Source of the DNA: Candidatus Zipacnadia bacterium
GTDB taxonomy: Bacteria > Armatimonadota > Zipacnadia > Zipacnadales > UBA5352
Length of the DNA stretch: 59,156 nucleotides
Direction of reading: 5' to 3'
NCBI GenBank assembly: GCA_029820295.1
Contig: JALGVA010000008.1
Location: forward strand, 1 to 59,156
This document shows positions 1 through 59,156 of the stretch, piece by piece. The translations under genes were made by a program, and so were the position numbers. The notes under the pieces were generated by a model, which was not told where the DNA came from, did not search any database, and saw only the letters and a program-made list of their open reading frames with translations. Positions within the stretch are counted from its first letter, which is position 1. Each line of letters starts with the position of its first letter.

Positions 1-145
1 GAAGGGGCATCTGCTAACACTCCCGCGATCTGACATCGCCAACAGATGCCTATTCCACATCCGCACGGCAAACCTTGCATCCTGTACAACCATTTTCTGG
101 ACGCTGCACTAGTAACCCGCACTGCCCGCCAGGAGGGGACGAGAC

Positions 146-1276
146 ATGAAGCTCATGCAGCGCACGATGTGTGTTGCCTCCGTGCTGTTGGCCAGTGTGC
201 TGGTTGCGGACGCGCAGTTGGGCGGCCAGGAGGTCAGCGCCACGATCTCCGGGCTCTTCCGCGACAACGACACGGGCCAGTACTACAACACGACGCTGGA
301 CCTCGTAGCTGAGGAAGAAGAACCAACAGGAGACTGGGAGTTGGTGGCCGACGAGGAGTACGATTTCGAGGTGACGCTCGATGACACCGAGGGCGACCGC
401 GTCGCAGCAGTCACGATTGTGGACCCAGAGGACGAGATCGTGGACGAGGCGACCGCTGATCCGCCCGCCTCGACGCTGACGGCGAGCGGCACCTTCACCG
501 CAGGCCAGGTGTACACGCTCGCGTGGAACATCGACGTTCATGCCGACATGGACGCTGACGGCAACGTCACCGTCGGGATCAAGGTCGGCTGCACGTGGGA
601 AGACCCACCACCCCCAGCCCCCACCCAACTGGTGGTGAGCGTGCTCGATATGACACAGGGCGGGGCGGGGACGCCGACTTTCGCGATCGTGGAGATCTGG
701 CCGCCCGACGAGCCCACGAACAAGGACTGGACGACCACAGACGGTGAGGGCAAAGCGACCTTCACCGGCATAGATCCCGGCGAATGGGTAGTGCGTGTGA
801 TCGGGTCGGGGCCGGAGGGCGCTTGCGACTACGAGTTTGACAGCGTCGTCGTCATACACACCATCAAGGTCGAGCATGCGCACGTGTGGACGCACTGGCC
901 CATCGGCGGGAAGGTCTGGTTCAAGAACGAACTCGGCGAGGTCATCCCAGGGAATCCCTACGGCGTTACCCTCGTCCTGCTTGAGAATGGGGAGGCAGTG
1001 GAGAACGCGAATGAAGTCGTAGGCACGACCCAGAACCAGGACGGCTCCTACACCTACTCTGTCAGCCCTGTGGCGGGCTCGCTGCCGGTAGGCGACTTCG
1101 TCCTCAGGGCAACGTATCAGGGAACGACATACAACCACAACGTCACCTACCCCAATGACTGCGCGCAGGTCTTGCCGCAAGACCACTTCACTCATGTTGG
1201 GCCCGGCGCGCACAGCCAGGTGAATGGCGGCGATTTCACATTCGTCATCGAGGAGGAGCCACCGCCGGAGCCGTAG
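146..1276 (+). CDS. Secreted beta-rich protein of unknown function
   Basis: I do not recognise a named family. The first 23 residues form a signal peptide (charged MKLMQR, hydrophobic core, ADA cleavage site before QLGG), so the 376-residue protein is exported. The rest is strand-rich and acidic and reads as several Ig-like or carboxypeptidase-regulatory-like modules. One module spans about residues 150-220 and has the typical TTDGEGKATFTGIDPGEW pattern; another spans about 250-330. A Pro-rich linker lies near residue 150, and the protein ends in an acidic/proline tail (EEEPPPEP). AGGAGG at 131-136 is 9 bases upstream of the chosen ATG. It is followed by a terminator hairpin, so it is probably a single-gene unit. 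A structural or adhesin-like role is inference only. Confidence 0.75.
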   Translation: MKLMQRTMCVASVLLASVLVADAQLGGQEVSATISGLFRDNDTGQYYNTTLDLVAEEEEPTGDWELVADEEYDFEVTLDDTEGDRVAAVTIVDPEDEIVDEATADPPASTLTASGTFTAGQVYTLAWNIDVHADMDADGNVTVGIKVGCTWEDPPPPAPTQLVVSVLDMTQGGAGTPTFAIVEIWPPDEPTNKDWTTTDGEGKATFTGIDPGEWVVRVIGSGPEGACDYEFDSVVVIHTIKVEHAHVWTHWPIGGKVWFKNELGEVIPGNPYGVTLVLLENGEAVENANEVVGTTQNQDGSYTYSVSPVAGSLPVGDFVLRATYQGTTYNHNVTYPNDCAQVLPQDHFTHVGPGAHSQVNGGDFTFVIEEEPPPEP

Positions 1277-1300
1277 GCCACTGATTGGCCGGGAGTTCTC

Positions 1301-1333
1301 CGCTGCCGTCCCCGCGCCGGGGCGGCAGCGTTT
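1301..1333 (+). terminator. GC-rich hairpin terminator
   Basis: Arms 1301-1313 (CGCTGCCG, a bulged T, CCCC) and 1319-1330 (GGGGCGGCAGCG) pair over 12 bases around the loop GCGCC, followed by TTT. It lies 25 bases after the stop of the secreted protein and before the pyrK promoter. The U-tract is short, so it is a moderate-strength call. Confidence 0.6.
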
Positions 1334-1367
1334 CGTGCCGGGCGGCCATGCGCCGCGTGGGGCCGTG

Positions 1368-1376
1368 TGCTATAAT
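1368..1376 (+). promoter_or_regulatory. Extended -10 promoter of pyrK-pyrD
   Basis: TGC followed directly by a perfect TATAAT (1371-1376) gives an extended -10 element. No good -35 hexamer is present at the expected distance, which is usual for extended -10 promoters. The predicted start of transcription is near 1383, about 30 bases before the pyrK ATG. Confidence 0.6.
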
Positions 1377-1413
1377 GGCTCGCGAATTGCAGCGCGCGCC
1401 CGGAGGTGACGCC

Positions 1414-2211
1414 ATGGCAAGAGCGCTCGCGACCCTGATGCTGCGCGAGGAGGTCGCGCCAGGACACTACCTGCTGCACACCGACTGCCCCGAAGTCGCC
1501 GAGGCATCCGCCCCCGGCCAGTTCGTCCACCTGCGCGTCGGCGACGGCACCGACCCCCTGCTGCGCCGCCCGTTCTCGGTGATGCTCGCCCAGCCCGCGA
1601 CCGGCGAGGTGCAACTGCTGGTGCGCGCGGTCGGGCGCGGCACCGAGATCATCGCCACCCACCAGGCGGGCACGCGCTACGACCTGCTCGGACCGCTGGG
1701 CAACGGCTGGGGGGCGCCCGCGGGAGAGGCCAACGTGCTGCTGGTCGCCGGCGGCGTGGGCGTGGCGCCGCTGATCTTCCTCGCCGACCACCTGCGCAGC
1801 GCCCACCCGCGGCCCTACGTGCGCGCGCTGTTCGGCGGTGGCACCCAGGATGCGCTGGTATGCTGGACCGAGTTCGCCGCCCGCTGCGAGGAGTTCACGG
1901 CCGTAACCGAGGACGGCTCGGCGGGCGACCAGGGCCTGGTCACCGACGCGCTCGCCCCCGAGATCGAGCGCTCGCGGCCCGACATGGTCTACGCCTGCGG
2001 CCCGGACGCGATGCTGGCGGTGGTCGCGGGCATCTGCGCGCAGGCCGAGGTCCCGTGTCAGGTCTCGATGGAGCAGTGGATGGGCTGCGGCGTGGGCGCC
2101 TGCCTGGGCTGTGCGGTCCCGGCGACCGCGGGCGGCTACGTGCGGGTGTGCACCGAGGGCCCGGTGTTCGGCGCGGAGGAGATCGACTGGGAGAGGATGG
2201 TCGGGCCATGA
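1414..2211 (+). CDS. pyrK: Dihydroorotate dehydrogenase electron-transfer subunit
   Basis: PyrK is the FAD/[2Fe-2S] subunit that passes electrons from class 1B dihydroorotate dehydrogenase to NAD+ in pyrimidine synthesis. The FAD-binding barrel carries the RRPFSV motif near residue 50, the nucleotide-binding domain has VAGGVGVAPL near residue 110, and the C-terminal iron-sulfur cluster is marked by CGVGACLGC and a fourth cysteine in VRVCTEGP. The length (265 residues) is normal. I chose the ATG at 1414 because GGAGGTGA lies just upstream and the protein N-terminus aligns there; the longer open frame from 1285 runs through the promoter. Its stop overlaps the pyrD start (ATGA), so the two are translationally coupled. 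Confidence 0.93.
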   Translation: MARALATLMLREEVAPGHYLLHTDCPEVAEASAPGQFVHLRVGDGTDPLLRRPFSVMLAQPATGEVQLLVRAVGRGTEIIATHQAGTRYDLLGPLGNGWGAPAGEANVLLVAGGVGVAPLIFLADHLRSAHPRPYVRALFGGGTQDALVCWTEFAARCEEFTAVTEDGSAGDQGLVTDALAPEIERSRPDMVYACGPDAMLAVVAGICAQAEVPCQVSMEQWMGCGVGACLGCAVPATAGGYVRVCTEGPVFGAEEIDWERMVGP

Positions 2212-3125
2212 GCGCACCGGACCTGTCCGTCGAGATCGCCGGCGTGCGCCTGCAGAACCCGGTCATGTCCGCGTCCGGCACCTTCGGCTACGGCATGGAG
2301 TACGAACCCTATCTCGACCTGTCGATCCTGGGCGCGATCGTCACCAAGGCGGTCACGCTCGAGGAGCGCCTCGGCAACCCACCGCCGCGGGTGCGCGAGA
2401 CCCCGGCCGGGATGCTCAACGCCATCGGCCTGCAGAACCCGGGCGTCGAGGTGTTCATCCGGGACAAGCTGCCGGCCCTGCGCGGCGTGGGCGTCCCGGT
2501 CATCGTCAACATCTCCGGGCGCAGCGTCGAGGAGTTCGTGCGCGTGGCGCAGATGCTGTGCGTCGATGGCGTGGCCGCGCTCGAGGTCAACGTGTCGTGC
2601 CCGAACGTGCAGGAGGAGGGCATGTACTTCGGCGTGGACTGCGACCTGACCGGCAGGCTGACGGCGGCGGTGGTGGATGCCTGCGACCGCCCGGTGATCG
2701 TCAAGCTTTCGCCCAACGTCACCGACATCACCAGCATCGCCCGCGCGGCGGCCGAGGGGGGCGCGCACGCGCTGTCGCTGATCAACACGCTGGTGGGGAT
2801 GAGCATCGACACCGAGCGCCGCCGCCCGCATCTGGGCAACGTCACCGGCGGCCTGTCGGGGCCGGCTATCCGGCCGATCGCGGTACGGATGGTGCATGAG
2901 GTAGCGCGGGCGGTCGACCTGCCGATCATCGGCATGGGCGGCATCGCGAACGCGCGCGATGCGCTTGAGTTCATCCTGGCCGGCGCGACGGCGGTCGCGG
3001 TCGGCACCATGAACTTCGTCGAGCCCAGCGCCATGGCCGCGGTGATCGACGGCCTGGCGGACCACTGCCGCCGCCACGGCGTCGCGCGCATCACCGACCT
3101 GGTCGGTGCGCTGCAGGTGGGTTGA
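2208..3125 (+). CDS. pyrD: Dihydroorotate dehydrogenase, class 1B catalytic subunit
   Basis: This FMN-containing TIM-barrel enzyme oxidises dihydroorotate to orotate. At 305 residues it has the normal length for class 1. The N-terminus LQNPVMSASGTFGYG and the NAIGLQNPG segment are typical. NVSCPN carries the catalytic cysteine of class 1 enzymes, VKLSPN the substrate-binding lysine, and GMGGI plus the following GAT(A)VAVGT segment the phosphate-binding loops. It starts at ATG 2208, overlapping the pyrK stop by four bases; the larger open frame that begins at 1860 overlaps pyrK and is not used. The pair forms the PyrDB-PyrK complex in the cytoplasm. Confidence 0.94.
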   Translation: MSAPDLSVEIAGVRLQNPVMSASGTFGYGMEYEPYLDLSILGAIVTKAVTLEERLGNPPPRVRETPAGMLNAIGLQNPGVEVFIRDKLPALRGVGVPVIVNISGRSVEEFVRVAQMLCVDGVAALEVNVSCPNVQEEGMYFGVDCDLTGRLTAAVVDACDRPVIVKLSPNVTDITSIARAAAEGGAHALSLINTLVGMSIDTERRRPHLGNVTGGLSGPAIRPIAVRMVHEVARAVDLPIIGMGGIANARDALEFILAGATAVAVGTMNFVEPSAMAAVIDGLADHCRRHGVARITDLVGALQVG

Positions 3126-3197
3126 CGGGAACCTGCCGGCCCCGCCGTCCGTCAAGGCCTGTGAGCGGGGACGCTTCCCGACCTGCCACGCGGAAGG

Positions 3198-4331
3198 ATG
3201 ACTGACGCCTCGATGAAGCACTTCCTGCGACCCGTTCCCATCGAGAAGGCTCAAGTGGAGCGCCTGGAGGGGATCGCGCGGCGCTGTCTGGAGAGTGCGC
3301 GCGTGCAGGCCCACGACGGCACCTGGCTGTTTACGCCCGCGGGCTCGGGCAAGTACTCGGGCATGTACACGCGCGACTTCTGCTACGCGGTCGAGGGCGC
3401 GGGGCGGCTGATCCCGCCCGAGGAGATCGCGGCCGCCATCGACTACCTGATGGTCCGGCGGCGCGAGGATGGGCTCATGCCCAATCGCGTCGAGCCCGAC
3501 GGGCGCGTGGTCTATGTGGTCAACGAGAGCACACCCACGCTCGACCGGCCGCCCACCGACAACGCCGCCTTCGCGGTCAAGCTGGTGGATGCGTACACGG
3601 ACCTGACCGGCGACTGGGAGCTGTTCATCCGTCACGCCGACGCGCTCATGGACGCGATGGAGACCGTGCCGCTGTCCGAGGACCACCTGGTGACCATCGA
3701 CCCGACGCGCCCGCACTCGGGCTACGGCTTCACCGACACGGTCGGCAAGACCGGCGAGGTGCTGTTCTCGTCGCTGCTCTACTGGGAGGCGTGCATGGTG
3801 CTGGCGAAGCTGTGCCAGCGCGTGCAGGACCATGACGGCGCACATGCATGGTTCGAGGCGGCGGAGCACACCGGGCGCACGCTGCCGGCGTTCCGCCATG
3901 AGCGCGACGGCATGCTGCGGGCGGCGACGGTGGACTGCGAGCAGATCGACGTGTGGGGCAGCGCCTACGCCGGCGTGGTGCGTGCGGTGAGCAAGTCACA
4001 GACGGTGCAGATCGGGCGGTGGCTGTTCGACCACTACGACGCCTGCTTCCTGCGCGGCTGCGTGCGCCACCTGCCCGCGCCTGAGTACTGGGAGCGCATG
4101 CTGGCCGACTACCCGCCGGGGCGCTACCAGAACGGCGGCTACTGGCCGACCGCCGCCGGCTGGGCGGCGATGGTGCTCGACCGCTACGACCACGATACCG
4201 CGGTGACGCTGCTGGAGGACTGCATCGACCTGATGGAGGAGCAGGACGCGCCCGAGTGGATCTCCGACACCGAGGCCGATGGTCTGCTCTATGTCGCCAG
4301 CGCCGCGAATGTGCTGGCGGCGGTGAAGTAA
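3198..4331 (+). CDS. Six-hairpin (alpha/alpha) glycosidase-like protein
   Basis: The protein has 377 residues and no signal peptide, so it is probably cytoplasmic. The sequence is helical and aromatic-rich. Motifs such as YSGMYTRDFCYAVEG, REDGLMPNRV, PPTDNAAFAVKLVDAY and QIDVWGSAY are what one sees in (alpha/alpha)6-barrel glycosidases of the glycogen-debranching/GH15-like type, where acidic residues in such loops act as catalysts. Substrate and exact family are not determined. Two starts are possible: ATG 3198, or ATG 3213 (MKHFLRP), which is better spaced from the GGAAGG at 3192. It is not coupled to pyrD (72-base gap). Confidence 0.7.
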   Translation: MTDASMKHFLRPVPIEKAQVERLEGIARRCLESARVQAHDGTWLFTPAGSGKYSGMYTRDFCYAVEGAGRLIPPEEIAAAIDYLMVRRREDGLMPNRVEPDGRVVYVVNESTPTLDRPPTDNAAFAVKLVDAYTDLTGDWELFIRHADALMDAMETVPLSEDHLVTIDPTRPHSGYGFTDTVGKTGEVLFSSLLYWEACMVLAKLCQRVQDHDGAHAWFEAAEHTGRTLPAFRHERDGMLRAATVDCEQIDVWGSAYAGVVRAVSKSQTVQIGRWLFDHYDACFLRGCVRHLPAPEYWERMLADYPPGRYQNGGYWPTAAGWAAMVLDRYDHDTAVTLLEDCIDLMEEQDAPEWISDTEADGLLYVASAANVLAAVK

Positions 4332-4360
4332 CCGCCGGGCATGGGGAACAGCGAGGACCG

Positions 4361-4474
4361 CGAACCGGGAACCGGGGATGGCGACGGCATGGGCACGCGT
4401 CGCCGGCCGGATCGCCGGGGCTCGCCGGGCGCGCCCGCCGTTGGCCGGTAGCTGGAAGCTGGTAGCTGGTAGCT
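4361..4474 (+). repeat. Heptanucleotide tandem repeats between genes
   Basis: Two short arrays with a 7-base period lie in the 159-base gap between the glycosidase-like gene and the DUF4139 gene. At about 4361-4380 CGAACCG/GGAACCG/GGGATGG units repeat. At 4447-4474 there are four GGTAGCT units, the second being GGAAGCT. The second array ends just before the Shine-Dalgarno sequence of the next gene. Such heptamers resemble STRR-type repeats known from other bacteria. Confidence 0.6.
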
Positions 4475-4490
4475 GACCCAGGGAGGTCGA

Positions 4491-6530
4491 ATGATGAGGT
4501 TGATCCTGATTCTGACGGGTGTGGTGATGATGACCATGGCAGCGGGGGCCGCGAACGCGGGGGACCTGCCCCTGCGCCACGTCGTGCTGTTCACCAGCGG
4601 CGTGGGCTTCTTCGAGCACCAGGGACTGGTCCATGACAACCAGACGGTGACGATGTCCTTCCGCTCCGACCAGATCAACGACATCCTCAAGTCGATGGTG
4701 CTGCAGGACCAGGGCGGCGGTACCATCGGCCCGGTGACCTACGCGCCACGCGACCCGCTCGAGCGCACGCTGCGCTCGTTCGCGGTGGACATCGCCGATG
4801 AGCCGTCGCTGGGCGAGATCCTGTCGCGCCTGCGCGGCGCCGAGGTGGCCATCGACACCTCGGAGGGTCCGGTCCGCGGCGTGGTCCTGGGCACCGAGTG
4901 GCAGGAGAAGTCGGTCGATGACCAGGTGGTGCGCTTCGAGGTCGTCAACATCGTCACCGACGCCGGTGTGAGGCAAGTCCCCGTGTGGCACATCGAGAAC
5001 GTGGAGCTGCTCAGCGAGGAACTCTCCGGCGATCTGATGAAGGCCCTGGCCGCCATCGCCGCCAACCGCGACGTCTCCAAGCGCCAGGTGGAGCTGCACT
5101 TCAACGGCGAGGGCGCGCGCACCGTGTCGGTGGGCTATCTGCTCGAGACGCCTGTGTGGAAGACCAGCTACCGGCTGGTCGCGGATGAGGGCGAGAGCTT
5201 CCTGCAGGGCTGGGCGATCGTCGAGAACACCACCGATGAGGACTGGGAGGGCGTGAGCCTGGCGCTGGTCTCGGGCCGGCCCATCAGCTTCACCCAGGAC
5301 CTCTACGAGCCCATCTACGTGCCGCGGCCCGAGGTGCCGGTGAGCGTGCAGATCGCCGCCCGCCCCAAGAGCTACGAGGGTGCGCTACTCGAGGCGGAGC
5401 CGGAGGAGATGGGCGAGGCGACCGGCGCGCGCCGCGAGCTGGCACGCGCGGCGCCCGCGCCGCCCGGAGCCGTCGCGATGGGCGTGGGGGGGGCCGGCGG
5501 CATGGGCGGGGGCATGATGGCCGCCGACGCGCTGTCCGGCATGGGCATCGCGGCCGCCGCCGCGGGCGAAGAGGTCGGCGAGATGTTCCACTATGCCATC
5601 AGCCAGCCGATCTCCATCAACCGTCAGGGCTCGGCGATGATCCCCATCGTCAACCAGCCCATCGAGACCGAGAAGCTGTCCATCTACAACCCCGAGGACA
5701 ACTCCGTGCATCCGCTGCACGGCCTGCGCATCACCAACACCACCGGCCTCGCGCTCATGGGCGGCGCCATCACGGTCTTCGAGGGCGGCGCCTACGCCGG
5801 CGACGCGCTCATCGACGACCTCGGCCCCGATGACGAGCGCCTGGTCAGCTACGCCGCCGACCTGGGCATCGAGGTCTCTCCGGAGCACAAGCGCGGCACG
5901 CGCCTGCAGGAGGGCATGAAGATCGTGCGCGGCGTGCTCTCGGTCACGCTCAAGGAGACTTCGGAGGTCGAGTACACCATCAAGAGCCGCGCCGACGAGG
6001 CGCGCACGGTGCTCATTGAGCACCCGCGGCGCGAGGACTGGGAGCTGGTCGAGCCCGCCGAGGCCGAGGAGACCACGCGCACCCTCTACCGCCTCCGGGT
6101 TGAGGTGCCCGCGGGTGAGACTGAGACGCTCACCGTGCGCGAGGAGCACCCGCTGGTCGAGCAGATCGCGCTGACCAGCGAGAGCCTCGACCGCATCGCC
6201 ATCTACCTGCGCGCGCAGACCATCTCCGACGAGGTCAAGGCCGCGCTGCAGAAGGTCATCGAGATGAAGCGCCAGATCGCGGCGGTCGATCAGCAGATCG
6301 CCGACAGGGAGGCGCGCCTGACCCAGATCGGCGAGGAGCAGGACCGCATCCGACAGAACATGGAGCAGCTCGACCACGACAGCGAGCTTTACCAGCGCTA
6401 CGTGACCAAGTTCGCGGAGCAGGAGGACGAGTTCGACAAGATCCGCACCGAGATCGCGACTCTGAAGGAGCAGCGCAACGGGCTGCAGGCGGAGCTGGAG
6501 GCGTATATCTCGGGCCTGAACGTCGAGTAA
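4491..6530 (+). CDS. Secreted DUF4139-domain protein with C-terminal coiled coil
   Basis: This 679-residue protein starts with a signal peptide (about 23 residues, cleaved after AANA). A DUF4139-type beta-sandwich is recognisable from the hallmark WKTSYRLV...LQGWAIVENTT followed by LALVSGRPISF at residues 220-270. A Gly/Ala/Met-rich linker follows at about residues 310-360, then a second beta domain. Residues 570-675 form a long acidic coiled coil. The family is common in bacteria, but its function is poorly known; a cell-envelope role is inferred from export. GGGAGG at 4481-4486 serves ATG 4491 or the second ATG at 4494, which is better spaced. Confidence 0.8.
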   Translation: MMRLILILTGVVMMTMAAGAANAGDLPLRHVVLFTSGVGFFEHQGLVHDNQTVTMSFRSDQINDILKSMVLQDQGGGTIGPVTYAPRDPLERTLRSFAVDIADEPSLGEILSRLRGAEVAIDTSEGPVRGVVLGTEWQEKSVDDQVVRFEVVNIVTDAGVRQVPVWHIENVELLSEELSGDLMKALAAIAANRDVSKRQVELHFNGEGARTVSVGYLLETPVWKTSYRLVADEGESFLQGWAIVENTTDEDWEGVSLALVSGRPISFTQDLYEPIYVPRPEVPVSVQIAARPKSYEGALLEAEPEEMGEATGARRELARAAPAPPGAVAMGVGGAGGMGGGMMAADALSGMGIAAAAAGEEVGEMFHYAISQPISINRQGSAMIPIVNQPIETEKLSIYNPEDNSVHPLHGLRITNTTGLALMGGAITVFEGGAYAGDALIDDLGPDDERLVSYAADLGIEVSPEHKRGTRLQEGMKIVRGVLSVTLKETSEVEYTIKSRADEARTVLIEHPRREDWELVEPAEAEETTRTLYRLRVEVPAGETETLTVREEHPLVEQIALTSESLDRIAIYLRAQTISDEVKAALQKVIEMKRQIAAVDQQIADREARLTQIGEEQDRIRQNMEQLDHDSELYQRYVTKFAEQEDEFDKIRTEIATLKEQRNGLQAELEAYISGLNVE

Positions 6531-6635
6531 CCGGACCACCCGTGGACGACCATGCGGGCCGGGGCCACGGCTCCCGGCCCGCCGCGCGCGTCGGCGCGGG
6601 CCCGGGGCAACCCTCCGCGGACACAGGAGATCGCC

Positions 6636-8111
6636 ATGAGCCACACCATCTACTGGGGTGACCTTCACAACCACAATGCCGTCGGCTACGCGCAGGGGTC
6701 CCTGGCGCGCTCGTTCGAGATCGCACGCGAGCACCTCGACTTCTTCGCCCACACCGGGCACTCGCAGTGGCCCGACATGCCGGTCATGCCCCAGGACGCG
6801 CACCTGAAGTGGGTCAACGGCTTCGCGGTGATGAAGCGCGCCTGGCCCGAGGTCAAGCGCATGACCCGCGCCGCCAACCGCCCCGGCGAGTTCGCCTGCT
6901 TCCTGGGCTGGGAGTTCCACTCCAGCGCGTGGGGCGACTACCACATCCTCTTCCCCGATGACGCCGGAGAGCTGCGTTACTTCGCCACGCTCGACGGGCT
7001 GAAGGCCTACGCGCGCGCGGCGGGCGCGCTGCTCATCCCGCACCATCCGGCCTACCCGCGCCTGTGGCGCGGCCAGCTCTGGGAGCACGTGGATGCGGAG
7101 CTGTCGCCGATCGCCGAGGTGCTCTCCGAGCACGGCGGCGCCGAGCGCGATCGCGGCCTGCACGACTACATCCGCCACTCCATGGGCGGGCGCGCCACCG
7201 ACAGCACCTGGCAGTGGGCGCTCGCCCAGGGCCTGCGCCTGGGCTGCGTGGCCTCCACCGACGACCACCTGGGCTACCCGGGCGCCTGGGGCGAGGGCCT
7301 GGCGGCCGTGCTCGCCGAGGAGCTGACGCGCGAGGCGATCTTCGCCGCCATCCGCGCCCGCCGCTGCTACGCGGTCAGCGGCGACCGCATTGAGATCGAC
7401 TTCAGCCTCAATGGCGCCCCCATGGGCAGCGAGCTGCCGGCGACCGCCACGCGCGAGATCACGGTGGGCGTGCGCGGCTGGGACGAGATCGCCATGGTCG
7501 AGCTGCTGCGCGGCGGCGAGCCGATCGCGCGCGCCTTCGGCCGGCAGCGGCCGGTACTCGATCCGTGGCCGGGGCGCATGCGCGGCCGGGTGCGCTACGG
7601 CTGGGGGCCGTGGGCGACGCTGGAGATGCCGCGCACCTGCGACTGGCGGTTGCGGCTGAGCCTCGACGGCGCGAGCATCCGGCGCGTCGTGCCCGCCTGG
7701 CAGGCGGGGCCCTACGAGGAGCGGCGGCGCGATCGCGTGCTGGCGCGCGGCGAGCGCTCGTGCGAGTGGCGGTCGTTCACCTCGCGCGCGCAGGCCTTCG
7801 CCGAGGACCCGACCAAGGCCATGCTCTTCGAGTTCGACGGGCCCGAGAGTGCGGTGGTGCGCCTCGAGGTCATCGAGCCCGCGCCGCGCGTCATCGAGCG
7901 CACGCTGGGCGAGCTGGCGCGCAACTCCGCGACGGAGTTCACCGGGCCCTTCACCAGCGAGAACGTGCAGATCGAGCGCCTGGTCGCCCCCGCCTCGTAC
8001 GAGGCGTCGCTGGACATCACCGACGAGGGTGACGGCGGCGACTGGTACTACGTGCGTGTGACCCAGGCCAACGGCCAGATGGCGTGGAGTTCGCCGATAT
8101 GGGTGGGGTGA
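6636..8111 (+). CDS. PHP/DUF3604-type metal-dependent hydrolase-like protein
   Basis: The N-terminus YWGDLHNHNAVGYAQGS places D9, H11 and H13 in the metal-binding position of PHP-superfamily proteins. The later HTGHSQW, LIPHHPAY and STDDHLGYPG segments supply the other histidines and aspartates. The remaining half (residues 245-490) is a beta-rich region as in DUF3604 proteins. There is no signal peptide. The 491-residue start at ATG 6636 is supported by AGGAG at about 6626; the longer frame from 6552 begins with low-complexity residues. The substrate is unknown. Similar proteins often sit in sugar-catabolic clusters. Confidence 0.75.
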   Translation: MSHTIYWGDLHNHNAVGYAQGSLARSFEIAREHLDFFAHTGHSQWPDMPVMPQDAHLKWVNGFAVMKRAWPEVKRMTRAANRPGEFACFLGWEFHSSAWGDYHILFPDDAGELRYFATLDGLKAYARAAGALLIPHHPAYPRLWRGQLWEHVDAELSPIAEVLSEHGGAERDRGLHDYIRHSMGGRATDSTWQWALAQGLRLGCVASTDDHLGYPGAWGEGLAAVLAEELTREAIFAAIRARRCYAVSGDRIEIDFSLNGAPMGSELPATATREITVGVRGWDEIAMVELLRGGEPIARAFGRQRPVLDPWPGRMRGRVRYGWGPWATLEMPRTCDWRLRLSLDGASIRRVVPAWQAGPYEERRRDRVLARGERSCEWRSFTSRAQAFAEDPTKAMLFEFDGPESAVVRLEVIEPAPRVIERTLGELARNSATEFTGPFTSENVQIERLVAPASYEASLDITDEGDGGDWYYVRVTQANGQMAWSSPIWVG

Positions 8112-8117
8112 ACCACC

Positions 8118-8145
8118 GGCAATGGGGAATGGGCAATGGGAAAGG
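8118..8145 (+). repeat. Heptanucleotide tandem repeat
   Basis: Four units with a 7-base period, GGCAATG, GGGAATG, GGCAATG and GGAAAGG, fill the gap between the PHP-protein stop and the cupin Shine-Dalgarno. This is a different unit from the 4.4 kb arrays, but it has the same period and the same position relative to the downstream gene. Confidence 0.6.
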
Positions 8146-8173
8146 CGGGCGGGTCGAGGCGAAAGGGGCGCAG

Positions 8174-8542
8174 ATGGTGACAGAGCATTCCGGCGCAGAG
8201 TACACGACGCTCGACGGCTCGCGTGTGCTGGAGCTGATCCGGCCCGAACGCGAGGGCTCCAGGAACCTCAGCCTCGCGCGCGCCGTTACTGATGCAGGGA
8301 AGAGCACCATCCGCCATCGCCATCGCGAGTCCGAGGAGATCTACTACGTGCTGGCGGGTGAGGGTGCGCTGGAGATCGGCGGCGCCATCGAGCCGGTCGC
8401 GCCCGGCGATGCGCGCCTGATCCCGCCGGGCGTCGAGCATCGCGTAACCGCCATCGGCGCGCAGCCGCTGGTGATCCTGTGCGCGTGCTCGCCACCCTAC
8501 CGGCACGATGACACCGAACTGACCGAGCCGGTCCCGACCTGA
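8174..8542 (+). CDS. Small single-domain cupin
   Basis: This 122-residue protein has both cupin motifs. The first is HRHRESEEIYYVLAGEGAL (two histidines and a glutamate as metal ligands); the second, VAPGDARLIPPGVEHRV, provides the last histidine. Such proteins bind a metal and act as isomerases, dioxygenases or sugar-binding sensors, and the function cannot be told from the fold. I chose ATG 8174 because GAAAGGGG lies just upstream; the longer frame from 8084 reads through the heptamer repeat and overlaps the preceding gene. Confidence 0.85.
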   Translation: MVTEHSGAEYTTLDGSRVLELIRPEREGSRNLSLARAVTDAGKSTIRHRHRESEEIYYVLAGEGALEIGGAIEPVAPGDARLIPPGVEHRVTAIGAQPLVILCACSPPYRHDDTELTEPVPT

Positions 8543-8554
8543 GCGGAGGCCACC

Positions 8555-8848
8555 GTGGAGATCGACCGCCGCATTGCGGATATCGAGGCCAGGCTGGGCA
8601 AGCGGCTGATCGTGCGCGAGGTGCGCACGCCCGAGCGGACGCTGCGCGGCCGGGTGGAGGTGCGCGCGTCCACGGTGCTGATCGACTACTGCGCCGAACT
8701 CCCGGGCTACTTCTGGGGCTACGAGCTGCTCGAGGAGCTGCTCGACTGGGTCGAGGGCGAGGGCCGCTCAGCCTGTTTCTACGAACACAACGGCAGGCTC
8801 CTGCGCATTCCCGCGATCATCGCGGAGCCCGAAGGACGTGATGAGTAG
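8555..8848 (+). CDS. Small conserved-looking hypothetical protein
   Basis: A GTG start at 8555 is preceded by GGAGG. The 97-residue product has an N-terminal helix (RRIADIEARLGKRL), a strand-rich centre and a helical segment around YELLEELLDWVEGEG. I do not recognise the family. It overlaps the following PpiC-like gene by eight bases, so the two are probably co-transcribed. No membrane segment or metal motif is visible. Confidence 0.6.
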   Translation: MEIDRRIADIEARLGKRLIVREVRTPERTLRGRVEVRASTVLIDYCAELPGYFWGYELLEELLDWVEGEGRSACFYEHNGRLLRIPAIIAEPEGRDE

Positions 8849-9833
8849 CATGTTCGCACCGACGTACCGCAGCACAGTCGCGCGCGCAGTAGTGGCCGCG
8901 GCGCTGGCCGCCGGCGCGCTGGTGGTGCTCGCGCTGGGCGCCTGTACGCCCTCCGAGCGCCGGCAGGTCATCGCGCGCGTCAATGACCTGACCATCACCG
9001 CCGATGACCTGCTGCGCGAGCTACGCCTCGCGCGCGGGCCGGCGACGCTGGTGGAGATGATCGACGCCGAGCTGATCCGCCAGGGCGCCGAGGAGGCGGG
9101 CATCACCGTGACCGGCGACGAGATGGAGCTGCGCATGGAGCGCGCGCGGGCGCAGGCGGGCTCGGAGGCCGACCTCGAGGCGATGCTCGAGCGTCGCGAC
9201 CTTACGCACGAGCAATTCCGCGAGATGCTGCTGCTCGACCTGCTGCTCGACAAGCTGGCGCGGGCCTCGATGACTATCGACGAGCAGGAGATCAAAGACT
9301 TCTACGCCGAGCACCGCGAGGACTACGCCGTGGGCGCGCAGGTGAAGGCGCGCATGATGTTGCTGGGCAGCGAGGCGGATGCGCAGGCGGTTCTGGGCAC
9401 GCTGAAGCGGGGCGGGGACTTCGCCGGCCTGGCGAGCGCGCTGTCGCTGGACCCGGCCACCAGGAACCGCGGCGGCGAGATGGGCTGGTTCGAGCGCGAG
9501 GACTACGCACAGCCCATCGCCGACGCCGCCTTCGCGCTCCAGCCCGGCGAGCTGTCGGGCCCGATCGACGCCCCCGATGGCTGGGTGATCGTGCAGGTCG
9601 AGGACCGCCGCGACGCAGGCTACCGCCCGCTCGAGGAGGTGCGCGACGAAGTGCGCGGGCGCATCGACCGCGCCAAGCTGCCTTCGGCCCGCGAGGAGTG
9701 GATCGCGGCCGCGCGCGCGCGGGCGACGGTACGCATCGGCGACCCCGATCTGCGTGATGCCACCCGCCGCATGCTCGAGCACGCTCCGGCGCCTCAGCCG
9801 GTGAGCCTGCTGCCGGTGCCGCCACCGCAGTAG
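8841..9833 (+). CDS. PpiC/SurA-type peptidyl-prolyl isomerase lipoprotein
   Basis: This is a likely extracytoplasmic folding chaperone. The N-terminus has a hydrophobic stretch followed by a lipobox-like LALGAC, so it is predicted to be a lipoprotein. Residues 45-155 resemble the helical SurA N-terminal chaperone domain. Residues 165-265 form a parvulin domain with QVKARMMLLGSEADAQAV, GGDFAGLASALSLDPA, RGGEMGWF and FALQPGELSGPI, the standard parvulin landmarks. A C-terminal helix and a short Pro-rich tail follow. ATG 8841 fits GAAGGA upstream better than the GTG one codon earlier. Confidence 0.88.
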   Translation: MSSMFAPTYRSTVARAVVAAALAAGALVVLALGACTPSERRQVIARVNDLTITADDLLRELRLARGPATLVEMIDAELIRQGAEEAGITVTGDEMELRMERARAQAGSEADLEAMLERRDLTHEQFREMLLLDLLLDKLARASMTIDEQEIKDFYAEHREDYAVGAQVKARMMLLGSEADAQAVLGTLKRGGDFAGLASALSLDPATRNRGGEMGWFEREDYAQPIADAAFALQPGELSGPIDAPDGWVIVQVEDRRDAGYRPLEEVRDEVRGRIDRAKLPSAREEWIAAARARATVRIGDPDLRDATRRMLEHAPAPQPVSLLPVPPPQ

Positions 9834-9995
9834 CCTGTCGTCGTCTTGCAGGCGGCGGGCCTCACCCCGACCCGGGCGTCGTCGTCAGTGTACGCACGGC
9901 GTCGGCAGGGCTCATCCCGCCCGAAGGCGGGACCAGAACGGCGACGCAGCCGCGCGGCGGTTGCCCGGCTGCTCAAGCCGCGCCGCGTCGCGTGG

Positions 9996-10025
9996 TTGCC
10001 GCCCGCGTTCGCTTTGCGGTATAAT
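9996..10025 (+). promoter_or_regulatory. Sigma-70-type promoter of the iscU-like gene
   Basis: TTGCCG at 9996-10001 and a perfect TATAAT at 10020-10025 are 18 bases apart. The element lies 60 bases before the start codon. The rest of the 253-base gap (9834-10086) holds nothing else that I can identify. Confidence 0.6.
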
Positions 10026-10086
10026 CATCCGACCGGCGCGACGCGTTGCGGCCCCGCGATTCTGCCACCAAGCGAGCTGGCGATAG

Positions 10087-10542
10087 ATGCAGTATTCCGA
10101 GAAGGTCATGGAGCACTTCGAGAACCCGCGCAACGTCGGCGTGCTCGAGGACGCCAACGCGGTCGGTGAGGTCGGTAACCCGCGCTGCGGCGACGTCATG
10201 AAGATCACCATGCGCATCAACGAGGACACCGACGTCATCGAGGACATTCGCTTCCAGACCTTCGGCTGCGGCGCGGCGATCGCGGTCAGCTCAATCCTGA
10301 CCGAGATGGTGAAGGGCAAGACCATCACGGACGCGCTGACCATCGGCAACGCCGACGTCGTGGAGGAGCTGGGCGGTCTGCCCAGCATCAAGGTGCACTG
10401 CTCGGTGCTCGGCGAGGAGGGCATCGCCGCCGCCGCGCAGGACTACTTCGAGCAGCACCCCGACAAGACGCCGCCCGATTCCCTGGCGGAGAAGATCGAG
10501 CGCCTGCAGGCGCTCGAAGGCCACGGGGACGAGGACGACTGA
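10087..10542 (+). CDS. IscU/NifU-N-type iron-sulfur cluster scaffold
   Basis: The 151-residue protein begins YSEKVMEHFENPRNVG, a hallmark of IscU-type scaffolds. The three cluster-ligand cysteines are C34 (NPRCGD), C61 (FGCGAAIA) and C105 (VHCSVLGEEG). The fold assembles [2Fe-2S]/[4Fe-4S] clusters for transfer to apoproteins. The C-terminal 30 residues are an acidic extension. No cysteine desulfurase is adjacent, so its sulfur donor must be encoded elsewhere. It has its own promoter and is followed three bases later by a DUF58 gene. Confidence 0.9.
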   Translation: MQYSEKVMEHFENPRNVGVLEDANAVGEVGNPRCGDVMKITMRINEDTDVIEDIRFQTFGCGAAIAVSSILTEMVKGKTITDALTIGNADVVEELGGLPSIKVHCSVLGEEGIAAAAQDYFEQHPDKTPPDSLAEKIERLQALEGHGDEDD

Positions 10543-10545
10543 CGC

Positions 10546-11451
10546 TTGGCTGAGCGCACCGACGCCGCCCAACCGGTGGACGCGGAGCTGCTCGCGTCGC
10601 TCTCCTCCATGGAGCTGCGTGCGCGCGCCATGGTCGAGGGCCACTACTCGGGCCACCATCGCAGCCATTTCCGTGGCGCCTCGGTCGAGTTCGCCGACCA
10701 CCGCGCCTACACGCACGGCGACGAGCTGCGCCACCTCGACTGGCGCCTCTACGGGCGCACCGACCGCTTCTTCGTCAAGCAGTACGAGGCCGAGACCAAC
10801 CTGACCATCCACCTGCTGCTCGACACCTCCGGTTCCATGGGCTTCCCCGAGCGCGGCGTGACCAAGCTCGCCTGCGCCGGCTACCTCGCCGCCGGGCTGG
10901 CCTACCTGGCGTGGCGCCAGCGCGACGGCGTGGGCCTGACCGCCTTCGACACGCGCGTGACCACGCGCCTGCCGGCGCTCAGCCGCCGCGGGCATCTGCA
11001 GCAGGTGTTCGACGCCCTGGAAGTCGCGCGGGCGGGGGGCGAGACCTCGCTGGCCGAGGTGCTGGCTGAGGTCGGCGGCGGCCTGCGCCGGCGCGGGCTG
11101 ATCGTGCTGCTGTCCGACCTGCTGGACGACGCGACGGCGCTGCTGCGCGCCCTCGGGCTGCTGCGCAGTCGCGGCCACGACCTGATCGTCCTGCAGGTGC
11201 TCGACCGCGCGGAGGTGGAGCTGGGCCTGCGCGGGCCGGTGGTAGTCGAGGACCTGGAGACCGGCGAGCGCCTCGCCACCGACGCCGACGAGGTGCGCAC
11301 GCGCTACCAGGAGGCGCTGCAGGCCCACGTCGAGCGCATCCGCGACGGCTGCGTGGCGCGCGGCATCGACCACCAGCTCATGATCACCGATCGGCCGCTG
11401 GGTCCGGCGCTGGTGGCCTACCTGGCGCGCCGGCGGCGGCGGGTCCGCTGA
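10546..11451 (+). CDS. DUF58 (vWA-like) protein
   Basis: A TTG start at 10546 follows GAGGA with suitable spacing. The DUF58 core is clear: EFADHRAYTHGDELRHLDWRLYGRTDRFFVKQYEAE, then a vWA-like segment with the MIDAS sequence LLLDTSGSM and the later LIVLLSDLLDD. DUF58 proteins normally work with MoxR-type AAA ATPases in cofactor insertion or envelope stress. No moxR gene is adjacent here, which is unusual. It probably shares a transcript with the IscU-like gene. Length 301 residues, no signal peptide. Confidence 0.85.
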   Translation: MAERTDAAQPVDAELLASLSSMELRARAMVEGHYSGHHRSHFRGASVEFADHRAYTHGDELRHLDWRLYGRTDRFFVKQYEAETNLTIHLLLDTSGSMGFPERGVTKLACAGYLAAGLAYLAWRQRDGVGLTAFDTRVTTRLPALSRRGHLQQVFDALEVARAGGETSLAEVLAEVGGGLRRRGLIVLLSDLLDDATALLRALGLLRSRGHDLIVLQVLDRAEVELGLRGPVVVEDLETGERLATDADEVRTRYQEALQAHVERIRDGCVARGIDHQLMITDRPLGPALVAYLARRRRRVR

Positions 11452-11465
11452 GCGGGCATGACGGC

Positions 11466-11484
11466 CGCAGGCTGGAAGCCTGCG
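11466..11484. repeat. Palindromic REP-like repeat
   Basis: Arms CGCAGGCT (11466-11473) and AGCCTGCG (11477-11484) form a perfect 8-bp hairpin with loop GGA, followed by CCAC. This motif has the look of the dispersed GCAGGCT-GGA-AGCCTGC repeats found in many uncultured-bacterium genomes. The rest of 11452-11742 has no convincing gene. Confidence 0.5.
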
Positions 11485-11742
11485 CCACGAGAGCGGCCTG
11501 CGCGACGTGGCGCAAGTCCCCTCCTGCCTGCGACCGCGTCGTCTGCGGTCGCCAAGGAAGGGGTGGCCCGATCCCGCACGGGAGTGGCGAGGGGTGCGTG
11601 CCCCGCATCCGCTGCCGCTGCGGGGACAACGTGTGTGCGGACTTCGCGGCGGTGATGCCGGCGCGCAGGCGACACCGGCACGACCTTGATCTGACCGCGG
11701 TGGAGCTGCACGTGAAGGGGCTCGCGCATCGCACGCCGGAGC

Positions 11743-12354
11743 GTGCAGGTGGGGCTGTCGAGCCTGGCGCGGATGCTGGGGGCATTCGCGCAGGTGGACA
11801 TCAACGCCGGGTTGGGGGATCGGCGAGCGCAGGCGTTGTCGCTCGACGCGGCGTTCTGGCGTGTGGCGGGGGGCAGCCGGGCGCACTTGTATGCCCACGA
11901 GATGGCGGCGGCGCGCAGCCGGCTGGAGCGGTTCATGGCGCGCTGGCGCCCCGTCGAGCCCGATGCGGTGGGGTCCGTGGGGGACAGGTTCATGGCGAAG
12001 GTGGAGTACTTGCGCCACCCGGAGCGGGCGATGCGTCCGCGCACGATCGCGATCTTCGAGCGCCACGACCAGGAGGCGAAGCGGCGTTTCCGCCCGGGCC
12101 GCAGCTTCGTCGCCGGGCGCAACATGCAGGCGATGGTGCGGCTGCTGGCGCTGCCACACAACTGCCTGATCGACCGCATCGACTGGGTGGCCTATGCCGC
12201 GCGGTGGCGCTGGCAGCAGCCCATCGCCCCGCCGACAACACATCAGCAAGAGAGACCACAGAGTATGTCCCGTTTTCAGTGTGAAGTGACGCGGCTCTCT
12301 CGGAGTGCGGCGTTCAGGCCACCCTCACCTGCTCAAATTGCGTGGCGTCGTTGA
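11743..12354 (+). CDS. Doubtful ORF in repeat/mobile debris
   Basis: This is an open frame of 203 codons with a GTG start and no good ribosome binding site. The translation is Arg/Ala-rich. Its middle part (EYLRHPERAMRPRT, AIFERHDQEAKRRFRPG, RNMQAMVRLLALPHN) looks protein-like and could be the remnant of a transposase or other gene, but I cannot name a family. The final 40 residues read into the region of the minus-strand transposase remnant and are unlikely to be real. It sits between a REP-like repeat and that remnant. Confidence 0.25.
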   Translation: MQVGLSSLARMLGAFAQVDINAGLGDRRAQALSLDAAFWRVAGGSRAHLYAHEMAAARSRLERFMARWRPVEPDAVGSVGDRFMAKVEYLRHPERAMRPRTIAIFERHDQEAKRRFRPGRSFVAGRNMQAMVRLLALPHNCLIDRIDWVAYAARWRWQQPIAPPTTHQQERPQSMSRFQCEVTRLSRSAAFRPPSPAQIAWRR

Positions 12355-12440
12355 GAGCGGCTTGCAGCATCCACAGGTCCCGGTAGCCGATGATGCGGCG
12401 GAAGCTCTTCTCGGTATCCAGGTACGCGGCCGCCGGGCCG
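12314..12440 (-). pseudogene. C-terminal remnant of a transposase-like gene
   Basis: Reading minus, the frame gives AAYLDTEKSFRRIIGYRDLW then MLQAALNDATQFEQVRVA and a stop. The FRRIxGYRDLWMLxAAL pattern resembles the tail of transposases common in planctomycete/armatimonadete genomes. No start or upstream domain remains; the frame begins immediately after the stop of the neighbouring secreted enzyme. The family assignment is from memory of the motif and is tentative. Confidence 0.4.
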
Positions 12441-12458
12441 ACACCCGTCGCCGTCGCG

Positions 12459-15059
12459 TCAGTCGGCCAGCTCCTCGGCGATTACCCGGCGCAACTCGGG
12501 CGACTGCCGCAGCGTGCTGTAGAGGTAGATCATGACCGCGGGCGCGCCCGCGTGCGAGATCAGGCGCAGCTCGCGCCGGAAGCGCTCCGGCGGCTTGTGG
12601 TAGGGCACGTAGCCGGTATCGGCCATGGGCGCGGCGACCATGAACTGCACGTGGTCGTCGGCCAGTTCCACGTTGCGCTGCGCCTGCTCGAAGACGCGCT
12701 CCAGCGACCACGGCCCGCCCCGGCCCGGCTGCGTCCAGTGGGCCGATGCGCGGAAGGAAAGGTAGTTGAGCGGGAAGCGGTTGGCCCAGGTCGGGTGGCA
12801 GTAGCCGTGGAGGATCGCGTCGGGCCTGACCTCATCGAGCAGCGCGCGCACCTCCCAGGTGAAGCTCACGATCTGCTCCTCGGCGTGACGCGCCCGCGCC
12901 TGCGCCTCGCTCAGCTCCGGGTGATCCTCCCACCAGCGGGCGAAGTGCTCCTGGGAGTACGGGCACACGCACCAGCGGTCGTTCTTGTAGCGGATGTAGT
13001 CGAAGCTGAAGCCGTCGATGTCGTAGTTCTCGGCCATCTCGCGCATCAGCGCCAGCTCGTAGGCGCGCACCTCGGGCCGGTCCGGGCAGCCGAAGACGCC
13101 GTTCTGGTGTCGGCTGATGTCCGGGCCGTCGCCGGGGTTCCAATCAGCCCACTCGGGGTGCTCGCGCATGAACGCGCTGGGGCTGCTCGCGCTGCCCTCG
13201 CTGAAGGTGCAGAACTGCACGAGGAGCTGCAGGCCCTCGGCGTGGCAGTACTGCACGGCCAGCGCCAGCGGGTCGATCTCCTCGAAGCCGGGCGCCTTCT
13301 CGCCGATCTGCGTGTTGTAGTAGAGCAGGCCGTTGGGCGGCTTGGCGGCGTAGAGCACGGCGTCGAAGTGCATCTCGGCCGCCGCCCGCGCCATCTCGGC
13401 GATCTCCGCCTCGGTCCCCAGGCCGCCGGGGCCGTGCACGTTCATGCACGCCCAGCGGAAGTTCGCCTTGGGCAGCGTGTCGGCGAAGCGCGCGAAGCCC
13501 GAATGATTCTGCACGGTCGCCACCACCTCCGGCCGCGCCGTGCCCTCCGGCCGCAGCGCGACGTAGTATGAGCCGTCCTGCAGGTCGCCGGCCTCGAGGC
13601 GCACCTGCGCCGACCCGCCCATCGGGACGCGCGCGGTCGCCGCCGCCACCTGCGCGGCGGACGCGAAGTCGGCCTGCAGGAGCGTGGCCTCGACGGTAAT
13701 CAACTCGGGTGCGGCGTCCGCTGCCGCGATGGCGGTCAGCGTCAGCTCGATGTCATCGGCGGGGTCGGTCAGCTCGACGACGTCGGGCGCGACCAGCAGC
13801 GCGTAGTCGGCCACGTCATCGGCCGCCGCCCAGCGCACCGCGTTGGCGAGAAGCTGCGCCTCCCCGGCGGAGACCTGGGTCGGCTGCTCGTCGGGGTCGA
13901 TGCCCGGGCACAGGCCGATGCCCACCACACACCCCGCGCCCACCTCTCCGGCGACGGCCAGCACCTCGCCCGTCGCGTTGCGCATGAGCGCCTCGGCGGC
14001 GGGGCCGGGCCGCAGGATGCGCGCGTCGGTGAAGGTCGGGTCGAAGGGCTGCAGGCCCGCGGTCACCGGGTGGTCGGCGAAGACAGTCGGGCGCGTGTCG
14101 GTAGTCTTGTCGAGCACGTCCGTGACCTGCGGCACGATGGTCGGGCTCAGCGCCCCGGACGAGCCGTTCGACTGATGAGTGAGGATCAGCCCGCCGCCCA
14201 TGCGCACCCACGCGGCGACGCTCGCGCGCGGGCTGAACATCCACGCCAGCTCGGGGTGATCGGCGACGGCGTCCGCCGTCCCGCCTGCGCCCCAGGCGTG
14301 CACGTTGGGCAGCACCACCATGTCGAAGCGCCCGAGGGTCGCCAGCGAGGCGTCGGCGATCATCTCGGCGCTCACGCCGTCGAGAGCGGACAGCGCATCG
14401 AGCACGCCCTGCGCGCCGAAGCCGCGCCCGCCTGCCGCGTTGGCGTCGAACACGCCGACGGTGATCACCTCGGGCGTGCGCCCGGTGACGAACCCGCCCG
14501 GCACGGGTGGCTCGATCGACTGCGCGACCGCGATGTCGTCGTACCACACGCTGCCCAGGCTCTCCCAGATCTCCAGGAAGAGCGTGGCGCGCGCCGCCCC
14601 TGCGGGCGGCTCGAAGGTCGCCTCGAAGGCCTGCCACTCGAACCGGCCGCCCGCGGTCAGCGGCGTCTCGTCACGGAGCTGCTCGCCCCCGGCGTCGAGC
14701 CAGCGCAGTACGATGCGCGCGCCGGTGCCCCGGGTCACCTCGCCGCGCCACCAGCCGCTCAGGGTCAGCGGCGCCGTCGCGCTCAGCAGCGGCACCGACT
14801 GCGAGGCGACGAGGGTCGCGCCGTCACTCGCGGCGGTCAGGCGCAGCGCGCGCTCGCCGGCGTGAGCGTCGGCATCGATGGTGGCGCTGGCGTCGCCCGC
14901 CCATGCATCGGCGCGCCAGCCCGTGGGCTGCTCGCCAGCCTCGAAGTCCCCGTTGTGTAGCAGGTCGATGTCGATGGTCTGGGCGCCCGCCACGCCGACA
15001 GGCAGCAGCGCGGCGGAGGTGAGCATGAGCGCGGCGACGGCGGTCACGATGGTGCGCAT
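12459..15059 (-). CDS. Secreted multidomain glycoside-hydrolase-like protein
   Basis: This 866-residue exported protein starts at ATG 15059 (GGGAGGGG eight bases upstream); the longer frame from 15221 overlaps the next gene. After a signal peptide ending around AGAQ, residues 30-185 form a carbohydrate-binding-like sandwich (LLHNGDFEAGEQPTGW, then WYDDIAV). Residues 205-410 form a ThuA/GATase-like domain (ITVGVFDANAAGGRG, VVLPNVHAWG, GGGLILTHQSN, DHPVTAGL). The C-terminal half is a TIM barrel of the hypothetical-glycosyl-hydrolase type, with YDIDGFSFDYIRYKND and a clustered-cysteine loop (CVCPYS). The predicted role is extracellular glycan cleavage; the substrate is unknown. Confidence 0.75.
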   Translation of the reverse strand: MRTIVTAVAALMLTSAALLPVGVAGAQTIDIDLLHNGDFEAGEQPTGWRADAWAGDASATIDADAHAGERALRLTAASDGATLVASQSVPLLSATAPLTLSGWWRGEVTRGTGARIVLRWLDAGGEQLRDETPLTAGGRFEWQAFEATFEPPAGAARATLFLEIWESLGSVWYDDIAVAQSIEPPVPGGFVTGRTPEVITVGVFDANAAGGRGFGAQGVLDALSALDGVSAEMIADASLATLGRFDMVVLPNVHAWGAGGTADAVADHPELAWMFSPRASVAAWVRMGGGLILTHQSNGSSGALSPTIVPQVTDVLDKTTDTRPTVFADHPVTAGLQPFDPTFTDARILRPGPAAEALMRNATGEVLAVAGEVGAGCVVGIGLCPGIDPDEQPTQVSAGEAQLLANAVRWAAADDVADYALLVAPDVVELTDPADDIELTLTAIAAADAAPELITVEATLLQADFASAAQVAAATARVPMGGSAQVRLEAGDLQDGSYYVALRPEGTARPEVVATVQNHSGFARFADTLPKANFRWACMNVHGPGGLGTEAEIAEMARAAAEMHFDAVLYAAKPPNGLLYYNTQIGEKAPGFEEIDPLALAVQYCHAEGLQLLVQFCTFSEGSASSPSAFMREHPEWADWNPGDGPDISRHQNGVFGCPDRPEVRAYELALMREMAENYDIDGFSFDYIRYKNDRWCVCPYSQEHFARWWEDHPELSEAQARARHAEEQIVSFTWEVRALLDEVRPDAILHGYCHPTWANRFPLNYLSFRASAHWTQPGRGGPWSLERVFEQAQRNVELADDHVQFMVAAPMADTGYVPYHKPPERFRRELRLISHAGAPAVMIYLYSTLRQSPELRRVIAEELAD

Positions 15060-15093
15060 GGTGCGACCCCTCCCGGGAGTGAGGATGAGAGAG

Positions 15094-16401
15094 TCACAGC
15101 GACTCCAGGCCGGCCACGGCGGTGTCGGCCCAGAGCCTGGCGGTGCCCCTGGGCGCGCGGACATGCCGGCACAGGCGCGTCTCGTAGCTGCCCTCATCGA
15201 GGGCGCGGTCGGTTGCGACATAGCCCACGGTGTCGTTGGCGATGCCGATGTTCATGGTCTGCGCGAAGGGTGAGCGCTGCTTGATATCGAGGCCGATCTC
15301 GGTGAACACCTCACCGGGCAGGCCGGTGATGCCGAGGTCGCCGATGCGCATGGCGTGGATGGGCACGGTCCACTCCGACGGCAGCTCCGCGCACAGCACC
15401 AGCTCGCGCGCGTAGACCCACTCACTGTCCTCCCACTTCTCGCCCCTGTCGTAGAGCGCCTGCGCCTCGGCCAACTCCTCCTCCGACGGGCAGCGGGCCA
15501 CGAAGTTCACGCGAGTGATCGTGGCCCCCAGCGGCACATCATCGCGGAAGTCGTCCTCACGCAGACCGTTCCACGCGCGCCACGCCTCGCCTGCGACCAC
15601 GTTGGCGACGCGCTCGATCTGATGGGTGGCGTAGCGACTCTGTCGCGGCGGGCGGGTGGTATCGATGTTGTTGACGTCGCCGAAGGTGCCGTTGGCGAGC
15701 GGGCAGACGAAGTCGGCTCCCGCGCAGCGGTTGAGCGCCCGCCCGAAGGCCGCGAAGTAGTCGGCGCAGATGACGTCGTGGTTGCCGCTCACGCCCACGT
15801 AGTGCAGGCTCAGGTTCGCCAGCGCCGCGATGGGAACGCCGTCGGGGGCGCGCAGCACCATCAGCCCGAGCTGCGGATCGGTGGGGCCGGCGGGGCGCAG
15901 CGCATCCGGGTTCTGATGCCCCGGGTTCATGCGTACCGTGCCGTCCTTCATATGCCAGCGGCGGTTGTGCACCTCACCCGGGCAGGCGCCCGAGGCGTGC
16001 GCGACCTGCGCGGGCCGCATGCGCTCGACGGCGAGCGTGAGGGCGTCGGCGATGCGCGGCGCGACCCACTCGGCATAGCCCTCCTCCTCGGGCGTTCCCA
16101 GCGCGCCCACGATGGCCGGCCCCGTGTGCGTGTGCGTGCCGGCGATCAGGACGTGCTCGGGCGCGATCCCGGTGCGCTCGGCGACCATGGCCTTGGCGGC
16201 ATCCGCCACTTCGCCCGGCACCACAATGAGATCGCAAATGACGAACGCCAGCGTGGTGTCGCCGTTGGACAGCGCGATGGCCTTGGCCTGGAGAGGATCG
16301 AGGATGTCGGTGGCGCGGCGATCCTGGAAGTACCCGCACAGATGCGCGCCCAGGCCCGGCGTGATGTCGATCTCGGCGGCTCCGGCAGTCAACTGGGACA
16401 T
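15094..16401 (-). CDS. Neutral/alkaline ceramidase-like hydrolase
   Basis: The start MSQLTAGAAEIDITPG and the zinc-site motif AGTHTHTGP (H90, H92) are the signatures of the neutral/alkaline non-lysosomal ceramidase family. Further landmarks are LANGTFGDVNN, LHYVGVSGNHDVICADY and GLPGEVFTEIG. At 435 residues it is shorter than true ceramidases and lacks a signal peptide. Like the many short homologues in environmental bacteria, its substrate may not be ceramide. AGGAGGTCACC precedes ATG 16401. The 34-base gap to the downstream secreted enzyme suggests co-transcription. Confidence 0.82.
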   Translation of the reverse strand: MSQLTAGAAEIDITPGLGAHLCGYFQDRRATDILDPLQAKAIALSNGDTTLAFVICDLIVVPGEVADAAKAMVAERTGIAPEHVLIAGTHTHTGPAIVGALGTPEEEGYAEWVAPRIADALTLAVERMRPAQVAHASGACPGEVHNRRWHMKDGTVRMNPGHQNPDALRPAGPTDPQLGLMVLRAPDGVPIAALANLSLHYVGVSGNHDVICADYFAAFGRALNRCAGADFVCPLANGTFGDVNNIDTTRPPRQSRYATHQIERVANVVAGEAWRAWNGLREDDFRDDVPLGATITRVNFVARCPSEEELAEAQALYDRGEKWEDSEWVYARELVLCAELPSEWTVPIHAMRIGDLGITGLPGEVFTEIGLDIKQRSPFAQTMNIGIANDTVGYVATDRALDEGSYETRLCRHVRAPRGTARLWADTAVAGLESL

Positions 16402-16456
16402 GGTGACCTCCTGAGGCACCATCGGTTTGCAGTGAATGCACGCCCGCGGGGTATTC

Positions 16457-16516
16457 GTGACCGGGTCCCGCGTCGCCTGCTGCGCTCGGCCATCATCTGC
16501 GACGCAGCCCGGTCAC
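16457..16516. repeat. Long inverted repeat between operons
   Basis: GTGACCGGG (16457-16465) pairs with CCCGGTCAC (16508-16516), and GCGTCGC (16469-16475) pairs with GCGACGC (16499-16505). Together they form a stem of up to 16 pairs with a small internal loop. There is no T-tract on either side. It lies between the ceramidase-like start and the end of the ubiquitin-like operon. Confidence 0.55.
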
Positions 16517-16617
16517 CGATGCTCTGAGCGGCGTGGAGATCGGCCGGTACGACGGGGAGCTGACGCTGGAACTGGAGCCGTGGCGGCCGCACATGCTCAG
16601 ACTCGGGCCTCCCTGAG
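16506..16617 (+). pseudogene. 3-prime remnant of a glycosidase-like gene
   Basis: The plus-strand frame reads SPVTDALSGVEIGRYDGEL then TLELEPWRPHMLRLGPP and a stop. This has the form of the last beta-sandwich of a glycoside hydrolase (LSG..., LxLxPWxxxxLRL). Nothing upstream continues the frame, so only the 3-prime end survives. It abuts the end of the minus-strand ubiquitin-like operon and may mark where that segment was joined. This is inferred from sequence pattern only. Confidence 0.4.
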
Positions 16618-16683
16618 GGGTGCGCTCAAGAGCTCCGCGGCGGGCGTTGCGTGCGGTCAGCGCCATCCGTTGTGTGGCCGGAT

Positions 16684-16995
16684 TCAGGTGCGGGCCTGCT
16701 CGCGCGCGATGGCATCAAGCACGATGCGCAGCAGGTCGCCCGGCGGGGCCGCGCGCAGGACGTCGGGTTCGACGGTCAGCTCGACGCGCATGAGCAGCCG
16801 GTCGGCCGCCAGGCAGTCCAGCACCTCATCGACCGAGTCGGTCTCGGCGACGCGGCGTGCCAGGACGGAGTCGCAGATGCAGGCCCTGACCAGGGCCGCC
16901 AGGGCGACCACCTCAGGCGCCGCGGGCGAGGACCCCGAGAAGTCGAGCCCGGCCGGGAGTATGTTCCGCTCGATCATCCGCGCGAACCTGGACAT
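16684..16995 (-). CDS. Small protein ending the ubiquitin-like operon, unknown
   Basis: 103 residues, with no family that I recognise. It is predominantly helical (VVALAALVRACICDSVLARRV, then DSVDEVLDCLAADRL) with a short strand pair (LLMRVELTVEP). GGAGG is eight bases before ATG 16995; an alternative ATG at 17001 is too close. It begins 24 bases after the second E1-like gene, so it is the last gene of the operon. It has no zinc or catalytic motif, so an adaptor or regulatory role is possible but unsupported. Confidence 0.65.
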   Translation of the reverse strand: MSRFARMIERNILPAGLDFSGSSPAAPEVVALAALVRACICDSVLARRVAETDSVDEVLDCLAADRLLMRVELTVEPDVLRAAPPGDLLRIVLDAIAREQART

Positions 16996-17019
16996 GACCA
17001 TCGCCTCCGCGTTGGGGTC

Positions 17020-18360
17020 TCAGCGGTGTGCACAGCGCTGCGGCATGTCGGCGACGAAACGGTCGCCGCGCAACGTGGTGGCGCGGTAGCGGCAGGCGCC
17101 GTCGTGGCCCTGCAGGAACTGCTCCGAGCGGGAGCGCCGTGCGAGCGCCAGGGCGAGGCCGGCGGCGATCATGTTGCCGGCGAACAGCGCCGGATTGCGG
17201 GCACACTCGCCGCCCGCGGGCGCGGCCAGCGCCGCGGGCGGGTAGCGGCAGGCCACGCAGGCGGGGCCACCGCCGGCCAGGAAGGCCTCGGCGCCGTCGA
17301 GGCTGCTGCCGGCACACACCAGCGGCCCGGCGCCGTCGGGCAGCGCCCGCTGGGCCAGCAGGCGCGAGTGCACCGAGTCGGTGACCGCATAGGACACGTC
17401 CGCCGCGGGCAGGCGCGTCCCCTCCTCCACCATGCGCGCGATTGCCTCGACTTCGAGCGCGTCACAGCTCGCGAGCAGCTCGCGTTGCAGGGCGTCGACC
17501 TTGGTCCGGCCCTGCCAGGACTGCAGCAGCAGGTTGTGCGCGGCGACGGCGTCGCCGTCCACGAGGGTCAGGCGATCGCCCGTGCGCGCGGCGGGCCCGA
17601 TGGCCATGAGCGCCAGGATGGAGCCGATCCCCCCGGCCCCCACGCACAGCGAGGAGGTCGCGCCCCGGGCGGGGGCGTCGGGCAGCAGCAGCGTACACAC
17701 ATCATCGGGCGGGCGCTCCTTCACGCCGGGCAGGCCGGCGCCCGCGAGCAGCCGGGCCTCGTGCAGCAGCACTCCGGCGGCGATGAGCGAGGCATCGAGG
17801 GCGCACGGATCGCCACCGCCCTCGCCTGCGAGGACGCCGACCATGGCCTCGACCTGGGCCTCAGCCTGCCCGGGATCGGGGATGACGATGGCGCAGCCGC
17901 GCGGGCCGGTGGCGACGACGCGCACATGGCGGCGGTCGATCGCGCCCGACTCCACGGCCTGGTAGATCAGCTCGACAACGGCCGGCTCCTCGAGCGGCGC
18001 CACGAGGAAGGGCAGCCCGCGTACGCCCGCGCGCCGGATGAGGGTGAGCAGCGCGCCCTGCTCAGTGGGCAGAGGCGCGGGCGTGATGCGCGCGTCGGCG
18101 AACCAGCGGGGGACCACCTCGCCGGCGAAGGCCGCCGCGGGGCCGTGCGCGCGAGCGGCGGCGGGCGGGAGCAGATAGCTCGCCCAGTCGCCCCGCCCCC
18201 GTGCGTCGCGTTCGAGCAGCAGGCCGGGGCAGCCGATCGCCGCCAGGCCGGCGGCCACCAGCCGGCCCACGGGGCAGTCCACCAGCACGCCGTGGACGCC
18301 CTGCGCGCGGCGCAGGTCATAGGCCTCGGTCTCGCGCGTGCGATCAACGATCACGGTCAT
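17020..18360 (-). CDS. E1-like ThiF-family adenylyltransferase (second E1, E1-2)
   Basis: E1-like enzymes adenylate the C-terminal glycine of a ubiquitin-like protein. Residues 236-400 are a ThiF/MoeB Rossmann domain with nucleotide loop CVGAGGIGS (241-247), acidic LVDGD (D268, D270), N276/Q280, K287 and DSVHSR (D328, R333). CVAC (368-371) is half of a zinc site; C386 (GGECARN) is a candidate thioester cysteine. Residues 1-225 are an extra N-terminal domain that I do not recognise. ATG 18360 has GGAGGCGATC upstream and overlaps the JAMM gene end by 17 bases. It sits in the distal module with a GG-tailed ubiquitin-like protein, an E2-like protein and a JAMM peptidase. Confidence 0.83.
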   Translation of the reverse strand: MTVIVDRTRETEAYDLRRAQGVHGVLVDCPVGRLVAAGLAAIGCPGLLLERDARGRGDWASYLLPPAAARAHGPAAAFAGEVVPRWFADARITPAPLPTEQGALLTLIRRAGVRGLPFLVAPLEEPAVVELIYQAVESGAIDRRHVRVVATGPRGCAIVIPDPGQAEAQVEAMVGVLAGEGGGDPCALDASLIAAGVLLHEARLLAGAGLPGVKERPPDDVCTLLLPDAPARGATSSLCVGAGGIGSILALMAIGPAARTGDRLTLVDGDAVAAHNLLLQSWQGRTKVDALQRELLASCDALEVEAIARMVEEGTRLPAADVSYAVTDSVHSRLLAQRALPDGAGPLVCAGSSLDGAEAFLAGGGPACVACRYPPAALAAPAGGECARNPALFAGNMIAAGLALALARRSRSEQFLQGHDGACRYRATTLRGDRFVADMPQRCAHR

Positions 18361-19474
18361 GATGATCGCCTCCCTCAACGACCGCGTGCACGCCCGGCGG
18401 AGCGGCCAGTGCCGCAACGTCTTCGGTCAGCGCCCGCAGTTCATCGAGCGCACTCGCCACGCGGTCGTCGCCGCCATCGACGGCGCTCTCGAGCACATCG
18501 AGCCACCTGGTGAGCCGGTCGCCGACATCATCCGGCGCCTGCCGCACGGTGACCGCGCGGACGGGCGTGCGTGTCGCGGGCTGCGCGTGCCGGTTGGAGT
18601 GGCGCCACCAGGTGGTGCGCTTCGGTGTCCGCGCCGCAGAGGAGTGGCAGTAGCGCTGGACCTTCTCGTCCAGCTCCGCCGCCCAGGCCTCGGCGTCGAA
18701 GACCCGCCCCAGGTAGTGCGGGGCGAAGTTGTCGGTGACGCTCAGCTCGAGCGGATGCAGCGAGCGCTCGACCTGTTTGCCGCACTCCCGGCACACTTCG
18801 GTGCGTAGCACCTTGCCGTGCAGGTTGCCGTCGCTGCCGGTCACGGCCACGAACACTTCGGCGACGCCGCGCAGCGATTCCAGCTCGCCCCCGGAGATGA
18901 CCAGGCGCGTGCCGGGCTCGACCGCCAGTTCGAAGCGCCGGCCCGCCGCGCGCAGCCGCATGTGCTCTCCGGCCCGCAGGGCGACCGGCTCGGGATGGTG
19001 CACCGGCTCGAAGAGCATGACGCCCGATGCCAGGTCGCGGGCGAGGGCCCCGAGCAGGTTGATGTCGGTGCCGCTGAGGAAGAAGCGCGGTGGGACGCGG
19101 TCGGCGCGCTGCTGGACCGAGGACGGGTGGTGGTGCACCTGGCAGAGCATGCGCAGGCTGGCCGCCGCGGCGTCGCGCGCGATCTCGTCGATCCCCAGGG
19201 GCAGCGTCTGGCACAGCGCCCTGCTGGCGAGCTGGCGGCCGCAGGCGAAGTAGCACACGCGCCGGGTGGCGGGATCGCCGACACCGTGCAGGGCGACCTC
19301 GCAGCCCCCATGCTGTTCGCCCCACTCGACGGTGGCGTGCCACTGCAGGTGCGCCAGGGGCGAGAGTTCGTAGCGGATCGGCTCCTCGCTGGCCACGGCG
19401 TCGAGGCGCCCGGCGCCGCTGCCCCGCGTCCAGCCGGACTGCACGCCATCGCTGTACGCCCGGGTCACGTTCAT
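18344..19474 (-). CDS. JAMM/JAB-type metallopeptidase-like protein (JAB-2)
   Basis: JAMM peptidases trim or remove ubiquitin-like proteins. The zinc motif is visible as QVHHHPSS (H114, H116, P117) followed by LSGTDINLL (S134, D137), spaced as in the family; E59 in GCEVALHG is the likely catalytic glutamate. Residues 228-276 include CRECG and a later cysteine that may bind zinc. The C-terminus (about 280-376) is Arg-rich and then helical. The start ATG 19474 has GGAGGTGG nine bases upstream. It lies between an E2-like and an E1-like gene, which supports a deconjugating or precursor-processing role. Identification rests on motif spacing and context. Confidence 0.72.
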   Translation of the reverse strand: MNVTRAYSDGVQSGWTRGSGAGRLDAVASEEPIRYELSPLAHLQWHATVEWGEQHGGCEVALHGVGDPATRRVCYFACGRQLASRALCQTLPLGIDEIARDAAAASLRMLCQVHHHPSSVQQRADRVPPRFFLSGTDINLLGALARDLASGVMLFEPVHHPEPVALRAGEHMRLRAAGRRFELAVEPGTRLVISGGELESLRGVAEVFVAVTGSDGNLHGKVLRTEVCRECGKQVERSLHPLELSVTDNFAPHYLGRVFDAEAWAAELDEKVQRYCHSSAARTPKRTTWWRHSNRHAQPATRTPVRAVTVRQAPDDVGDRLTRWLDVLESAVDGGDDRVASALDELRALTEDVAALAAPPGVHAVVEGGDHHDRDR

Positions 19475-19496
19475 GGCGTGACCACCTCCATGCGGA

Positions 19497-20657
19497 TCAC
19501 AGTTTCACGGTCTTGCGGCCGCGCTCGGAGTTCACCCACGGGATGATCATCAGTCCCTGGCGCTTCGCCGCCCAGCGGGTGGTGCGGGGCGCGTGACTCT
19601 CCGCCAGCTTGCGGTACGGGTTGGCGCGGGTCCGGGAGCCCTGGCCCCCGAGCAGCACCTGTACACCGCGCTCGAGCGCCTTGATGATCATCGCCGCGGG
19701 CGACAGGTCCTCGTCGCAGAAGATCATCTCGACGTGCCCGGCGGAGCACAGCTCCCGGCCCATCTCGGAGACGAAGGGGTGGATGATGTCGCTCGCCGAG
19801 GGCATCGCGACCCGCGTGTGCAGGCGCGTCGCTCCGGGGGAGAGCACGAAGTCCCGCAGGGTCCGCGGCCCCGCGTAGAGTGAGAACGTGCCCGGCGGGA
19901 AGGCGTACCAGCGCTTCCACGCATCCTGTTGGGCGAAGCCCGGGAAGCTCATGGCGAAGCTCATCACCGACTCGTGCGTGTCCCAGGTGATGCGCAGCGG
20001 CGGGTCGTCGAACACGGTCACCTCGCGCTCCGCCGCCTCCGCCAGGAGCGTGCGGAAGCGCTCCAGCGGCCGGGGGTCGAGCGCGAAGGCGGCTGCGTGG
20101 GGGCGCAGGTGCTCGCGCACCGCCGCCGCGGCGCGCTCCTGCACGACGCACCACCAGCGGTCCACGGGAATAGGCGCGATGGGCTCGTAGCTCTGCCCGT
20201 GCGCAGTGATGCGGCCCTCGGCCTGGGGCACGAGGGCGTAGGCGCGCCGGAACCACAGCAGCAACTGATCGGGGACGAGCCGCGCTGCGTCGCAGGCCGA
20301 CAGCTCATCATGCGCGCGCTCGATGAGCTGCTGCGACCGCGTCTCGTAGGGCAGCCCCTGCTCACGCGAACGGCGCCACTGATGCGCCACATCCTCGGCC
20401 AGTGCCGCGGCAAAGGCCAACTCGTCCCCGTCGCCCGCCTGTTCGCTCATCAGCGCGCGCACCTGGTCATCGACCAGGGCTGCGACCGGGAAGGTCTGAG
20501 CGTGGCCGAACTCGATGGTGCCTTCCGGGGCGTCCACCAGCCGGAAGGTGGGCGCTCCGGGGGCACTGCCCGGCTCGCTCGGCAGGTACACGGTGCCGCC
20601 GAGGAGCAGGGCGGCGTAGCGCAGCAGCACGGCCGGGCACTCAGCCATGCCCCTCAC
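19497..20657 (-). CDS. E2/UBC-like protein with long N-terminal extension (E2-2)
   Basis: The C-terminal third looks like a ubiquitin-conjugating fold. A strand segment (PLRITWDTHESVMSFAMSFP) leads to IIHPFVSEMGRELC, which matches the E2 pattern HPN...G.xC with H293-P294 and a candidate thioester cysteine C304, 11 residues later as in E2s. DLSPAAMIIKALERGV then replaces the W.P...I..VL helix, and RANPYRKLAES the N..A terminal helix. Residues 1-210 are an extension of unknown fold. GTG 20657 overlaps the previous stop (GTGA); ATG 20648 is an alternative. The E2 reading is mine from motif order and needs profile confirmation, but it fits the Ubl-E2-JAMM-E1 order. Confidence 0.6.
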   Translation of the reverse strand: MRGMAECPAVLLRYAALLLGGTVYLPSEPGSAPGAPTFRLVDAPEGTIEFGHAQTFPVAALVDDQVRALMSEQAGDGDELAFAAALAEDVAHQWRRSREQGLPYETRSQQLIERAHDELSACDAARLVPDQLLLWFRRAYALVPQAEGRITAHGQSYEPIAPIPVDRWWCVVQERAAAAVREHLRPHAAAFALDPRPLERFRTLLAEAAEREVTVFDDPPLRITWDTHESVMSFAMSFPGFAQQDAWKRWYAFPPGTFSLYAGPRTLRDFVLSPGATRLHTRVAMPSASDIIHPFVSEMGRELCSAGHVEMIFCDEDLSPAAMIIKALERGVQVLLGGQGSRTRANPYRKLAESHAPRTTRWAAKRQGLMIIPWVNSERGRKTVKL

Positions 20658-21109
20658 ACTCCGCCGCCGCCGGCGTAGACCTGCGCGAAGCTGATGTGCA
20701 GGCTCTGATCGTGGGCCTCACCGTCGGAGATGCGCACGGGCGTGCTGGGGGCGATGAAGTCGGCGTCCTCGGGGCCGCGGCGGAGCATCATGGAGTAGCC
20801 GGCGTTGTCCGCCTGCGGGAGCCAGCCGCGCACCTGGTTGATGAAGGTGCGGCGGCGCGCGACCTCGGCCGGGTCATCGTCGCCGCCGTCGGGGTCATGC
20901 TCCATGGCCAGGCGCAGCAGGCCGCCCATGTCGAGGTCGCGCCCCGCGACCAGGCTGCGGGGAAGGGTGAAGACCTGGTGGTCGCCGGCCGGGCCGGCGA
21001 CGGTGATGGCGATGGCGGGCTCGCGTGGGGCGAGCGCGCCTCCCGGCAGGGCGGGTGCGTCCTCGTCGGGATGGTCGGTGATCTCGCGGATGAGCAGTCC
21101 TCCGTCCAT
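20654..21109 (-). CDS. Ubiquitin-like protein with GGGGV tail (UBL-1)
   Basis: This 151-residue protein ends in a beta-grasp domain. Strands AIAITVAGP and HQVFTLPRS are followed by a helix (MGGLLRLAMEH), an acidic insertion and a second helix, then GYSMMLRR. The last strand SLHISFAQVYAGG parallels ubiquitin's STLHLVLRLRGG. The final residues G147-G150, V151 mean that a JAMM peptidase could trim the GGV to expose a diglycine. The first 30 residues are probably a flexible tail. GAGGAGGCG is eight bases before ATG 21109. It is followed directly by E2-like, JAMM and E1-like genes, so it is the probable conjugated modifier of the distal module. Confidence 0.72.
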   Translation of the reverse strand: MDGGLLIREITDHPDEDAPALPGGALAPREPAIAITVAGPAGDHQVFTLPRSLVAGRDLDMGGLLRLAMEHDPDGGDDDPAEVARRRTFINQVRGWLPQADNAGYSMMLRRGPEDADFIAPSTPVRISDGEAHDQSLHISFAQVYAGGGGV

Positions 21110-21157
21110 GATTGCGCCTCCTCACATCTTACTGGTTGCGTCACAGCGAACGAACGG

Positions 21158-22297
21158 TCAACCGGCATCGTCCCCGGGGCTCCAACGCGGCCCCAGGTAC
21201 CAGGTGTCGAGATGCTCGCGGGCGGCGCGGCCGCTGGCGACGAGCACGCGCAGCACGCCCTCGACCCCGAGGGTGCGCTCCGCGCACAGCGCCAGTGCCT
21301 CGTCGAGCACCTCCACGGCCACCGCGGGCATGGGCGTGGCGCGGTGGTCGGCGGCCCACTGCAGCAGCACGTCGGTCACGCGCTCGTCGATGGCGACGCC
21401 GCACCGCCGCTGCAGGTCCTGCGCCTGCGCCGCGACCATGGCGCGCAGAGCGGCGTCGCCGGGCCGCTGGATGCGAACCGCGGGCTCCAGGCAGCCGATC
21501 GCGTCGGGCTGCGACTGCAGCGTCACGAACTGCTCGGGCGTGAGCCGCACGACGACGCGCAGGGCGGCGAGCAGGTCGGCGGGCAGCATCCTGCCCGCCC
21601 ACTCGGTGCCGCCGCTGCGCAGCAGCAGGATGTCGCCCCGGGCGGCCAGGTCCGGGAACTCCAGGCGGCCGATGTCCCGCGCCAGCGTAGCCGCCTCCAG
21701 CTCGATGATGCGCACGCCCGCCAGGGGCGACGGTGGCGGCGGGTAGTCGCCCTCCCCGGCGAGCGCGTTGGCGAGACACAGCGCGGTCGAGCGCCGGCCC
21801 GAGCGCGGCGCGCCCACCAGCGCGATGTGCGGATGGCGCCGCCGCGCCAGGCGCACCATCAGGGCCTCGACCTCGGCCCGCCGGCCCACGACCGGGTGCG
21901 GCGCGGCGGCCACCAGGTCACGCGGCCCATCAGACGCCGGAGGTCCGGGGTCGTCAGGCTCCGTCTCGCGGTCGTGCTGCCGCCGGAGGACGCGGCTCAG
22001 ACGGTAGTCGGCGAGTGCCGCCGCCACCAGGTCGAGGGGCGTGATCGGGCCACGCGCGTGGGCCGCGGCGGCGGCCAGCAGCGCCTGCTCGGCCGCCACC
22101 GCGGAATCGTGCATGCGCACCGAGTCGTCGGGGAGCACCTCCACCAGGGCTTGTCCTCCCCGCCTGGCGGCCGCGCGCAGCTCGGGCGTGATCGGCTGCC
22201 CCGCCGCCTCGAGCACGGCCAGCACATAGACCTCATCCTCGCGGCCACGGGCCTCCTCCAGCACCCGCGCGGCCTCCGGGCTCACCTGCGCTTCCAC
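21158..22297 (-). CDS. ClpA/B-like protein with degenerate Walker A
   Basis: Residues 1-110 resemble a Clp N-domain (paired helical repeats, with AEQALLAAAAAH and PLDLVAAALADYRLSRVL). Residues 135-340 follow the ClpA/B/C D1 ATPase: HPVVGRRAEVEALMVRLARR, nucleotide loop GAPRSGRRS where GxPGxGKT is expected, and the small-domain line AIDERVTDVLL...MPAVAVEVLDEAL matching LPDKAIDLIDEA. The lysine of Walker A is replaced, and there is no second ATPase domain, so it is probably not an active ATPase and may be an adaptor or partner. GGAGGTGA lies just before GTG 22297; GTG 22306 is an alternative start. It follows the AAA gene after an 18-base gap. Confidence 0.7.
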   Translation of the reverse strand: MEAQVSPEAARVLEEARGREDEVYVLAVLEAAGQPITPELRAAARRGGQALVEVLPDDSVRMHDSAVAAEQALLAAAAAHARGPITPLDLVAAALADYRLSRVLRRQHDRETEPDDPGPPASDGPRDLVAAAPHPVVGRRAEVEALMVRLARRRHPHIALVGAPRSGRRSTALCLANALAGEGDYPPPPSPLAGVRIIELEAATLARDIGRLEFPDLAARGDILLLRSGGTEWAGRMLPADLLAALRVVVRLTPEQFVTLQSQPDAIGCLEPAVRIQRPGDAALRAMVAAQAQDLQRRCGVAIDERVTDVLLQWAADHRATPMPAVAVEVLDEALALCAERTLGVEGVLRVLVASGRAAREHLDTWYLGPRWSPGDDAG

Positions 22298-22315
22298 CTC
22301 AGTCACCTCCCTGCG

Positions 22316-23488
22316 CTACACCGGCACGACCACGCCGTCCAACTCCGCCTGAGCCTGGGTCTCCAGGGCCGGCTCGAACGCCGGCCGCAGTTGCAGGTCG
22401 GCCGCGGCCCCCGACAGCGCGGGAACGATCATGCCCACATCGCCGCTGTGCGCATGGGCGACGATGCGCTCGGCGAGCTGGCCGAACACCTGCGTGTACG
22501 CCGCGCGCGCGTGCGCCTGCTCGATCGGCTCGGGGTCGGCCAGCAGGTGCGCGCGGTTGAGCACTTCGCTGACCATCGACGGCGTGAGGCAGTCGGCGAG
22601 CGTGATCTCGCAGGCGATGTTGCCGCGCCGCCCGCGCGCCAGCGTGGTGGGCGCGACCAGCACCTCGCCCAGCCACCGGGTCACGTCCTCCCCGGCGAAC
22701 TCGTAGCGCGGCGCATGAGCGGCGATGACCGCCGGCACCAGCTCCATGTCGAGGGTGCCGAAGGTGATCACCCCGCGCAGACGATGCGAGGTCAGCGCCG
22801 GGTCGAACCACGGGCTGCCATAGTTCGTAATCACCAGCACCGTGCAGGCGAGCGCCGGGTCCTTCTTGAGCTTGTCGAGCACGGCCAGCAGCGCGCTGGT
22901 GGTGCCCGCGACCGTACCGCCGCATGACTGTCGCTCCGTGAACTGGCGCGACTGCATGAGCTGCTCGGAGTCATCGAGGAGCACGAGCACCGGGTGTCCC
23001 GCACGGCCGAACTCGAGCACCGTCTCGCCCATCTCGCGTACCATGTGCTCGCTCTGGCCGTAGTACCAGCGCCGGAAGTGGCCCGGCTCGTAAGACAGGA
23101 AGACCAGCCGGCCCTCGGAGCGCCGCGCGATTTCGTTCACCGCGTACTCCGCGGCTGAGGTCTTGCCGCTGCCGGTGGGGCCGCTGACGATGACCAGCAC
23201 CGGGTCGACGGCTGGGGTGAGCGTGGGCCTGACTATCAGCCGCTCGATCTGATCGCACTGCTCCTCGCTCATCACGACCTGGAAGTCCGACTCGGGATAG
23301 GGGGTGGTGATGCTCGGACCCGAGCGGGCGTCGGAGACGGCGATCGCGATCCGATGCCGGCTCGATCCCACCACTTGATTTCCGGGGCGCGCCTGGCCGT
23401 ACACGCCGGCCGTGCAGTACCAGGTGCTGGGCCTGTCACCGGGTGTGACGGACTCGTCCACGTGCAGTGTCCTGGTCAACTGGCTCAC
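22316..23488 (-). CDS. AAA ATPase of proteasomal/CDC48-like type
   Basis: Probable unfoldase or remodelling ATPase. The AAA module begins near residue 95. It has Walker A GPTGSGKT (103-110), an aromatic pore-loop-like segment HFRRWYYGQSEHMVREM (YVGESE in proteasomal ATPases), Walker B VLVLLDDSEQL (DD in place of DE), a LLAVLDKL helix, sensor 1 VLVITN (218-222), and DPALTSHRLRG where DPALxRPGRFDR carries the arginine fingers. Residues 1-75 are strand-rich and unassigned. The C-terminus VVVPV is not an HbYX proteasome-docking motif. A GTG start is assumed at 23488. The preceding gene may carry the missing N-terminal coiled-coil/OB part. No 20S proteasome genes are in the window. Confidence 0.78.
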   Translation of the reverse strand: MSQLTRTLHVDESVTPGDRPSTWYCTAGVYGQARPGNQVVGSSRHRIAIAVSDARSGPSITTPYPESDFQVVMSEEQCDQIERLIVRPTLTPAVDPVLVIVSGPTGSGKTSAAEYAVNEIARRSEGRLVFLSYEPGHFRRWYYGQSEHMVREMGETVLEFGRAGHPVLVLLDDSEQLMQSRQFTERQSCGGTVAGTTSALLAVLDKLKKDPALACTVLVITNYGSPWFDPALTSHRLRGVITFGTLDMELVPAVIAAHAPRYEFAGEDVTRWLGEVLVAPTTLARGRRGNIACEITLADCLTPSMVSEVLNRAHLLADPEPIEQAHARAAYTQVFGQLAERIVAHAHSGDVGMIVPALSGAAADLQLRPAFEPALETQAQAELDGVVVPV

Positions 23489-23512
23489 TCCTTCAGGGCT
23501 GTGCCTGTCGCG

Positions 23513-24073
23513 TCAGCTCGCGTCCGCCTCCAGCGCGAGCGGGATCTGCTGTGCCTCCGGACGGGCGTCGTCGGGGCCGTCATCGACGCTCACCACGCGC
23601 CCCACGTCGGGGCCGATAACGAGCAGGAACAGCTCCGGGTACTCGTCCAGCCAGTACACATCCACGATCACGCCGCCACCGCTGTCGAGCGCGGCCAGCG
23701 CCGGCCCGCGCTCCTCGAACTCCTCCGGGCACAGCAGCGGGGGCTCGCCACCCTCGGGCGGCATCACCCCGACGCGCTGGTAGGCCCCGTTGCCCAGACT
23801 CACCACGTAGTGCCGGTCGTCGATACAGGCGAGAACCGGCAGGAGGCTGTTGGGACCGCCCTCGATGGCCTCGATCAGCTCCTGGCGTGCCCGCACTTCC
23901 TGCTCGAGGGCCTGGTGCGCGCCGCGGGCGGCGTCGGCGATGATCAGCGAGTCCTGCGGCTCCTGCAGCATGCTCCGCAGTCGCTCCCACGCGGCCGGCG
24001 CATCCTCGTCGCTCGCGGCTGTGTACTCGGCCAGTGCGCGGCCGATGGCGAGCTGATGGTCCGGTGATGACAT
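23513..24073 (-). CDS. Helical plus OB-like protein, possible ATPase N-terminal subunit
   Basis: 186 residues with no certain family. Residues 1-72 are helical, with a coiled-coil-like stretch (GAHQALEQEVRARQELIEAI). Residues 76-105 (LLPVLACIDDRHYVVSLGN then AYQRVGVMP) have the strand pattern of the OB domain that follows the coiled coil in proteasomal ATPases (ARC/Mpa/PAN). A second strand group spans 132-165. The gene for an AAA module that lacks such an N-part follows 24 bases later, so the two may be a split unfoldase. The start overlaps the JAMM stop; GTG 24076 directly precedes ATG 24073. The OB reading is inference. Confidence 0.55.
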   Translation of the reverse strand: MSSPDHQLAIGRALAEYTAASDEDAPAAWERLRSMLQEPQDSLIIADAARGAHQALEQEVRARQELIEAIEGGPNSLLPVLACIDDRHYVVSLGNGAYQRVGVMPPEGGEPPLLCPEEFEERGPALAALDSGGGVIVDVYWLDEYPELFLLVIGPDVGRVVSVDDGPDDARPEAQQIPLALEADAS

Positions 24074-25155
24074 CACGAGACGCTCCCTTCGTGTACGCGT
24101 TCATGGCGCACGTCGTGCTCGCCGTCGGCGAGGCGGGCGGGGGCGGCGAGCGCGTCATCCGCGATGATCCAGAACCCGCGATCGGACTCGATCCGCCCGA
24201 AGCGCGCGCTGTAGCCCCACGGCGTAATCGGCACCGGCTCGCCGGCTTCGCTCGGCAGCGAGGCGATGATGGTCGCCTGATGGACGTGCGGCAGCCCGCG
24301 TCTGAATTGCGCCAGGTCCACCGCCGACGGGATCGTGAGGCCCCAGCGCAGCTCATCCTCGTCGTCACCGGCCTCCGGATCGATGACCGCGGGATGCGAG
24401 TGGCAGATCGCGGCCACCGGCCGGCCACTGGCCTCGCCCTGCGCCCCGGCGCCCACGTGCACCGAGTGGCTCGTGGCCGTGCCGTCGAGCGGGCTGACCG
24501 CGTCGTAGAGCACGTAGGGCAGCAGGCCGCTGTCGGTAGGGGTGATGGCCAGCTCGCCGTGCAGCGCGGCCATGCGCTCGTTCTCCAGATCCTCCGTCAG
24601 GTAGTCGAGCAGGTGCTGCAGCGCTGAGGCGGCGAACACCCGCGCGATGGCGCCGGTGGGCTTGCCGACGATCGCGCCCTCGGACAGCGCGATCGGGCGC
24701 ACCGGCGGCGCCATCATGGCGTGCCGCCAGGCGGAGGGACGCTCGCCGATGACGCGAATGCCCGCCGTCGCCACGTCCTCGCGGGCGAGATCGGTGCAGA
24801 CCAGGCGGTAGTCGGCCAGCTCGCTGTCGGACCGCCCGTACGTCTGCACCACCTCGGCCCACACGTCATTGATCGCGCTGGTGACCAGCTCGCAGTCGCG
24901 GTTGATAACGCCCAGGGCCGTCTCCGGGCGATCTTCGATGTAGACCGCGAAGGCGATGACCTCATCGTCACCCCGGACCATGGCGGGCTCGACCCGCGCC
25001 CGCAGCTCGCCGGTGGCGCCGTGGTTCAGCGTGTAGGCCAGCACGAGGTACTCCACGATCGGGGTCATGGACTGCGCCGGGAAGTAGCCGATGAAGCGGC
25101 TCCCATCCTCGCGGCTCGTCAGTTGTATCTCGACCTCCATGGTCTTCACCGCCAT
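24073..25155 (-). CDS. JAMM/JAB-type metallopeptidase (JAB-1)
   Basis: Residues 170-310 form a JAMM domain: catalytic glutamate in HGELAITP (E201), zinc ligands in AAICHSHPA (H252, H254) and IPSAVDLAQF (S277, D280). The spacing is right for Rpn11/AMSH-type deubiquitinating or Ubl-processing peptidases. Residues 1-110 are a separate strand/helix domain (MEVEIQLTSREDGSRF and so on) that could be a substrate-binding or beta-grasp-like module; I cannot name it. The length is 360 residues; ATG 25155 or ATG 25140 could be the start. It follows the ubiquitin-like gene UBL-2 after a 77-base gap containing a strong hairpin, and it overlaps the OB-like gene. Confidence 0.8.
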   Translation of the reverse strand: MAVKTMEVEIQLTSREDGSRFIGYFPAQSMTPIVEYLVLAYTLNHGATGELRARVEPAMVRGDDEVIAFAVYIEDRPETALGVINRDCELVTSAINDVWAEVVQTYGRSDSELADYRLVCTDLAREDVATAGIRVIGERPSAWRHAMMAPPVRPIALSEGAIVGKPTGAIARVFAASALQHLLDYLTEDLENERMAALHGELAITPTDSGLLPYVLYDAVSPLDGTATSHSVHVGAGAQGEASGRPVAAICHSHPAVIDPEAGDDEDELRWGLTIPSAVDLAQFRRGLPHVHQATIIASLPSEAGEPVPITPWGYSARFGRIESDRGFWIIADDALAAPARLADGEHDVRHERVHEGSVS

Positions 25156-25191
25156 CCTTCGGGCTGGTTGCGCTCGCAGGCCCGCCGTCTG

Positions 25192-25224
25192 CCCCCCGGC
25201 CGGCCGCGGCGGCCGGCCGGGGGG
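25192..25224 (-). promoter_or_regulatory. Perfect 15-bp GC hairpin inside the operon
   Basis: Arms 25192-25206 and 25210-25224 are exact reverse complements, all G and C, with a 3-base loop. It starts eight bases after the UBL-2 stop. No T-tract follows in the direction of transcription, so it is more likely an mRNA-stabilising or processing hairpin, or a partial attenuator, than a full terminator. Confidence 0.65.
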
Positions 25225-25232
25225 CGCGGCCC

Positions 25233-25511
25233 TCAGTTCCCGGTGAGGTCGCCGACGAGGCGCACCTCCGCCTCGTCGCTCTGCAGGCTCTCGCCCACGG
25301 CCACGTCGGGGGCCAGCCGCTCTTCACCGACATAGAGGGCATAGCTGCCCGGCGGCTGACCGGTGATGTCGGCGAGTTCGCCGGCCAGCTCGCCCGCGGT
25401 CTTCGCGCGATCAACTGCCGCCTTCACGAGCGCCTGGCCGGAGCGGTCGCTGACGGAGAGGACGACCTCGTCCTCGCTCACCTCCACCGGCTGCAGAAGC
25501 TCCATGCTCAT
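25233..25511 (-). CDS. Small ubiquitin-like beta-grasp protein (UBL-2)
   Basis: This 92-residue protein follows the beta-grasp order: strands EVVLSVSDRSG and QALVKAAVDR, helix AGELAGELADITGQPPGS, strand YALYVGEERL, an extended loop, and a last strand AEVRLVGDLTGN. It resembles YukD-like ubiquitin relatives. Unlike ubiquitin it ends in GN, not GG, so it may be used unprocessed, conjugated through a different end, or act non-covalently. The start is ATG 25511, with AGGGGGTGAT, close to the ideal Shine-Dalgarno, seven bases upstream; the longer GTG frame (25535) overlaps the previous gene. This strong site and the hairpin behind the gene suggest high expression. Confidence 0.72.
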   Translation of the reverse strand: MSMELLQPVEVSEDEVVLSVSDRSGQALVKAAVDRAKTAGELAGELADITGQPPGSYALYVGEERLAPDVAVGESLQSDEAEVRLVGDLTGN

Positions 25512-25515
25512 TTCA

Positions 25516-25983
25516 TCACCCCCTCTCTCCCGCACGTGGTTCGCCCGGCGTCTCCCCGCAGCGCATCTGCAGATAGGCCGCGGCCAGCGCGGGCTCGGAC
25601 AGCAGCGCGTTGGCCCGTCCGAGCGCTCCCGTCCCCAAGGCCGCGGCCACCAGCACGAGGCGCGCCGCGTCCTCGACCGGACCGCTAACCTGCAGCCACG
25701 CCACGCCTTGCTCGCGCGCGCACCCGGCGGCCACCTCGACCCCCTCGACCTGCGCGGCCGCCGTGCTCAGGAAGGCCTCGGCGGCGCGCCAGCCGGCATC
25801 GTCCGGCCGCGCCGGGAGAAGCTGAGCCTGCAGCCTCAGCTCAGCGGCCTCGACGGCCGCGACGAGCCGGGCCAGCCCGCGCGGGCGCAGTCCCAGCCTG
25901 CCCACCGCTCCTGATGCCGTCGCCCGCACGTCGCTCACGCGCGCGGCGACCATCGACTCAGCCAGGTCAGCGGCCATCGGCAT
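25516..25983 (-). CDS. Small helical protein in ubiquitin-like operon, unknown
   Basis: 155 residues, Ala/Leu/Arg-rich, with helices at about 5-60 and 105-145 and a strand pair in the middle (VEGVEVAAGCAREQGVAWLQVSG). I do not recognise a family. It overlaps the E2-like gene and ends four bases before the UBL-2 start, so it is translationally tied to both. ATG 25977 fits the GGAGGG site better than ATG 25983. An adaptor or E2 partner role is possible from position only. Confidence 0.65.
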   Translation of the reverse strand: MPMAADLAESMVAARVSDVRATASGAVGRLGLRPRGLARLVAAVEAAELRLQAQLLPARPDDAGWRAAEAFLSTAAAQVEGVEVAAGCAREQGVAWLQVSGPVEDAARLVLVAAALGTGALGRANALLSEPALAAAYLQMRCGETPGEPRAGERG

Positions 25984-26581
25984 CGCCCTCCGCTTCCAGC
26001 ACGCGGATACCTGTCGGCGCCGGTCGCGCCAACGGCAGCTCGAAGCGCTCGATCGCGCCCTCGCGCAGCCACCGCGCCACGCCCGGCGCGAGCGCCCAGT
26101 TGTGTCCGAGGGCGTAGGTGCCCGGCTCGTAGCGGAGCATCATCGGTAGCACTCGGAAGACATCGCCCAGGTCGGTGTGGTCGATGCGCCAGTCGTCGAG
26201 CAGGCACACGCCGCCCGGGAGCGTCGGCGTCACGTGAGGGTGGGCCACCGGCGGGTACGGCCCCGGCAGCAGCGTCAGACCGGGCCGGCCGCGCTCGGCG
26301 AGCAGCTCAACGCCGATGGCCAGCAGCGCCTGCACCGGCTGCACGTCATCCGGCCCGGCGGGCCGCCAGAAGGCGATGCGCAGCCGGGCCTCGATGTCAT
26401 TCTCGTCGGGCCCCGGGTTCGCCGCCGGTGCGCCCCGCACGATGCCGAGGTAGCGCGCCTCCACCAGGACGATCAGCCGGTTCTCGTCGCAGCGGTCGGC
26501 CGCGAACACCGCCGGCGCCGACCGCAGTGATTGCACCTGGCGCTCGAGATAGGCCGCTCGGCATTCGGCGTCAGTGCGCAT
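25967..26581 (-). CDS. E2/UBC-like conjugating enzyme (E2-1)
   Basis: Residues 45-190 match the order of a ubiquitin-conjugating fold: YPPVAHPHVTP (H114-P115, the HPN position), a GGVCL motif with candidate thioester cysteine C126, a tryptophan three residues on (DDWRID), helix DLGDVFRVLPMML, and a later HNWALAPGVARWL that resembles the N..A end helix. The length, 204 residues, is slightly longer than classical E2s. ATG 26581 is served by GGTGGGTGA; GTG 26590 is possible. The gene overlaps the E1-like gene upstream and the helical-protein gene downstream. By context it would accept the Ubl from E1-1 and work with the RING-like protein. Confidence 0.75.
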   Translation of the reverse strand: MRTDAECRAAYLERQVQSLRSAPAVFAADRCDENRLIVLVEARYLGIVRGAPAANPGPDENDIEARLRIAFWRPAGPDDVQPVQALLAIGVELLAERGRPGLTLLPGPYPPVAHPHVTPTLPGGVCLLDDWRIDHTDLGDVFRVLPMMLRYEPGTYALGHNWALAPGVARWLREGAIERFELPLARPAPTGIRVLEAEGDADGR

Positions 26582-27755
26582 CGCGCTCACCCACCGTAAC
26601 CGGCTCGATGGTCACGACCTCGCCCGGCTCGGCGGCGTCGCCAGCCAGCTCGACGAGCAGCCCGGTCGCACCGCACCGGATCTCGATGATCGGCCACCAG
26701 GGCCAGCCCAGCTCCGCGGGCGTGCGCTCCAGCGCATCGGCCAGCGGCACCGCCGTGCCCGACGGGATGCGCTCGGCCGCCAGCACGTCAGCACTCCCGC
26801 AGCCCCCGCAGCGCACCCGCCGGCCGAGCAGCAGGTGCGGCAGCTCGGTGTAGCGCCCGCAATCCGGGCAGAAGACCGCGCGCGCGGCCGGCGCCGGGAG
26901 CGCCACCTCGGCCTCGCCGGCGTCCACGCCGAGCGCGTCGAGGATCGCTTCGAAGATGTCGCCCGTGCCCTGCGACACGGACGTGATCTGCTCGGAAGAC
27001 CGGCCGTCATCGGCGCCGCACACCGGGCAGTCGGCGCGCCGGGCCACCCGCGCGCGCAGCACCGGCTGTCCGGGTGCGAGGTGCATCATCTCCGTATGCT
27101 CGCGCGCGCCCGCGGCCAACGCCTGTGTCTCCTCGATCGCGGTCGCCGCCACGAGCGCGGCCTGATGAAGGGTGGAGTTGGTCGGCGGCGGCTCGGGCGC
27201 GTTGGCCTCAACGGCGTCGATGCCGTCGAGGAAGCAGCCCGCCGGCGGCTGCTCGGGGTTGCGCCCCAGGCAGGCGTAGCATGCCTGCTCGCGACCGGCA
27301 GGGGCCGCCAGCACCTCGACCGCGTCCGGCCCGAGCCCGGTGGCCACCATCGCCAGGCCATGGCGGCGGGCGACGCGCGCCAGGTGCGTCTGCGTGGCGA
27401 TCGCGTCGGTGCACGCGAGCACGAGCGCGCCCTCCCGGGCCAGGTGGCGCCAGTAACCGTCGCCGATGTCCTCCGCCGCCGCGAGCAAGCTGCGCTCGGG
27501 GCCAAGCCACGGGAAACGGGCGCGTCGGTACTCCTGCAGCATCGCCGCCTTCGGGCGGCCGGGCTGGGGGAAGGGCGACAGGATCGTCTGGCGGGGCTCC
27601 ACGTGGTCGAAGTCGATGAGGTCGAGGTGCGCCTCGGGGGCCAGCACGCCGATCATGGCGCCCGTCAGGCCGCAGCCCACGAGCGCGGCGCGGAAGTCGC
27701 ACGAGGGAGGCCGGGCCTCGCGCACGGGGAACTGCTTCATCACGCGCACACTCAT
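26571..27755 (-). CDS. E1-like ThiF-family adenylyltransferase (E1-1) with zinc ribbon
   Basis: The ThiF Rossmann domain starts near residue 22: nucleotide loop LVGCGLTG (G27, G29, G32), DLIDFDHVEPRQ (D48, D50, R55, Q56), K69 in GRPKA and CTDAIATQ (D117). CYAC (159, 162) and CPVC (243, 246) form the structural zinc site of MoeB/ThiF/E1 proteins. C174 (PPAGCFLDG) is a candidate thioester cysteine. An additional zinc ribbon follows (CPDC 296-299, CGGC 316-319), then a C-terminal strand domain (residues 325-390) in the position of an E1 ubiquitin-fold domain. ATG 27755 overlaps the RING-like gene stop (ATGA); the 14 codons before it in the open frame are Arg-only noise. 394 residues. Confidence 0.85.
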   Translation of the reverse strand: MSVRVMKQFPVREARPPSCDFRAALVGCGLTGAMIGVLAPEAHLDLIDFDHVEPRQTILSPFPQPGRPKAAMLQEYRRARFPWLGPERSLLAAAEDIGDGYWRHLAREGALVLACTDAIATQTHLARVARRHGLAMVATGLGPDAVEVLAAPAGREQACYACLGRNPEQPPAGCFLDGIDAVEANAPEPPPTNSTLHQAALVAATAIEETQALAAGAREHTEMMHLAPGQPVLRARVARRADCPVCGADDGRSSEQITSVSQGTGDIFEAILDALGVDAGEAEVALPAPAARAVFCPDCGRYTELPHLLLGRRVRCGGCGSADVLAAERIPSGTAVPLADALERTPAELGWPWWPIIEIRCGATGLLVELAGDAAEPGEVVTIEPVTVGERDAH

Positions 27756-28228
27756 GGCTCGGCGCCCCCTTCGACCGCGGCGCCGCAGGCGAAGCACCGC
27801 TGCTCCGGCGCGCCGCCGGTGGCGCAGAAGAGCGAGTCGGTGACGGTGCCGCAGGAGCAGGCGAAGACCTCGGCGCCGGGCTCGATGTCAAGGTGGCATA
27901 CCGGGCACCGGGAGTGAGCGGGTGCGATGGTGCGCTGAGGCCCGCGATGGTCGGCGCGCGCCGTCCAGGTCGCGGCGCCAACGGTGAGCGGCGCCTCGAG
28001 CAGGTCGAGCAGGCCGCCCATGACCGGGCGGCCGCGCGAGGTGGTCATGGGGGCCGCGGCGGGAGCGATGATGGCCCAGACCGCGGCGGCGGTCGCGAAC
28101 ACACAGAGCGCGGCCCCACCGGCCGCCACCGGCTCGCCGGCGCCGTCGAGCCACCGCACGTCACCGGCCGCCATGGCGATGATGCGCTCATCGCCGGTGG
28201 TGCTCCTCACGTAGATGCTCGCGCTCAT
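27752..28228 (-). CDS. RING/treble-clef-like zinc protein, first gene of the operon
   Basis: 158 residues. The C-terminal 55 residues carry C108-x2-C111, C124-x-C126, C135 and C145-x2-C148. This order and context (CPVCHLDIEPGAEVFACSCG) match the RING-like E3 domains predicted in bacterial Ubl operons. The histidine pair usual after CG is absent (TVTD), and only seven cysteines are present, so it is atypical. Residues 1-100 are strand-rich and may be an FHA-like or other binding module. ATG 28228 has GGAGGGGAC upstream. It is the leading gene behind the -10/-35 element at 28313-28341. An E3 or scaffold function is inferred. Confidence 0.65.
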   Translation of the reverse strand: MSASIYVRSTTGDERIIAMAAGDVRWLDGAGEPVAAGGAALCVFATAAAVWAIIAPAAAPMTTSRGRPVMGGLLDLLEAPLTVGAATWTARADHRGPQRTIAPAHSRCPVCHLDIEPGAEVFACSCGTVTDSLFCATGGAPEQRCFACGAAVEGGAEP

Positions 28229-28312
28229 CGCCGTCCCCTCCGAGGACCCGTTGACCTTCAGTGATCGCGAGACGGCCGGGATCCGTCAGGTTCATCGGGT
28301 GCGTTGCACTGG

Positions 28313-28341
28313 ATTATAGGTAGTGATAAGACGAGAGTCAA
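28313..28341 (-). promoter_or_regulatory. Near-consensus sigma-70 promoter of the ubiquitin-like operon
   Basis: On the minus strand, TTGACT (28341-28336) and a perfect TATAAT (28318-28313) are separated by 17 bases. Transcription would start near 28306, giving a leader of about 78 bases. This is the best-matching minus-strand promoter I see in the window, and it implies strong expression unless repressed. Confidence 0.8.
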
Positions 28342-28342
28342 G

Positions 28343-28404
28343 CTGTCGAGACGAAGAATCCGCCCGGCGTGCTCGAGAATCGCACCACGCCCTGCGACAG
28401 AATA
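28343..28404. promoter_or_regulatory. Candidate operator region between divergent promoters
   Basis: Between the two promoters, CTGTCG (28343-28348) and CGACAG (28395-28400) form an inverted pair. AGAATC/AGAATA also recurs at 28355, 28376 and 28399, with spacings of 21 and 23 bases (about two helical turns). These are plausible binding sites for the SorC-type regulator encoded next to them. No experimental or comparative support is available here. Confidence 0.4.
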
Positions 28405-28424
28405 TCGCTCCCACTGGTGACTCC

Positions 28425-28453
28425 TTGACATGCTGTGTGGCATTGAATAGACT
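28425..28453 (+). promoter_or_regulatory. Sigma-70 promoter of the SorC-type regulator
   Basis: A perfect TTGACA (28425-28430), a 17-base spacer and TAGACT (28448-28453). The start of transcription is expected near 28460, about 20 bases before the regulator's start codon. Confidence 0.75.
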
Positions 28454-28481
28454 TCTGTGCGGGGATCAGCGAGGAGGAGGA

Positions 28482-29909
28482 ATGAACCAGGCCATGAACG
28501 ATGAGCACGCAGCCCACACTGCAGTTACGCACGACGTCGCCGGGGCCGGCGGGAATGGGACGGGAGCGAGCGCCTCTTCGATCGACGATGATCGCGCGCG
28601 CTTCCTCGGCTATGGTCCGGAGTTGACCGCGCAGCGCGCCGAGGAACTCGCGGGTGAGTACGAGGTGGCGTGGCTTCTCGCCCTCGGGCTGGACGCCGAC
28701 GAGATTGCCGAACGTGTCAATCTCTCACGTGCGAGCGTCTACAGACTGCTCCGGTCCGCTGAGGAGGACCACGGACTCCTGGACAGGCGCCCGCGTGTCG
28801 CGGTCCCGGTGGGAGAAGGCGCCGAATTCCTGTGGCAGCGCGTGGAGCGCAGCGACCTGGGGGAGCGGGTCAGGGGCCACCTCGTAGAACGCCACCGGCA
28901 CGGCAGCGAGACCGCCCCCCGCGAGGTGCTGGTGGCGCCCACCGCCGGCCTGGACAAGACCGAGGACCGCGAGGAGAGATCGAGGGCCGTCGTGCGGCGC
29001 GTGGGGCATGTGGCCGCACGGCGCGTGATGCGCGGGCTGCTGGACAGCAGCGCCCGCGCGATCCGGGTCATGGGCATCAACTGGGGGTTCCACTGCTGGG
29101 CGCTCAGCCATGCTCTGCCCGCCGAGCTGTATGCTCGTCTGCCGGTGGAGCGGGCGCGAGAGCTTCGTATCTTCCCGCTGGCAGGCTCAATCGGGCTGCT
29201 TGACGAGGACCGGCAGCAGTACATAGCCGAGACCTCTGCCACCGCCAACGCGGAACGTTGCGTCGAGAACCTCACGCACTATGGCCTGGAGCCGCGCCTG
29301 CGTGCCGATGAAGAGGACGCCCCGATCCCACCACCCATGCAGTTGACGCAGCCGGCAGTCATCCCCCACCCCGTGGACGGCGGCGACTGCGAATCGTACA
29401 TCAGGGAGGTCTGGCGCTACATCGCCTCGGACATGTCCGTGCAGGCGATCTTCGGCCACGAGTGGGCGTTGTCGCGTCTGGAAGGCGACGTGCCGGAGCA
29501 CGATCCCGAGGGGCCGCTGCTCCACCAGGCCGATACCCTCATCACCGGTCTGAGCACCGGAGACGATTCACGGGCGGTCCGGATCGGGGCCATCTCCGAG
29601 CAGCTCGCCGGCCAGGCCAGAGCCGGCGCTGCGAAGGGGGAGATCTCAGCGCATTACTTCTCCCATGCTGAAGACAGCGAGGACTGCCGCGAGGCGCTGC
29701 GCGCGGTCAACCGTTGGGTGGTAGCGCCAACGATTGATGACTACGTGCAGTGTACGAGGCGGGCCCGGGAGACCGGCCGAGGGCTCGGCACCGTCCTCGT
29801 GGTCAGCCAGAAACGTAAGACCGCAGCAGTGGACGCGGCCATCAGCCATGGCGCGGTGAACGTGCTGGTCTGCGACGAGGAGCTTGCGCAGGAGCTGCTC
29901 GAGATCTAG
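28482..29909 (+). CDS. SorC/DeoR-type sugar-binding transcriptional regulator
   Basis: 475 residues. Residues 63-92 are a helix-turn-helix (VAWLLALGLDADEIAERVNL then SRASVYRLL). The C-terminus (TVLVVSQKRKTAAVDAAISH, then VNVLVCDEELAQELL) is the characteristic end of the SorC sugar-phosphate-binding domain, which otherwise reads (V)AVAGGxxKxxAIRAAL...NVLITDE. It is longer than usual because of a 60-residue N-terminal tail and insertions. ATG 28482 follows GAGGAGGAGGA; the longer frame from 28323 covers the promoters. It is divergent from the ubiquitin-like operon and convergent with a secreted-enzyme gene. It is the obvious candidate to control the operon, with a phosphorylated sugar as likely effector (inference). 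Confidence 0.8.
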   Translation: MNQAMNDEHAAHTAVTHDVAGAGGNGTGASASSIDDDRARFLGYGPELTAQRAEELAGEYEVAWLLALGLDADEIAERVNLSRASVYRLLRSAEEDHGLLDRRPRVAVPVGEGAEFLWQRVERSDLGERVRGHLVERHRHGSETAPREVLVAPTAGLDKTEDREERSRAVVRRVGHVAARRVMRGLLDSSARAIRVMGINWGFHCWALSHALPAELYARLPVERARELRIFPLAGSIGLLDEDRQQYIAETSATANAERCVENLTHYGLEPRLRADEEDAPIPPPMQLTQPAVIPHPVDGGDCESYIREVWRYIASDMSVQAIFGHEWALSRLEGDVPEHDPEGPLLHQADTLITGLSTGDDSRAVRIGAISEQLAGQARAGAAKGEISAHYFSHAEDSEDCREALRAVNRWVVAPTIDDYVQCTRRARETGRGLGTVLVVSQKRKTAAVDAAISHGAVNVLVCDEELAQELLEI

Positions 29910-29961
29910 GGCCCGTCCGCGCTCGTACGCGCCACCGCAGTCGCGGGGCGTAGTGGCGTGC

Positions 29962-32900
29962 CTACTGGATCGTGAAGGCCCGCAGACACACGGGCGGCAA
30001 CTGCAGGTCGATGTCGCCATCGCGAGCCGCCAGACGCTCCCCCGTGACCAGGTTGCGCAGGCGCCCGCCGCCGAGGGCATCCGCGTCCAGTGACAGGGCT
30101 TTCACCTCCGGCCCGAGGCCGGTGTTGATGACGGCCAGGAAGACGCCCTGCTCCGTCTCGTAGCGGCGGATGACGACCTCAGGGTCGTCGCAGGCATCGA
30201 TGATCTCAGAGCGCACCGCCGGGAGCGCGCGGTAGGCCATGGCGAACTCGCGCGCATACTCCGGGAAGCCCCGGTTCATCTGGCCGATGCGCACGGCCAT
30301 GATGAACGGGTCGCCGGTCGCCATCGCCAGCACCTCGTCGAGCATGCAGTAGCGCCCCGCCGGCTCGTTGCCGTTCAGCCCCGGGCAGTTCCAGCCGATC
30401 TCGGGATGATTGCGGAAGGCGTCCTCGTTGTAGATCCACCAGAAGCACACCGCGCAGCCCTCGCCGGTGCGGAAGTAATCGAGGAACTCGCGGTTGCCGC
30501 ACAGCCACGGGTAGTGGGCGATGGCCAGGTTCCACACGCCGACGTCGCTCCGGTACAGGGGAGGATCCATGCCGACACTCATGGCGGCGATGTCGGGGCG
30601 CGTGTAGTCCTCCATCAACTCGCCCAGATGAATGCCCGACAGGTCGGGCAGCGACACCGCGCCGGGCACGAGGAACTCGTCGCCCTGCTGTTTATCCCAC
30701 CAGTACAGCGGGGTGCCGAAGTGCAGGTTGTCGTCCCCGCCGTTGTAGTTGAGTATCGCGAAGATGTCGGATGGGTCCGCCGCGTGCAGCGCCCGGGCGG
30801 CGCGCAGCAGGTTCTCGCGCTTGCACCTGTAGTGGAACTCGTAGAAGTCGTCCAGGTGGTTGTCGTAGACCCATCGTCCGGCGTTCTCACCTGGTAGCCT
30901 GAGACCGTATTCCTCCGCGAAGCGCCTCAACTCGTAGTCGCTGTAGCTGATCTGCCATGCCGAAAACCTGTGCGTGAGCACCACGCCCGCGAAACTGTCG
31001 TGGTCCCCGTAGGCCGCCTCAACCTCCGCCATCAGCGCGGCCATGTCTTCCCCGACGGCGGGATGGGCCATGTCGATGCACTGGGCCTGTTCGCGGTAGT
31101 TCCATGTGCGCAGACCGTCCGCGCCCTCCTTTGTCCCCCATCTGAACCACTGCGGCGAGCCGTCGGGCCACACGGCGAGGGCCTCCTCGGGCACACGGCC
31201 CGAACCCGCATACTCCAGCAGCGGCACGATCTGCATGCCCAGCCGGTCGGCCGCCGCGAATATCGGCTCACAGACGCCGGGCCGCATGTGATAGTACGGC
31301 GGCGCCGCCTGCGCCCACGGGTTGCGGAAGTTGTCGGGAGAGTAGATCTCGCTGTCCCAGCCGACGTAGCCGCGGTCGATCGTCGAGGCCCCGCCGCCGT
31401 ACGACAGCGCCAGCGGTGCGTACATATTCAGGCCCATGAAGGCACACTTGCGCAGCGTCTGGACACGGGGGGTGGCGTCCTCCTGGATGAAGCCGATCAG
31501 GCGATGCGGGAGGCCCTCGGGCTCGGTCGGCTCGGGGATGAGCCGTTCGACCGCCTCGTCATCGCCCAGCTCGTAGATGCGGATGGCGTGGACGGCGATG
31601 CCCTCGGAGAACGGGGCGGCCACCTCGCCCATCGAGTGGATCGCCACCCACCCCTCGGCACTGTAGGGCGTGATGAGCAGGTAGTGCCTGCGGTACTCGC
31701 CCGAGAGCGGCAGGTCGGTGCGCTGCATGAAGCGCTGCCTGCTGTGCGGGTCCCCCAGAGCGCTGCCGGTGTGGAAGCCGCAGCAGGCGGAGTGATCGAG
31801 CGTGGTCCAGATGAGGAAGTTGCGGGAGACGTCCTCCGGGTACTCGATGACCATGACATAGTGCGCCCCCGGCGTGAGCGCGCCCCGCCCCACCAGATAG
31901 GCGAACCATCCCCACCGATCGGTGATGCGGCACGGCCTGCCCAGGATCTCCTCGACGCGCGTGAACTCGTCACGGTCATCGCGGTACCGCAGCCACCAGT
32001 CGAAGTTGAGGCGGTCGCCGCCCCCGTAGTAGTCCAGCGGATCGGAGGTGTACTTGGTGTCCAGCCCGCGGCCGCCCTGCCGCATGAGGTGTTCGTCATC
32101 CGGGTCGCCACAGAGCACCTCATCGACGAGCCTCAGCCTGCCGAACACCGGCAGGTCGTCGGTACGCTCGGTCGCGAGCGGTCCGAGGTCCGGGACGTCG
32201 GGCAGGTCGGGCGTCACCGGCAGGCCGGCCTGGAAGCGGTGCAGTAGTTCGCCGTCGCGCAGCAGTCGGCAGATCACGCGGAAACGTGCCGCGCCGGCGT
32301 CGCGTCCTGCGGCGTACATGCGTTCAAGCTGGTGATCCGACAACGGAAGACGCACCAGCTCGGAGCGCCCCTCCGGGACGTCAACGTGGACGGCGCCCTG
32401 CTCACCCCGGAAGAAGTAGTCGAGGCACTCCCAGGCCAGTTGCATCGCACCGTGCACGTCGGCCGTGCCATTCACGCGCACCACGACACCGCCGGCGCCA
32501 TCCCCCGGCTTGAGGTTCAGCGATGTCCAGCTTGAGGTGAACCGGGGCTCACCGTTACGCTGCAGGAGTGTGCCGAGCACCTCCACGGGTGGGGCCGATG
32601 CCGGGGCCGGATGCTCGCTCGGGCCCCACCGGTCCTCCGAGATGGCGGCCATCACGTCCTCGGCCACCACCGAGAACGAACCGAGCATCTGCGCGCCGAC
32701 GGCTCTGCCCTCCACCTCTCCGCGCGCCTCGAACAGCACGCGCACGTCACGCGCCGTCAGCTCGGGAGCGAACCGGACCGTCACGGGAAGGTCGAGCGAC
32801 TCCCCGGGCTCGATGTCGACGGGGTCGGTGGCGACGACGCGGTTGCGCTCGTCGCCCCCGGCGATGACGAGCCCCGACAGGGTGGCCGCATACGGGTTGG

Positions 32901-33567
32901 TCAGGGTGAGGGTGACGCGGGTCTCGCCTGAGCAGTCAGGCGGGGCGCTGTAGCGGGCCTGGCGGGTGAGATCAGGGGGCGGATGGATCACCTCGGCAGT
33001 CTCGCTCTGGACGAGGCTCACGTCATCGAACCAGGCCTCGCCGGGGCCGACGAAGCGCAGCACCACCGCCGCGGTCACGGCATCCGGTGGGGGCACGACC
33101 TCGAGGCCGAACTGCGTCCACCCGGAGTAGCCTGCGAGCGTCTCGTAGGCCCAGCCGGAGGCGAAGTGGTGCTGTTCGTCCTGGATGATCTGCCCATCGG
33201 CGTCCTGGAAGCCGACGTGGATGCGGCAGTAGCTGGTGGGGTAGATCACGCCGTGCGGGAGCGCCCACGCGGTCAGCACATAGCGCCTGCCGGGCTCGAC
33301 GGGGATGTTGCGGGTGGTCCAGTAGGCATGGCAGCCGGGGTCATAGCCCTCCATGTGCACGCTGCGGCTGCCGCTGTGGGCGACGGTGTCGCTGACGTCG
33401 CCGCTGGAGCGACGCCCCCCGGGCTCCCAGAAGTTCAGGTCCCAGCCGGTGGCCCCGCCGCCGACTCCCTGCTCGAAGCTCGGATTCGGCAGCAGGTTCT
33501 CCTGCGCCCCCGCCGGCGCTGCGAGCGCGATGAGGGCAATCAGCGACACCACTGTTGTCCGAGACAT
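29962..33567 (-). CDS. Very large secreted carbohydrate-active-like protein
   Basis: 1201 residues starting MSRTTVVSLIALIALAAPAGA, a clear signal peptide; the longer frame upstream (from 33702) is Arg-rich noise. Residues 23-190 form a carbohydrate-binding-like jelly roll (LLPNPSFEQG...GWDLNFW, then AWFDDVSL). Ig-like modules follow at about 200-480, then an oxidoreductase-free beta domain. From about residue 740 there is a TIM-barrel-like catalytic region (HRLIGFIQEDATPRVQTLRK, PLLEYAGSGRVP, ILNYNGGDDNLHFG, CFWWIYNED). The C-terminal 90 residues look like a beta-sandwich (VFLAVINTGLGPEV, RAFTIQ). The family is not recognised; it is probably an extracellular glycosidase. It converges on the SorC-type gene with a 52-base gap. 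Confidence 0.72.
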   Translation of the reverse strand: MSRTTVVSLIALIALAAPAGAQENLLPNPSFEQGVGGGATGWDLNFWEPGGRRSSGDVSDTVAHSGSRSVHMEGYDPGCHAYWTTRNIPVEPGRRYVLTAWALPHGVIYPTSYCRIHVGFQDADGQIIQDEQHHFASGWAYETLAGYSGWTQFGLEVVPPPDAVTAAVVLRFVGPGEAWFDDVSLVQSETAEVIHPPPDLTRQARYSAPPDCSGETRVTLTLTNPYAATLSGLVIAGGDERNRVVATDPVDIEPGESLDLPVTVRFAPELTARDVRVLFEARGEVEGRAVGAQMLGSFSVVAEDVMAAISEDRWGPSEHPAPASAPPVEVLGTLLQRNGEPRFTSSWTSLNLKPGDGAGGVVVRVNGTADVHGAMQLAWECLDYFFRGEQGAVHVDVPEGRSELVRLPLSDHQLERMYAAGRDAGAARFRVICRLLRDGELLHRFQAGLPVTPDLPDVPDLGPLATERTDDLPVFGRLRLVDEVLCGDPDDEHLMRQGGRGLDTKYTSDPLDYYGGGDRLNFDWWLRYRDDRDEFTRVEEILGRPCRITDRWGWFAYLVGRGALTPGAHYVMVIEYPEDVSRNFLIWTTLDHSACCGFHTGSALGDPHSRQRFMQRTDLPLSGEYRRHYLLITPYSAEGWVAIHSMGEVAAPFSEGIAVHAIRIYELGDDEAVERLIPEPTEPEGLPHRLIGFIQEDATPRVQTLRKCAFMGLNMYAPLALSYGGGASTIDRGYVGWDSEIYSPDNFRNPWAQAAPPYYHMRPGVCEPIFAAADRLGMQIVPLLEYAGSGRVPEEALAVWPDGSPQWFRWGTKEGADGLRTWNYREQAQCIDMAHPAVGEDMAALMAEVEAAYGDHDSFAGVVLTHRFSAWQISYSDYELRRFAEEYGLRLPGENAGRWVYDNHLDDFYEFHYRCKRENLLRAARALHAADPSDIFAILNYNGGDDNLHFGTPLYWWDKQQGDEFLVPGAVSLPDLSGIHLGELMEDYTRPDIAAMSVGMDPPLYRSDVGVWNLAIAHYPWLCGNREFLDYFRTGEGCAVCFWWIYNEDAFRNHPEIGWNCPGLNGNEPAGRYCMLDEVLAMATGDPFIMAVRIGQMNRGFPEYAREFAMAYRALPAVRSEIIDACDDPEVVIRRYETEQGVFLAVINTGLGPEVKALSLDADALGGGRLRNLVTGERLAARDGDIDLQLPPVCLRAFTIQ

Positions 33568-33921
33568 CACGTGTCCCTTTCCGTCACTGCGCGACCGCAT
33601 CCATGGCGGGCCATGACAACGCCGCGGCCGGGCTCGTCCTTCCGGCCTGCTCCGCCCGTCGCCGCGTGTCACGCGATGTCTTCGCCGCGGCCGTGGCCGC
33701 ACCTGCGCTTCGGGGAGGCGTCGCTGCGCCAGAGGAGGCCGTTGCTGGAGGAGCCGGCAATCTACCTCGGGAAAGGACGCCCCTACGGGCGACGCGGCAG
33801 TGCATGTCAGGCCGGGTGCTGGATCGTGGGCGCACAGAAGGCGAGGACGGCCGCCTGCGGGCGCCTGCGCCGAGCTTGCTCCGCAGCCCGGTTGATCGGC
33901 AGCAGCGAGGATGAATCACCG

Positions 33922-34137
33922 ATGCCTGATCGCGGGCGCGAGTTCGCGATGAACGCGACACCGACGGCGTACGAGGTCGCGGTCGTCGGGGGCGGGAGCG
34001 CCGGCGTGGCTGTGGTGTGGTCGCAGGCGCCCACGGGCGGGGGGAACGCCAGGACGCACGTGCCTCGACAGCGCGGAGGCGGAGCATGGCCCACACAGCA
34101 GTGCGCGATGGAGCCCTGTTTCGGGATCGACGTGTGA
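33922..34137 (+). pseudogene. N-terminal fragment of an FAD-dependent oxidoreductase
   Basis: The 71-codon frame contains TAYEVAVVGGGSAGVAVVW, the FAD-binding Rossmann start of FAD-dependent oxidoreductases, but after the GxGxxG it runs into unrelated residues and stops. The following AAxxAAxxGxxxxLxE part is missing, so the gene is a decayed remnant. The whole 583-base stretch between the two divergent genes (33568-34150) otherwise shows nothing convincing. Confidence 0.5.
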
Positions 34138-34150
34138 AAGGAAGCTGACC

Positions 34151-35290
34151 ATGACATCCGAGGCGGAGATCATCGAGTCGAGGGTCATCTGCAGGCAGCC
34201 GGGGCGGTACATTGGCTGGCCGACGATCGCGAAGGCCGGCGATGGCGAGCTGTTCGTGGTCTTCTCCGGCGATCGCGACGCCCACGTGGACCCATTCGGG
34301 AAGACCTGCTTCATGCGCTCGTCCGATCACGGCGCGACCTGGTCCGACGTTGTCGTGATCAACGACACCCCGCTCGACGACCGCGACGCCGGGATCTGCG
34401 TGGCCCCCGACGGCGCGCTGGTGGTAAGCTGGTTCACCTCGCACTACGACGACTACCTCGCGATGCAGCAGTACTGCGAGGGCGAGGAGCAGCGCTGGCG
34501 GGAGGCGCTCGCGCGGGTCGGCGCGGACGATGTGGCCCGCTGGACGCACGCTGACGGTGGCGCGGCCCGCGGCCGCTCGCTGGGCTTCTGGACGAGACGC
34601 TCGCCCGATGGCGGCGCGACCTGGGAGGACCCGGTGCCGTCGGTGTGCTGCACGCCGCACGGGCCGATCGCGCTCGCCGACGGCCGGCTGCTCTTCGTGG
34701 GCACCGCCAACTTCGCCCGTGAGGAAGGCGGGGCGTTCCTGGGCGCGGCCGAGTCGCGCGACAACGGGCGTTCCTGGGAGCTGATCGGGCGGATCAGCGC
34801 ACTTCCGGGGCCTGCCGAGGGTGGGGCCGAGGGCTACGCCTACCTGTGCGAGCCGCACGCGCTCGAGCTTGCGCACGGCCGCATCCTCGGCATGGCGCGC
34901 TTCGAGGAACGCGGCGTTCCCGCCGACCGGCGCAGGCCCTCACTGCTGTGGCAGTTCGAGTCAGAGGACGGCGGGCGTACATGGACCGAGCCGCGATGTA
35001 CCGACATCCTCGGCAAGCCGCCGCACCTGACCCGGCTGAGCGACGGCCGCATCCTGCTCACCTACGGCTACCGGCACGAGCCCTACGGCCAGCGGGCGTG
35101 CCTGTCGAGCGATGGCGGGGAGACGTGGGACTACGGCAACGAGATCGTCCTGCGCGACGACGCCCCCAACGGCGATCTGGGCTACCCGGCATCGGTAGAG
35201 TGCGACGACGGCACGATCCTCACGGTCTACTACCAGAAGGAGACGCTGAAGGAGAAGACCGTGCTGATGACCACGCGCTGGCGGGTGTAA
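34151..35290 (+). CDS. Sialidase-fold (BNR/Asp-box) protein
   Basis: 379 residues forming a six-bladed propeller with five Asp-boxes: SSDHGATW, SPDGGATW, SRDNGRSW, SEDGGRTW and SSDGGETW. No signal peptide is present, so it is likely cytoplasmic. The family includes sialidases and many exo-glycosidase-like or lyase-like proteins of unknown specificity; the arginine triad cannot be judged from sequence alone. ATG 34151 follows GGAAG. It is the first gene of a plus-strand run to 47047 that looks like one catabolic cluster. Confidence 0.82.
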   Translation: MTSEAEIIESRVICRQPGRYIGWPTIAKAGDGELFVVFSGDRDAHVDPFGKTCFMRSSDHGATWSDVVVINDTPLDDRDAGICVAPDGALVVSWFTSHYDDYLAMQQYCEGEEQRWREALARVGADDVARWTHADGGAARGRSLGFWTRRSPDGGATWEDPVPSVCCTPHGPIALADGRLLFVGTANFAREEGGAFLGAAESRDNGRSWELIGRISALPGPAEGGAEGYAYLCEPHALELAHGRILGMARFEERGVPADRRRPSLLWQFESEDGGRTWTEPRCTDILGKPPHLTRLSDGRILLTYGYRHEPYGQRACLSSDGGETWDYGNEIVLRDDAPNGDLGYPASVECDDGTILTVYYQKETLKEKTVLMTTRWRV

Positions 35291-35366
35291 GCGGACCGGG
35301 CAGCCAGCCGGCGCACCCGGATGCAGCTCGCACGACCGACCGACCGGTCGCAGGAGGCCACCGACC

Positions 35367-37037
35367 ATGCAGGCGATGATCTTTCAGAAGGTGCCGAACC
35401 GTGAGGGTATCAGCCTGGCCACCGACGTCTGGTTGCCCGACGGGCCCGGCCCGTGGCCGGCGGTGCTGGTGCGCACCCCCTACCATCGTCAGGGTGGCAG
35501 TGCGCGTGGGAAGTACTTCACCGACATGGGCTACGCCTGCGTCATCCAGGACACGCGTGGCAAGTACGACTCCGAGGGGCACTTCCGGCCGCTGGAGGAC
35601 GAGCCCGCGGACGGGCAGGACACCATCGAGTGGATCGCGGACCAGTCGTGGTGCAACGGCCGCGTCGGCATGACCGGCAAGAGCTACCTGGGGATCGTGC
35701 AGATTCCGGCGGCGGCCGGCGCTCATGAGGCACTGCGCTGCATCGTGCCGGGCGTGGCCCCGAACAGCTTCTTCACCGACTGGATCCGCTACAATGGCTG
35801 CTTCGCGCTGGCGAATCTGGTGCGCTGGCCGCTGGAGCACAGCGTCTGCCCGACCAAGCCCTACACCGGCCACTTCACCTGGAAGGAGTTGTGGGAGATC
35901 GGCGCGCGGGGTACGCTGGCGGATGTGGAGCGGCGCGCGGGCTTTCACTCCGCCCGGCTCCGTAAGTGGGTCGAGCGCGACTCGTATGACGACTACTGGG
36001 CCTCCATCGACCAGACGCTCATGTACCCGCAGGTGGCCTGCCCGGGCCTGCACCAGGCCGGCTTCTTCGATCACATCTCGCGCGGGCAATTCAGCTCCTT
36101 CAGGGAGCTGCGCAGGGTCGCGGCCACGCAGGTCGCGCGCGAGAACCAGCGGCTGCTGGTCGGAGCCTGGGGGCATGGGAAGTGCGACCGCACCACCTGT
36201 GGGGAGTGGGACTTCGGAGCGTCCGCGGGGATAGACGTAAACGCCTACGAGCAGCGCTTCCTTGACCTGTGGCTGAAGGACATCGACGACGGCATCTCGG
36301 ACGAGCCGCCCGTGCGCTACTTCCTGATGGGCGAGAACCGGTGGGAGTCCGCCCGCGACTGGCCGCCGCCGGGGGCGCAGGTGCAGGAGTGGTACCTGGA
36401 CTCCGGCGGGGATGCCCGCGGCCCGGGCAGCCAAGGGCGACTGAGCCGCGAGAGCCCGTCGGGGGCCGGGGCGGACAGCTATCTCTATGACCCGGCGGAA
36501 CCGGTCCCGACCCTGGGCGGCCCGACCTACTGGGGCATGGCCGAGTGGTACCAGCCCGGGCCGGTGGACCAGCGGCCGATCCTGCGGCGCGATGATGTGC
36601 TCTACTACCGCAGCGAACGGCTGGATCGGCCGCTGACGGTCGTGGGCGAGATCAACCTCCACCTGTGGATCGCCTCGAGCGCGGAAGACACCGACTTCAT
36701 CGCCAAGCTGTGTGTGGTGGAGCCGCTCGGGCGGGTGACGGTACTCACGCACGGCTCGCTGCGCTGCCGCTACCGCGAGAGCTACGGCGAACCGCGGGCG
36801 CTGACGCCCGGTGAGCCGACGAGACTGAGCGTGCAGATGAACAACCTGGCGTACACCTTCCCGGCGGGCTCACGGATCGCGTTGATCGTCACCAGTTCCT
36901 GCTGCCCGCGCATCCTGCCCCACCCGAACACCATGGCCCCGACGTGGCAGGAGACGAGCCCGCAGACCGCGCGTCAGGAAGTGCTGCACGATGGGGAGCA
37001 CTGCTCCCGGCTGCTGCTGCCGGTGATCGAAGAGTGA
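35367..37037 (+). CDS. CocE/NonD-family serine hydrolase (S15-like)
   Basis: An alpha/beta hydrolase of 556 residues, probably an esterase or acyl hydrolase. DVWLPDGPGPWPAVLVRTPY at the N-terminus and the nucleophile elbow MTGKSYLGIVQ (S106) are typical of the Xaa-Pro dipeptidyl-peptidase/CocE group. The C-terminal jelly roll (about 390-556) ends with ALIVTSSCCPRILPHPNT, the usual end-motif that reads SSxxPRxxxNPNT. No signal peptide. AGGAGG lies 10 bases before ATG 35367. In this setting it may remove ester groups from sugars. Confidence 0.85.
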   Translation: MQAMIFQKVPNREGISLATDVWLPDGPGPWPAVLVRTPYHRQGGSARGKYFTDMGYACVIQDTRGKYDSEGHFRPLEDEPADGQDTIEWIADQSWCNGRVGMTGKSYLGIVQIPAAAGAHEALRCIVPGVAPNSFFTDWIRYNGCFALANLVRWPLEHSVCPTKPYTGHFTWKELWEIGARGTLADVERRAGFHSARLRKWVERDSYDDYWASIDQTLMYPQVACPGLHQAGFFDHISRGQFSSFRELRRVAATQVARENQRLLVGAWGHGKCDRTTCGEWDFGASAGIDVNAYEQRFLDLWLKDIDDGISDEPPVRYFLMGENRWESARDWPPPGAQVQEWYLDSGGDARGPGSQGRLSRESPSGAGADSYLYDPAEPVPTLGGPTYWGMAEWYQPGPVDQRPILRRDDVLYYRSERLDRPLTVVGEINLHLWIASSAEDTDFIAKLCVVEPLGRVTVLTHGSLRCRYRESYGEPRALTPGEPTRLSVQMNNLAYTFPAGSRIALIVTSSCCPRILPHPNTMAPTWQETSPQTARQEVLHDGEHCSRLLLPVIEE

Positions 37038-37081
37038 CGGGTGTCACGGTGGAGCCCGTAATCTGAGAGGAGGCCGGCCTC

Positions 37082-40000
37082 ATGCGCGCCGGAGCAGTCC
37101 TCGCGATGATGCTGGTGATGGCCACTTCGGCGGCGGCGCAACCGGGCGACACGCCCGAGCCGCGCAGGCTGCTGCTGTCGTGGAACACCTCCGAGTTCAT
37201 GACGGTTGAGGGCTCGCGCCTGCGCCTGCAGCACCGCTATCGGCTGGACGGGCCGAACCTCTGGCTGGAGGCCGAGCGCCCCGGCTCGATGCAGCTCGAG
37301 GCCAACAGGACCGTGGGCAGCGACCCCGAGGCGGTCGGCGGACGCTGCGTGGAGTTCGTGGACCGGCTGGACTTCGTCATCGATGTGGAGGCCCCCGGTC
37401 TGTATCAGTCCTGGACGCGCTGCTTCTTCCCCGTCGCCGCCTCCTGGAACCACACCGAGGGCATGGCGCGGGACGACATGCGCGTGGTCCAGGACCTGCA
37501 GCCCAATGACGTCGATGCGGCCGGCAGATGGGTGTGGCGGAAAGGGCCGCAGTATCAGCTTGACGCGGGCACGGTTAACTACGTCTTCGACGGCTACCAC
37601 GGCGGCGCGCGCCTGGACCGGATACTGCTCACCAGCGACCTGGAGTTCGTCCCGGAGGGACCAGGCGAGCCCGCATCGGCCAACATCGCGGCCCACACGG
37701 CCGGCCGGGCCGAGACCCGCGACCTGAGACTGGGCCCGGTCGTGCAGTGGCTGCGGCTGGAGGGTCTGCCGGCGACGCACGTGCAGGCGCAGGTCTCGCT
37801 GGATGCCGGGCAGTCGTGGCTGACGGTGCCGCCGGATGGCTCGCTGGACAGGCTGCCCACTTCGCCCCGGGATCCCGGGCGACTGCGCGTCCGGGTGCAG
37901 CTCACGCGCGATGACGTCATGGACCCGATCGTGGATGCGGTGCGCCTGGTCTACGTGCCCGGCGACCAGGAAGTCTGGACGGTCGCCAACCGTCACCTGC
38001 GCGCGAGCTTCGACCCGCTCACCGGGAGCCTGCTGAGCCTGGAGAACCTCGCGGCAGAGGCCCCGGTGCCCTACATGCTGATGGGCGAGCAGCTTCCGCT
38101 CTTCAACCTCTACGTGCAGCGGCCCGACCGGTTCGACACGCTCGTGCCGGTCTCTTCGCTGGACGGGGAGGTCAGCGGGCGCGTCTCCGCGGGCGGTCGC
38201 CGGCTGGAGATGGCGTTTTCGCTGCTCGACGATGGGCTGCACGCCTTCGTAAGCTGCGAGGCCGATGACACGCCGCTGATGCGCTGGCGGCTGCGCGTGC
38301 GCAACGACTCCGAGGCGAAGGTCTTCGCGGCGCAGTTCCCGCTGCTGCACAACCTGTGCCTGGGCGAGGGGCCCGCCGATGACGTGATGGTGCTGCCCTG
38401 GTGGGGCGCCGGCAGCCGCACCGAGGACCCGTCAAGCGCCGAGTGGACACCCTACCGCAAGCTGCTCAACTATCCGGGCGCGGCCTCGATGCAGTGGCTG
38501 GACCTGCACGACCCCTCAGGCGGGCTGTATGTGGCGGCCTATGACCCGACCGGCCGTGACCTGGAGCTGGGCTACACCCGGGACCGCGGTCGCTCGGTGA
38601 CGGTCACCTTCAAGAAGTCGTTCCTGCTGGCTCCCGCCGCGCAGTGGTCGTGCGACTACGCGGTGGGCGTGCATGAGGGCGACTGGCACTGGGCGGCGGA
38701 TCGCTACCGCGAGTGGGCGCGCACCTGGCAGCAGCCGCCACCCGCTCCCGCGTGGGTCGCCGACACCGACGGCTGGATGCTGCCCGACGGCGCCAACCTG
38801 TTCGGCTACCCGATGCTGCCGGTGTGCTACGGCATCAAGCGCGCGGCGCTGGGGATGAGCTGGATGCAGTGCTGGGCGCAGATGACCGAGGCCGAGAGCT
38901 GCTGCGGGCAGTTCCACTACCCCAGCCCGCTGTGGGGCACGCCGGAGGACTTCCGGCTCGCCTGCCAGGCCGTGCACGACGCCGGCGGCCGGCTGGGCTT
39001 CTACATCAACGCGCAGCTCTACAAGCCGTGGCACAACTCCGAGGCCACCAACATCGGCGGCGTGCCGACGGAGTTCATCCCCGACGAGGTGCTGGCCCCC
39101 TACGACCCGGGGTGGGCCTCGCGCTGGCAGGCGAAGGACTTCGCCGGCCGGCCCTACGACCAGCCCTCGCCCAGCCCCTTCCACGACGGGGTGCGCATGA
39201 ACCCGGCGTCGAGCGGCTGGCAGGACCACCTGATCCACTGGGCCGCCGACTGGTATGTCAACGCGCTGGGCACGGACTGCATCTACCTCGACCAGCTCGC
39301 CGCGGCGCCCGCGCTGCCGGTCTACAACGATGAGCGCAGCGACTACGGCCTGTGGGGGCGGGGTTACCAGCAGATGCTCGACCGTCTGCTGGCGCGGGTG
39401 CGGCCCGAGCACCCGGGCTTCGTGCTGTGCATGGAGGGCACCAGCGAGCTGCACGGTCAGCAGGTCGCCACCTGCCTCTACGGCACCGGAGCCGACCTGT
39501 TCGACGTCTACCACTACACCTTCCCCGAGCACATCCTCATCGACTACGGAGGCTACGTCAACAGGTACCGGGAGGGCTTCCCCGGCGTGAAGCCGATGGC
39601 GCTGAACACCTTCGTGATGGGGACGCGTTTCAGCGAGTACCCGATCGATGACTTCGGACGTGCTCTGTTCGAGCTGCGCCGGCGGACGCAGTCGCTGGTC
39701 TTCCGCGCCGCCTACCGGGACACGGTGGGAGTGCAGACCTCCGACCCGGCGGTGCGCGTCAAGCGCTTCGAGCGCGACGACGCGAACTGCCGCGCCATGC
39801 TGGTGAACCTCGGCAATCTCGAGGGGAAGGCGCACGTGGCCATCACCGCCGACCTGGCCCCGGTGTCGGAGGTGGCTGCGGCGTGGATCATGGGCAGCGA
39901 TGGTTCGATGGGGCGCCTCGACTACGCCAGGCAGGGCACGACCGTGACCTTCGCCGCCCCGGTCTGCGATGCCGCGACCGCGGTCTTCGTCGAGCGCATC

Positions 40001-41047
40001 GGCCCGCTGGTGTCTGCGGTCGATTTCCCCGCCGGCACGGTCGCAGACTCGGTGGTGAGAGGCAGAGTCGAGGTCACGAACCTCTCGCCAACTCCGATGA
40101 GCGGGAGGATCAGCCTGAGGACGCCGGAGGGCTGGTCCGGCGAGGCGGCGCCGTTCACGAATCTTCCGCCCGGCGGAAGCAGGAGAGTGCGGCTACGCGT
40201 CACCGTCCCCGCCTCCGCTGAGCGCGCCATCCATGACCTGATGGCGATGGCGCAATCATCCGATGGCGAGGACAGCCGCTATGTGGGGCTGGCGGTGGCG
40301 CCGCCGGTGGGGATCGCAGGCGCGCGGGTGCTGGACGACGGCGTCGAGGTGCACCTGGTGAACCGCGCTCCGCGGGCGGTGAGCTGCCGCGCCAACCTCG
40401 ACCTGTTCGCGGGCGCCGAGGCGCTGGCGACCGAGGAGACGCTGCAACTGGGGCCCGGCGAGGAGACGACCGTGAGCTTCTCGGTTACCTGGCCCGACCT
40501 GTCGCGCGCCCGGCTGCCGCAGACGGTGCGCGTCATGGCACAGAGCGAGGGGCTGATCGCCGGCCTGCCCCTGCGCGTGGGGCCGCCGGTGATCAACGGC
40601 AGCTTCGACATGGCGCTGATCAACGAGGACAAGCCGGAGGGCTGGTCGATCTTCGGCAACCGACCCGACCAGGTGCACGTCGTCGAGGACGACCCCTTCG
40701 ACGGCCCACGGTGCCTCCGCGTGGATCCGGCCCCGACCGGGCCGAACGTGGATCAGATCGTGACGCTGCAGCCGGACACCACCTACCGCGTGACCGCGGC
40801 CCTGCGCCGCGCCGAGGAGAAGGGCGTGCCGACGGTCTGGGTGACCGTGCGCGAGGGGCCGGGCCTGGCGCACTCGACGCACCTGAAGCTGCCGGCGGAG
40901 GACACCTCGGTGGACGAGTGGCACGAGGTGTCGGCGACCTTCACCACGCCGCCGGTGATCCTCTACGCCATCCTCTACGCCTGCAACGCAGGCAATGCCG
41001 GACCGGTCTGGATCGACGCCGTCAGGATCGAGAAGGTGGCGGAGTAG
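37082..41047 (+). CDS. Secreted DUF6259-like glycosidase candidate
   Basis: 1321 residues with a signal peptide (MRAGAVLAMMLVMATSAAAQ). Residues 25-210 form a carbohydrate-binding-like domain; 300-520 is a beta-rich domain preceding the catalytic part (VANRHLRASFDPLTGSLLSL, LHDPSGGLYVAAYDP). Residues 555-880 look like a TIM barrel with DCIYLDQLAAAPA, VLCMEGTSELHG and ADLFDVYHYTF, an order seen in DUF6259 proteins. Asp and Glu in these segments are candidate catalysts. NEW3-like (VEVTNLSP...) and jelly-roll domains (NGSFDMALINEDKPEGW) end the protein. It probably cleaves an extracellular glycan. It follows the CocE gene by 44 bases. Confidence 0.75.
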   Translation: MRAGAVLAMMLVMATSAAAQPGDTPEPRRLLLSWNTSEFMTVEGSRLRLQHRYRLDGPNLWLEAERPGSMQLEANRTVGSDPEAVGGRCVEFVDRLDFVIDVEAPGLYQSWTRCFFPVAASWNHTEGMARDDMRVVQDLQPNDVDAAGRWVWRKGPQYQLDAGTVNYVFDGYHGGARLDRILLTSDLEFVPEGPGEPASANIAAHTAGRAETRDLRLGPVVQWLRLEGLPATHVQAQVSLDAGQSWLTVPPDGSLDRLPTSPRDPGRLRVRVQLTRDDVMDPIVDAVRLVYVPGDQEVWTVANRHLRASFDPLTGSLLSLENLAAEAPVPYMLMGEQLPLFNLYVQRPDRFDTLVPVSSLDGEVSGRVSAGGRRLEMAFSLLDDGLHAFVSCEADDTPLMRWRLRVRNDSEAKVFAAQFPLLHNLCLGEGPADDVMVLPWWGAGSRTEDPSSAEWTPYRKLLNYPGAASMQWLDLHDPSGGLYVAAYDPTGRDLELGYTRDRGRSVTVTFKKSFLLAPAAQWSCDYAVGVHEGDWHWAADRYREWARTWQQPPPAPAWVADTDGWMLPDGANLFGYPMLPVCYGIKRAALGMSWMQCWAQMTEAESCCGQFHYPSPLWGTPEDFRLACQAVHDAGGRLGFYINAQLYKPWHNSEATNIGGVPTEFIPDEVLAPYDPGWASRWQAKDFAGRPYDQPSPSPFHDGVRMNPASSGWQDHLIHWAADWYVNALGTDCIYLDQLAAAPALPVYNDERSDYGLWGRGYQQMLDRLLARVRPEHPGFVLCMEGTSELHGQQVATCLYGTGADLFDVYHYTFPEHILIDYGGYVNRYREGFPGVKPMALNTFVMGTRFSEYPIDDFGRALFELRRRTQSLVFRAAYRDTVGVQTSDPAVRVKRFERDDANCRAMLVNLGNLEGKAHVAITADLAPVSEVAAAWIMGSDGSMGRLDYARQGTTVTFAAPVCDAATAVFVERIGPLVSAVDFPAGTVADSVVRGRVEVTNLSPTPMSGRISLRTPEGWSGEAAPFTNLPPGGSRRVRLRVTVPASAERAIHDLMAMAQSSDGEDSRYVGLAVAPPVGIAGARVLDDGVEVHLVNRAPRAVSCRANLDLFAGAEALATEETLQLGPGEETTVSFSVTWPDLSRARLPQTVRVMAQSEGLIAGLPLRVGPPVINGSFDMALINEDKPEGWSIFGNRPDQVHVVEDDPFDGPRCLRVDPAPTGPNVDQIVTLQPDTTYRVTAALRRAEEKGVPTVWVTVREGPGLAHSTHLKLPAEDTSVDEWHEVSATFTTPPVILYAILYACNAGNAGPVWIDAVRIEKVAE

Positions 41048-41212
41048 CGCCGGCCGCGTCGGTGGCGCCAGGTGCGGGGCAGGGAGAGCGGGGAAGACGA
41101 GGTCGTCTGACAGGGCCATGCGCGAGCGCCCGCCGGCGGGCGTGACGGGAAGGTGCGCCGCGCCGGCCGGGGAAGTCCCGCGATTGCCACCGAACCGACC
41201 GGGAGGGACGCG

Positions 41213-42055
41213 ATGAAGCTGGCCTACGGCACCTACGCCATGCCGACCGTGCCGCTCGAGGACGCCATCCCGATGATCGCGGAGATCGGGTACGAGGGGG
41301 TCGAGATCTGCATCAGCGAGAAGCACGGCTCCGCGCTCGACCGGCTCGACGCCGGCCGCCGCGAGCGACTGCGGCATCTGCTTGGCGACTTCGGCCTGGG
41401 CGTGCCCGCCATCTTCTTCCTCGGCGGCATGTACAGCCCGGACGATGACGCCCACCGCCGCAACGTCGAGAGTATCAGCGCCTGCGCGCGCCTCGCCCGC
41501 GACCTCGGCCTGCCCGATACGCCCGTCATCGCGGCGGGCTTCGGCGGCTCGTCCGACGACTGGCTGAACGTGCGCCCGCGCCTCATCGAGCAGCTTCGCG
41601 ACCTCGGCGCGGTGGCCGAGCGGGAGGACTTCGTCTTTGCGGGCGAGGCGCACTCGAAGGGCGCCGTCAACTCCACGGAGCGCGTGCTGTCGGTGCTGGA
41701 GGCGGTCGGGCATGCGCGCGTGCGCCTGCACTTCGACATCGTGCACTTCTTCCTCGGCGGCGAGGAGATCGCCGAGTGCGTGCCCCGGCTCGTCCCGTGG
41801 ACGGCCCACACGCATGTGACCGATGCGGTGCGCCATCCCGACCGGCGCTTCGACCCGCGCCTGCCCGGCGAGGGTGAGCTGGACCTTGTGGCCTACGTGC
41901 GCGCGATGGCTGAGGCCGGCTGGGACGATTACATCACCCTCGAGATCAGCGGTATGATCTGGGGCGCGGACGGCTATGACACCGAAGCGGCCGCGCGCCG
42001 GTGTCACACCGTGTTGAGCGCCGCGCTCGATGCCTGCGGCATCGAGCGCGGCTGA
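41213..42055 (+). CDS. Xylose-isomerase-like TIM-barrel sugar isomerase/epimerase
   Basis: 280 residues. The MKLAYGTYAMPTVPLEDAIP, IGYEGVEICI start, the metal-site segments FAGEAHSKG (E), LHFDIVHFF (D, H) and AHTHVTDAV (H), and TLEISGMIWG (E) fit the AP-endonuclease-2 type TIM barrel of sugar-phosphate isomerases/epimerases. GGGAGGGA precedes ATG 41213; the longer frame from 41153 is noise. The substrate is unknown. It is followed at 42 bases by a DJ-1 gene and then a Gfo/Idh/MocA dehydrogenase, a common set in inositol/rare-sugar catabolism. Confidence 0.82.
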   Translation: MKLAYGTYAMPTVPLEDAIPMIAEIGYEGVEICISEKHGSALDRLDAGRRERLRHLLGDFGLGVPAIFFLGGMYSPDDDAHRRNVESISACARLARDLGLPDTPVIAAGFGGSSDDWLNVRPRLIEQLRDLGAVAEREDFVFAGEAHSKGAVNSTERVLSVLEAVGHARVRLHFDIVHFFLGGEEIAECVPRLVPWTAHTHVTDAVRHPDRRFDPRLPGEGELDLVAYVRAMAEAGWDDYITLEISGMIWGADGYDTEAAARRCHTVLSAALDACGIERG

Positions 42056-42096
42056 GCGTGCCATCCGCCGCAGTCCCTGAACTGGAGGTCCCGACG

Positions 42097-42666
42097 ATGG
42101 AGAAGGTCCTGCTGGTGATCGGCGACGCCGCTGAAGTGACGGACACGCTCTACCCCTACTACCGCATCCCCGAGGACGGCTACGAGATCCTGGTGGCCGC
42201 GCCGGAGAAGCGCGTGTACCACCTCGTGCAGCACGACCTGCACCCGGACTGGGACATCACCGTCGAGTCGAAGGGCTACAACTTCGCCTCGGACATCGCC
42301 TTCGCCGACATCAACGAGGAGGAGTACCTGGGCCTGGTCATCTCCGGTGGCCGGGCGCCGGAGTACCTCCGCTACGACGAGGACCTGATGCGCATCACGC
42401 GGCACTTCGGTGAGACCGGCAAGCCCATCGCCGTCGTCTGCCACGGCATCGAGATCGTGGCGAAGGCCGGCGTGATCGATGGGAAGACGGTCACCTGCGT
42501 GGCCAAGTGCCGCTATGACGCCGAGGTGTGCGGCGCGACCTGGGTGGACGAGCCGGTGGTGGTGGACGGGAACATCGTGAGTGCGCGCACCTTCCACGAC
42601 AACACCGAGTGGATGCGCGAGTACATGAGGCTGCTTAACGCCGCGCGCGACGGGAAGCGGGAGTAG
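42097..42666 (+). CDS. DJ-1/PfpI-family protein
   Basis: 189 residues. The DJ-1/PfpI fold is shown by YEILVAAPEKR, the GLVISGGRAPEYLRYD motif and the nucleophile elbow AVVCHGIEIVA with the conserved cysteine and histidine, followed by GKTVTCVAKCRYD. Members act as glyoxalases, deglycases or stress proteins. A role in removing reactive sugar products would fit the cluster but is not proven. GGAGG precedes ATG 42097. Confidence 0.88.
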   Translation: MEKVLLVIGDAAEVTDTLYPYYRIPEDGYEILVAAPEKRVYHLVQHDLHPDWDITVESKGYNFASDIAFADINEEEYLGLVISGGRAPEYLRYDEDLMRITRHFGETGKPIAVVCHGIEIVAKAGVIDGKTVTCVAKCRYDAEVCGATWVDEPVVVDGNIVSARTFHDNTEWMREYMRLLNAARDGKRE

Positions 42667-42669
42667 GCC

Positions 42670-43881
42670 ATGGCGGACCCCCTGTGCATGCTGCTGGTCG
42701 GCTGCGGGATGATGGGTGCGCGTCATGTGCGCGGGCTGGCCGAGCTTGATGCCGTGGCCCCCGGCGCCGTGCGACTCGCCGCGGTGTGCGACCTGCGGCG
42801 GGACAGCGCCGAGGCCGTGGCGGACGAAGCGGCCGATCTGCTCGGGCACCGCCCGGCGGTCTTCACTGACCTGGGGGCGGCCCTCGCCGACGTGAGCGCT
42901 CTCGACGCCGCGGACGTAGTCACCGAGCCGCGCTCCCACGATGAGGTTACCGTGACGCTCCTCGACGTCGGACTGCACGTCATCTGCGAGAAGCCGCTGG
43001 CGCTCACCGTGGCGCGCGCGCAGCGCATGGTAGGCGCCGCTGAAAGCCACGGGCGGGTGCTGGCCGCTGCGGAGAACAACCGCCGCGACCCGATGCTGCG
43101 CCTGGCGCAGGCCGCGCTGAGGGCGGGGGTGATCGGCCGGCTCAACTTCGCGCTCGACCTCACGATCGCGCGCGGCGACCACATCATCGGCACGGCGTGG
43201 CGCCATCGGCGCGCGCAGGGCGGCGTGCTGCTGGATGTCGCGGTGCATCGGGGCTACGCCCTGGAGTGCCTCATGGGGCCGGTCAGCTCGCTCGCGGGAC
43301 AGGCACAGCAGGTGCAGGCGGAGCGCTCGGGCAGCGAGTACGACGGCACGCAGGCGCACGTCGAGGTGGACTCGGAGGACTGCTTCACGGCGGCGCTGGA
43401 GTTCGAGAGCGGGGCGCAGGGCCAGTGGACGGCCCACTTCGCCAGCGCCGGCGAGACGATGAGCCACAGGCTGATCATGGGAGCGGAGGGCACGATGGCG
43501 GTGCCGGGCGAGCGCTCCGGGAGGCCGCCGCGGGTGCGACGTGGCGAGGACGAGCTGCCACCAGAGGCACTTGTTGAGGCCATGCCGGACTGGGCGCTGA
43601 GCGAGATGGAGGCGCGGCTGTTCGGGTCGGAGCGCCCGTGGTCATACTCATTGACGAGCGCCGAGACCGACCGCAAGCTGATCGCGGCGGAGATGCACGA
43701 CTTCGCCCAGGCCGTACGCACGGGCCGCCCGCCGGAGGCGGACGGGATAGCCGGGCTGCGCTCGGTCGCGCTCGTAGCCTCCGTGCTGGAATCTGCCGCA
43801 GCAGGCCGCGCGGTGCGCGTCGATGAGGTGCTGTCCGGCGAGGTGCATGCCTGGCAGGACACGCTGGAGGCCGTCATCTGA
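42670..43881 (+). CDS. Gfo/Idh/MocA-family oxidoreductase
   Basis: 403 residues. The NAD(P)-binding start is LLVGCGMMGARHVRGLAEL; the catalytic EKP motif appears as HVICEKPLALTVARAQRM; and the second domain has GGVLLDVAVHRGYALECLMG, with D and H in the family positions. It starts three bases after the DJ-1 stop. It likely oxidises or reduces a sugar, polyol or aminosugar; the substrate cannot be told. Confidence 0.9.
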   Translation: MADPLCMLLVGCGMMGARHVRGLAELDAVAPGAVRLAAVCDLRRDSAEAVADEAADLLGHRPAVFTDLGAALADVSALDAADVVTEPRSHDEVTVTLLDVGLHVICEKPLALTVARAQRMVGAAESHGRVLAAAENNRRDPMLRLAQAALRAGVIGRLNFALDLTIARGDHIIGTAWRHRRAQGGVLLDVAVHRGYALECLMGPVSSLAGQAQQVQAERSGSEYDGTQAHVEVDSEDCFTAALEFESGAQGQWTAHFASAGETMSHRLIMGAEGTMAVPGERSGRPPRVRRGEDELPPEALVEAMPDWALSEMEARLFGSERPWSYSLTSAETDRKLIAAEMHDFAQAVRTGRPPEADGIAGLRSVALVASVLESAAAGRAVRVDEVLSGEVHAWQDTLEAVI

Positions 43882-43954
43882 GGGCGGAGGACACCCCCCC
43901 GCGCAGCGATGGCAGGTCACGAACGCAGCCGCGCTGCCGGAGGAGGGAGCGATC

Positions 43955-46900
43955 GTGCGCGAGCTGACCGTCTGTGCCCTGCTGCTCTCGACCGGGGCCT
44001 GGGCGTGCGCGCAGTATGACCGGGAGCCCGACACCTTCTACCCGCCTGAGGATGAGGTGCAGGCCTCCCTGCAGCGCTTCCTGTCCCTGCGCAAGCTCGG
44101 CGCTTTCGAGGGGATGCTCAAGCGGCCCGAGATCGAGGCCGAGCGCGCGCGTTTCGCGGCTGACCCGGAGGGCTATCAGCGCGGCTTCCGCGAGACCGCC
44201 GACTACTGGCGCGCGCGGAGCGACGACTTCCTGCGCGCCATGCTCCCCGCCGAGAACCCGCACATGCTGGTGCCCGGCTACGCCCTCGGCTGTCCGCTGC
44301 ACCTGGGCGGGGTGAGCACGCTGCAGCCCATCTGGGGGCGGCCCAACCACTTCCGCTGCACGGTCGGTCGTGAGGAGTGGGGGCCGGGCATGGAGGTCAC
44401 CAACCCGGGCACCGGTGAGGCGGTCACCATCACCGACGATGGCTCGGGCTGGCAGTGCCCCGAGGGCTTCCCCAACCCCGGGACCTACTGGTTCGTCGCC
44501 GCCTACCGCCTGTCGCTGATAGGCACGCTCACTTCAAGGCCCTACCGTCCCTGGGCCGACTTCGACGGCCCCGTCACCCGCGCCGCGATCTGGTGCCTGG
44601 GCTACCTGCACGCTATCTCCGGGGAGCCGGACTACGCCCACAAGGTCTTCGTCATCCTCACCAGGCTGGCCGATGTCTACCGCAACTACACGAGCCTGCA
44701 CAACTGGCGCACCTACCCCGCGCGCGCCTACATCGAGGACCACAACTTCGAGCCCAACAACATCCACAACTGCCTCGAGGCCTACGACATGTGCTTCGAG
44801 GCCCTCGACGATGACGCGCAGATTCTTGAGTGGTTCGCGCAGACACGCGACGATCCCGACCTCAACGACGACGGCCGCGTCGATGCCGACGACATCCGCT
44901 ACCACATCGAGCGCAACCTGTTCGGCTACATGTACGAGTACCTGCACCGGGCCATCCCGCTGGGCCGGGGCAACACGCGCACCACCCAGGTGCGCTCGAT
45001 GATGGAGATGGCGCTCAACTTCCGCCACGACGCGCTCTTTGAGGAGTCGCTCAACGGGCGCTATGGCATCGCGAATCTGATCACCAACTGCATCTACCGC
45101 GACGGCCGGTTCTACGAGGACAGCACGGGCTACTCGGTCGGCGTCAACGCCTCCTACCTGCAGTTCGCGGACTTCATCGAGCGCTTCCGCGGGCGGGAGA
45201 CATACCCCGAGGGCGTGAGCGCCGACGAGGCGCTGGGGCCGCGGCTGGCACGCATCCGCACTTTCGGCGAGCGGGCCGACTGCGCCGGGCGGCTGCCGCT
45301 GTGGGGAGACGGCGGCAACGCCCGCACGCCGCGGTTCAGCCCGCATGATCAGGCCCAGCCCTCGGTCCTGTTCGGGGACATCGGCTACGGCATCATGCGC
45401 TCCATCGGCCCCCCGGAGGAGCAACTGCACCTGTGCTTCTACTTCGCGCAATCGGGCGCCGGGCACGGCCACACCAGCCAGCTCATGATCAAGCCGATCC
45501 GCTTCGGCTACGACTTCTCCGCCGACCTGGGCTATCCGCACAACCTGTCCTCGCCCAAGCGCCACGAGTGGTACTCGTGCACCACCACGCACAACTGCGT
45601 GATCGTGGATGAGATGGAGCAACGCACCGGCTGCACGGGCTCGCTCGACCTCTACGCCGACGCGGGCTGGCTGCAGCTCACGGCGGCGCAATCGCGCGAT
45701 GCCTACGAGAGCGCGGACCTGTACCACCGCACCGCGGCCATCGTGTCCATGGGCGACGACGCCCACTACATCGTGGACATCTTCCGGGTGCGCGGGGGTG
45801 AGCGGCGCGACTGGATCTACCACATGTACTCGGGCGAGGAGTTCGAGCCGGGCTCGCCGGAGCCGCCGGACACGGGAGAACGCTTCCGGCTGGCGCTCGG
45901 CGGCAACCCACCGATGCAGCCGCTTCCGGGGACGCTGGCGGGCCCCGACGTCGAGTGGATGGCCGATACCGGCAATCACTACGGCGACAGCGTAGACGAC
46001 CAGCCGGACCGCAAGAGCGGCTACAGCTACATCAGGGCGCTGCGCCGGACGTCCGCTGAGGGCGACTGGTCCTGTCGCTGGTACGCCGGCGGTGAGGGCG
46101 ATGGCGGGCTGGCGCTGTGGATGGCGGGCGGCCCGGGGCGGACGCTCTTCCGCGGCAGCGGCGAGGGCCAGGGCGCGCCGACGCGAAGCCCCTGGGACAC
46201 CTACGTCGTCGCGCGCGATGATAGCGAGGCGACCGGCTCGGACGAGAGCGTCTTCTGCGCGGTCTTCGAGCCCTTCCGGGGCGAGCCCCGCATCGAGGCC
46301 GTGCAGTGGCTGACGCTCGCCGAGGACTCACCGACCGAAGGCATGCCCGCCGCGGTCCGGGTCACCACGCCCGAGGGCAGCTTCGTGGTGTTCTCGTCGC
46401 TCGAGCGCGGGCCTCTCTACACCTTCACCGACGGCCGCGAGCAGTGGCACTTCCAGGGCCGCTTCCACGCACAGCGCGTCCTGGACGGTGGGGCGGTCGA
46501 GACCGTGGACGTCGATCCCGGGCGCGCAGAGCCGCTCGAGGGCACGGTCGAGGAGATCGACTTCGGCGCGGTGGCCGTCCGCGTGAGCAGCCCCACGCCG
46601 CTGCCCGAGGGCGACGCCCTCGCGGGCCGGCCGATCATCTTCGACGACCCCGCCTGGCCGAAGAACGCGATCTTCACCGTAGAGGCGGTGACGCGGGTCG
46701 GCGACGGGAACTACCTCGTCGAACTTACAGACCCGGGCTTCGAGACGGCCGTGGGCACCGTGGACGAGGTGGACGCCGAGGGCAACTCGGTGTTCACGCG
46801 CGACCACCTCGAGAAGCTGTTCAACTGCCACTACCTCTATGACGGCAAGCCCCTCTACACCGCGGACCTGGGGCGTTGGTTCACCATCGAGACGGCCCGC

Positions 46901-47047
46901 ACCGGCTACTTCGCCGTGGGCGACGTGACCGTCCGCTTCCGGGAGCCCGGCGCCGCCACGCAGTTCGCCGCGGGCGATCGTTTCATCATCATGGACGTGT
47001 GTCCGGGCGCCGGCTTCCGCATTCCGATCGTCATGGTTTCACGCTGA
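43955..47047 (+). CDS. Secreted heparinase II/III-like polysaccharide lyase
   Basis: 1030 residues from GTG 43955, with GGAGGAGGGAG just upstream; the N-terminus VRELTVCALLLSTGAWACAQ is a short signal peptide. Residues 100-440 form an (alpha/alpha) toroid (RAAIWCLGYLHAISGEPDYA, HNFEPNNIHNCLEAYD, FRHDALFEES). From about residue 480 the heparinase II/III beta domain shows FAQSGAGHGHTSQLMIKP and the following YGDFSADLGY-like strand, where the GHGH site is conserved. A further 250-residue beta tail follows. The predicted role is cleavage of acidic polysaccharides (uronic-acid-containing glycans) outside the cell. It ends the plus-strand cluster that began at 34151. Confidence 0.83.
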   Translation: MRELTVCALLLSTGAWACAQYDREPDTFYPPEDEVQASLQRFLSLRKLGAFEGMLKRPEIEAERARFAADPEGYQRGFRETADYWRARSDDFLRAMLPAENPHMLVPGYALGCPLHLGGVSTLQPIWGRPNHFRCTVGREEWGPGMEVTNPGTGEAVTITDDGSGWQCPEGFPNPGTYWFVAAYRLSLIGTLTSRPYRPWADFDGPVTRAAIWCLGYLHAISGEPDYAHKVFVILTRLADVYRNYTSLHNWRTYPARAYIEDHNFEPNNIHNCLEAYDMCFEALDDDAQILEWFAQTRDDPDLNDDGRVDADDIRYHIERNLFGYMYEYLHRAIPLGRGNTRTTQVRSMMEMALNFRHDALFEESLNGRYGIANLITNCIYRDGRFYEDSTGYSVGVNASYLQFADFIERFRGRETYPEGVSADEALGPRLARIRTFGERADCAGRLPLWGDGGNARTPRFSPHDQAQPSVLFGDIGYGIMRSIGPPEEQLHLCFYFAQSGAGHGHTSQLMIKPIRFGYDFSADLGYPHNLSSPKRHEWYSCTTTHNCVIVDEMEQRTGCTGSLDLYADAGWLQLTAAQSRDAYESADLYHRTAAIVSMGDDAHYIVDIFRVRGGERRDWIYHMYSGEEFEPGSPEPPDTGERFRLALGGNPPMQPLPGTLAGPDVEWMADTGNHYGDSVDDQPDRKSGYSYIRALRRTSAEGDWSCRWYAGGEGDGGLALWMAGGPGRTLFRGSGEGQGAPTRSPWDTYVVARDDSEATGSDESVFCAVFEPFRGEPRIEAVQWLTLAEDSPTEGMPAAVRVTTPEGSFVVFSSLERGPLYTFTDGREQWHFQGRFHAQRVLDGGAVETVDVDPGRAEPLEGTVEEIDFGAVAVRVSSPTPLPEGDALAGRPIIFDDPAWPKNAIFTVEAVTRVGDGNYLVELTDPGFETAVGTVDEVDAEGNSVFTRDHLEKLFNCHYLYDGKPLYTADLGRWFTIETARTGYFAVGDVTVRFREPGAATQFAAGDRFIIMDVCPGAGFRIPIVMVSR

Positions 47048-47300
47048 CAGCGCCGCAAGCGATCTGATCGGACGGCACGGAGTGAGTGCTCCGCCGCCGA
47101 AACAGGCGGCAGGACAACTGACACAAGAACGTTTCTCGAAATATCATGCGCGTGTCAGACGATGGGAGGCGACGAGCCAGATGACGCGCACTCGGCCCCC
47201 CCATCCTCGCAGGACGCCATCGCACAGGCCATGCAGCCCACCCCGTCGTCCCGCCCCTCGCGGGCTGACTGCGGCGCCACCTGAGGCGTCACCGCGGCCT

Positions 47301-48518
47301 TCATCGCGCCGACCGCGCCCGGCTCATGCGCTCCCGGTGCAGGCCGTCGGCGCTGACGGCGCGACCGGGCATGGCGTTCGAGCGCAACTCGCCCTGACCC
47401 ATGTAGCGCATCTCGAAGCCCTCGGCGGTCGGCGCCACCTCGCACCATGCGATGTCGTCGTCGCGGCTGTCGCCGGAGATGCCCTGGCCGAAGATCGGCT
47501 CCGGATGCTTCTGCCACCGGCCGAGGCGATGCTCGACGCCGCGCCACTCGGCCAGCTCCATCCCGTCGATGAAGGTGACGCGGCGGGCTTCGGCGCTGGA
47601 GTACTGCGGCACCGGGTGCCGGTCGAAGTAGAGCTCGTTGGCGGCGAAGGTCATGACTCCAATGGCGGGCTGCCCGCAGGAGTCCTTCTGAACGAGCATC
47701 GTGCGCGACAGGCAGTCGTACGGCCCGCGCGCCTCGTAGTGATCGCCGAACGTCTCGCCGCCGAAGCGGGCGAAGTAGACGTGCCGGCGCGTGGTGTTGA
47801 GCCAGAACATCCACGGCACGCCGTGCAGGTCAACCGCGAGGCTCGGCCGCCACAGCTCCTCCATGTGCGTCTCGAAGCTGCCCGAGCGCCCGCTCGCGAT
47901 CAGGTTGGTGCCGACCCGGCGCTTGATGATGATCTCGGACGAGCGCAGCAGATCGTGGATCGCCCAGCGCGCACCATCGTGCAAGGCATAGGAGATGGTC
48001 GAGCCGCCGCCGGGGCGAAGCCGGGCGTAGCGCTCCGGGTGGCGCCGCAGGTCCAGCTTCCCTTCGCCCTGGCAGGCGATGAGCACGGTGCCTGCGGGTG
48101 TCGTCGCGATCGAGGGCCACGAGGAGCAGAAGTGCGCCACCATCTCGTCCCCGGCCCGGCCGGACGCGTCGGTCCACGTCTGGCCATCCGCCGAACGCGT
48201 GTAGTAGACTCGACGCGTGCGCTCGAAGGCGATGTGGCGTGTCCCGCCGGGATCGATCCACACCGACGGCTGCTCGGCGCCCGCCGCGACGCGGTTGACG
48301 GCATCGCCGACCCGCTCGAACAGCGTGCCTTCGCCCGGGATGTAGACCGCAGGCTCGCCCGAGGGCAGCCACGCGGCATCGCACAGCTCCGCGCTCTCAG
48401 CGATCCGCTCCGGGCCGGCCCACGCCGACCGCTCGCCCAGCCGCGCCTGCGGGCCCTCGCCCGAGGCATCGCACTGCAGCCGCCAGATGCCGGACGCGTC
48501 CGAGTGGAGCACCGTCAG
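47301..48518 (-). pseudogene. Truncated sialidase/GH43-fold-like gene
   Basis: From about residue 75 onward the frame is clearly protein-like: SDASGIWRLQC, WIDPGGTRHIAFERTRRVYY, TRSADGQTWTDASG, LAVDLHGVPWMFWLN, DDDIAWCEVAP, YMGQGELRSNAMPG, SADGLHRERM. This is a propeller fold of the BNR/GH43/GH32 kind. No start codon or signal peptide precedes the homologous part; upstream codons run antisense through an unrelated plus-strand fragment. The end (SADGLHRERMSRARSAR) appears cut too, since such proteins continue after SADGLHWE. I therefore read it as a remnant lacking its N-terminus and probably its C-terminus. The 47048-47300 stretch beyond shows nothing certain. Confidence 0.55.
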
Positions 48519-48890
48519 GCGGTCGCTGACGTCGGCGCGCTGGCGGCGCGGCACCCACGCCTGCAGATCGTCATCGAGTCCGGGCCGCTGAAGATCCTCT
48601 ACTTCATCGAGCCGATCGAGCGGCCCATGCATGCGCGCCCGAACGTCTGGCTGTGCGCCGCCAACCTGTGCAACTGGCTGGGCCTCGAGCGCCTGTGCGC
48701 GGCCGGCCTGGGCGACCGCCTGCTCTTCGGCACGCACGCGCCCCGCTTCAACGCGCACGTGGCCATGGGCCCGGTCGCCATGGACCGCATGAGCCCTGAC
48801 GAGAAGCGCGCCCTCGCCGGCGAAAACCTGCGGCGACTGCTCGGGCTCGCGGCGGCTCCCGCGCAGTCGGAGGAGGCCTTCAGGCCCGTT
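48516..48890 (+). pseudogene. Amidohydrolase C-terminal fragment
   Basis: Reading plus, VADVGALAARHPRLQIVI then ESGPLKILYFIEP, GLGDRLLFGTHAPRF and MSPDEKRALAGENLRRLLGL form the second half of an amidohydrolase-family TIM barrel (LAxRxPxLxxVI, DRxLFGTxxP, GxNxxRLLGL). The first half is missing, and no stop is found before the antisense gene at 48897. It meets the minus-strand remnant head to head near 48515. Confidence 0.6.
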
Positions 48891-48896
48891 GAGAGC

Positions 48897-51800
48897 CTAC
48901 TCCTCCGTGATGAGGGTCATTGTCGCGTAGGGCGCCAGCGCCACGTCGCTCCTCTCTCCGTCGATGGTCACCTGCACCGTCCGGTCCTCATCGGCGAAGT
49001 TCATGAGCAGCACCAGGATCCTCCCGTCGTTCTCGAACGCGGCCCAGTCGAAGCGCTCGAGGCCCTCGACCGTCACGCGGTCGTCGCACCGCTGCTCCTC
49101 GCTGAAGTAGTCCGCATACTGCGCCATGATCTCAGCCGCCTCGGAGACGGCGTAGAAGCCACCACCGGTCATGGAGGCGAGCTGCCAGATCAGCACACCG
49201 CGACAGCCGCTGTGCACGAACTGGCGCAGGATGCGGTTCCGGTAGGCCCGCTCATCGGGCGCCGGACCGGCGTCGGTGTTGTGCATCCGGTACCACCGCT
49301 CGGCGCCCATCAACGGCGTGTCGCCGAGCGCCTCGACGGTCGCGCGCACGCGCTCGAAGTCGCCTCCGTAGCCGGCGATGGCGAAGTCGATGTGTGGCGC
49401 CAGCAGCGTCCAGTCAACGCCGTAGTGCCTCTTCGTACGCTCGGACTGGAAGCCCGAGTAGACCGAGAACTCCACCGGCCGGTCCGCCCTGTGCACGATG
49501 TCCCGCAGCCGCCCGGCCATCTCTGCGTTCTGGGCGCAGCGGAAGCTGGTCCACTCATCGGGGTACTGCTCCAGCAGTATCCGCGCGCTCAGTGGCTCCC
49601 CGGCGTCGAGCCCGGCGAACCGGCGGAAGGCCGCCAGGCAGCGCTCACAGGTGCAGAACGTCGGCGGGTCGATGACGGCGTGCTCCAGGTCCCAGTCCAC
49701 CGCGTCCAGGGGGTAGCTGTTGAGCACCTCGAGGATCCGGCGCTCCAGCTCGCTCATGATGGGCTGCCCGTCCGCCAGCAACCAGGTCGGGCACACGATA
49801 TCCTCCAGACGGTTGCCGTCGAAGTCCACCGCGAGCACCTCAGGATGCTGCTCCAGGAAAGCCTCCACCGCCGGAGTGAGACGCCCCCCGTGGCGGCCGT
49901 AGCGCGCGCTGTACTCATCCCATCCCAGCACCCACCACACGTGCGCCCCCCTGTGCAGCAGGTGCGGGTACAGGTTGTTGTCGCGGAAGCCGAACACCCA
50001 CGTCATGCCCGACGCCCACGCGTTGTCCGCGAACGCCTGCACCACAGTCGGGTTGTAGAGCCACTGCCCGCTGTAGCAGGGCGTAATGCGCACCCCCTCC
50101 GGCCGTACGTTCTTCAGCGGCGGGAGCATCACCAGCCGGCTCCTGCGCGGCACCTCCGTCACCGCGCCGTCCAGCGACTGGAAGTAGGTGTACATCGCCA
50201 GCTCCTGCCGCGGCGCGTCCGCGGGCGCGCGGAACAGTAGCCCGACGATCTCCCGCGCGCGCTCAGAGCCGAGCGCCTCACATTTCATGTCAAGCTCGAT
50301 GACGTACTGCCGGCCCACCTCAACCGGCACGGTCCCGCCATTGAGCCACACCGCCTGCGCCCGGTCGGCCTTCGCCGGCGTGGACACCAGCTTCGCACAC
50401 ATGGAGCCGTCGGGACCCTCCGGCTTGATCGCCGACTGGCCCTCCCACACCTCGCCCTCGAAGTCCCCGATCCCGATGAGGTCCTCGTCGCTGCCCTTCT
50501 CGTGCATCACCACGTTGTCCACCCACCAGGTGCCGGTCACCCCGCGATCGCCCCACTTGATGAGCACCGGGGTGACATCGACCACTCCCGGGTAGGCGGT
50601 TACGGTCATCTCCGCGTGGTGCCAGTCCTCGGTCCCGCCGGCCTGTATGGTCGGCTGGTAGTGCGCCGGGCTGTCGGTCGCCGTCCCCCACCGCAGCGAC
50701 ACCTCCATCCCCTCATGCGGCACGCGCTCGTAGGTCACATAGTAGCGCGCCATCCGCACTCCATCGCTCTGGAAGGTGCCCGCCTTCGTCACCGTCGGGT
50801 TGCCGCCACCGACCGGCTCGACCGCCACATACTCCAGGAAGTCGGGCACCTCCACCACCATCCGGTAATCATCCATGGGCAGCCCCATGGGCGCGTGCAC
50901 GTAGGGCCTGATGAGCTGGGCGCTGTCGCACGGGAACCGGTAGGTATCGTTCGGCGGGAAGAGCTGCTTCTGGTCCGCGCCGGCGTAGAGCATGCAGATC
51001 AGGCGGGCACGCTCCGCCTGTTCCCCCGCCCACAGGCCCTCATCAGCGGCGCTCGCGGTCTGCATGCCCTCGGCGGTCAGCGACCGCCGCCAACCCTCGC
51101 CGGCGGTCTCCGGGGCAACCAGCCACGACGGCTCGACCAGGCGGTCACCGGCGGTCAGCACCGGCCTGACGGCGGGGTCGTCGCGGGTCGCCGATGCCTC
51201 GATCGCCAGGTAGTTCGGCCCCTGAGCCAGCCGGAGCAACGTCTCCTCCTCCACCGCCACAGGCGTGCCGTTCAGGTACACCGTCGCATCGGCGTTCGTG
51301 GTGGCCAGGTCCAGGTACACCATCGCCGCCGCCACCCGTTGCGGGATGGCCGCCGACCGCGCAAATGTGCTGTCGCCCGCCCGGAGCACGTAGCTCACCA
51401 GGTACCGGCCGCTCTCAAAGGCAGGCTGCGGGATGCCCACCGCCAGCGTGTGTCGCCCGCCCCCTTCTGTTGAGGCGGATTCGTGCTCGTCGCCCGCGCT
51501 GACGGTTGCCTCCCACACCACGTCTTCCGCGTGTGCGCCCCGAACCGTCCCGTCCAGCACCTGCTCGCGGTCCCGGCTCATCAGCTCGATGCCCGACAGC
51601 GCGGGCCCGCTCTCGGCGAAGCACAGGAGGCCGAACTCGTCGGGCTGATGGAACTCGCCCTGCAGACCACTCCAGGTGGACCATTCCTCGACGGCGGTTC
51701 GCTCCCGCGCGAAGTTGGCGCGCCACTCACCCTCCGGCCCCGCGCCCAGCGCCGCGAACGGTATCGCCATCTCCACCACGTAGCTCCCGGTGCCGCGCCG

Positions 51801-52265
51801 GGCCATGCACCGCCATTCAGTATCCCATTCCGCGTCCACCGAGGTCTTCTCGATGCTCCCCGTCCCTGAGTTGGCCGCGAAATGGTAGTAGTATGCCATC
51901 CCCGGCGGATGCAGGAACACCTCCACACAGTCATCGGCGAACACGCGCGCATCACGCCCGGTCTCCTCCGCCCGCACGCGGTCCAGCGCATTCAGCTTCG
52001 GCTCCAGGAAGCGGTCGAAGGCCTCCATCGCGATGTACAGGTTCTCGTCATCCCAGCACACGCGCGCCTGGGTCTGGGCCTCGGGCAGACCCCGACCGGT
52101 TGCCGACAGAAACGGCGAGGTGACGTTCGCCGCCAGCCAGCACCCGTCGGCCAGCTCGCCGTCAATCCGCGGCGGCTGCTCGGCACGGTAGGCGGTGATC
52201 AGCGGCTGTCCGTACGCAGCCGCCGCCAGACACAGGGCGCACACTACACTGCACCAATGCCGCAT
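48897..52265 (-). CDS. Secreted CBM9-like plus TIM-barrel protein
   Basis: About 1122 residues from ATG 52265 (MRHWCSVVCALCLAAAAYGQ, signal peptide). Residues 22-220 match the family 9 carbohydrate-binding fold (PPRIDGELADGCWLAA, ARVCWDDENLYIAMEA, DDCVEVFLHPPG). Beta modules and a jelly roll with a domain boundary follow near 620 (VDNVVMHEKGSDEDLIGIGD). A TIM barrel of the GH42/GH10-like sort spans about 760-1040 (DAVDWDLEHAVIDPP, CTCERCLAAFRRFAG, VEFSVYSGFQS, GCRGVLIWQLASMTGGG). The last 60 residues form a beta domain. An extracellular glycosidase is likely; no exact family. It is in a minus-strand run with DUF4838 and DUF4091 proteins. Confidence 0.75.
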   Translation of the reverse strand: MRHWCSVVCALCLAAAAYGQPLITAYRAEQPPRIDGELADGCWLAANVTSPFLSATGRGLPEAQTQARVCWDDENLYIAMEAFDRFLEPKLNALDRVRAEETGRDARVFADDCVEVFLHPPGMAYYYHFAANSGTGSIEKTSVDAEWDTEWRCMARRGTGSYVVEMAIPFAALGAGPEGEWRANFARERTAVEEWSTWSGLQGEFHQPDEFGLLCFAESGPALSGIELMSRDREQVLDGTVRGAHAEDVVWEATVSAGDEHESASTEGGGRHTLAVGIPQPAFESGRYLVSYVLRAGDSTFARSAAIPQRVAAAMVYLDLATTNADATVYLNGTPVAVEEETLLRLAQGPNYLAIEASATRDDPAVRPVLTAGDRLVEPSWLVAPETAGEGWRRSLTAEGMQTASAADEGLWAGEQAERARLICMLYAGADQKQLFPPNDTYRFPCDSAQLIRPYVHAPMGLPMDDYRMVVEVPDFLEYVAVEPVGGGNPTVTKAGTFQSDGVRMARYYVTYERVPHEGMEVSLRWGTATDSPAHYQPTIQAGGTEDWHHAEMTVTAYPGVVDVTPVLIKWGDRGVTGTWWVDNVVMHEKGSDEDLIGIGDFEGEVWEGQSAIKPEGPDGSMCAKLVSTPAKADRAQAVWLNGGTVPVEVGRQYVIELDMKCEALGSERAREIVGLLFRAPADAPRQELAMYTYFQSLDGAVTEVPRRSRLVMLPPLKNVRPEGVRITPCYSGQWLYNPTVVQAFADNAWASGMTWVFGFRDNNLYPHLLHRGAHVWWVLGWDEYSARYGRHGGRLTPAVEAFLEQHPEVLAVDFDGNRLEDIVCPTWLLADGQPIMSELERRILEVLNSYPLDAVDWDLEHAVIDPPTFCTCERCLAAFRRFAGLDAGEPLSARILLEQYPDEWTSFRCAQNAEMAGRLRDIVHRADRPVEFSVYSGFQSERTKRHYGVDWTLLAPHIDFAIAGYGGDFERVRATVEALGDTPLMGAERWYRMHNTDAGPAPDERAYRNRILRQFVHSGCRGVLIWQLASMTGGGFYAVSEAAEIMAQYADYFSEEQRCDDRVTVEGLERFDWAAFENDGRILVLLMNFADEDRTVQVTIDGERSDVALAPYATMTLITEE

Positions 52266-52357
52266 GCTCACATCACTCACCTCAGAGACTGATACCAGGC
52301 CGTCACGCTCCCACCGTCAGATCTGATGGATCGATGGGCCGCCGCACGCTGAGACCG

Positions 52358-54874
52358 CTAGCCCTCCGGCTCGCCCGGCTCATCGGGGAGACGGACCGCG
52401 CGTGCGTCGTCGAAGATCACCACATCGCCGGGGCCCTGGCCGGTGGCGGCGGGGAGCAGCACCGCCTGGCCGGCCCCGTCGGGCACGGTCGCCACCACCA
52501 TGAGCTGCTGCCAGCGGTCGGCCCCGCCCTCACCGTCCACGTGCAGGCCCGCCTCATTCGCGGTCCAGGCGCCCTCGGCGTCGCGCCAGCGTATCAGCAG
52601 GCGCGGGCTCTGCTCGCGGGAGCCGGTGCTGCGCGCCCAGATCGAGACGAACCAGCGCTCCCCCGGCGTCACCGGGATCGGCTGAATGAAGCAACCGTCG
52701 CGCGCGCCGGAGATGCGCACACACCGGGGCCCGCTCCTGCCACCCTCGGCCTCCCACGTCAGGCCCTCGTACGCCCCGTCGATCTCCCACTTCGACCACC
52801 CCGGCGGGGTGTTCGTCGCCACCCAGTCGAGGCCGGCGGGCGCCTCGCCATCGCCGGCCTCCTCGAAGCCCGGGTTGACGCACGCGTTGGGCGCATCCGG
52901 GTGCGTGGTCGCCCAGTGCATCGCGCGGACGGTGAAGCCCAGGCCCTGCGGCGCGCGCGCCACCAGGTCCTCGATCGCGGACGCGCCGACCTCGTCGCCG
53001 CGCGTGATCAGCGCCGCAAAGGCCTGCGCCGGAGCGCTCTGCAGGTAGGTGCGCCACGAGGCCAGCCGCTGGGGGCGGGGGCCGAGGATGCGGGTGTAGA
53101 TGCCCGACAGCAGCTCATCGTCGCGGATCGACTCCCAGACGCGCTCGCGCCGCGCGGCGGCGTCGAGGAACTCGCCCAGCACGCCGGCCAGCTCGTCGGC
53201 CGGAACCGTCGCAGAGCCGCCCAGTGCATGCACACGCCGCGCGAGCCAGTACTCCTCGAGCATGGCATCGGCCAGCCGGAAGCCCCGGGAGACGAAGTTG
53301 ACGCGGGCGGCATAGGGCTCGGTGTCCCGAACCAGCCGCCACGCCTCCCCCAGCGCCTCCCGGCAGGCCTCCAGGTCGGCCGGCTGCCACAGGTCGAGCT
53401 GCTGGATCACGCTGCTCAGCCCCTCGAACCAGCGGCCCGGGCGCTCCGTCATCATGACCGCTTCGAGCCGGTCATAGAAGCGCTCCATGGGGGCGCTGGC
53501 CGGCCCGAAGAAGCCGTCGTAGAACTCGCCGAGCACCGCGTCGGCGTCCTGCCGCGGGTCCCACATGAGCTTCGCGCGCAGGTACATCTGCGGCCCCGCA
53601 TACCACCACGTGGGGAAGGCTTCGTTGGTCACCGCAACCGCACCGATCTCGTCGTAGAAGCGCAGGGAATCGGCCATCAGATGCGGATACACGCGCGGCA
53701 TGGTCCAGGTCAGGCCGGTGTAGTCGTAGGTCCCGAACGCCCCCGCCGCCTCGGCCCACGCGCGGGCGAACTCCTGGTCCGCCCGCCGGTAGGCCGGGTC
53801 ATGCCACTGGCCGACGTCCTGGGTGATCACCACCAGCACGTTGTCCGGCAGCTCGACATTGACCGGCGGCGCCTCGACCTTGCTGTAGGCGATGCAGCTT
53901 ACGTACCTGTCCGGATGGGTCTCGGCGATGCCCTCGGCCACCTGCCTGACGAAGGTGAAGTAGCGGTCGGAGAGCATCGGGCGCCCCCGGAAGGTCGCGC
54001 CGGGGATATCAAGGGCCGTGCAGCGGTCGCACTGGCAGAACTCGCCGCTGTCGTTCATGCCCACCGAGAAGAAGTTCGCCTCGGGGTGCTCGGAGAACCA
54101 GCGCCGCCCGGCCTCGATGGTCAGGCGCACCACCTCGGGGTTGCTGGTGCACGGCTGCCAGTTCTGCGCGTGGTCGGTCTCCGGGATGCGCCGCACGCCG
54201 TTGATGAGCGGGAAGTACTCGGGATGCGTCTCGCCATAGACGCTCGCCGGGAAGATGGTATACAGATTGTGCGAGTAGCGGTTGAAGGGCACGTTCAGGT
54301 CATGGCTGGTGATGCGCACCCGCCGGCGCCAGGCCTCGCCCTCGCCGAGGATCGACGCGTCAATGCCGTGGTTGCGCCGATTGACGAAGCGCGGCTCCAC
54401 GCGCCGGTTCATCGCCGGGATGGTGACCGTCGGCAGATCGGGGACGTTCTCCCCCAGCTCGGTGGGGATGAACCAGCGCACGCCCAGCTCTTCGAGCAGC
54501 CAGTAGACCGCGTTGAGCGTGCCCTCGGGCACGTTCCCCGCCAGTACCAGTCGGTCGCCCGCGCACTCGACCACGAAGCCGTCGAAGGCCAGTGAGGCCA
54601 GCTCGGCCTGCGCCGCCCACGCCCTGTCGGGCGCGCCCAGCACCACCAGCGACCCGTCCGCGGATGGCTCCGCGACGACCGGCAGCGTCGCCCCGGACAT
54701 CCTGCCCAGGTACAGGTTCAGCTCCTCGGCGGCCAGCGCGGTCGTCTCGTCCGGGTCTGCCGGCATGATCCGCGCGGCCGGCTCACCGTCGCGGACGAGC
54801 GTCAGTTGGGCCGCGGCCGGCCCGGCGGCGGCCGACAGCACCAGCGCGGCGAGTGCGATGTGTTTGAGGATCAT
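52358..54874 (-). CDS. Secreted DUF4838-type protein
   Basis: 838 residues from ATG 54874 (GGGGAGGCG eight bases upstream; signal peptide MILKHIALAALVLSAAAGPAA). Residues 25-150 look like the GH20 domain-2-like fold that precedes many glycosidases (AAEELNLYLGRMSGATLPVV, GTLNAVYWLLEELGVRWF). The DUF4838 domain follows at 180-500 (NRYSHNLYTIFPASVYGETH, PEYFPLINGVRR, FSVGMNDSGEFCQCDRC, TYDYTGLTWTMPRVYPHLM). Residues 660-838 are a carbohydrate-binding jelly roll (VNPGFEEAGDGEAPAGLDW). These proteins are thought to be alpha-glucuronidase- or hexosaminidase-related. It lies 92 bases from the next gene. Confidence 0.85.
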   Translation of the reverse strand: MILKHIALAALVLSAAAGPAAAQLTLVRDGEPAARIMPADPDETTALAAEELNLYLGRMSGATLPVVAEPSADGSLVVLGAPDRAWAAQAELASLAFDGFVVECAGDRLVLAGNVPEGTLNAVYWLLEELGVRWFIPTELGENVPDLPTVTIPAMNRRVEPRFVNRRNHGIDASILGEGEAWRRRVRITSHDLNVPFNRYSHNLYTIFPASVYGETHPEYFPLINGVRRIPETDHAQNWQPCTSNPEVVRLTIEAGRRWFSEHPEANFFSVGMNDSGEFCQCDRCTALDIPGATFRGRPMLSDRYFTFVRQVAEGIAETHPDRYVSCIAYSKVEAPPVNVELPDNVLVVITQDVGQWHDPAYRRADQEFARAWAEAAGAFGTYDYTGLTWTMPRVYPHLMADSLRFYDEIGAVAVTNEAFPTWWYAGPQMYLRAKLMWDPRQDADAVLGEFYDGFFGPASAPMERFYDRLEAVMMTERPGRWFEGLSSVIQQLDLWQPADLEACREALGEAWRLVRDTEPYAARVNFVSRGFRLADAMLEEYWLARRVHALGGSATVPADELAGVLGEFLDAAARRERVWESIRDDELLSGIYTRILGPRPQRLASWRTYLQSAPAQAFAALITRGDEVGASAIEDLVARAPQGLGFTVRAMHWATTHPDAPNACVNPGFEEAGDGEAPAGLDWVATNTPPGWSKWEIDGAYEGLTWEAEGGRSGPRCVRISGARDGCFIQPIPVTPGERWFVSIWARSTGSREQSPRLLIRWRDAEGAWTANEAGLHVDGEGGADRWQQLMVVATVPDGAGQAVLLPAATGQGPGDVVIFDDARAVRLPDEPGEPEG

Positions 54875-55171
54875 GATCGTGCGCCTCCCCGAGACCAGGT
54901 TGAGCGCCACGCCCTGCGCACGAGGCTTCTCCGCCCCGGCGTGGGCACCTGCGCGTGCGGTAGCGTCTGGTTGCGAGGAAGCCCCGGTGGGGAACCGCCC
55001 ACGGCCCGGCATGCCCGGCGCGCCGGGTCCACCGGTGGCGGCTGCGCACACAGGACCGGCGTGGCGGGCGAGCGAAGTGCGCGCCGTGGCGGCATCTGCG
55101 CGGGGAGTGAAGAAGCCGCGAGGCCCTGGTCAACGTGCCCCGAACTGCGCTGAGGCCCTTGACCGGGTCGA

Positions 55172-57529
55172 TCAGGGCCCTCCGCCCAATCGCACGATCT
55201 GGTAGGCGACCCTGTTGCGCCGGCGGTCGTAGTCGGCCAGGTCCCAGCCATTGGGAATGTTGAAGCTGCCGCCGACCGTGCCCGCGCCCGAGGAGTCCGT
55301 CGCCGTCTCCTCCCACCGGCACTCGATGTAGCGGTTACGCGCGCGAAGCTGCTCCATGTCGAGGCTGGAGGCCAGCCCGGTCAGCACCGCCCGGGCCTGC
55401 TGCGCGCGCTCGTGCCGTCCGTCCGCCTCGGCCCGCTCAATGGCGTGCTCGAGGGTCTGCAGGTAACGCAGGTCGTCCACGCCTTCGCGGATGCACTCCC
55501 ACATCAGCGACGGGCCGCCCGGGATGTCCGCATGGGGCGTCTCCGGGTAGCGGTACATCATGTCGGTGTAGCTGCCATCGAGGCAGTTGAGTGGATTGCC
55601 GGCGGCCTGCTGGTACTGCCAGAGCAACTGGCCCGTCACCTGCTCGCGCCACACGAACACCCCGTAGGCGAGCCGCATCGTGGGCAGCTCCGGGAAGAAG
55701 GCGGCGTCGTTGATGTTGTATGACCACAGCTCCTTGCCCCACTCGGCGACCTGCTGCTTCATGTTCCCCCACCACCAGCCATCCGGCTCGAACCAGATCG
55801 GCCTGGTGGAAAAGCGCTGGGTGAAGATGTCGATGAAGGGCAAAGCGCGTTCCAGCGCGTGCTTCAGCCGTGGGTCGTCCGTGGAGAAGGGGATGTGATC
55901 CACCTCGACGGCGCCGCCCGCATCCTTGATGAGCCGCGACTCGACCGCCCACCGCTCGATGTACGCGGCGTTGGGGCGGTGTCCGTAGGATCCCGGCTCA
56001 TCGACGGGCTGGAACACGATGCCCGGCCAGTTGCGCCGGTCGGACTGCTGCAGCACTGACCGGATGACCTGGCGGTAGAGATCCTCGAACTGCGCCGACC
56101 CCACCTCCGCCTGCTCGCCGCACCAGGCCCAGATGTCACCGTCCATCAGCCACAGCAGCGGGCGGGGGAAGCCCGCCTCGCGGTATGCCTCCATGACCTG
56201 CTCGAAGCGGCTCGTGCCGTCGAAGCGTACCCGCGCCACGCCGTCCGCCAGGTCGATGGTCCCGTTCAGGCCGCCGCAGTAGCCGAGGGTCGTCATGCCG
56301 TGACCGCGCATGTCGGCGAAGCGATCCCGCAACCATGCGCCATCGGCCGTCGCCGACCAGAGCTGATCGTACATGCCCAGCGAGACGCCCTGCACCTCGC
56401 GCAGCTCGAAGGGATGGACGCGCAGGATGAGAGCCAGCGGCGAGGGTGCGGCGTCCTGCGGCGCGACGGTGATGGTGCCGGCGTACTCGCCCGCAGGCGT
56501 GTCCGGCGGCACATGGATCGTCAGCCAGAACTGCTGAGTGCGTCCTGCCGGGACCTCGACCTCTGATACGGCCTCCAGCAGCGTCGGCGCGCGCATGTAG
56601 ACGCTTCCGCGGAAGCTCGTGCGCAGGTTGCGGCAGGCCACGGCGGCAACGTCGATGGCGCCGTTGCCGATGGCGCCCGCGCCGCCGGTCAGATCGCTCA
56701 CGCTGACCCGGACGGGCCCCAGATCGCGGAACGCGTGCACGGAGAAGGTTACAGGCTCGTACTCACCGCGGGCGGCGGCCACACGCAGCTCCGACACCAC
56801 GTCCGCGGCCGCCGGTATGGCGTCCGGGAAGACGAGGTCCAGGTAGGGCCGGGCGGTGATCACGTAGCCGCGGCCGTCGTCGCCCGCCGGCGTCCCTGGC
56901 TGCTCCGGCACGTGCTCGAGTTCGACCATGCCCTCGGGCACGGCGTCCCGAGTCCTCGACCACTCCTCCCACACATCGAACAGCGGCTCCCGGCGTACGC
57001 GCTCCGGATCAACCGCCACGCCCGGCTGATCCGCGGCGACGGGCACGAACTTGAGATAGTTGAAGTACACGATGCGCCCGATGCCGCGCATCAGGATCGT
57101 CTGGTCCGTGAGGTCCACGTCCGTGGCCCACAGGATCTCGCGGTTGGTGTGCACCGTCTCGGTGCCCATCGCCGGCGTGATGGTGTGCGCCAGCTCCTCG
57201 CCGCTCAGCTTGAGCTGCAGGCCCGAGAGATGGTCGATCTCGCGCAGATTGACATAGAGGTTGTAGTGGCCGCGAAGCCCCGGGGTGATAGTCAGATCGG
57301 GACACGTGCCGCCGGCCGGAGCCAGCAACAGGTAGTCGCCGCGCGCCGCGAAGGCGGCCCTGCGCTGGAACCACCTCCCCGGCGCAGCGGTCGTGGACAG
57401 CGCTGAGGCGGGCTTGAAGTACGAGGTATCACCGGCGGTGATGTAGATCGCGGCCTCCTGCTGAGCGAACGTGGCGGCAGTCATCACCATGGCCAGCAAC
57501 ATCCCGGGGATGACGGCATACCGGCGCAT
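55172..57529 (-). CDS. Secreted DUF4091 (GH123-like) glycosidase
   Basis: 785 residues. The start is ATG 57529 (AGGAGG upstream); signal peptide MRRYAVIPGMLLAMVMTAATFA. Residues 240-390 carry the N-terminal sandwich of GH123-like proteins (ARGEYEPVTFSVHAFRDLG, TLLEAVSEVEVPAGRTQQFW, VPPDTPAGEYAGTITV). The barrel follows (GMTTLGYCGGLNGTIDLADG, PLLWLMDGDIWAW, IVFQPVDEPGSYGHRP with the conserved DEP, VEVDHIPFSTDD). The DUF4091 end is recognisable as REGVDDLRYLQTLEHAIERA. The likely role is cleavage of amino-sugar-containing or related glycans. The 297-base gap to the next gene (54875-55171) contains only a 14-bp GC palindrome at 55014-55027. Confidence 0.87.
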   Translation of the reverse strand: MRRYAVIPGMLLAMVMTAATFAQQEAAIYITAGDTSYFKPASALSTTAAPGRWFQRRAAFAARGDYLLLAPAGGTCPDLTITPGLRGHYNLYVNLREIDHLSGLQLKLSGEELAHTITPAMGTETVHTNREILWATDVDLTDQTILMRGIGRIVYFNYLKFVPVAADQPGVAVDPERVRREPLFDVWEEWSRTRDAVPEGMVELEHVPEQPGTPAGDDGRGYVITARPYLDLVFPDAIPAAADVVSELRVAAARGEYEPVTFSVHAFRDLGPVRVSVSDLTGGAGAIGNGAIDVAAVACRNLRTSFRGSVYMRAPTLLEAVSEVEVPAGRTQQFWLTIHVPPDTPAGEYAGTITVAPQDAAPSPLALILRVHPFELREVQGVSLGMYDQLWSATADGAWLRDRFADMRGHGMTTLGYCGGLNGTIDLADGVARVRFDGTSRFEQVMEAYREAGFPRPLLWLMDGDIWAWCGEQAEVGSAQFEDLYRQVIRSVLQQSDRRNWPGIVFQPVDEPGSYGHRPNAAYIERWAVESRLIKDAGGAVEVDHIPFSTDDPRLKHALERALPFIDIFTQRFSTRPIWFEPDGWWWGNMKQQVAEWGKELWSYNINDAAFFPELPTMRLAYGVFVWREQVTGQLLWQYQQAAGNPLNCLDGSYTDMMYRYPETPHADIPGGPSLMWECIREGVDDLRYLQTLEHAIERAEADGRHERAQQARAVLTGLASSLDMEQLRARNRYIECRWEETATDSSGAGTVGGSFNIPNGWDLADYDRRRNRVAYQIVRLGGGP

Positions 57530-57541
57530 GAGCGTCCTCCT

Positions 57542-57647
57542 GTCGTGTCGGACCGGGCCCGCGGGGGCCACCGATGTTGACCACGTCTCCGCTTCTGTTC
57601 GAGCGCGACTGCTCCAACACCTTGCGCGTTCGTTACTCCGACACGAC
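57542..57647. repeat. 11-bp inverted repeat in divergent intergenic region
   Basis: GTCGTGTCGGA (57542-57552) and TCCGACACGAC (57637-57647) are exact reverse complements 84 bases apart. They sit in the 273-base gap between the divergent DUF4091 and Gfo/Idh/MocA genes. They could be paired operators; the gap shows no convincing -35/-10 pair. Confidence 0.4.
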
Positions 57648-57802
57648 GCCGGCTTTCAGGCGGCCGATCGCGGCCTCCGGGCGCAACAGCGGTGTCCGGT
57701 CGGCGAAGGTCCGGCAGGAGTCGGCGACGCGAGGGCGGAAGTCCGCCCCGGCGGCGCGCCGTATGACCGCCGTGCCCGATCCCGGGAGCAGGAGGTGCCC
57801 TG

Positions 57803-58941
57803 ATGGCACTCAGAGTTGGAGTCGTCGGGCTCTACCGAGGCGCCGGACCGGCGGCCGTGTTCGCCCACCACAGGGAGTGCGAGCTGTACGCCGTCGCGGA
57901 CCACAACCTCGACAAGGCGCAGGCCATGGCCGCGACCCTCGGCGCAGCGCACGCCGTCGAGAGCCTTGAGCAGCTCCTCGAGCTTGACCTCGACGCAATC
58001 TACATCGCCACGCCGCTGCCGCTGCATGCCGAGCAGTCGATCGCCTGCCTCGATGCGGGCAAGCACTGCTTCTGCGAGGTGCCGGCAGTCTACAGCCTCG
58101 AGGAGGCGCGCGCGCTGGTCGCCGCCGTCAGGCGCAGCAGCGCCAGCTACGCCTTCGCTGAGAACATGGCCTACTTCCCGTGGGTGCAGACCTACCGGCA
58201 GATCGTGGAGGGCGGGGAGCTGGGCGAGATCATCTACGCCGAGTGTGAGTACGTGCATCCATACGAGCAGGGGATGGTGCGCCAGGCCGACAGCGTTGGG
58301 GGGAAGAAGGGCGAGCTGACCTGGCGCGCCGGCATGCCCCCGATCGTCTACTGTACCCATGACCTGGGGCCGCTGCTGCAGATGCTGCACGATCGGTGCG
58401 TGACGGCGGTCGGCATGCACACCGGCAACCGCCGCCGGCCCGACATCGGATGCATCGACATGGAGGTGGGCCTGTTCAAGACCGCGGGTGACGTCACGAT
58501 CAAGGTGCTGTGCAGCTTCTCAGTCGCCAAGGAGCCCCCGCACCACTGGGCGTGCATCTACGGCACCCGGGGCCATCTCGAGTCATCGCGCAGCGGCAGC
58601 GTCGTGACCGCGAGCCCCCATCAGCTCTACCGTGAGCGCTACGACAAGCTCAGCGGGCCGATGCGCTTTGATGTGGATGCCAACCACCCCGGCGCGCCGC
58701 CGGAGGCCTTCGCCGGCGGGCATGGCAGCAGTGAGTACTACATGGTCGATGAGTTCGTGCGCAGCATCATCGATGACACCGACCCGCCCATCGACGTCTA
58801 CGAGGCGCTCGACATGACTCTGCCCGGACTGTGCGCTCACCGGTCCGCGCAGCAGGATAGCGCGCCCGTCGAGGTGCCCGACACCGGTCCGCGCAGCAGG
58901 ATAGCGCGCCCGTCGAGGTGCCCGACCCCAGGGAGTGGTAG
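57803..58941 (+). pseudogene. Gfo/Idh/MocA oxidoreductase frameshifted by a 44-bp duplication
   Basis: ATG 57803 follows AGGAGGTG. The start MALRVGVVGLYRGAG, AIYIATPLPLHAEQS and the EVP variant of EKP (CFCEVPAVYSLEEA) identify the family; GMPPIVYCTHDLGPLLQML is the second-domain motif. The last residues read SAQQDSAPVEVPD and would then continue PREW and stop at 58939-58941. An exact 44-base tandem duplication just before this point shifts the frame, and the shifted frame stays open to the window end. Without the duplication the protein would be about 364 residues. It may be a recent mutation or an assembly artefact; up to the repeat the gene looks intact, so a protein with an altered tail is possible. 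Confidence 0.75.
58839..58926. repeat. Exact 44-bp tandem duplication
   Basis: 58839-58882 and 58883-58926 are identical over 44 bases. As 44 is not a multiple of three, the copy changes the reading frame of the oxidoreductase gene. The rest of the window end (58942-59156) shows no convincing gene. Confidence 0.9.
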
Positions 58942-59156
58942 TCGGGCCGGGCGGCCGTCGGGAGGAGTCGACGGCGATCACGCGCTACTTCCGAAGCATC
59001 CGTCGCACCGAGCCGGCGGTCTGCGGCCGGAGCGCGACGAGCCCGCGCGTAGCACGTCCGACGCAACTCAGTCGCCGGACGGTGCGCTCTGCCCCTGCCG
59101 ACCTTACCGCCTCCCCTCCTCAGCTCTACCCTCCTGCCGCCCAGAGCAGTGTCGGC

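Follow-up and report, generated by a model that had tools for sequence, protein, structure and literature searches.

The window, by which we mean the whole 59,156-base stretch of DNA analysed, carries a minus-strand run of closely spaced genes (28228 to 16684) that is predicted from its sequence to encode two ubiquitin-like tagging pathways and, in their midst, a ring ATPase divided over two genes. On balance, we favour the reading that this ATPase is a diverged, two-gene member of the Mpa/ARC type, which would serve the two tagging pathways encoded around it without a 20S proteasome. Mpa/ARC, in those bacteria where the motor has been studied, is bound up with Pup and the 20S proteasome; if our reading is true, this motor would be reusable by a ubiquitin-type tag, away from both. 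The window is contig C189 of a draft genome (G000) of 5.63 Mb that is 98.6% complete and 4.1% contaminated, and its GC content is ~71–75% around the operon region. The nearest named relative found, L051, comes from a Candidatus Zipacnadia MAG of the same class within Armatimonadota (locus L002/L051, contig G042:C353, JALGUG010000041.1; draft genome G042, 95% complete). It has the coiled-coil/OB and AAA parts fused in one 539-residue chain within a collinear operon. Window coordinates given below are on the minus strand unless stated otherwise.

Gene structure of the ATPase

The original prediction described a coiled-coil plus OB-like gene followed by an AAA gene with a Walker A motif, a YYG sequence and a Walker B motif with DD, and these reading frames and motifs were found. 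The first gene (23513–24076, 187 aa from a GTG) encodes a coiled-coil and OB protein that corresponds, by BLASTP, shuffles and hhalign, to the N-terminal region of an ATPase like Mpa/ARC, encoded here separately; no Pfam family matched it. The second encodes an Mpa-like AAA core, a lid and the end of a second OB domain (22316–23479; Pfam AAA E = 7.6e-11, BLASTP, hhalign), within a frame of 390 aa (22316–23488) that is open from GTG 23488. Both share one reading frame, such that reading through gives 586 residues interrupted by a single TGA (23515–23513). A survey of start codons located a ribosome site, AAGGAG (23488–23493), and because it sits 8 nt before TTG 23479 and overlaps GTG 23488, the TTG is the likely start of the AAA gene. 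The gene starts of Ubl2 and JAB2, two other members of the operon, have ribosome-site matches similar to that of the AAA gene.

We consider the two-gene split in the window very probably genuine, since neither a nonsense mutation nor a sequencing error would be expected to produce such a start. It is unlikely that a gene truly fused, as in L051, has here been broken by a nonsense mutation or an assembly error. That explanation would fit the shared frame with its lone TGA and the fused state of the relative, and the split site is covered by one genome, as a 99%-identical contig of genome G005 stops inside E1a. It fits poorly with the 6-nt ribosome site ahead of an in-frame TTG, as, of 211 ATG/GTG/TTG codons lying in frame inside the operon's genes, only one has an equally long match, and with the junction itself, which has no residues alignable to the fused chain and where the OB protein has diverged towards its C-terminus.

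Comparison with the fused chain also indicates where the division lies. By BLASTP, residues 11–117 of the OB protein matched residues 6–115 of the L051 protein (6e-7), and residues 26–357 of the AAA protein matched residues 179–519 (5e-21; 24.7% identity over 348 residues). The coiled coil and first OB domain together scored 102 against the fused relative (shuffled 32.5 ± 5.5, 0/1000), and the first OB domain alone scored 79 (shuffled 28.9 ± 5.1, 0/1000). No significant match to the fused relative was found for the last ~70 residues of the OB protein, for which 94 of 1000 shuffles were as good. Residues 26–49 of the AAA protein (23333–23404) matched the last part of the relative's OB region with a score of 50 (shuffled 23 ± 4.2), which none of 1000 shuffles reached; this stretch includes a GSSRH motif common to both chains. 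The AAA gene is hence not a pure AAA module. Taken together, these shuffle tests place the cut near the predicted second OB domain, the end of which the AAA chain retains.

The operon and its ubiquitin-like genes

Fourteen genes of the window are collinear with the L051 locus, where a single gene takes the place of the OB and AAA pair. The run begins with a zinc-finger protein (27752–28228), a candidate E3 and orthologue of an L051 protein with FHA and Prok-RING_1 domains (BLASTP 7.6e-6); in the L051 protein, Prok-RING_1 scores 1.4e-7, over the cut-off, and FHA lies at the cut-off. It is followed by E1a (26571–27755), an E1-like protein with a ThiF domain and a zinc ribbon (Pfam ThiF 2.4e-8; 4e-30 to L051), and by the E2-like protein E2a (25967–26590; 8.6e-11 to L051), which had no Pfam match. 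The active-cysteine signature of E2a, HPxV...GGVCLLDDW in the window, is kept in HPxV...GxCLxxW-like form at both loci. Gene 4 (25516–25983) encodes a protein conserved in position, with a weak match to gene 4 of L051 (E = 0.19). Ubl1 (25233–25511; 5e-6 to L051) is the first candidate ubiquitin-like modifier and ends in LTGN in both loci; the window protein had no Pfam match and that of L051 matched Ub-RnfH at E = 0.13. JAB1 (24073–25155; 5e-8 to L051), a JAB/JAMM peptidase, carries an HSH...SxxD motif kept in L051 and matched Prok-JAB at E = 0.015, below the cut-off.

Beyond the ATPase genes lies a reduced Clp-type protein (21158–22306), assigned from weak ClpK/ClpA matches and collinearity. 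Its L051 counterpart, of 777 aa, contains an IGF loop as well as two P-loops; the window protein has 382 aa and no second AAA domain, and the lysine of its degenerate P-loop (GAPRSGRR) is lost. Ubl2 (20654–21109), the second candidate modifier, was assigned from synteny and a match of E = 0.04 to L051, and ends in GGGGV (VGGA in L051). E2b (19497–20657) is a probable second E2-like protein (HPFV...ELC), recognised by position and motif alone, and JAB2 (18344–19474) is a second JAB/JAMM peptidase, whose HHHP...SGTD motif is shared with L051 as AHWHP...SPQD. The HxH...SxxD motif of the JAMM metal site is thus kept in both JAB proteins of both loci, with Pfam Prok-JAB below its cut-off. A second E1-like ThiF protein, E1b (17020–18360; Pfam ThiF 1.2e-7; 7e-12 to L051), and a small protein (16684–17001; 3.5e-4 to L051 gene 14) complete the conserved operon. 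The weak gene pairs were placed by position (gene 4, Clp, Ubl2 and E2b) or by motif (JAB2). The Gly-x tails of both candidate modifiers would fit precursors for trimming by JAB peptidases. When searched with the PADLOC E1–E2 models (Bil/Bub-type), the E1s gave weak matches (best 1.6e-5, 22 bits) and E2a and the JABs gave none. Neither the two full E1/E2/JAB sets nor a split cutting near an OB domain had been foreseen in the original prediction.

Bacterial operons that combine E1, E2, JAB and ubiquitin-like genes have been described (Iyer et al. 2006, PMC1779556); in that paper the term AAA is absent and Clp appears as ClpS. PMC13373217 mentions operons termed Bil and Bub. The window operon resembles all of these in having E1-like, E2-like, JAB and Ubl genes together, but differs in carrying two sets in one operon along with two AAA-type proteins. 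A search of the available literature, which did not extend to the work of Burroughs et al. (2011) on prokaryotic RING E3s, found no described system of this make-up; an earlier description of such an operon may exist. The archaeal ubiquitin system of the Caldiarchaeum type (PMC5654768) comprises E1, E2, a small RING E3 and a ubiquitin-like modifier. It has a single modifier set, and it is likened to the window operon by description, not by sequence.

Several features were observed around and outside the conserved genes. A regulator with an HTH and a sugar-binding domain (PF04198) lies upstream of the operon at both loci, divergent in the window (28323–29909, plus strand) and co-directional with the operon in L051 (2630–3940); the two proteins are weakly alike (E = 0.014). 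The surroundings of the operon in the window (12459–15221 and 29962–52280) encode large carbohydrate-binding, glycosyl hydrolase-like, DUF6259 or heparinase-domain proteins. In L051, two extra small genes without NCBIfam matches follow the conserved operon (18593–19686), and an HPP-containing stretch therein (19213–19686) looks E2-like by eye. The genome of the relative also encodes another E1-like protein outside the operon (L074, G042:C203:3102-4301), which matched the E1a profile with E = 1.2e-16.

Probable relationship to the Mpa/ARC family

The lineage of the pair is probably nearest to Mpa/ARC. A two-row profile of the window pair and L051 was compared by hhalign with three families, namely Mpa (35 Armatimonadota sequences, several on contigs that also carry PafA), TRIP13 and TPR-AAA. 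Among these three, Mpa gave the best match (E = 1.5e-17), with 290 columns aligned between the end of the OB region and the lid, followed by TRIP13 (2.4e-11 over 173 columns) and TPR-AAA (1.7e-10 over 201). The stretches aligned between the pair and Mpa include EFGRAGHPVLVLLDDSEQL with EKASTGHLVFIFIDEAESI and ITLADCLTPSMVSEVLNRAHLLA with LYWRDLLSGALLMSVVERAKDYA. The OB part, compared separately with Mpa N-domains, gave a probability of 41.5 and an E-value of 2.7e-4, with 60 column shuffles reaching at most 1.5 in probability, and the lid alone gave a weak 5.9 (shuffles at most 1.9).

Searches with predicted structures ranked the same families first. Both AlphaFold models were built from two-row alignments and were used for fold ranking alone. 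The model of the fused relative, for which the window read-through supplied the other alignment row, was of low confidence (mean pLDDT 45, pTM 0.39), and in Foldseek mycobacterial Mpa came first (E 2.1e-6, TM 0.35), with PAN and Rpt next. A model of the 151-residue N-domain of the relative consisted of a helix followed by five strands and five more strands (mean pLDDT 51, tentative). Its top Foldseek matches were ARC and Mpa OB domains (E 0.018–0.04), and nearly all of its best 50 were OB domains of ARC/Mpa, PAN or Rpt, with E-values of at least 0.018. Because the models are poor, these fold searches back the family assignment but cannot prove it. The suggestion of a split proteasome-type ATPase is supported by the syntenic fused relative, the best hhalign match to Mpa and the N-domain model leading to ARC/Mpa/PAN/Rpt OB domains.

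It is improbable, by comparison, that the pair is made up of an AAA protein from a different AAA group (CDC48-like, or TRIP13/Pch2 of CBASS) and an unrelated OB adaptor. In a PDB HMM search with the same alignment, CDC48/p97 had the most bits (60, residues ~277–496) against 42.6 for Mpa (226–555); however, the CDC48 match ends at the AAA core, and that to Mpa (5kwa), the longest stretch among the PDB matches listed, reaches the OB end and the lid. Bacterial Pch2 came first in a single-sequence search and the PADLOC TRIP13 profile matched with E = 9.5e-11, but membership of TRIP13/Pch2 was rejected, as the score was 39.6 bits, compared with >400 in true members and 50–62 in Mpa-length proteins, some of them beside PafA, which the same profile also retrieves. 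L051, furthermore, carries OB and AAA in one chain. The NCBIfam Mpa model gave the ATPase 21 bits against a cut-off of 505.

The favoured reading is of a diverged ATPase of the Mpa/ARC type. Like Mpa/ARC of actinobacteria and pupylating Armatimonadota, L051 has a coiled coil, a tandem-OB-like region and an AAA domain with an alignable lid. Unlike them, the window pair is two genes rather than one polypeptide (as L051 is), Walker B is unusual, the neighbours are E1, E2, Ubl and JAB genes instead of Pup and PafA, and a 20S proteasome was not found. PAN and the Rpt ATPases, the second-ranked fold matches, share the coiled coil–OB–AAA plan but are single chains with a 20S partner, and PAN has a single OB domain.

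Motor, candidate proteases and distribution

The AAA protein has a Walker A motif (GPTGSGKT, 23159–23182), a sensor-1 ITN and, by profile alignment, a pore-loop-like YYG (RWYYGQSE, 23057–23065) aligned to the WLG/WVG of Mpa and a Walker B motif (VLVLLDD, 22970–22990) with D for the usual E. Where the window has DD, the fused relative has NE; of the two arginines in the SRH of Mpa, the first is missing from the window protein. Given this missing arginine and an unusual Walker B in the window protein and its relative alike, hydrolysis of ATP may be weak or may have been lost. The C-terminal ends, VVVPV and EAALA, have no HbYX motif. Its absence had been pointed out in the original prediction and is correct, yet it is uninformative, because ordinary Mpa proteins of this phylum, which end in -VI or -II, also lack it.

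The absence of 20S genes near the ATPase, also noted originally, holds and extends to the draft genome. No 20S proteasome was detected in the window genome or in G042, each of which has HslV as its sole PF00227 protein (an NCBIfam equivalog in the window genome; hslV between xerC and hslU in G042). PafA/Dop (PF03136) was absent from both and present in 17 of 61 relatives, and in several of the pupylating relatives an additional PF00227 protein lies near PafA. ClpP, the other target of the genome search proposed with the original prediction, is encoded in the window genome, within a tig-clpP-clpX run, and in G042. Two full-length Clp ATPases are encoded elsewhere in the window genome.

The sequence evidence supports the lineage and the split; for complex formation, recognition of the modifiers, ATP hydrolysis, the substrate and its fate, we infer the following. 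The coiled-coil/OB1 part and the OB2-end/AAA part would be made from two translationally linked genes and would assemble into one hexameric machine. JAB proteases would trim the Gly-x precursors of both modifiers, which the two E1s would activate and the E2s and a RING-type E3 would pass on, and the same proteases would later remove the modifiers. Modified proteins would enter through the coiled coil and OB parts, and the AAA ring would pull on them, with a released or remodelled protein (unfoldase/segregase) or transfer to a Clp machine as the outcome. These two outcomes are proposed because no 20S proteasome was found in the genome. Tag and motor are linked by their shared operon; what the sequence itself provides is the genes and their motifs.

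How the motor would meet a protease, if at all, can be envisaged differently. Direct docking of the AAA protein on ClpP, to form an ATP-dependent protease, is very unlikely: both genomes have ClpP and a 20S proteasome was not found, but no IGF/LGF-type loop was noted in the AAA protein, an IGF loop being typical for ClpP binding, and clpP in the window genome belongs to the tig-clpP-clpX operon. The original prediction had named ClpP-like partners, and it is the neighbouring Clp-type protein of L051 that carries such an IGF loop. That the ring has no ATPase activity left and instead receives Ubl-tagged proteins, as scaffold or receptor, for delivery to a Clp machine has a better but still minor chance of being correct. 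The DD and NE of Walker B, the partial loss of the SRH arginines and the adjoining Clp protein of L051, with both P-loops and its IGF loop, speak for such a scaffold. Against it, the window protein keeps Walker A, the sensor-1 N and the aromatic pore loop, and the Clp protein of its own operon is reduced, although the two full Clp ATPases exist elsewhere in the genome.

The favoured two-gene motor suggests a bacterial ubiquitin-type unfolding pathway that needs no proteasome. A further step is more speculative: we tentatively raise the possibility that a 20S-free pathway of two modifiers, with their own E1, E2 and JAB and a two-chain motor reading the mark and unfolding the marked proteins, by itself or on behalf of a Clp protease, replaced Pup–PafA–Mpa–20S in this lineage and kept the motor. 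Related operons in fused and split form would make the coupling of tagging systems to unfoldases testable, and the split/fused pair offers a natural test of whether an OB ring and an AAA ring work in trans.

The system is rare within the phylum. High-coverage matches to the OB–AAA protein were found in two of 291 phylum genomes, and E1a in the same two and on one contig of G005. This contig (L073, G005:C181:1-12000) ends inside E1a and is 98–99% identical to the window around the RING and E1a genes. It was rejected as a third case, since such identity in another genus, in a genome with 8% contamination, probably reflects a misbinned contig. The plasmid collection contained no fused ATPase, E2a or E1a, and no relatives were found among the viral contigs. 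A pattern-based scan of genome contigs recovered L051 as the sole further relative, and as other bacterial phyla were covered by that single scan, we limit the claim of rarity to the phylum. Separately, AAA proteins of ~600 aa near diverged PafA-like genes were observed in the same family, order or phylum (L013 on G022:C13, G002:C78 and G050:C39), and these loci possibly represent another Pup-like branch.

Follow-up and report, generated by a model that had tools for sequence, protein, structure and literature searches.

The stretch of DNA analysed here, referred to below as the window, is a whole contig (C189, 59,156 bases) of an uncurated draft genome comprising 331 contigs, with 98.6% completeness and 4.1% contamination. 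Close to its end, it harbours a gene for an oxidoreductase of the Gfo/Idh/MocA family, followed by a short tandem repeat that overlaps the 3' end of the coding sequence. The features of this region are the following.

57803–58837, plus strand: Gfo/Idh/MocA-family oxidoreductase gene, codons 1–345, ahead of the duplication (Pfam and orthologue match)
58838–58881, plus strand: copy 1 of the 44-base unit, in frame, HRSAQQDSAPVEVP followed by the two leading bases of the D360 codon
58882–58925, plus strand: second copy of the unit, matching copy 1 at every base (100%) and shifting the frame
58883–59156, plus strand: C-terminal extension read out of frame, without a stop before the contig end, and terminating after 492 residues when contig C89 is joined
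58927–58941, plus strand: usual gene end (PREW, stop), which lies out of frame in the window; relatives end likewise
59043–59156, plus strand: terminal 114 bases, reverse complement of the end of C89 (27556–27669), an assembly-graph overlap

With regard to the host gene, its product matches PF01408, the N-terminal NAD-binding Rossmann domain, over residues 3–114 (67.9 bits, the cut-off being 24, E 1.6e-18), and the C-terminal domain PF22725 (36.2 bits against a cut-off of 27, E 7.1e-9), with PF02894 slightly below its own cut-off (21.8 versus 22.9 bits). The search of PDB sequences confirmed the Gfo/Idh/MocA family and nothing beyond, and the eight matches from an NCBIfam search for a named enzyme were all far under the curated cut-offs. 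The orthologue in genome G028 is 92% identical over 345 residues; the two genes differ at 150 bases, 112 of which are third codon positions, and the changed codons are synonymous in 95 cases and non-synonymous in 31. This excess of third-position and synonymous changes indicates past constraint on the gene body. G028, which provides the nearest relative found of the gene (57803–58881), belongs to another family of the order, whereas G001, a member of the same genus as the window's genome, matches positions 56700–57554 at 85% but the oxidoreductase gene through short stretches of 70–76% alone. Judged from these matches, a recent horizontal gain of the gene, or its loss in G001, is possible. In the window's own genome, the oxidoreductase query (57803–58837) gives 85 matches, and contigs C224, C146 and C101 begin inside such genes.

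The normal end of this gene can be read from its relatives. The gene ends of all 29 relative loci in the set (L013–L041, 42% to 92% identity) were read, and each has a stop at most 34 residues past the matched part, without a second copy of the unit. The VPD letters are kept in 24 of them by our count, and the sequence and length beyond VPD vary. Five loci are in named genomes, namely, Armatimonadetes, candidate division WS1, Candidatus Zipacnadia, an entry named "bacterium", and Hydrogenedentota, the last being a weak match (27%). The gene ends with ...EPVEVPDPREW in G028, ...PREW in G012, and ...PRDW in G032. The one-copy version of the window frame ends with ...APVEVPDPREW and a stop after 364 residues, as in these relatives; the first-pass annotation was therefore right that removal of one copy gives a normal VPDPREW end. 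The window gene thus resembles other Gfo/Idh/MocA oxidoreductases by its N-terminal and one C-terminal Pfam domain at cut-off and by its conserved VEVPD end, and differs from them in that the last four residues and the stop are exchanged for an out-of-frame tail.

The repeat consists of two head-to-tail copies (58838–58881 and 58882–58925), identical at 44 of 44 positions, a match far beyond chance. As the match continues one base past the second copy (45 bases, to 58926), the register 58839–58926, given by the first-pass annotation for an exact 44-bp tandem duplication, is equally valid, and that description is confirmed. Tandem Repeats Finder (TRF) detects two arrays in all in the 59,156-base window: this pair, with a copy number of 2.0, and a 7-base unit, GGTAGCT, present in 4.1 copies at 4447–4475. 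The homology at the duplication junction amounts to one base. Hairpin-driven slippage was considered and rejected: the unit and its surroundings fold ordinarily (z −0.36, −0.27 and −0.85), and, with the single-strand folding of the unit itself being ordinary (z −0.36), its structure suggests no cause for slippage.

Since 44 leaves a remainder of two when divided by three, copy 2 shifts the frame. Copy 1 remains in frame to the conserved ...APVEVPD, ending at residue 360, with D360 taking the first base of copy 2. Copy 1 and this base complete the conserved part, and hence just four weakly conserved codons (PREW) are lost, together with the stop. The frame is indeed shifted, as previously described, but only once residue 360 of the 364 has been passed, and a stop-loss extension results rather than a truncation: the extended frame has at least 451 residues (open to the contig end), or 492 when C89 is joined, compared with 364 for the one-copy version. 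In the tail past residue 360, 132 residues long with C89 joined, the gene end is read out of its proper frame, and intergenic DNA follows. The GC content of the contig is 70%, and stop codons are rare in DNA of such composition. A structure prediction for the 451-residue frame had a mean pLDDT of 42.3, with the N-terminal domain alone being confident. The model shows no confident fold in the tail, which weighs little because it is poor across everything beyond the N-terminal domain.

Across the whole order, a search at the DNA level gave a match in 19 of 41 genomes, including the own genome, and all matches outside the window's own place end at or before query base 146, which is the end of copy 1. 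The junction between copy 1 and copy 2 is present in one of 46 genomes of the class, that of the window. Within the bin, a second allele was not found among the first-look candidates scored (40 of 119), the other three matches being a contig overlap and two paralogues. The second copy is absent from all 29 relative loci read, and no other assembly of the duplicated locus was found.

The first-pass annotation took the identity of the copies to imply a very recent event, phase-variation-like slippage, or an assembly error. Identity is compatible with a very recent event but does not imply one, since two 44-base copies diverging by 0.5%, 3%, or 5% would still be identical with a probability of 0.80, 0.26, or 0.10, respectively; identity over 44 bases tells little about age, and "very recent" is thus too strong. 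Compared with G028, 13 of the 44 bases of the unit are different, against 137 of 1035 in the rest of the gene (Fisher p 0.006). The unit falls in the gene's most diverged 44-base stretch, as 13 or more differences are confined to 44-base segments ending in the unit. Changes exclusive to the window number seven in the unit and 56 in the other 1035 bases. Those in the unit are common to both copies and are therefore either older than the duplication or equalised between the copies. The gene end also changes faster between G012 and G032 (8 differences out of 44, compared with 60 out of 1035 elsewhere), so that the local excess is partly that of a fast-changing end.

Tandem duplications were surveyed in the own genome, in a sample of 101 stretches totalling 1,717,875 bases, including 4,500 from two contigs that are wholly N; this sample is non-random, with an over-representation of contig starts, of low-numbered contigs, and of contigs matching the oxidoreductase query. 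It contains seven exact tandem duplications whose units measure at least 20 bases (20, 26, 39, 42, 44, 53, and 95 bases), two further rows consisting of multiples of a 7-base unit (C79 and C222) having been left out. The 39- and 42-base duplications are in frame. The 53-base one is located at one gene's stop and past the end of a facing gene, both genes being whole, and the 26-base one repeats the stretch directly upstream of an ATG. Through the 95-base duplication (L114, contig C222 of the same genome, 342–531), a gene start is present twice, and an intact frame can be read from its second copy; this gene looks to be of the Gfo/Idh/MocA type, and the duplication is 342 bases from the contig end. 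Finally, the 20-base duplication (L134, contig C24, 2403–2445) interrupts a 761-residue frame mid-way. A usable frame is left by five of the seven, against approximately 41% expected at random places (a rough estimate; p 0.11), which is a hint, non-significant, of real events under selection. For comparison, G012 shows one duplication in 386,698 bases, a rate of the same order as seven in 1.72 Mb, and G028 none in 176,257 bases, mostly of short contigs, two of which are all N.

Taken together, these observations lead us to favour, with a probability of about 0.5 and as judged from sequence, a real one-off tandem duplication of 44 bases at the extreme 3' end of the oxidoreductase gene, which we place slightly ahead of an assembly or strain-mixture error. 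It is favoured because the exact pair is present in the sequence, all 29 relative loci have a single copy, and the gene body is constrained, and also because unit lengths vary between the duplications of this genome and the rate in G012 is similar. Exact head-to-tail copies, single in the relatives, are what a spontaneous short tandem duplication leaves. Against a real duplication stand the position of the repeat, 230 bases from the contig end, the clustering of such duplications at contig ends (described below), and their absence from the G028 sample. Mechanistically, polymerase slippage or template switching, acting with almost no junction homology, may have made the tandem copy. In the sequence, the duplication exchanges the final four codons plus the stop for the out-of-frame tail, which is 132 residues long with the neighbouring contig joined. 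The core of the enzyme may still be made, the tail would be a by-product without a role, and the duplicated state could represent a neutral or mildly harmful variant, possibly in part of the population only.

A precedent is provided by the lrp gene of Xenorhabdus nematophila, where spontaneous tandem duplications of 26–116 bp occur among 25 distinct mutations; taken together, the lrp mutations do not amount to phase variation, according to the authors (PMC6786866). The eight lrp isolates tested for reversion are described as sense, nonsense, frameshift, and transposon mutants, with no duplications, and hence the reversal of duplications is not addressed there (PMC6786866). The likeness resides in a tandem duplication of the same size range within a coding sequence. 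The Xenorhabdus cases were sequenced clones with a profoundly altered protein, whereas the window derives from a draft environmental genome and the change concerns four codons and a stop (PMC6786866).

Nearly as probable, at somewhat less than even odds, is a local assembly error or a mixed-strain product near the contig end, in which case the cell would have one copy and the 44 bases would have been placed twice. The fragmented and partly contaminated bin agrees with it, as does the location of the repeat. In addition, three of the seven duplications lie within 700 bases of contig ends, where 4% of the sampled bases are found, and a rank test of end proximity against sampled bases gave p 0.0017 with all seven included and p 0.011 with the 44-base one removed. 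Contig ends are where an assembler is unsure, and thus this clustering fits local errors; it also fits real duplications differing between strains. Comparison of 42 contig ends revealed three overlapping pairs, the overlap being exactly 114 bases in every case, which is a sign of a graph (de Bruijn) assembler whose largest k is close to 115. IDBA-UD has been run with maxk 115 in published work (PMC8204110). Following the rule in PMC7111523, by which contig-end overlaps equal n for IDBA-UD and n−1 for metaSPAdes, 114 would correspond to a largest k of 114 with IDBA-UD, a mismatch with maxk 115, or of 115 with metaSPAdes.

Other observations speak against an error. At 89 bases, the repeat does not reach the length of the 114-base overlap and could hence be spanned by one k-mer, the unit lengths vary, and several of the duplications are in frame or outside genes. 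A fixed-k concatenation artefact, whereby an overlap would be left in twice, was rejected, as the units vary in length and none equals the 114-base overlap. Missed overlap at scaffold gaps was likewise rejected: the sampled genome contains two short N-runs, without duplicated flanks, the flanks sharing at most 9 bases located well off the gap. The suggestion of an assembly error made in the first-pass annotation stands as a strong rival, except in its fixed-k version, which is unlikely. Local errors of draft metagenomes, as presented in PMC7111523, resemble the situation in the window by an extra short stretch and a contig end exactly overlapping another contig. In the missed-overlap errors described there, Ns separate the copies, whereas those of the window abut with zero N (PMC7111523).

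A further point in favour of an error comes from a twin contig, G005:C181 (30,064 bases), which matches window positions 26740–56923 at 99.5% in two blocks. It is without 19, 10 and, between the blocks, about 91 of the window's bases, besides several one-base gaps, and small non-triplet differences thus occur between near-identical assemblies. The extra stretches of about 91 and 19 bases in the window (48384–48459 and 48310) fall in a long minus-strand frame; this frame is continuous in the window but broken in G005:C181, and a short direct repeat, GGCATCGCAC, flanks the longer one. G005 is filed in another genus than the window's genome, and the sequence match makes it probable that either bin contains a contig assigned to it wrongly. 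Because G005:C181 ends at the equivalent of position 56923, before the gene, it does not settle the copy number.

The first-pass annotation also evoked phase-variation-like slippage, that is, a contingency locus in which a reversible change between one and two copies would switch the gene end. A tandem pair could in principle collapse to one copy; yet the locus has two copies and no array, in place of the multi-copy tract of a contingency locus, the junction is confined to a single genome of the class, and the candidates scored in the bin yielded no second allele. The two states would have 360 of the 364 residues in common, with a loss restricted to four weakly conserved terminal residues, and the gene is one of 85 query matches in the genome. 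In Mycobacterium tuberculosis, promoter repeats have a tandem unit likewise of tens of bases (57 bp), but their copy number varies in isogenic populations, and no such variation is seen in the window (PMC12817950). With nothing found in its support, phase variation at the 44-base repeat is unlikely, and a phase-variable contingency locus is, in our estimation, very improbable. Even less probable are strains with one or two copies whose oxidoreductase would carry either a normal end or a long tail as reversible states. That the 132-residue tail has a function of its own is scarcely credible: its frame does remain open past residue 360 with the contigs joined, but it is made of a wrong-frame gene end and intergenic DNA at a GC content where stops are scarce, it is absent from all 29 relative loci read, and the structure model shows no confident fold for it, a point of little weight given the poor quality of that model beyond the N-terminal domain.

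The 44-base duplication is therefore unlikely to be a genetic switch, and both explanations left, a single duplication event and an error of local assembly or strain mixture, are ordinary. In other respects, this locus calls for caution, as short exact duplications near the contig ends of draft metagenome-assembled genomes lead to apparent frameshifts and long false protein tails; apparent pseudogenes or switches at such places warrant checking against the reads before being named as such. If real, the duplication in this oxidoreductase gene would represent an ordinary mutation.
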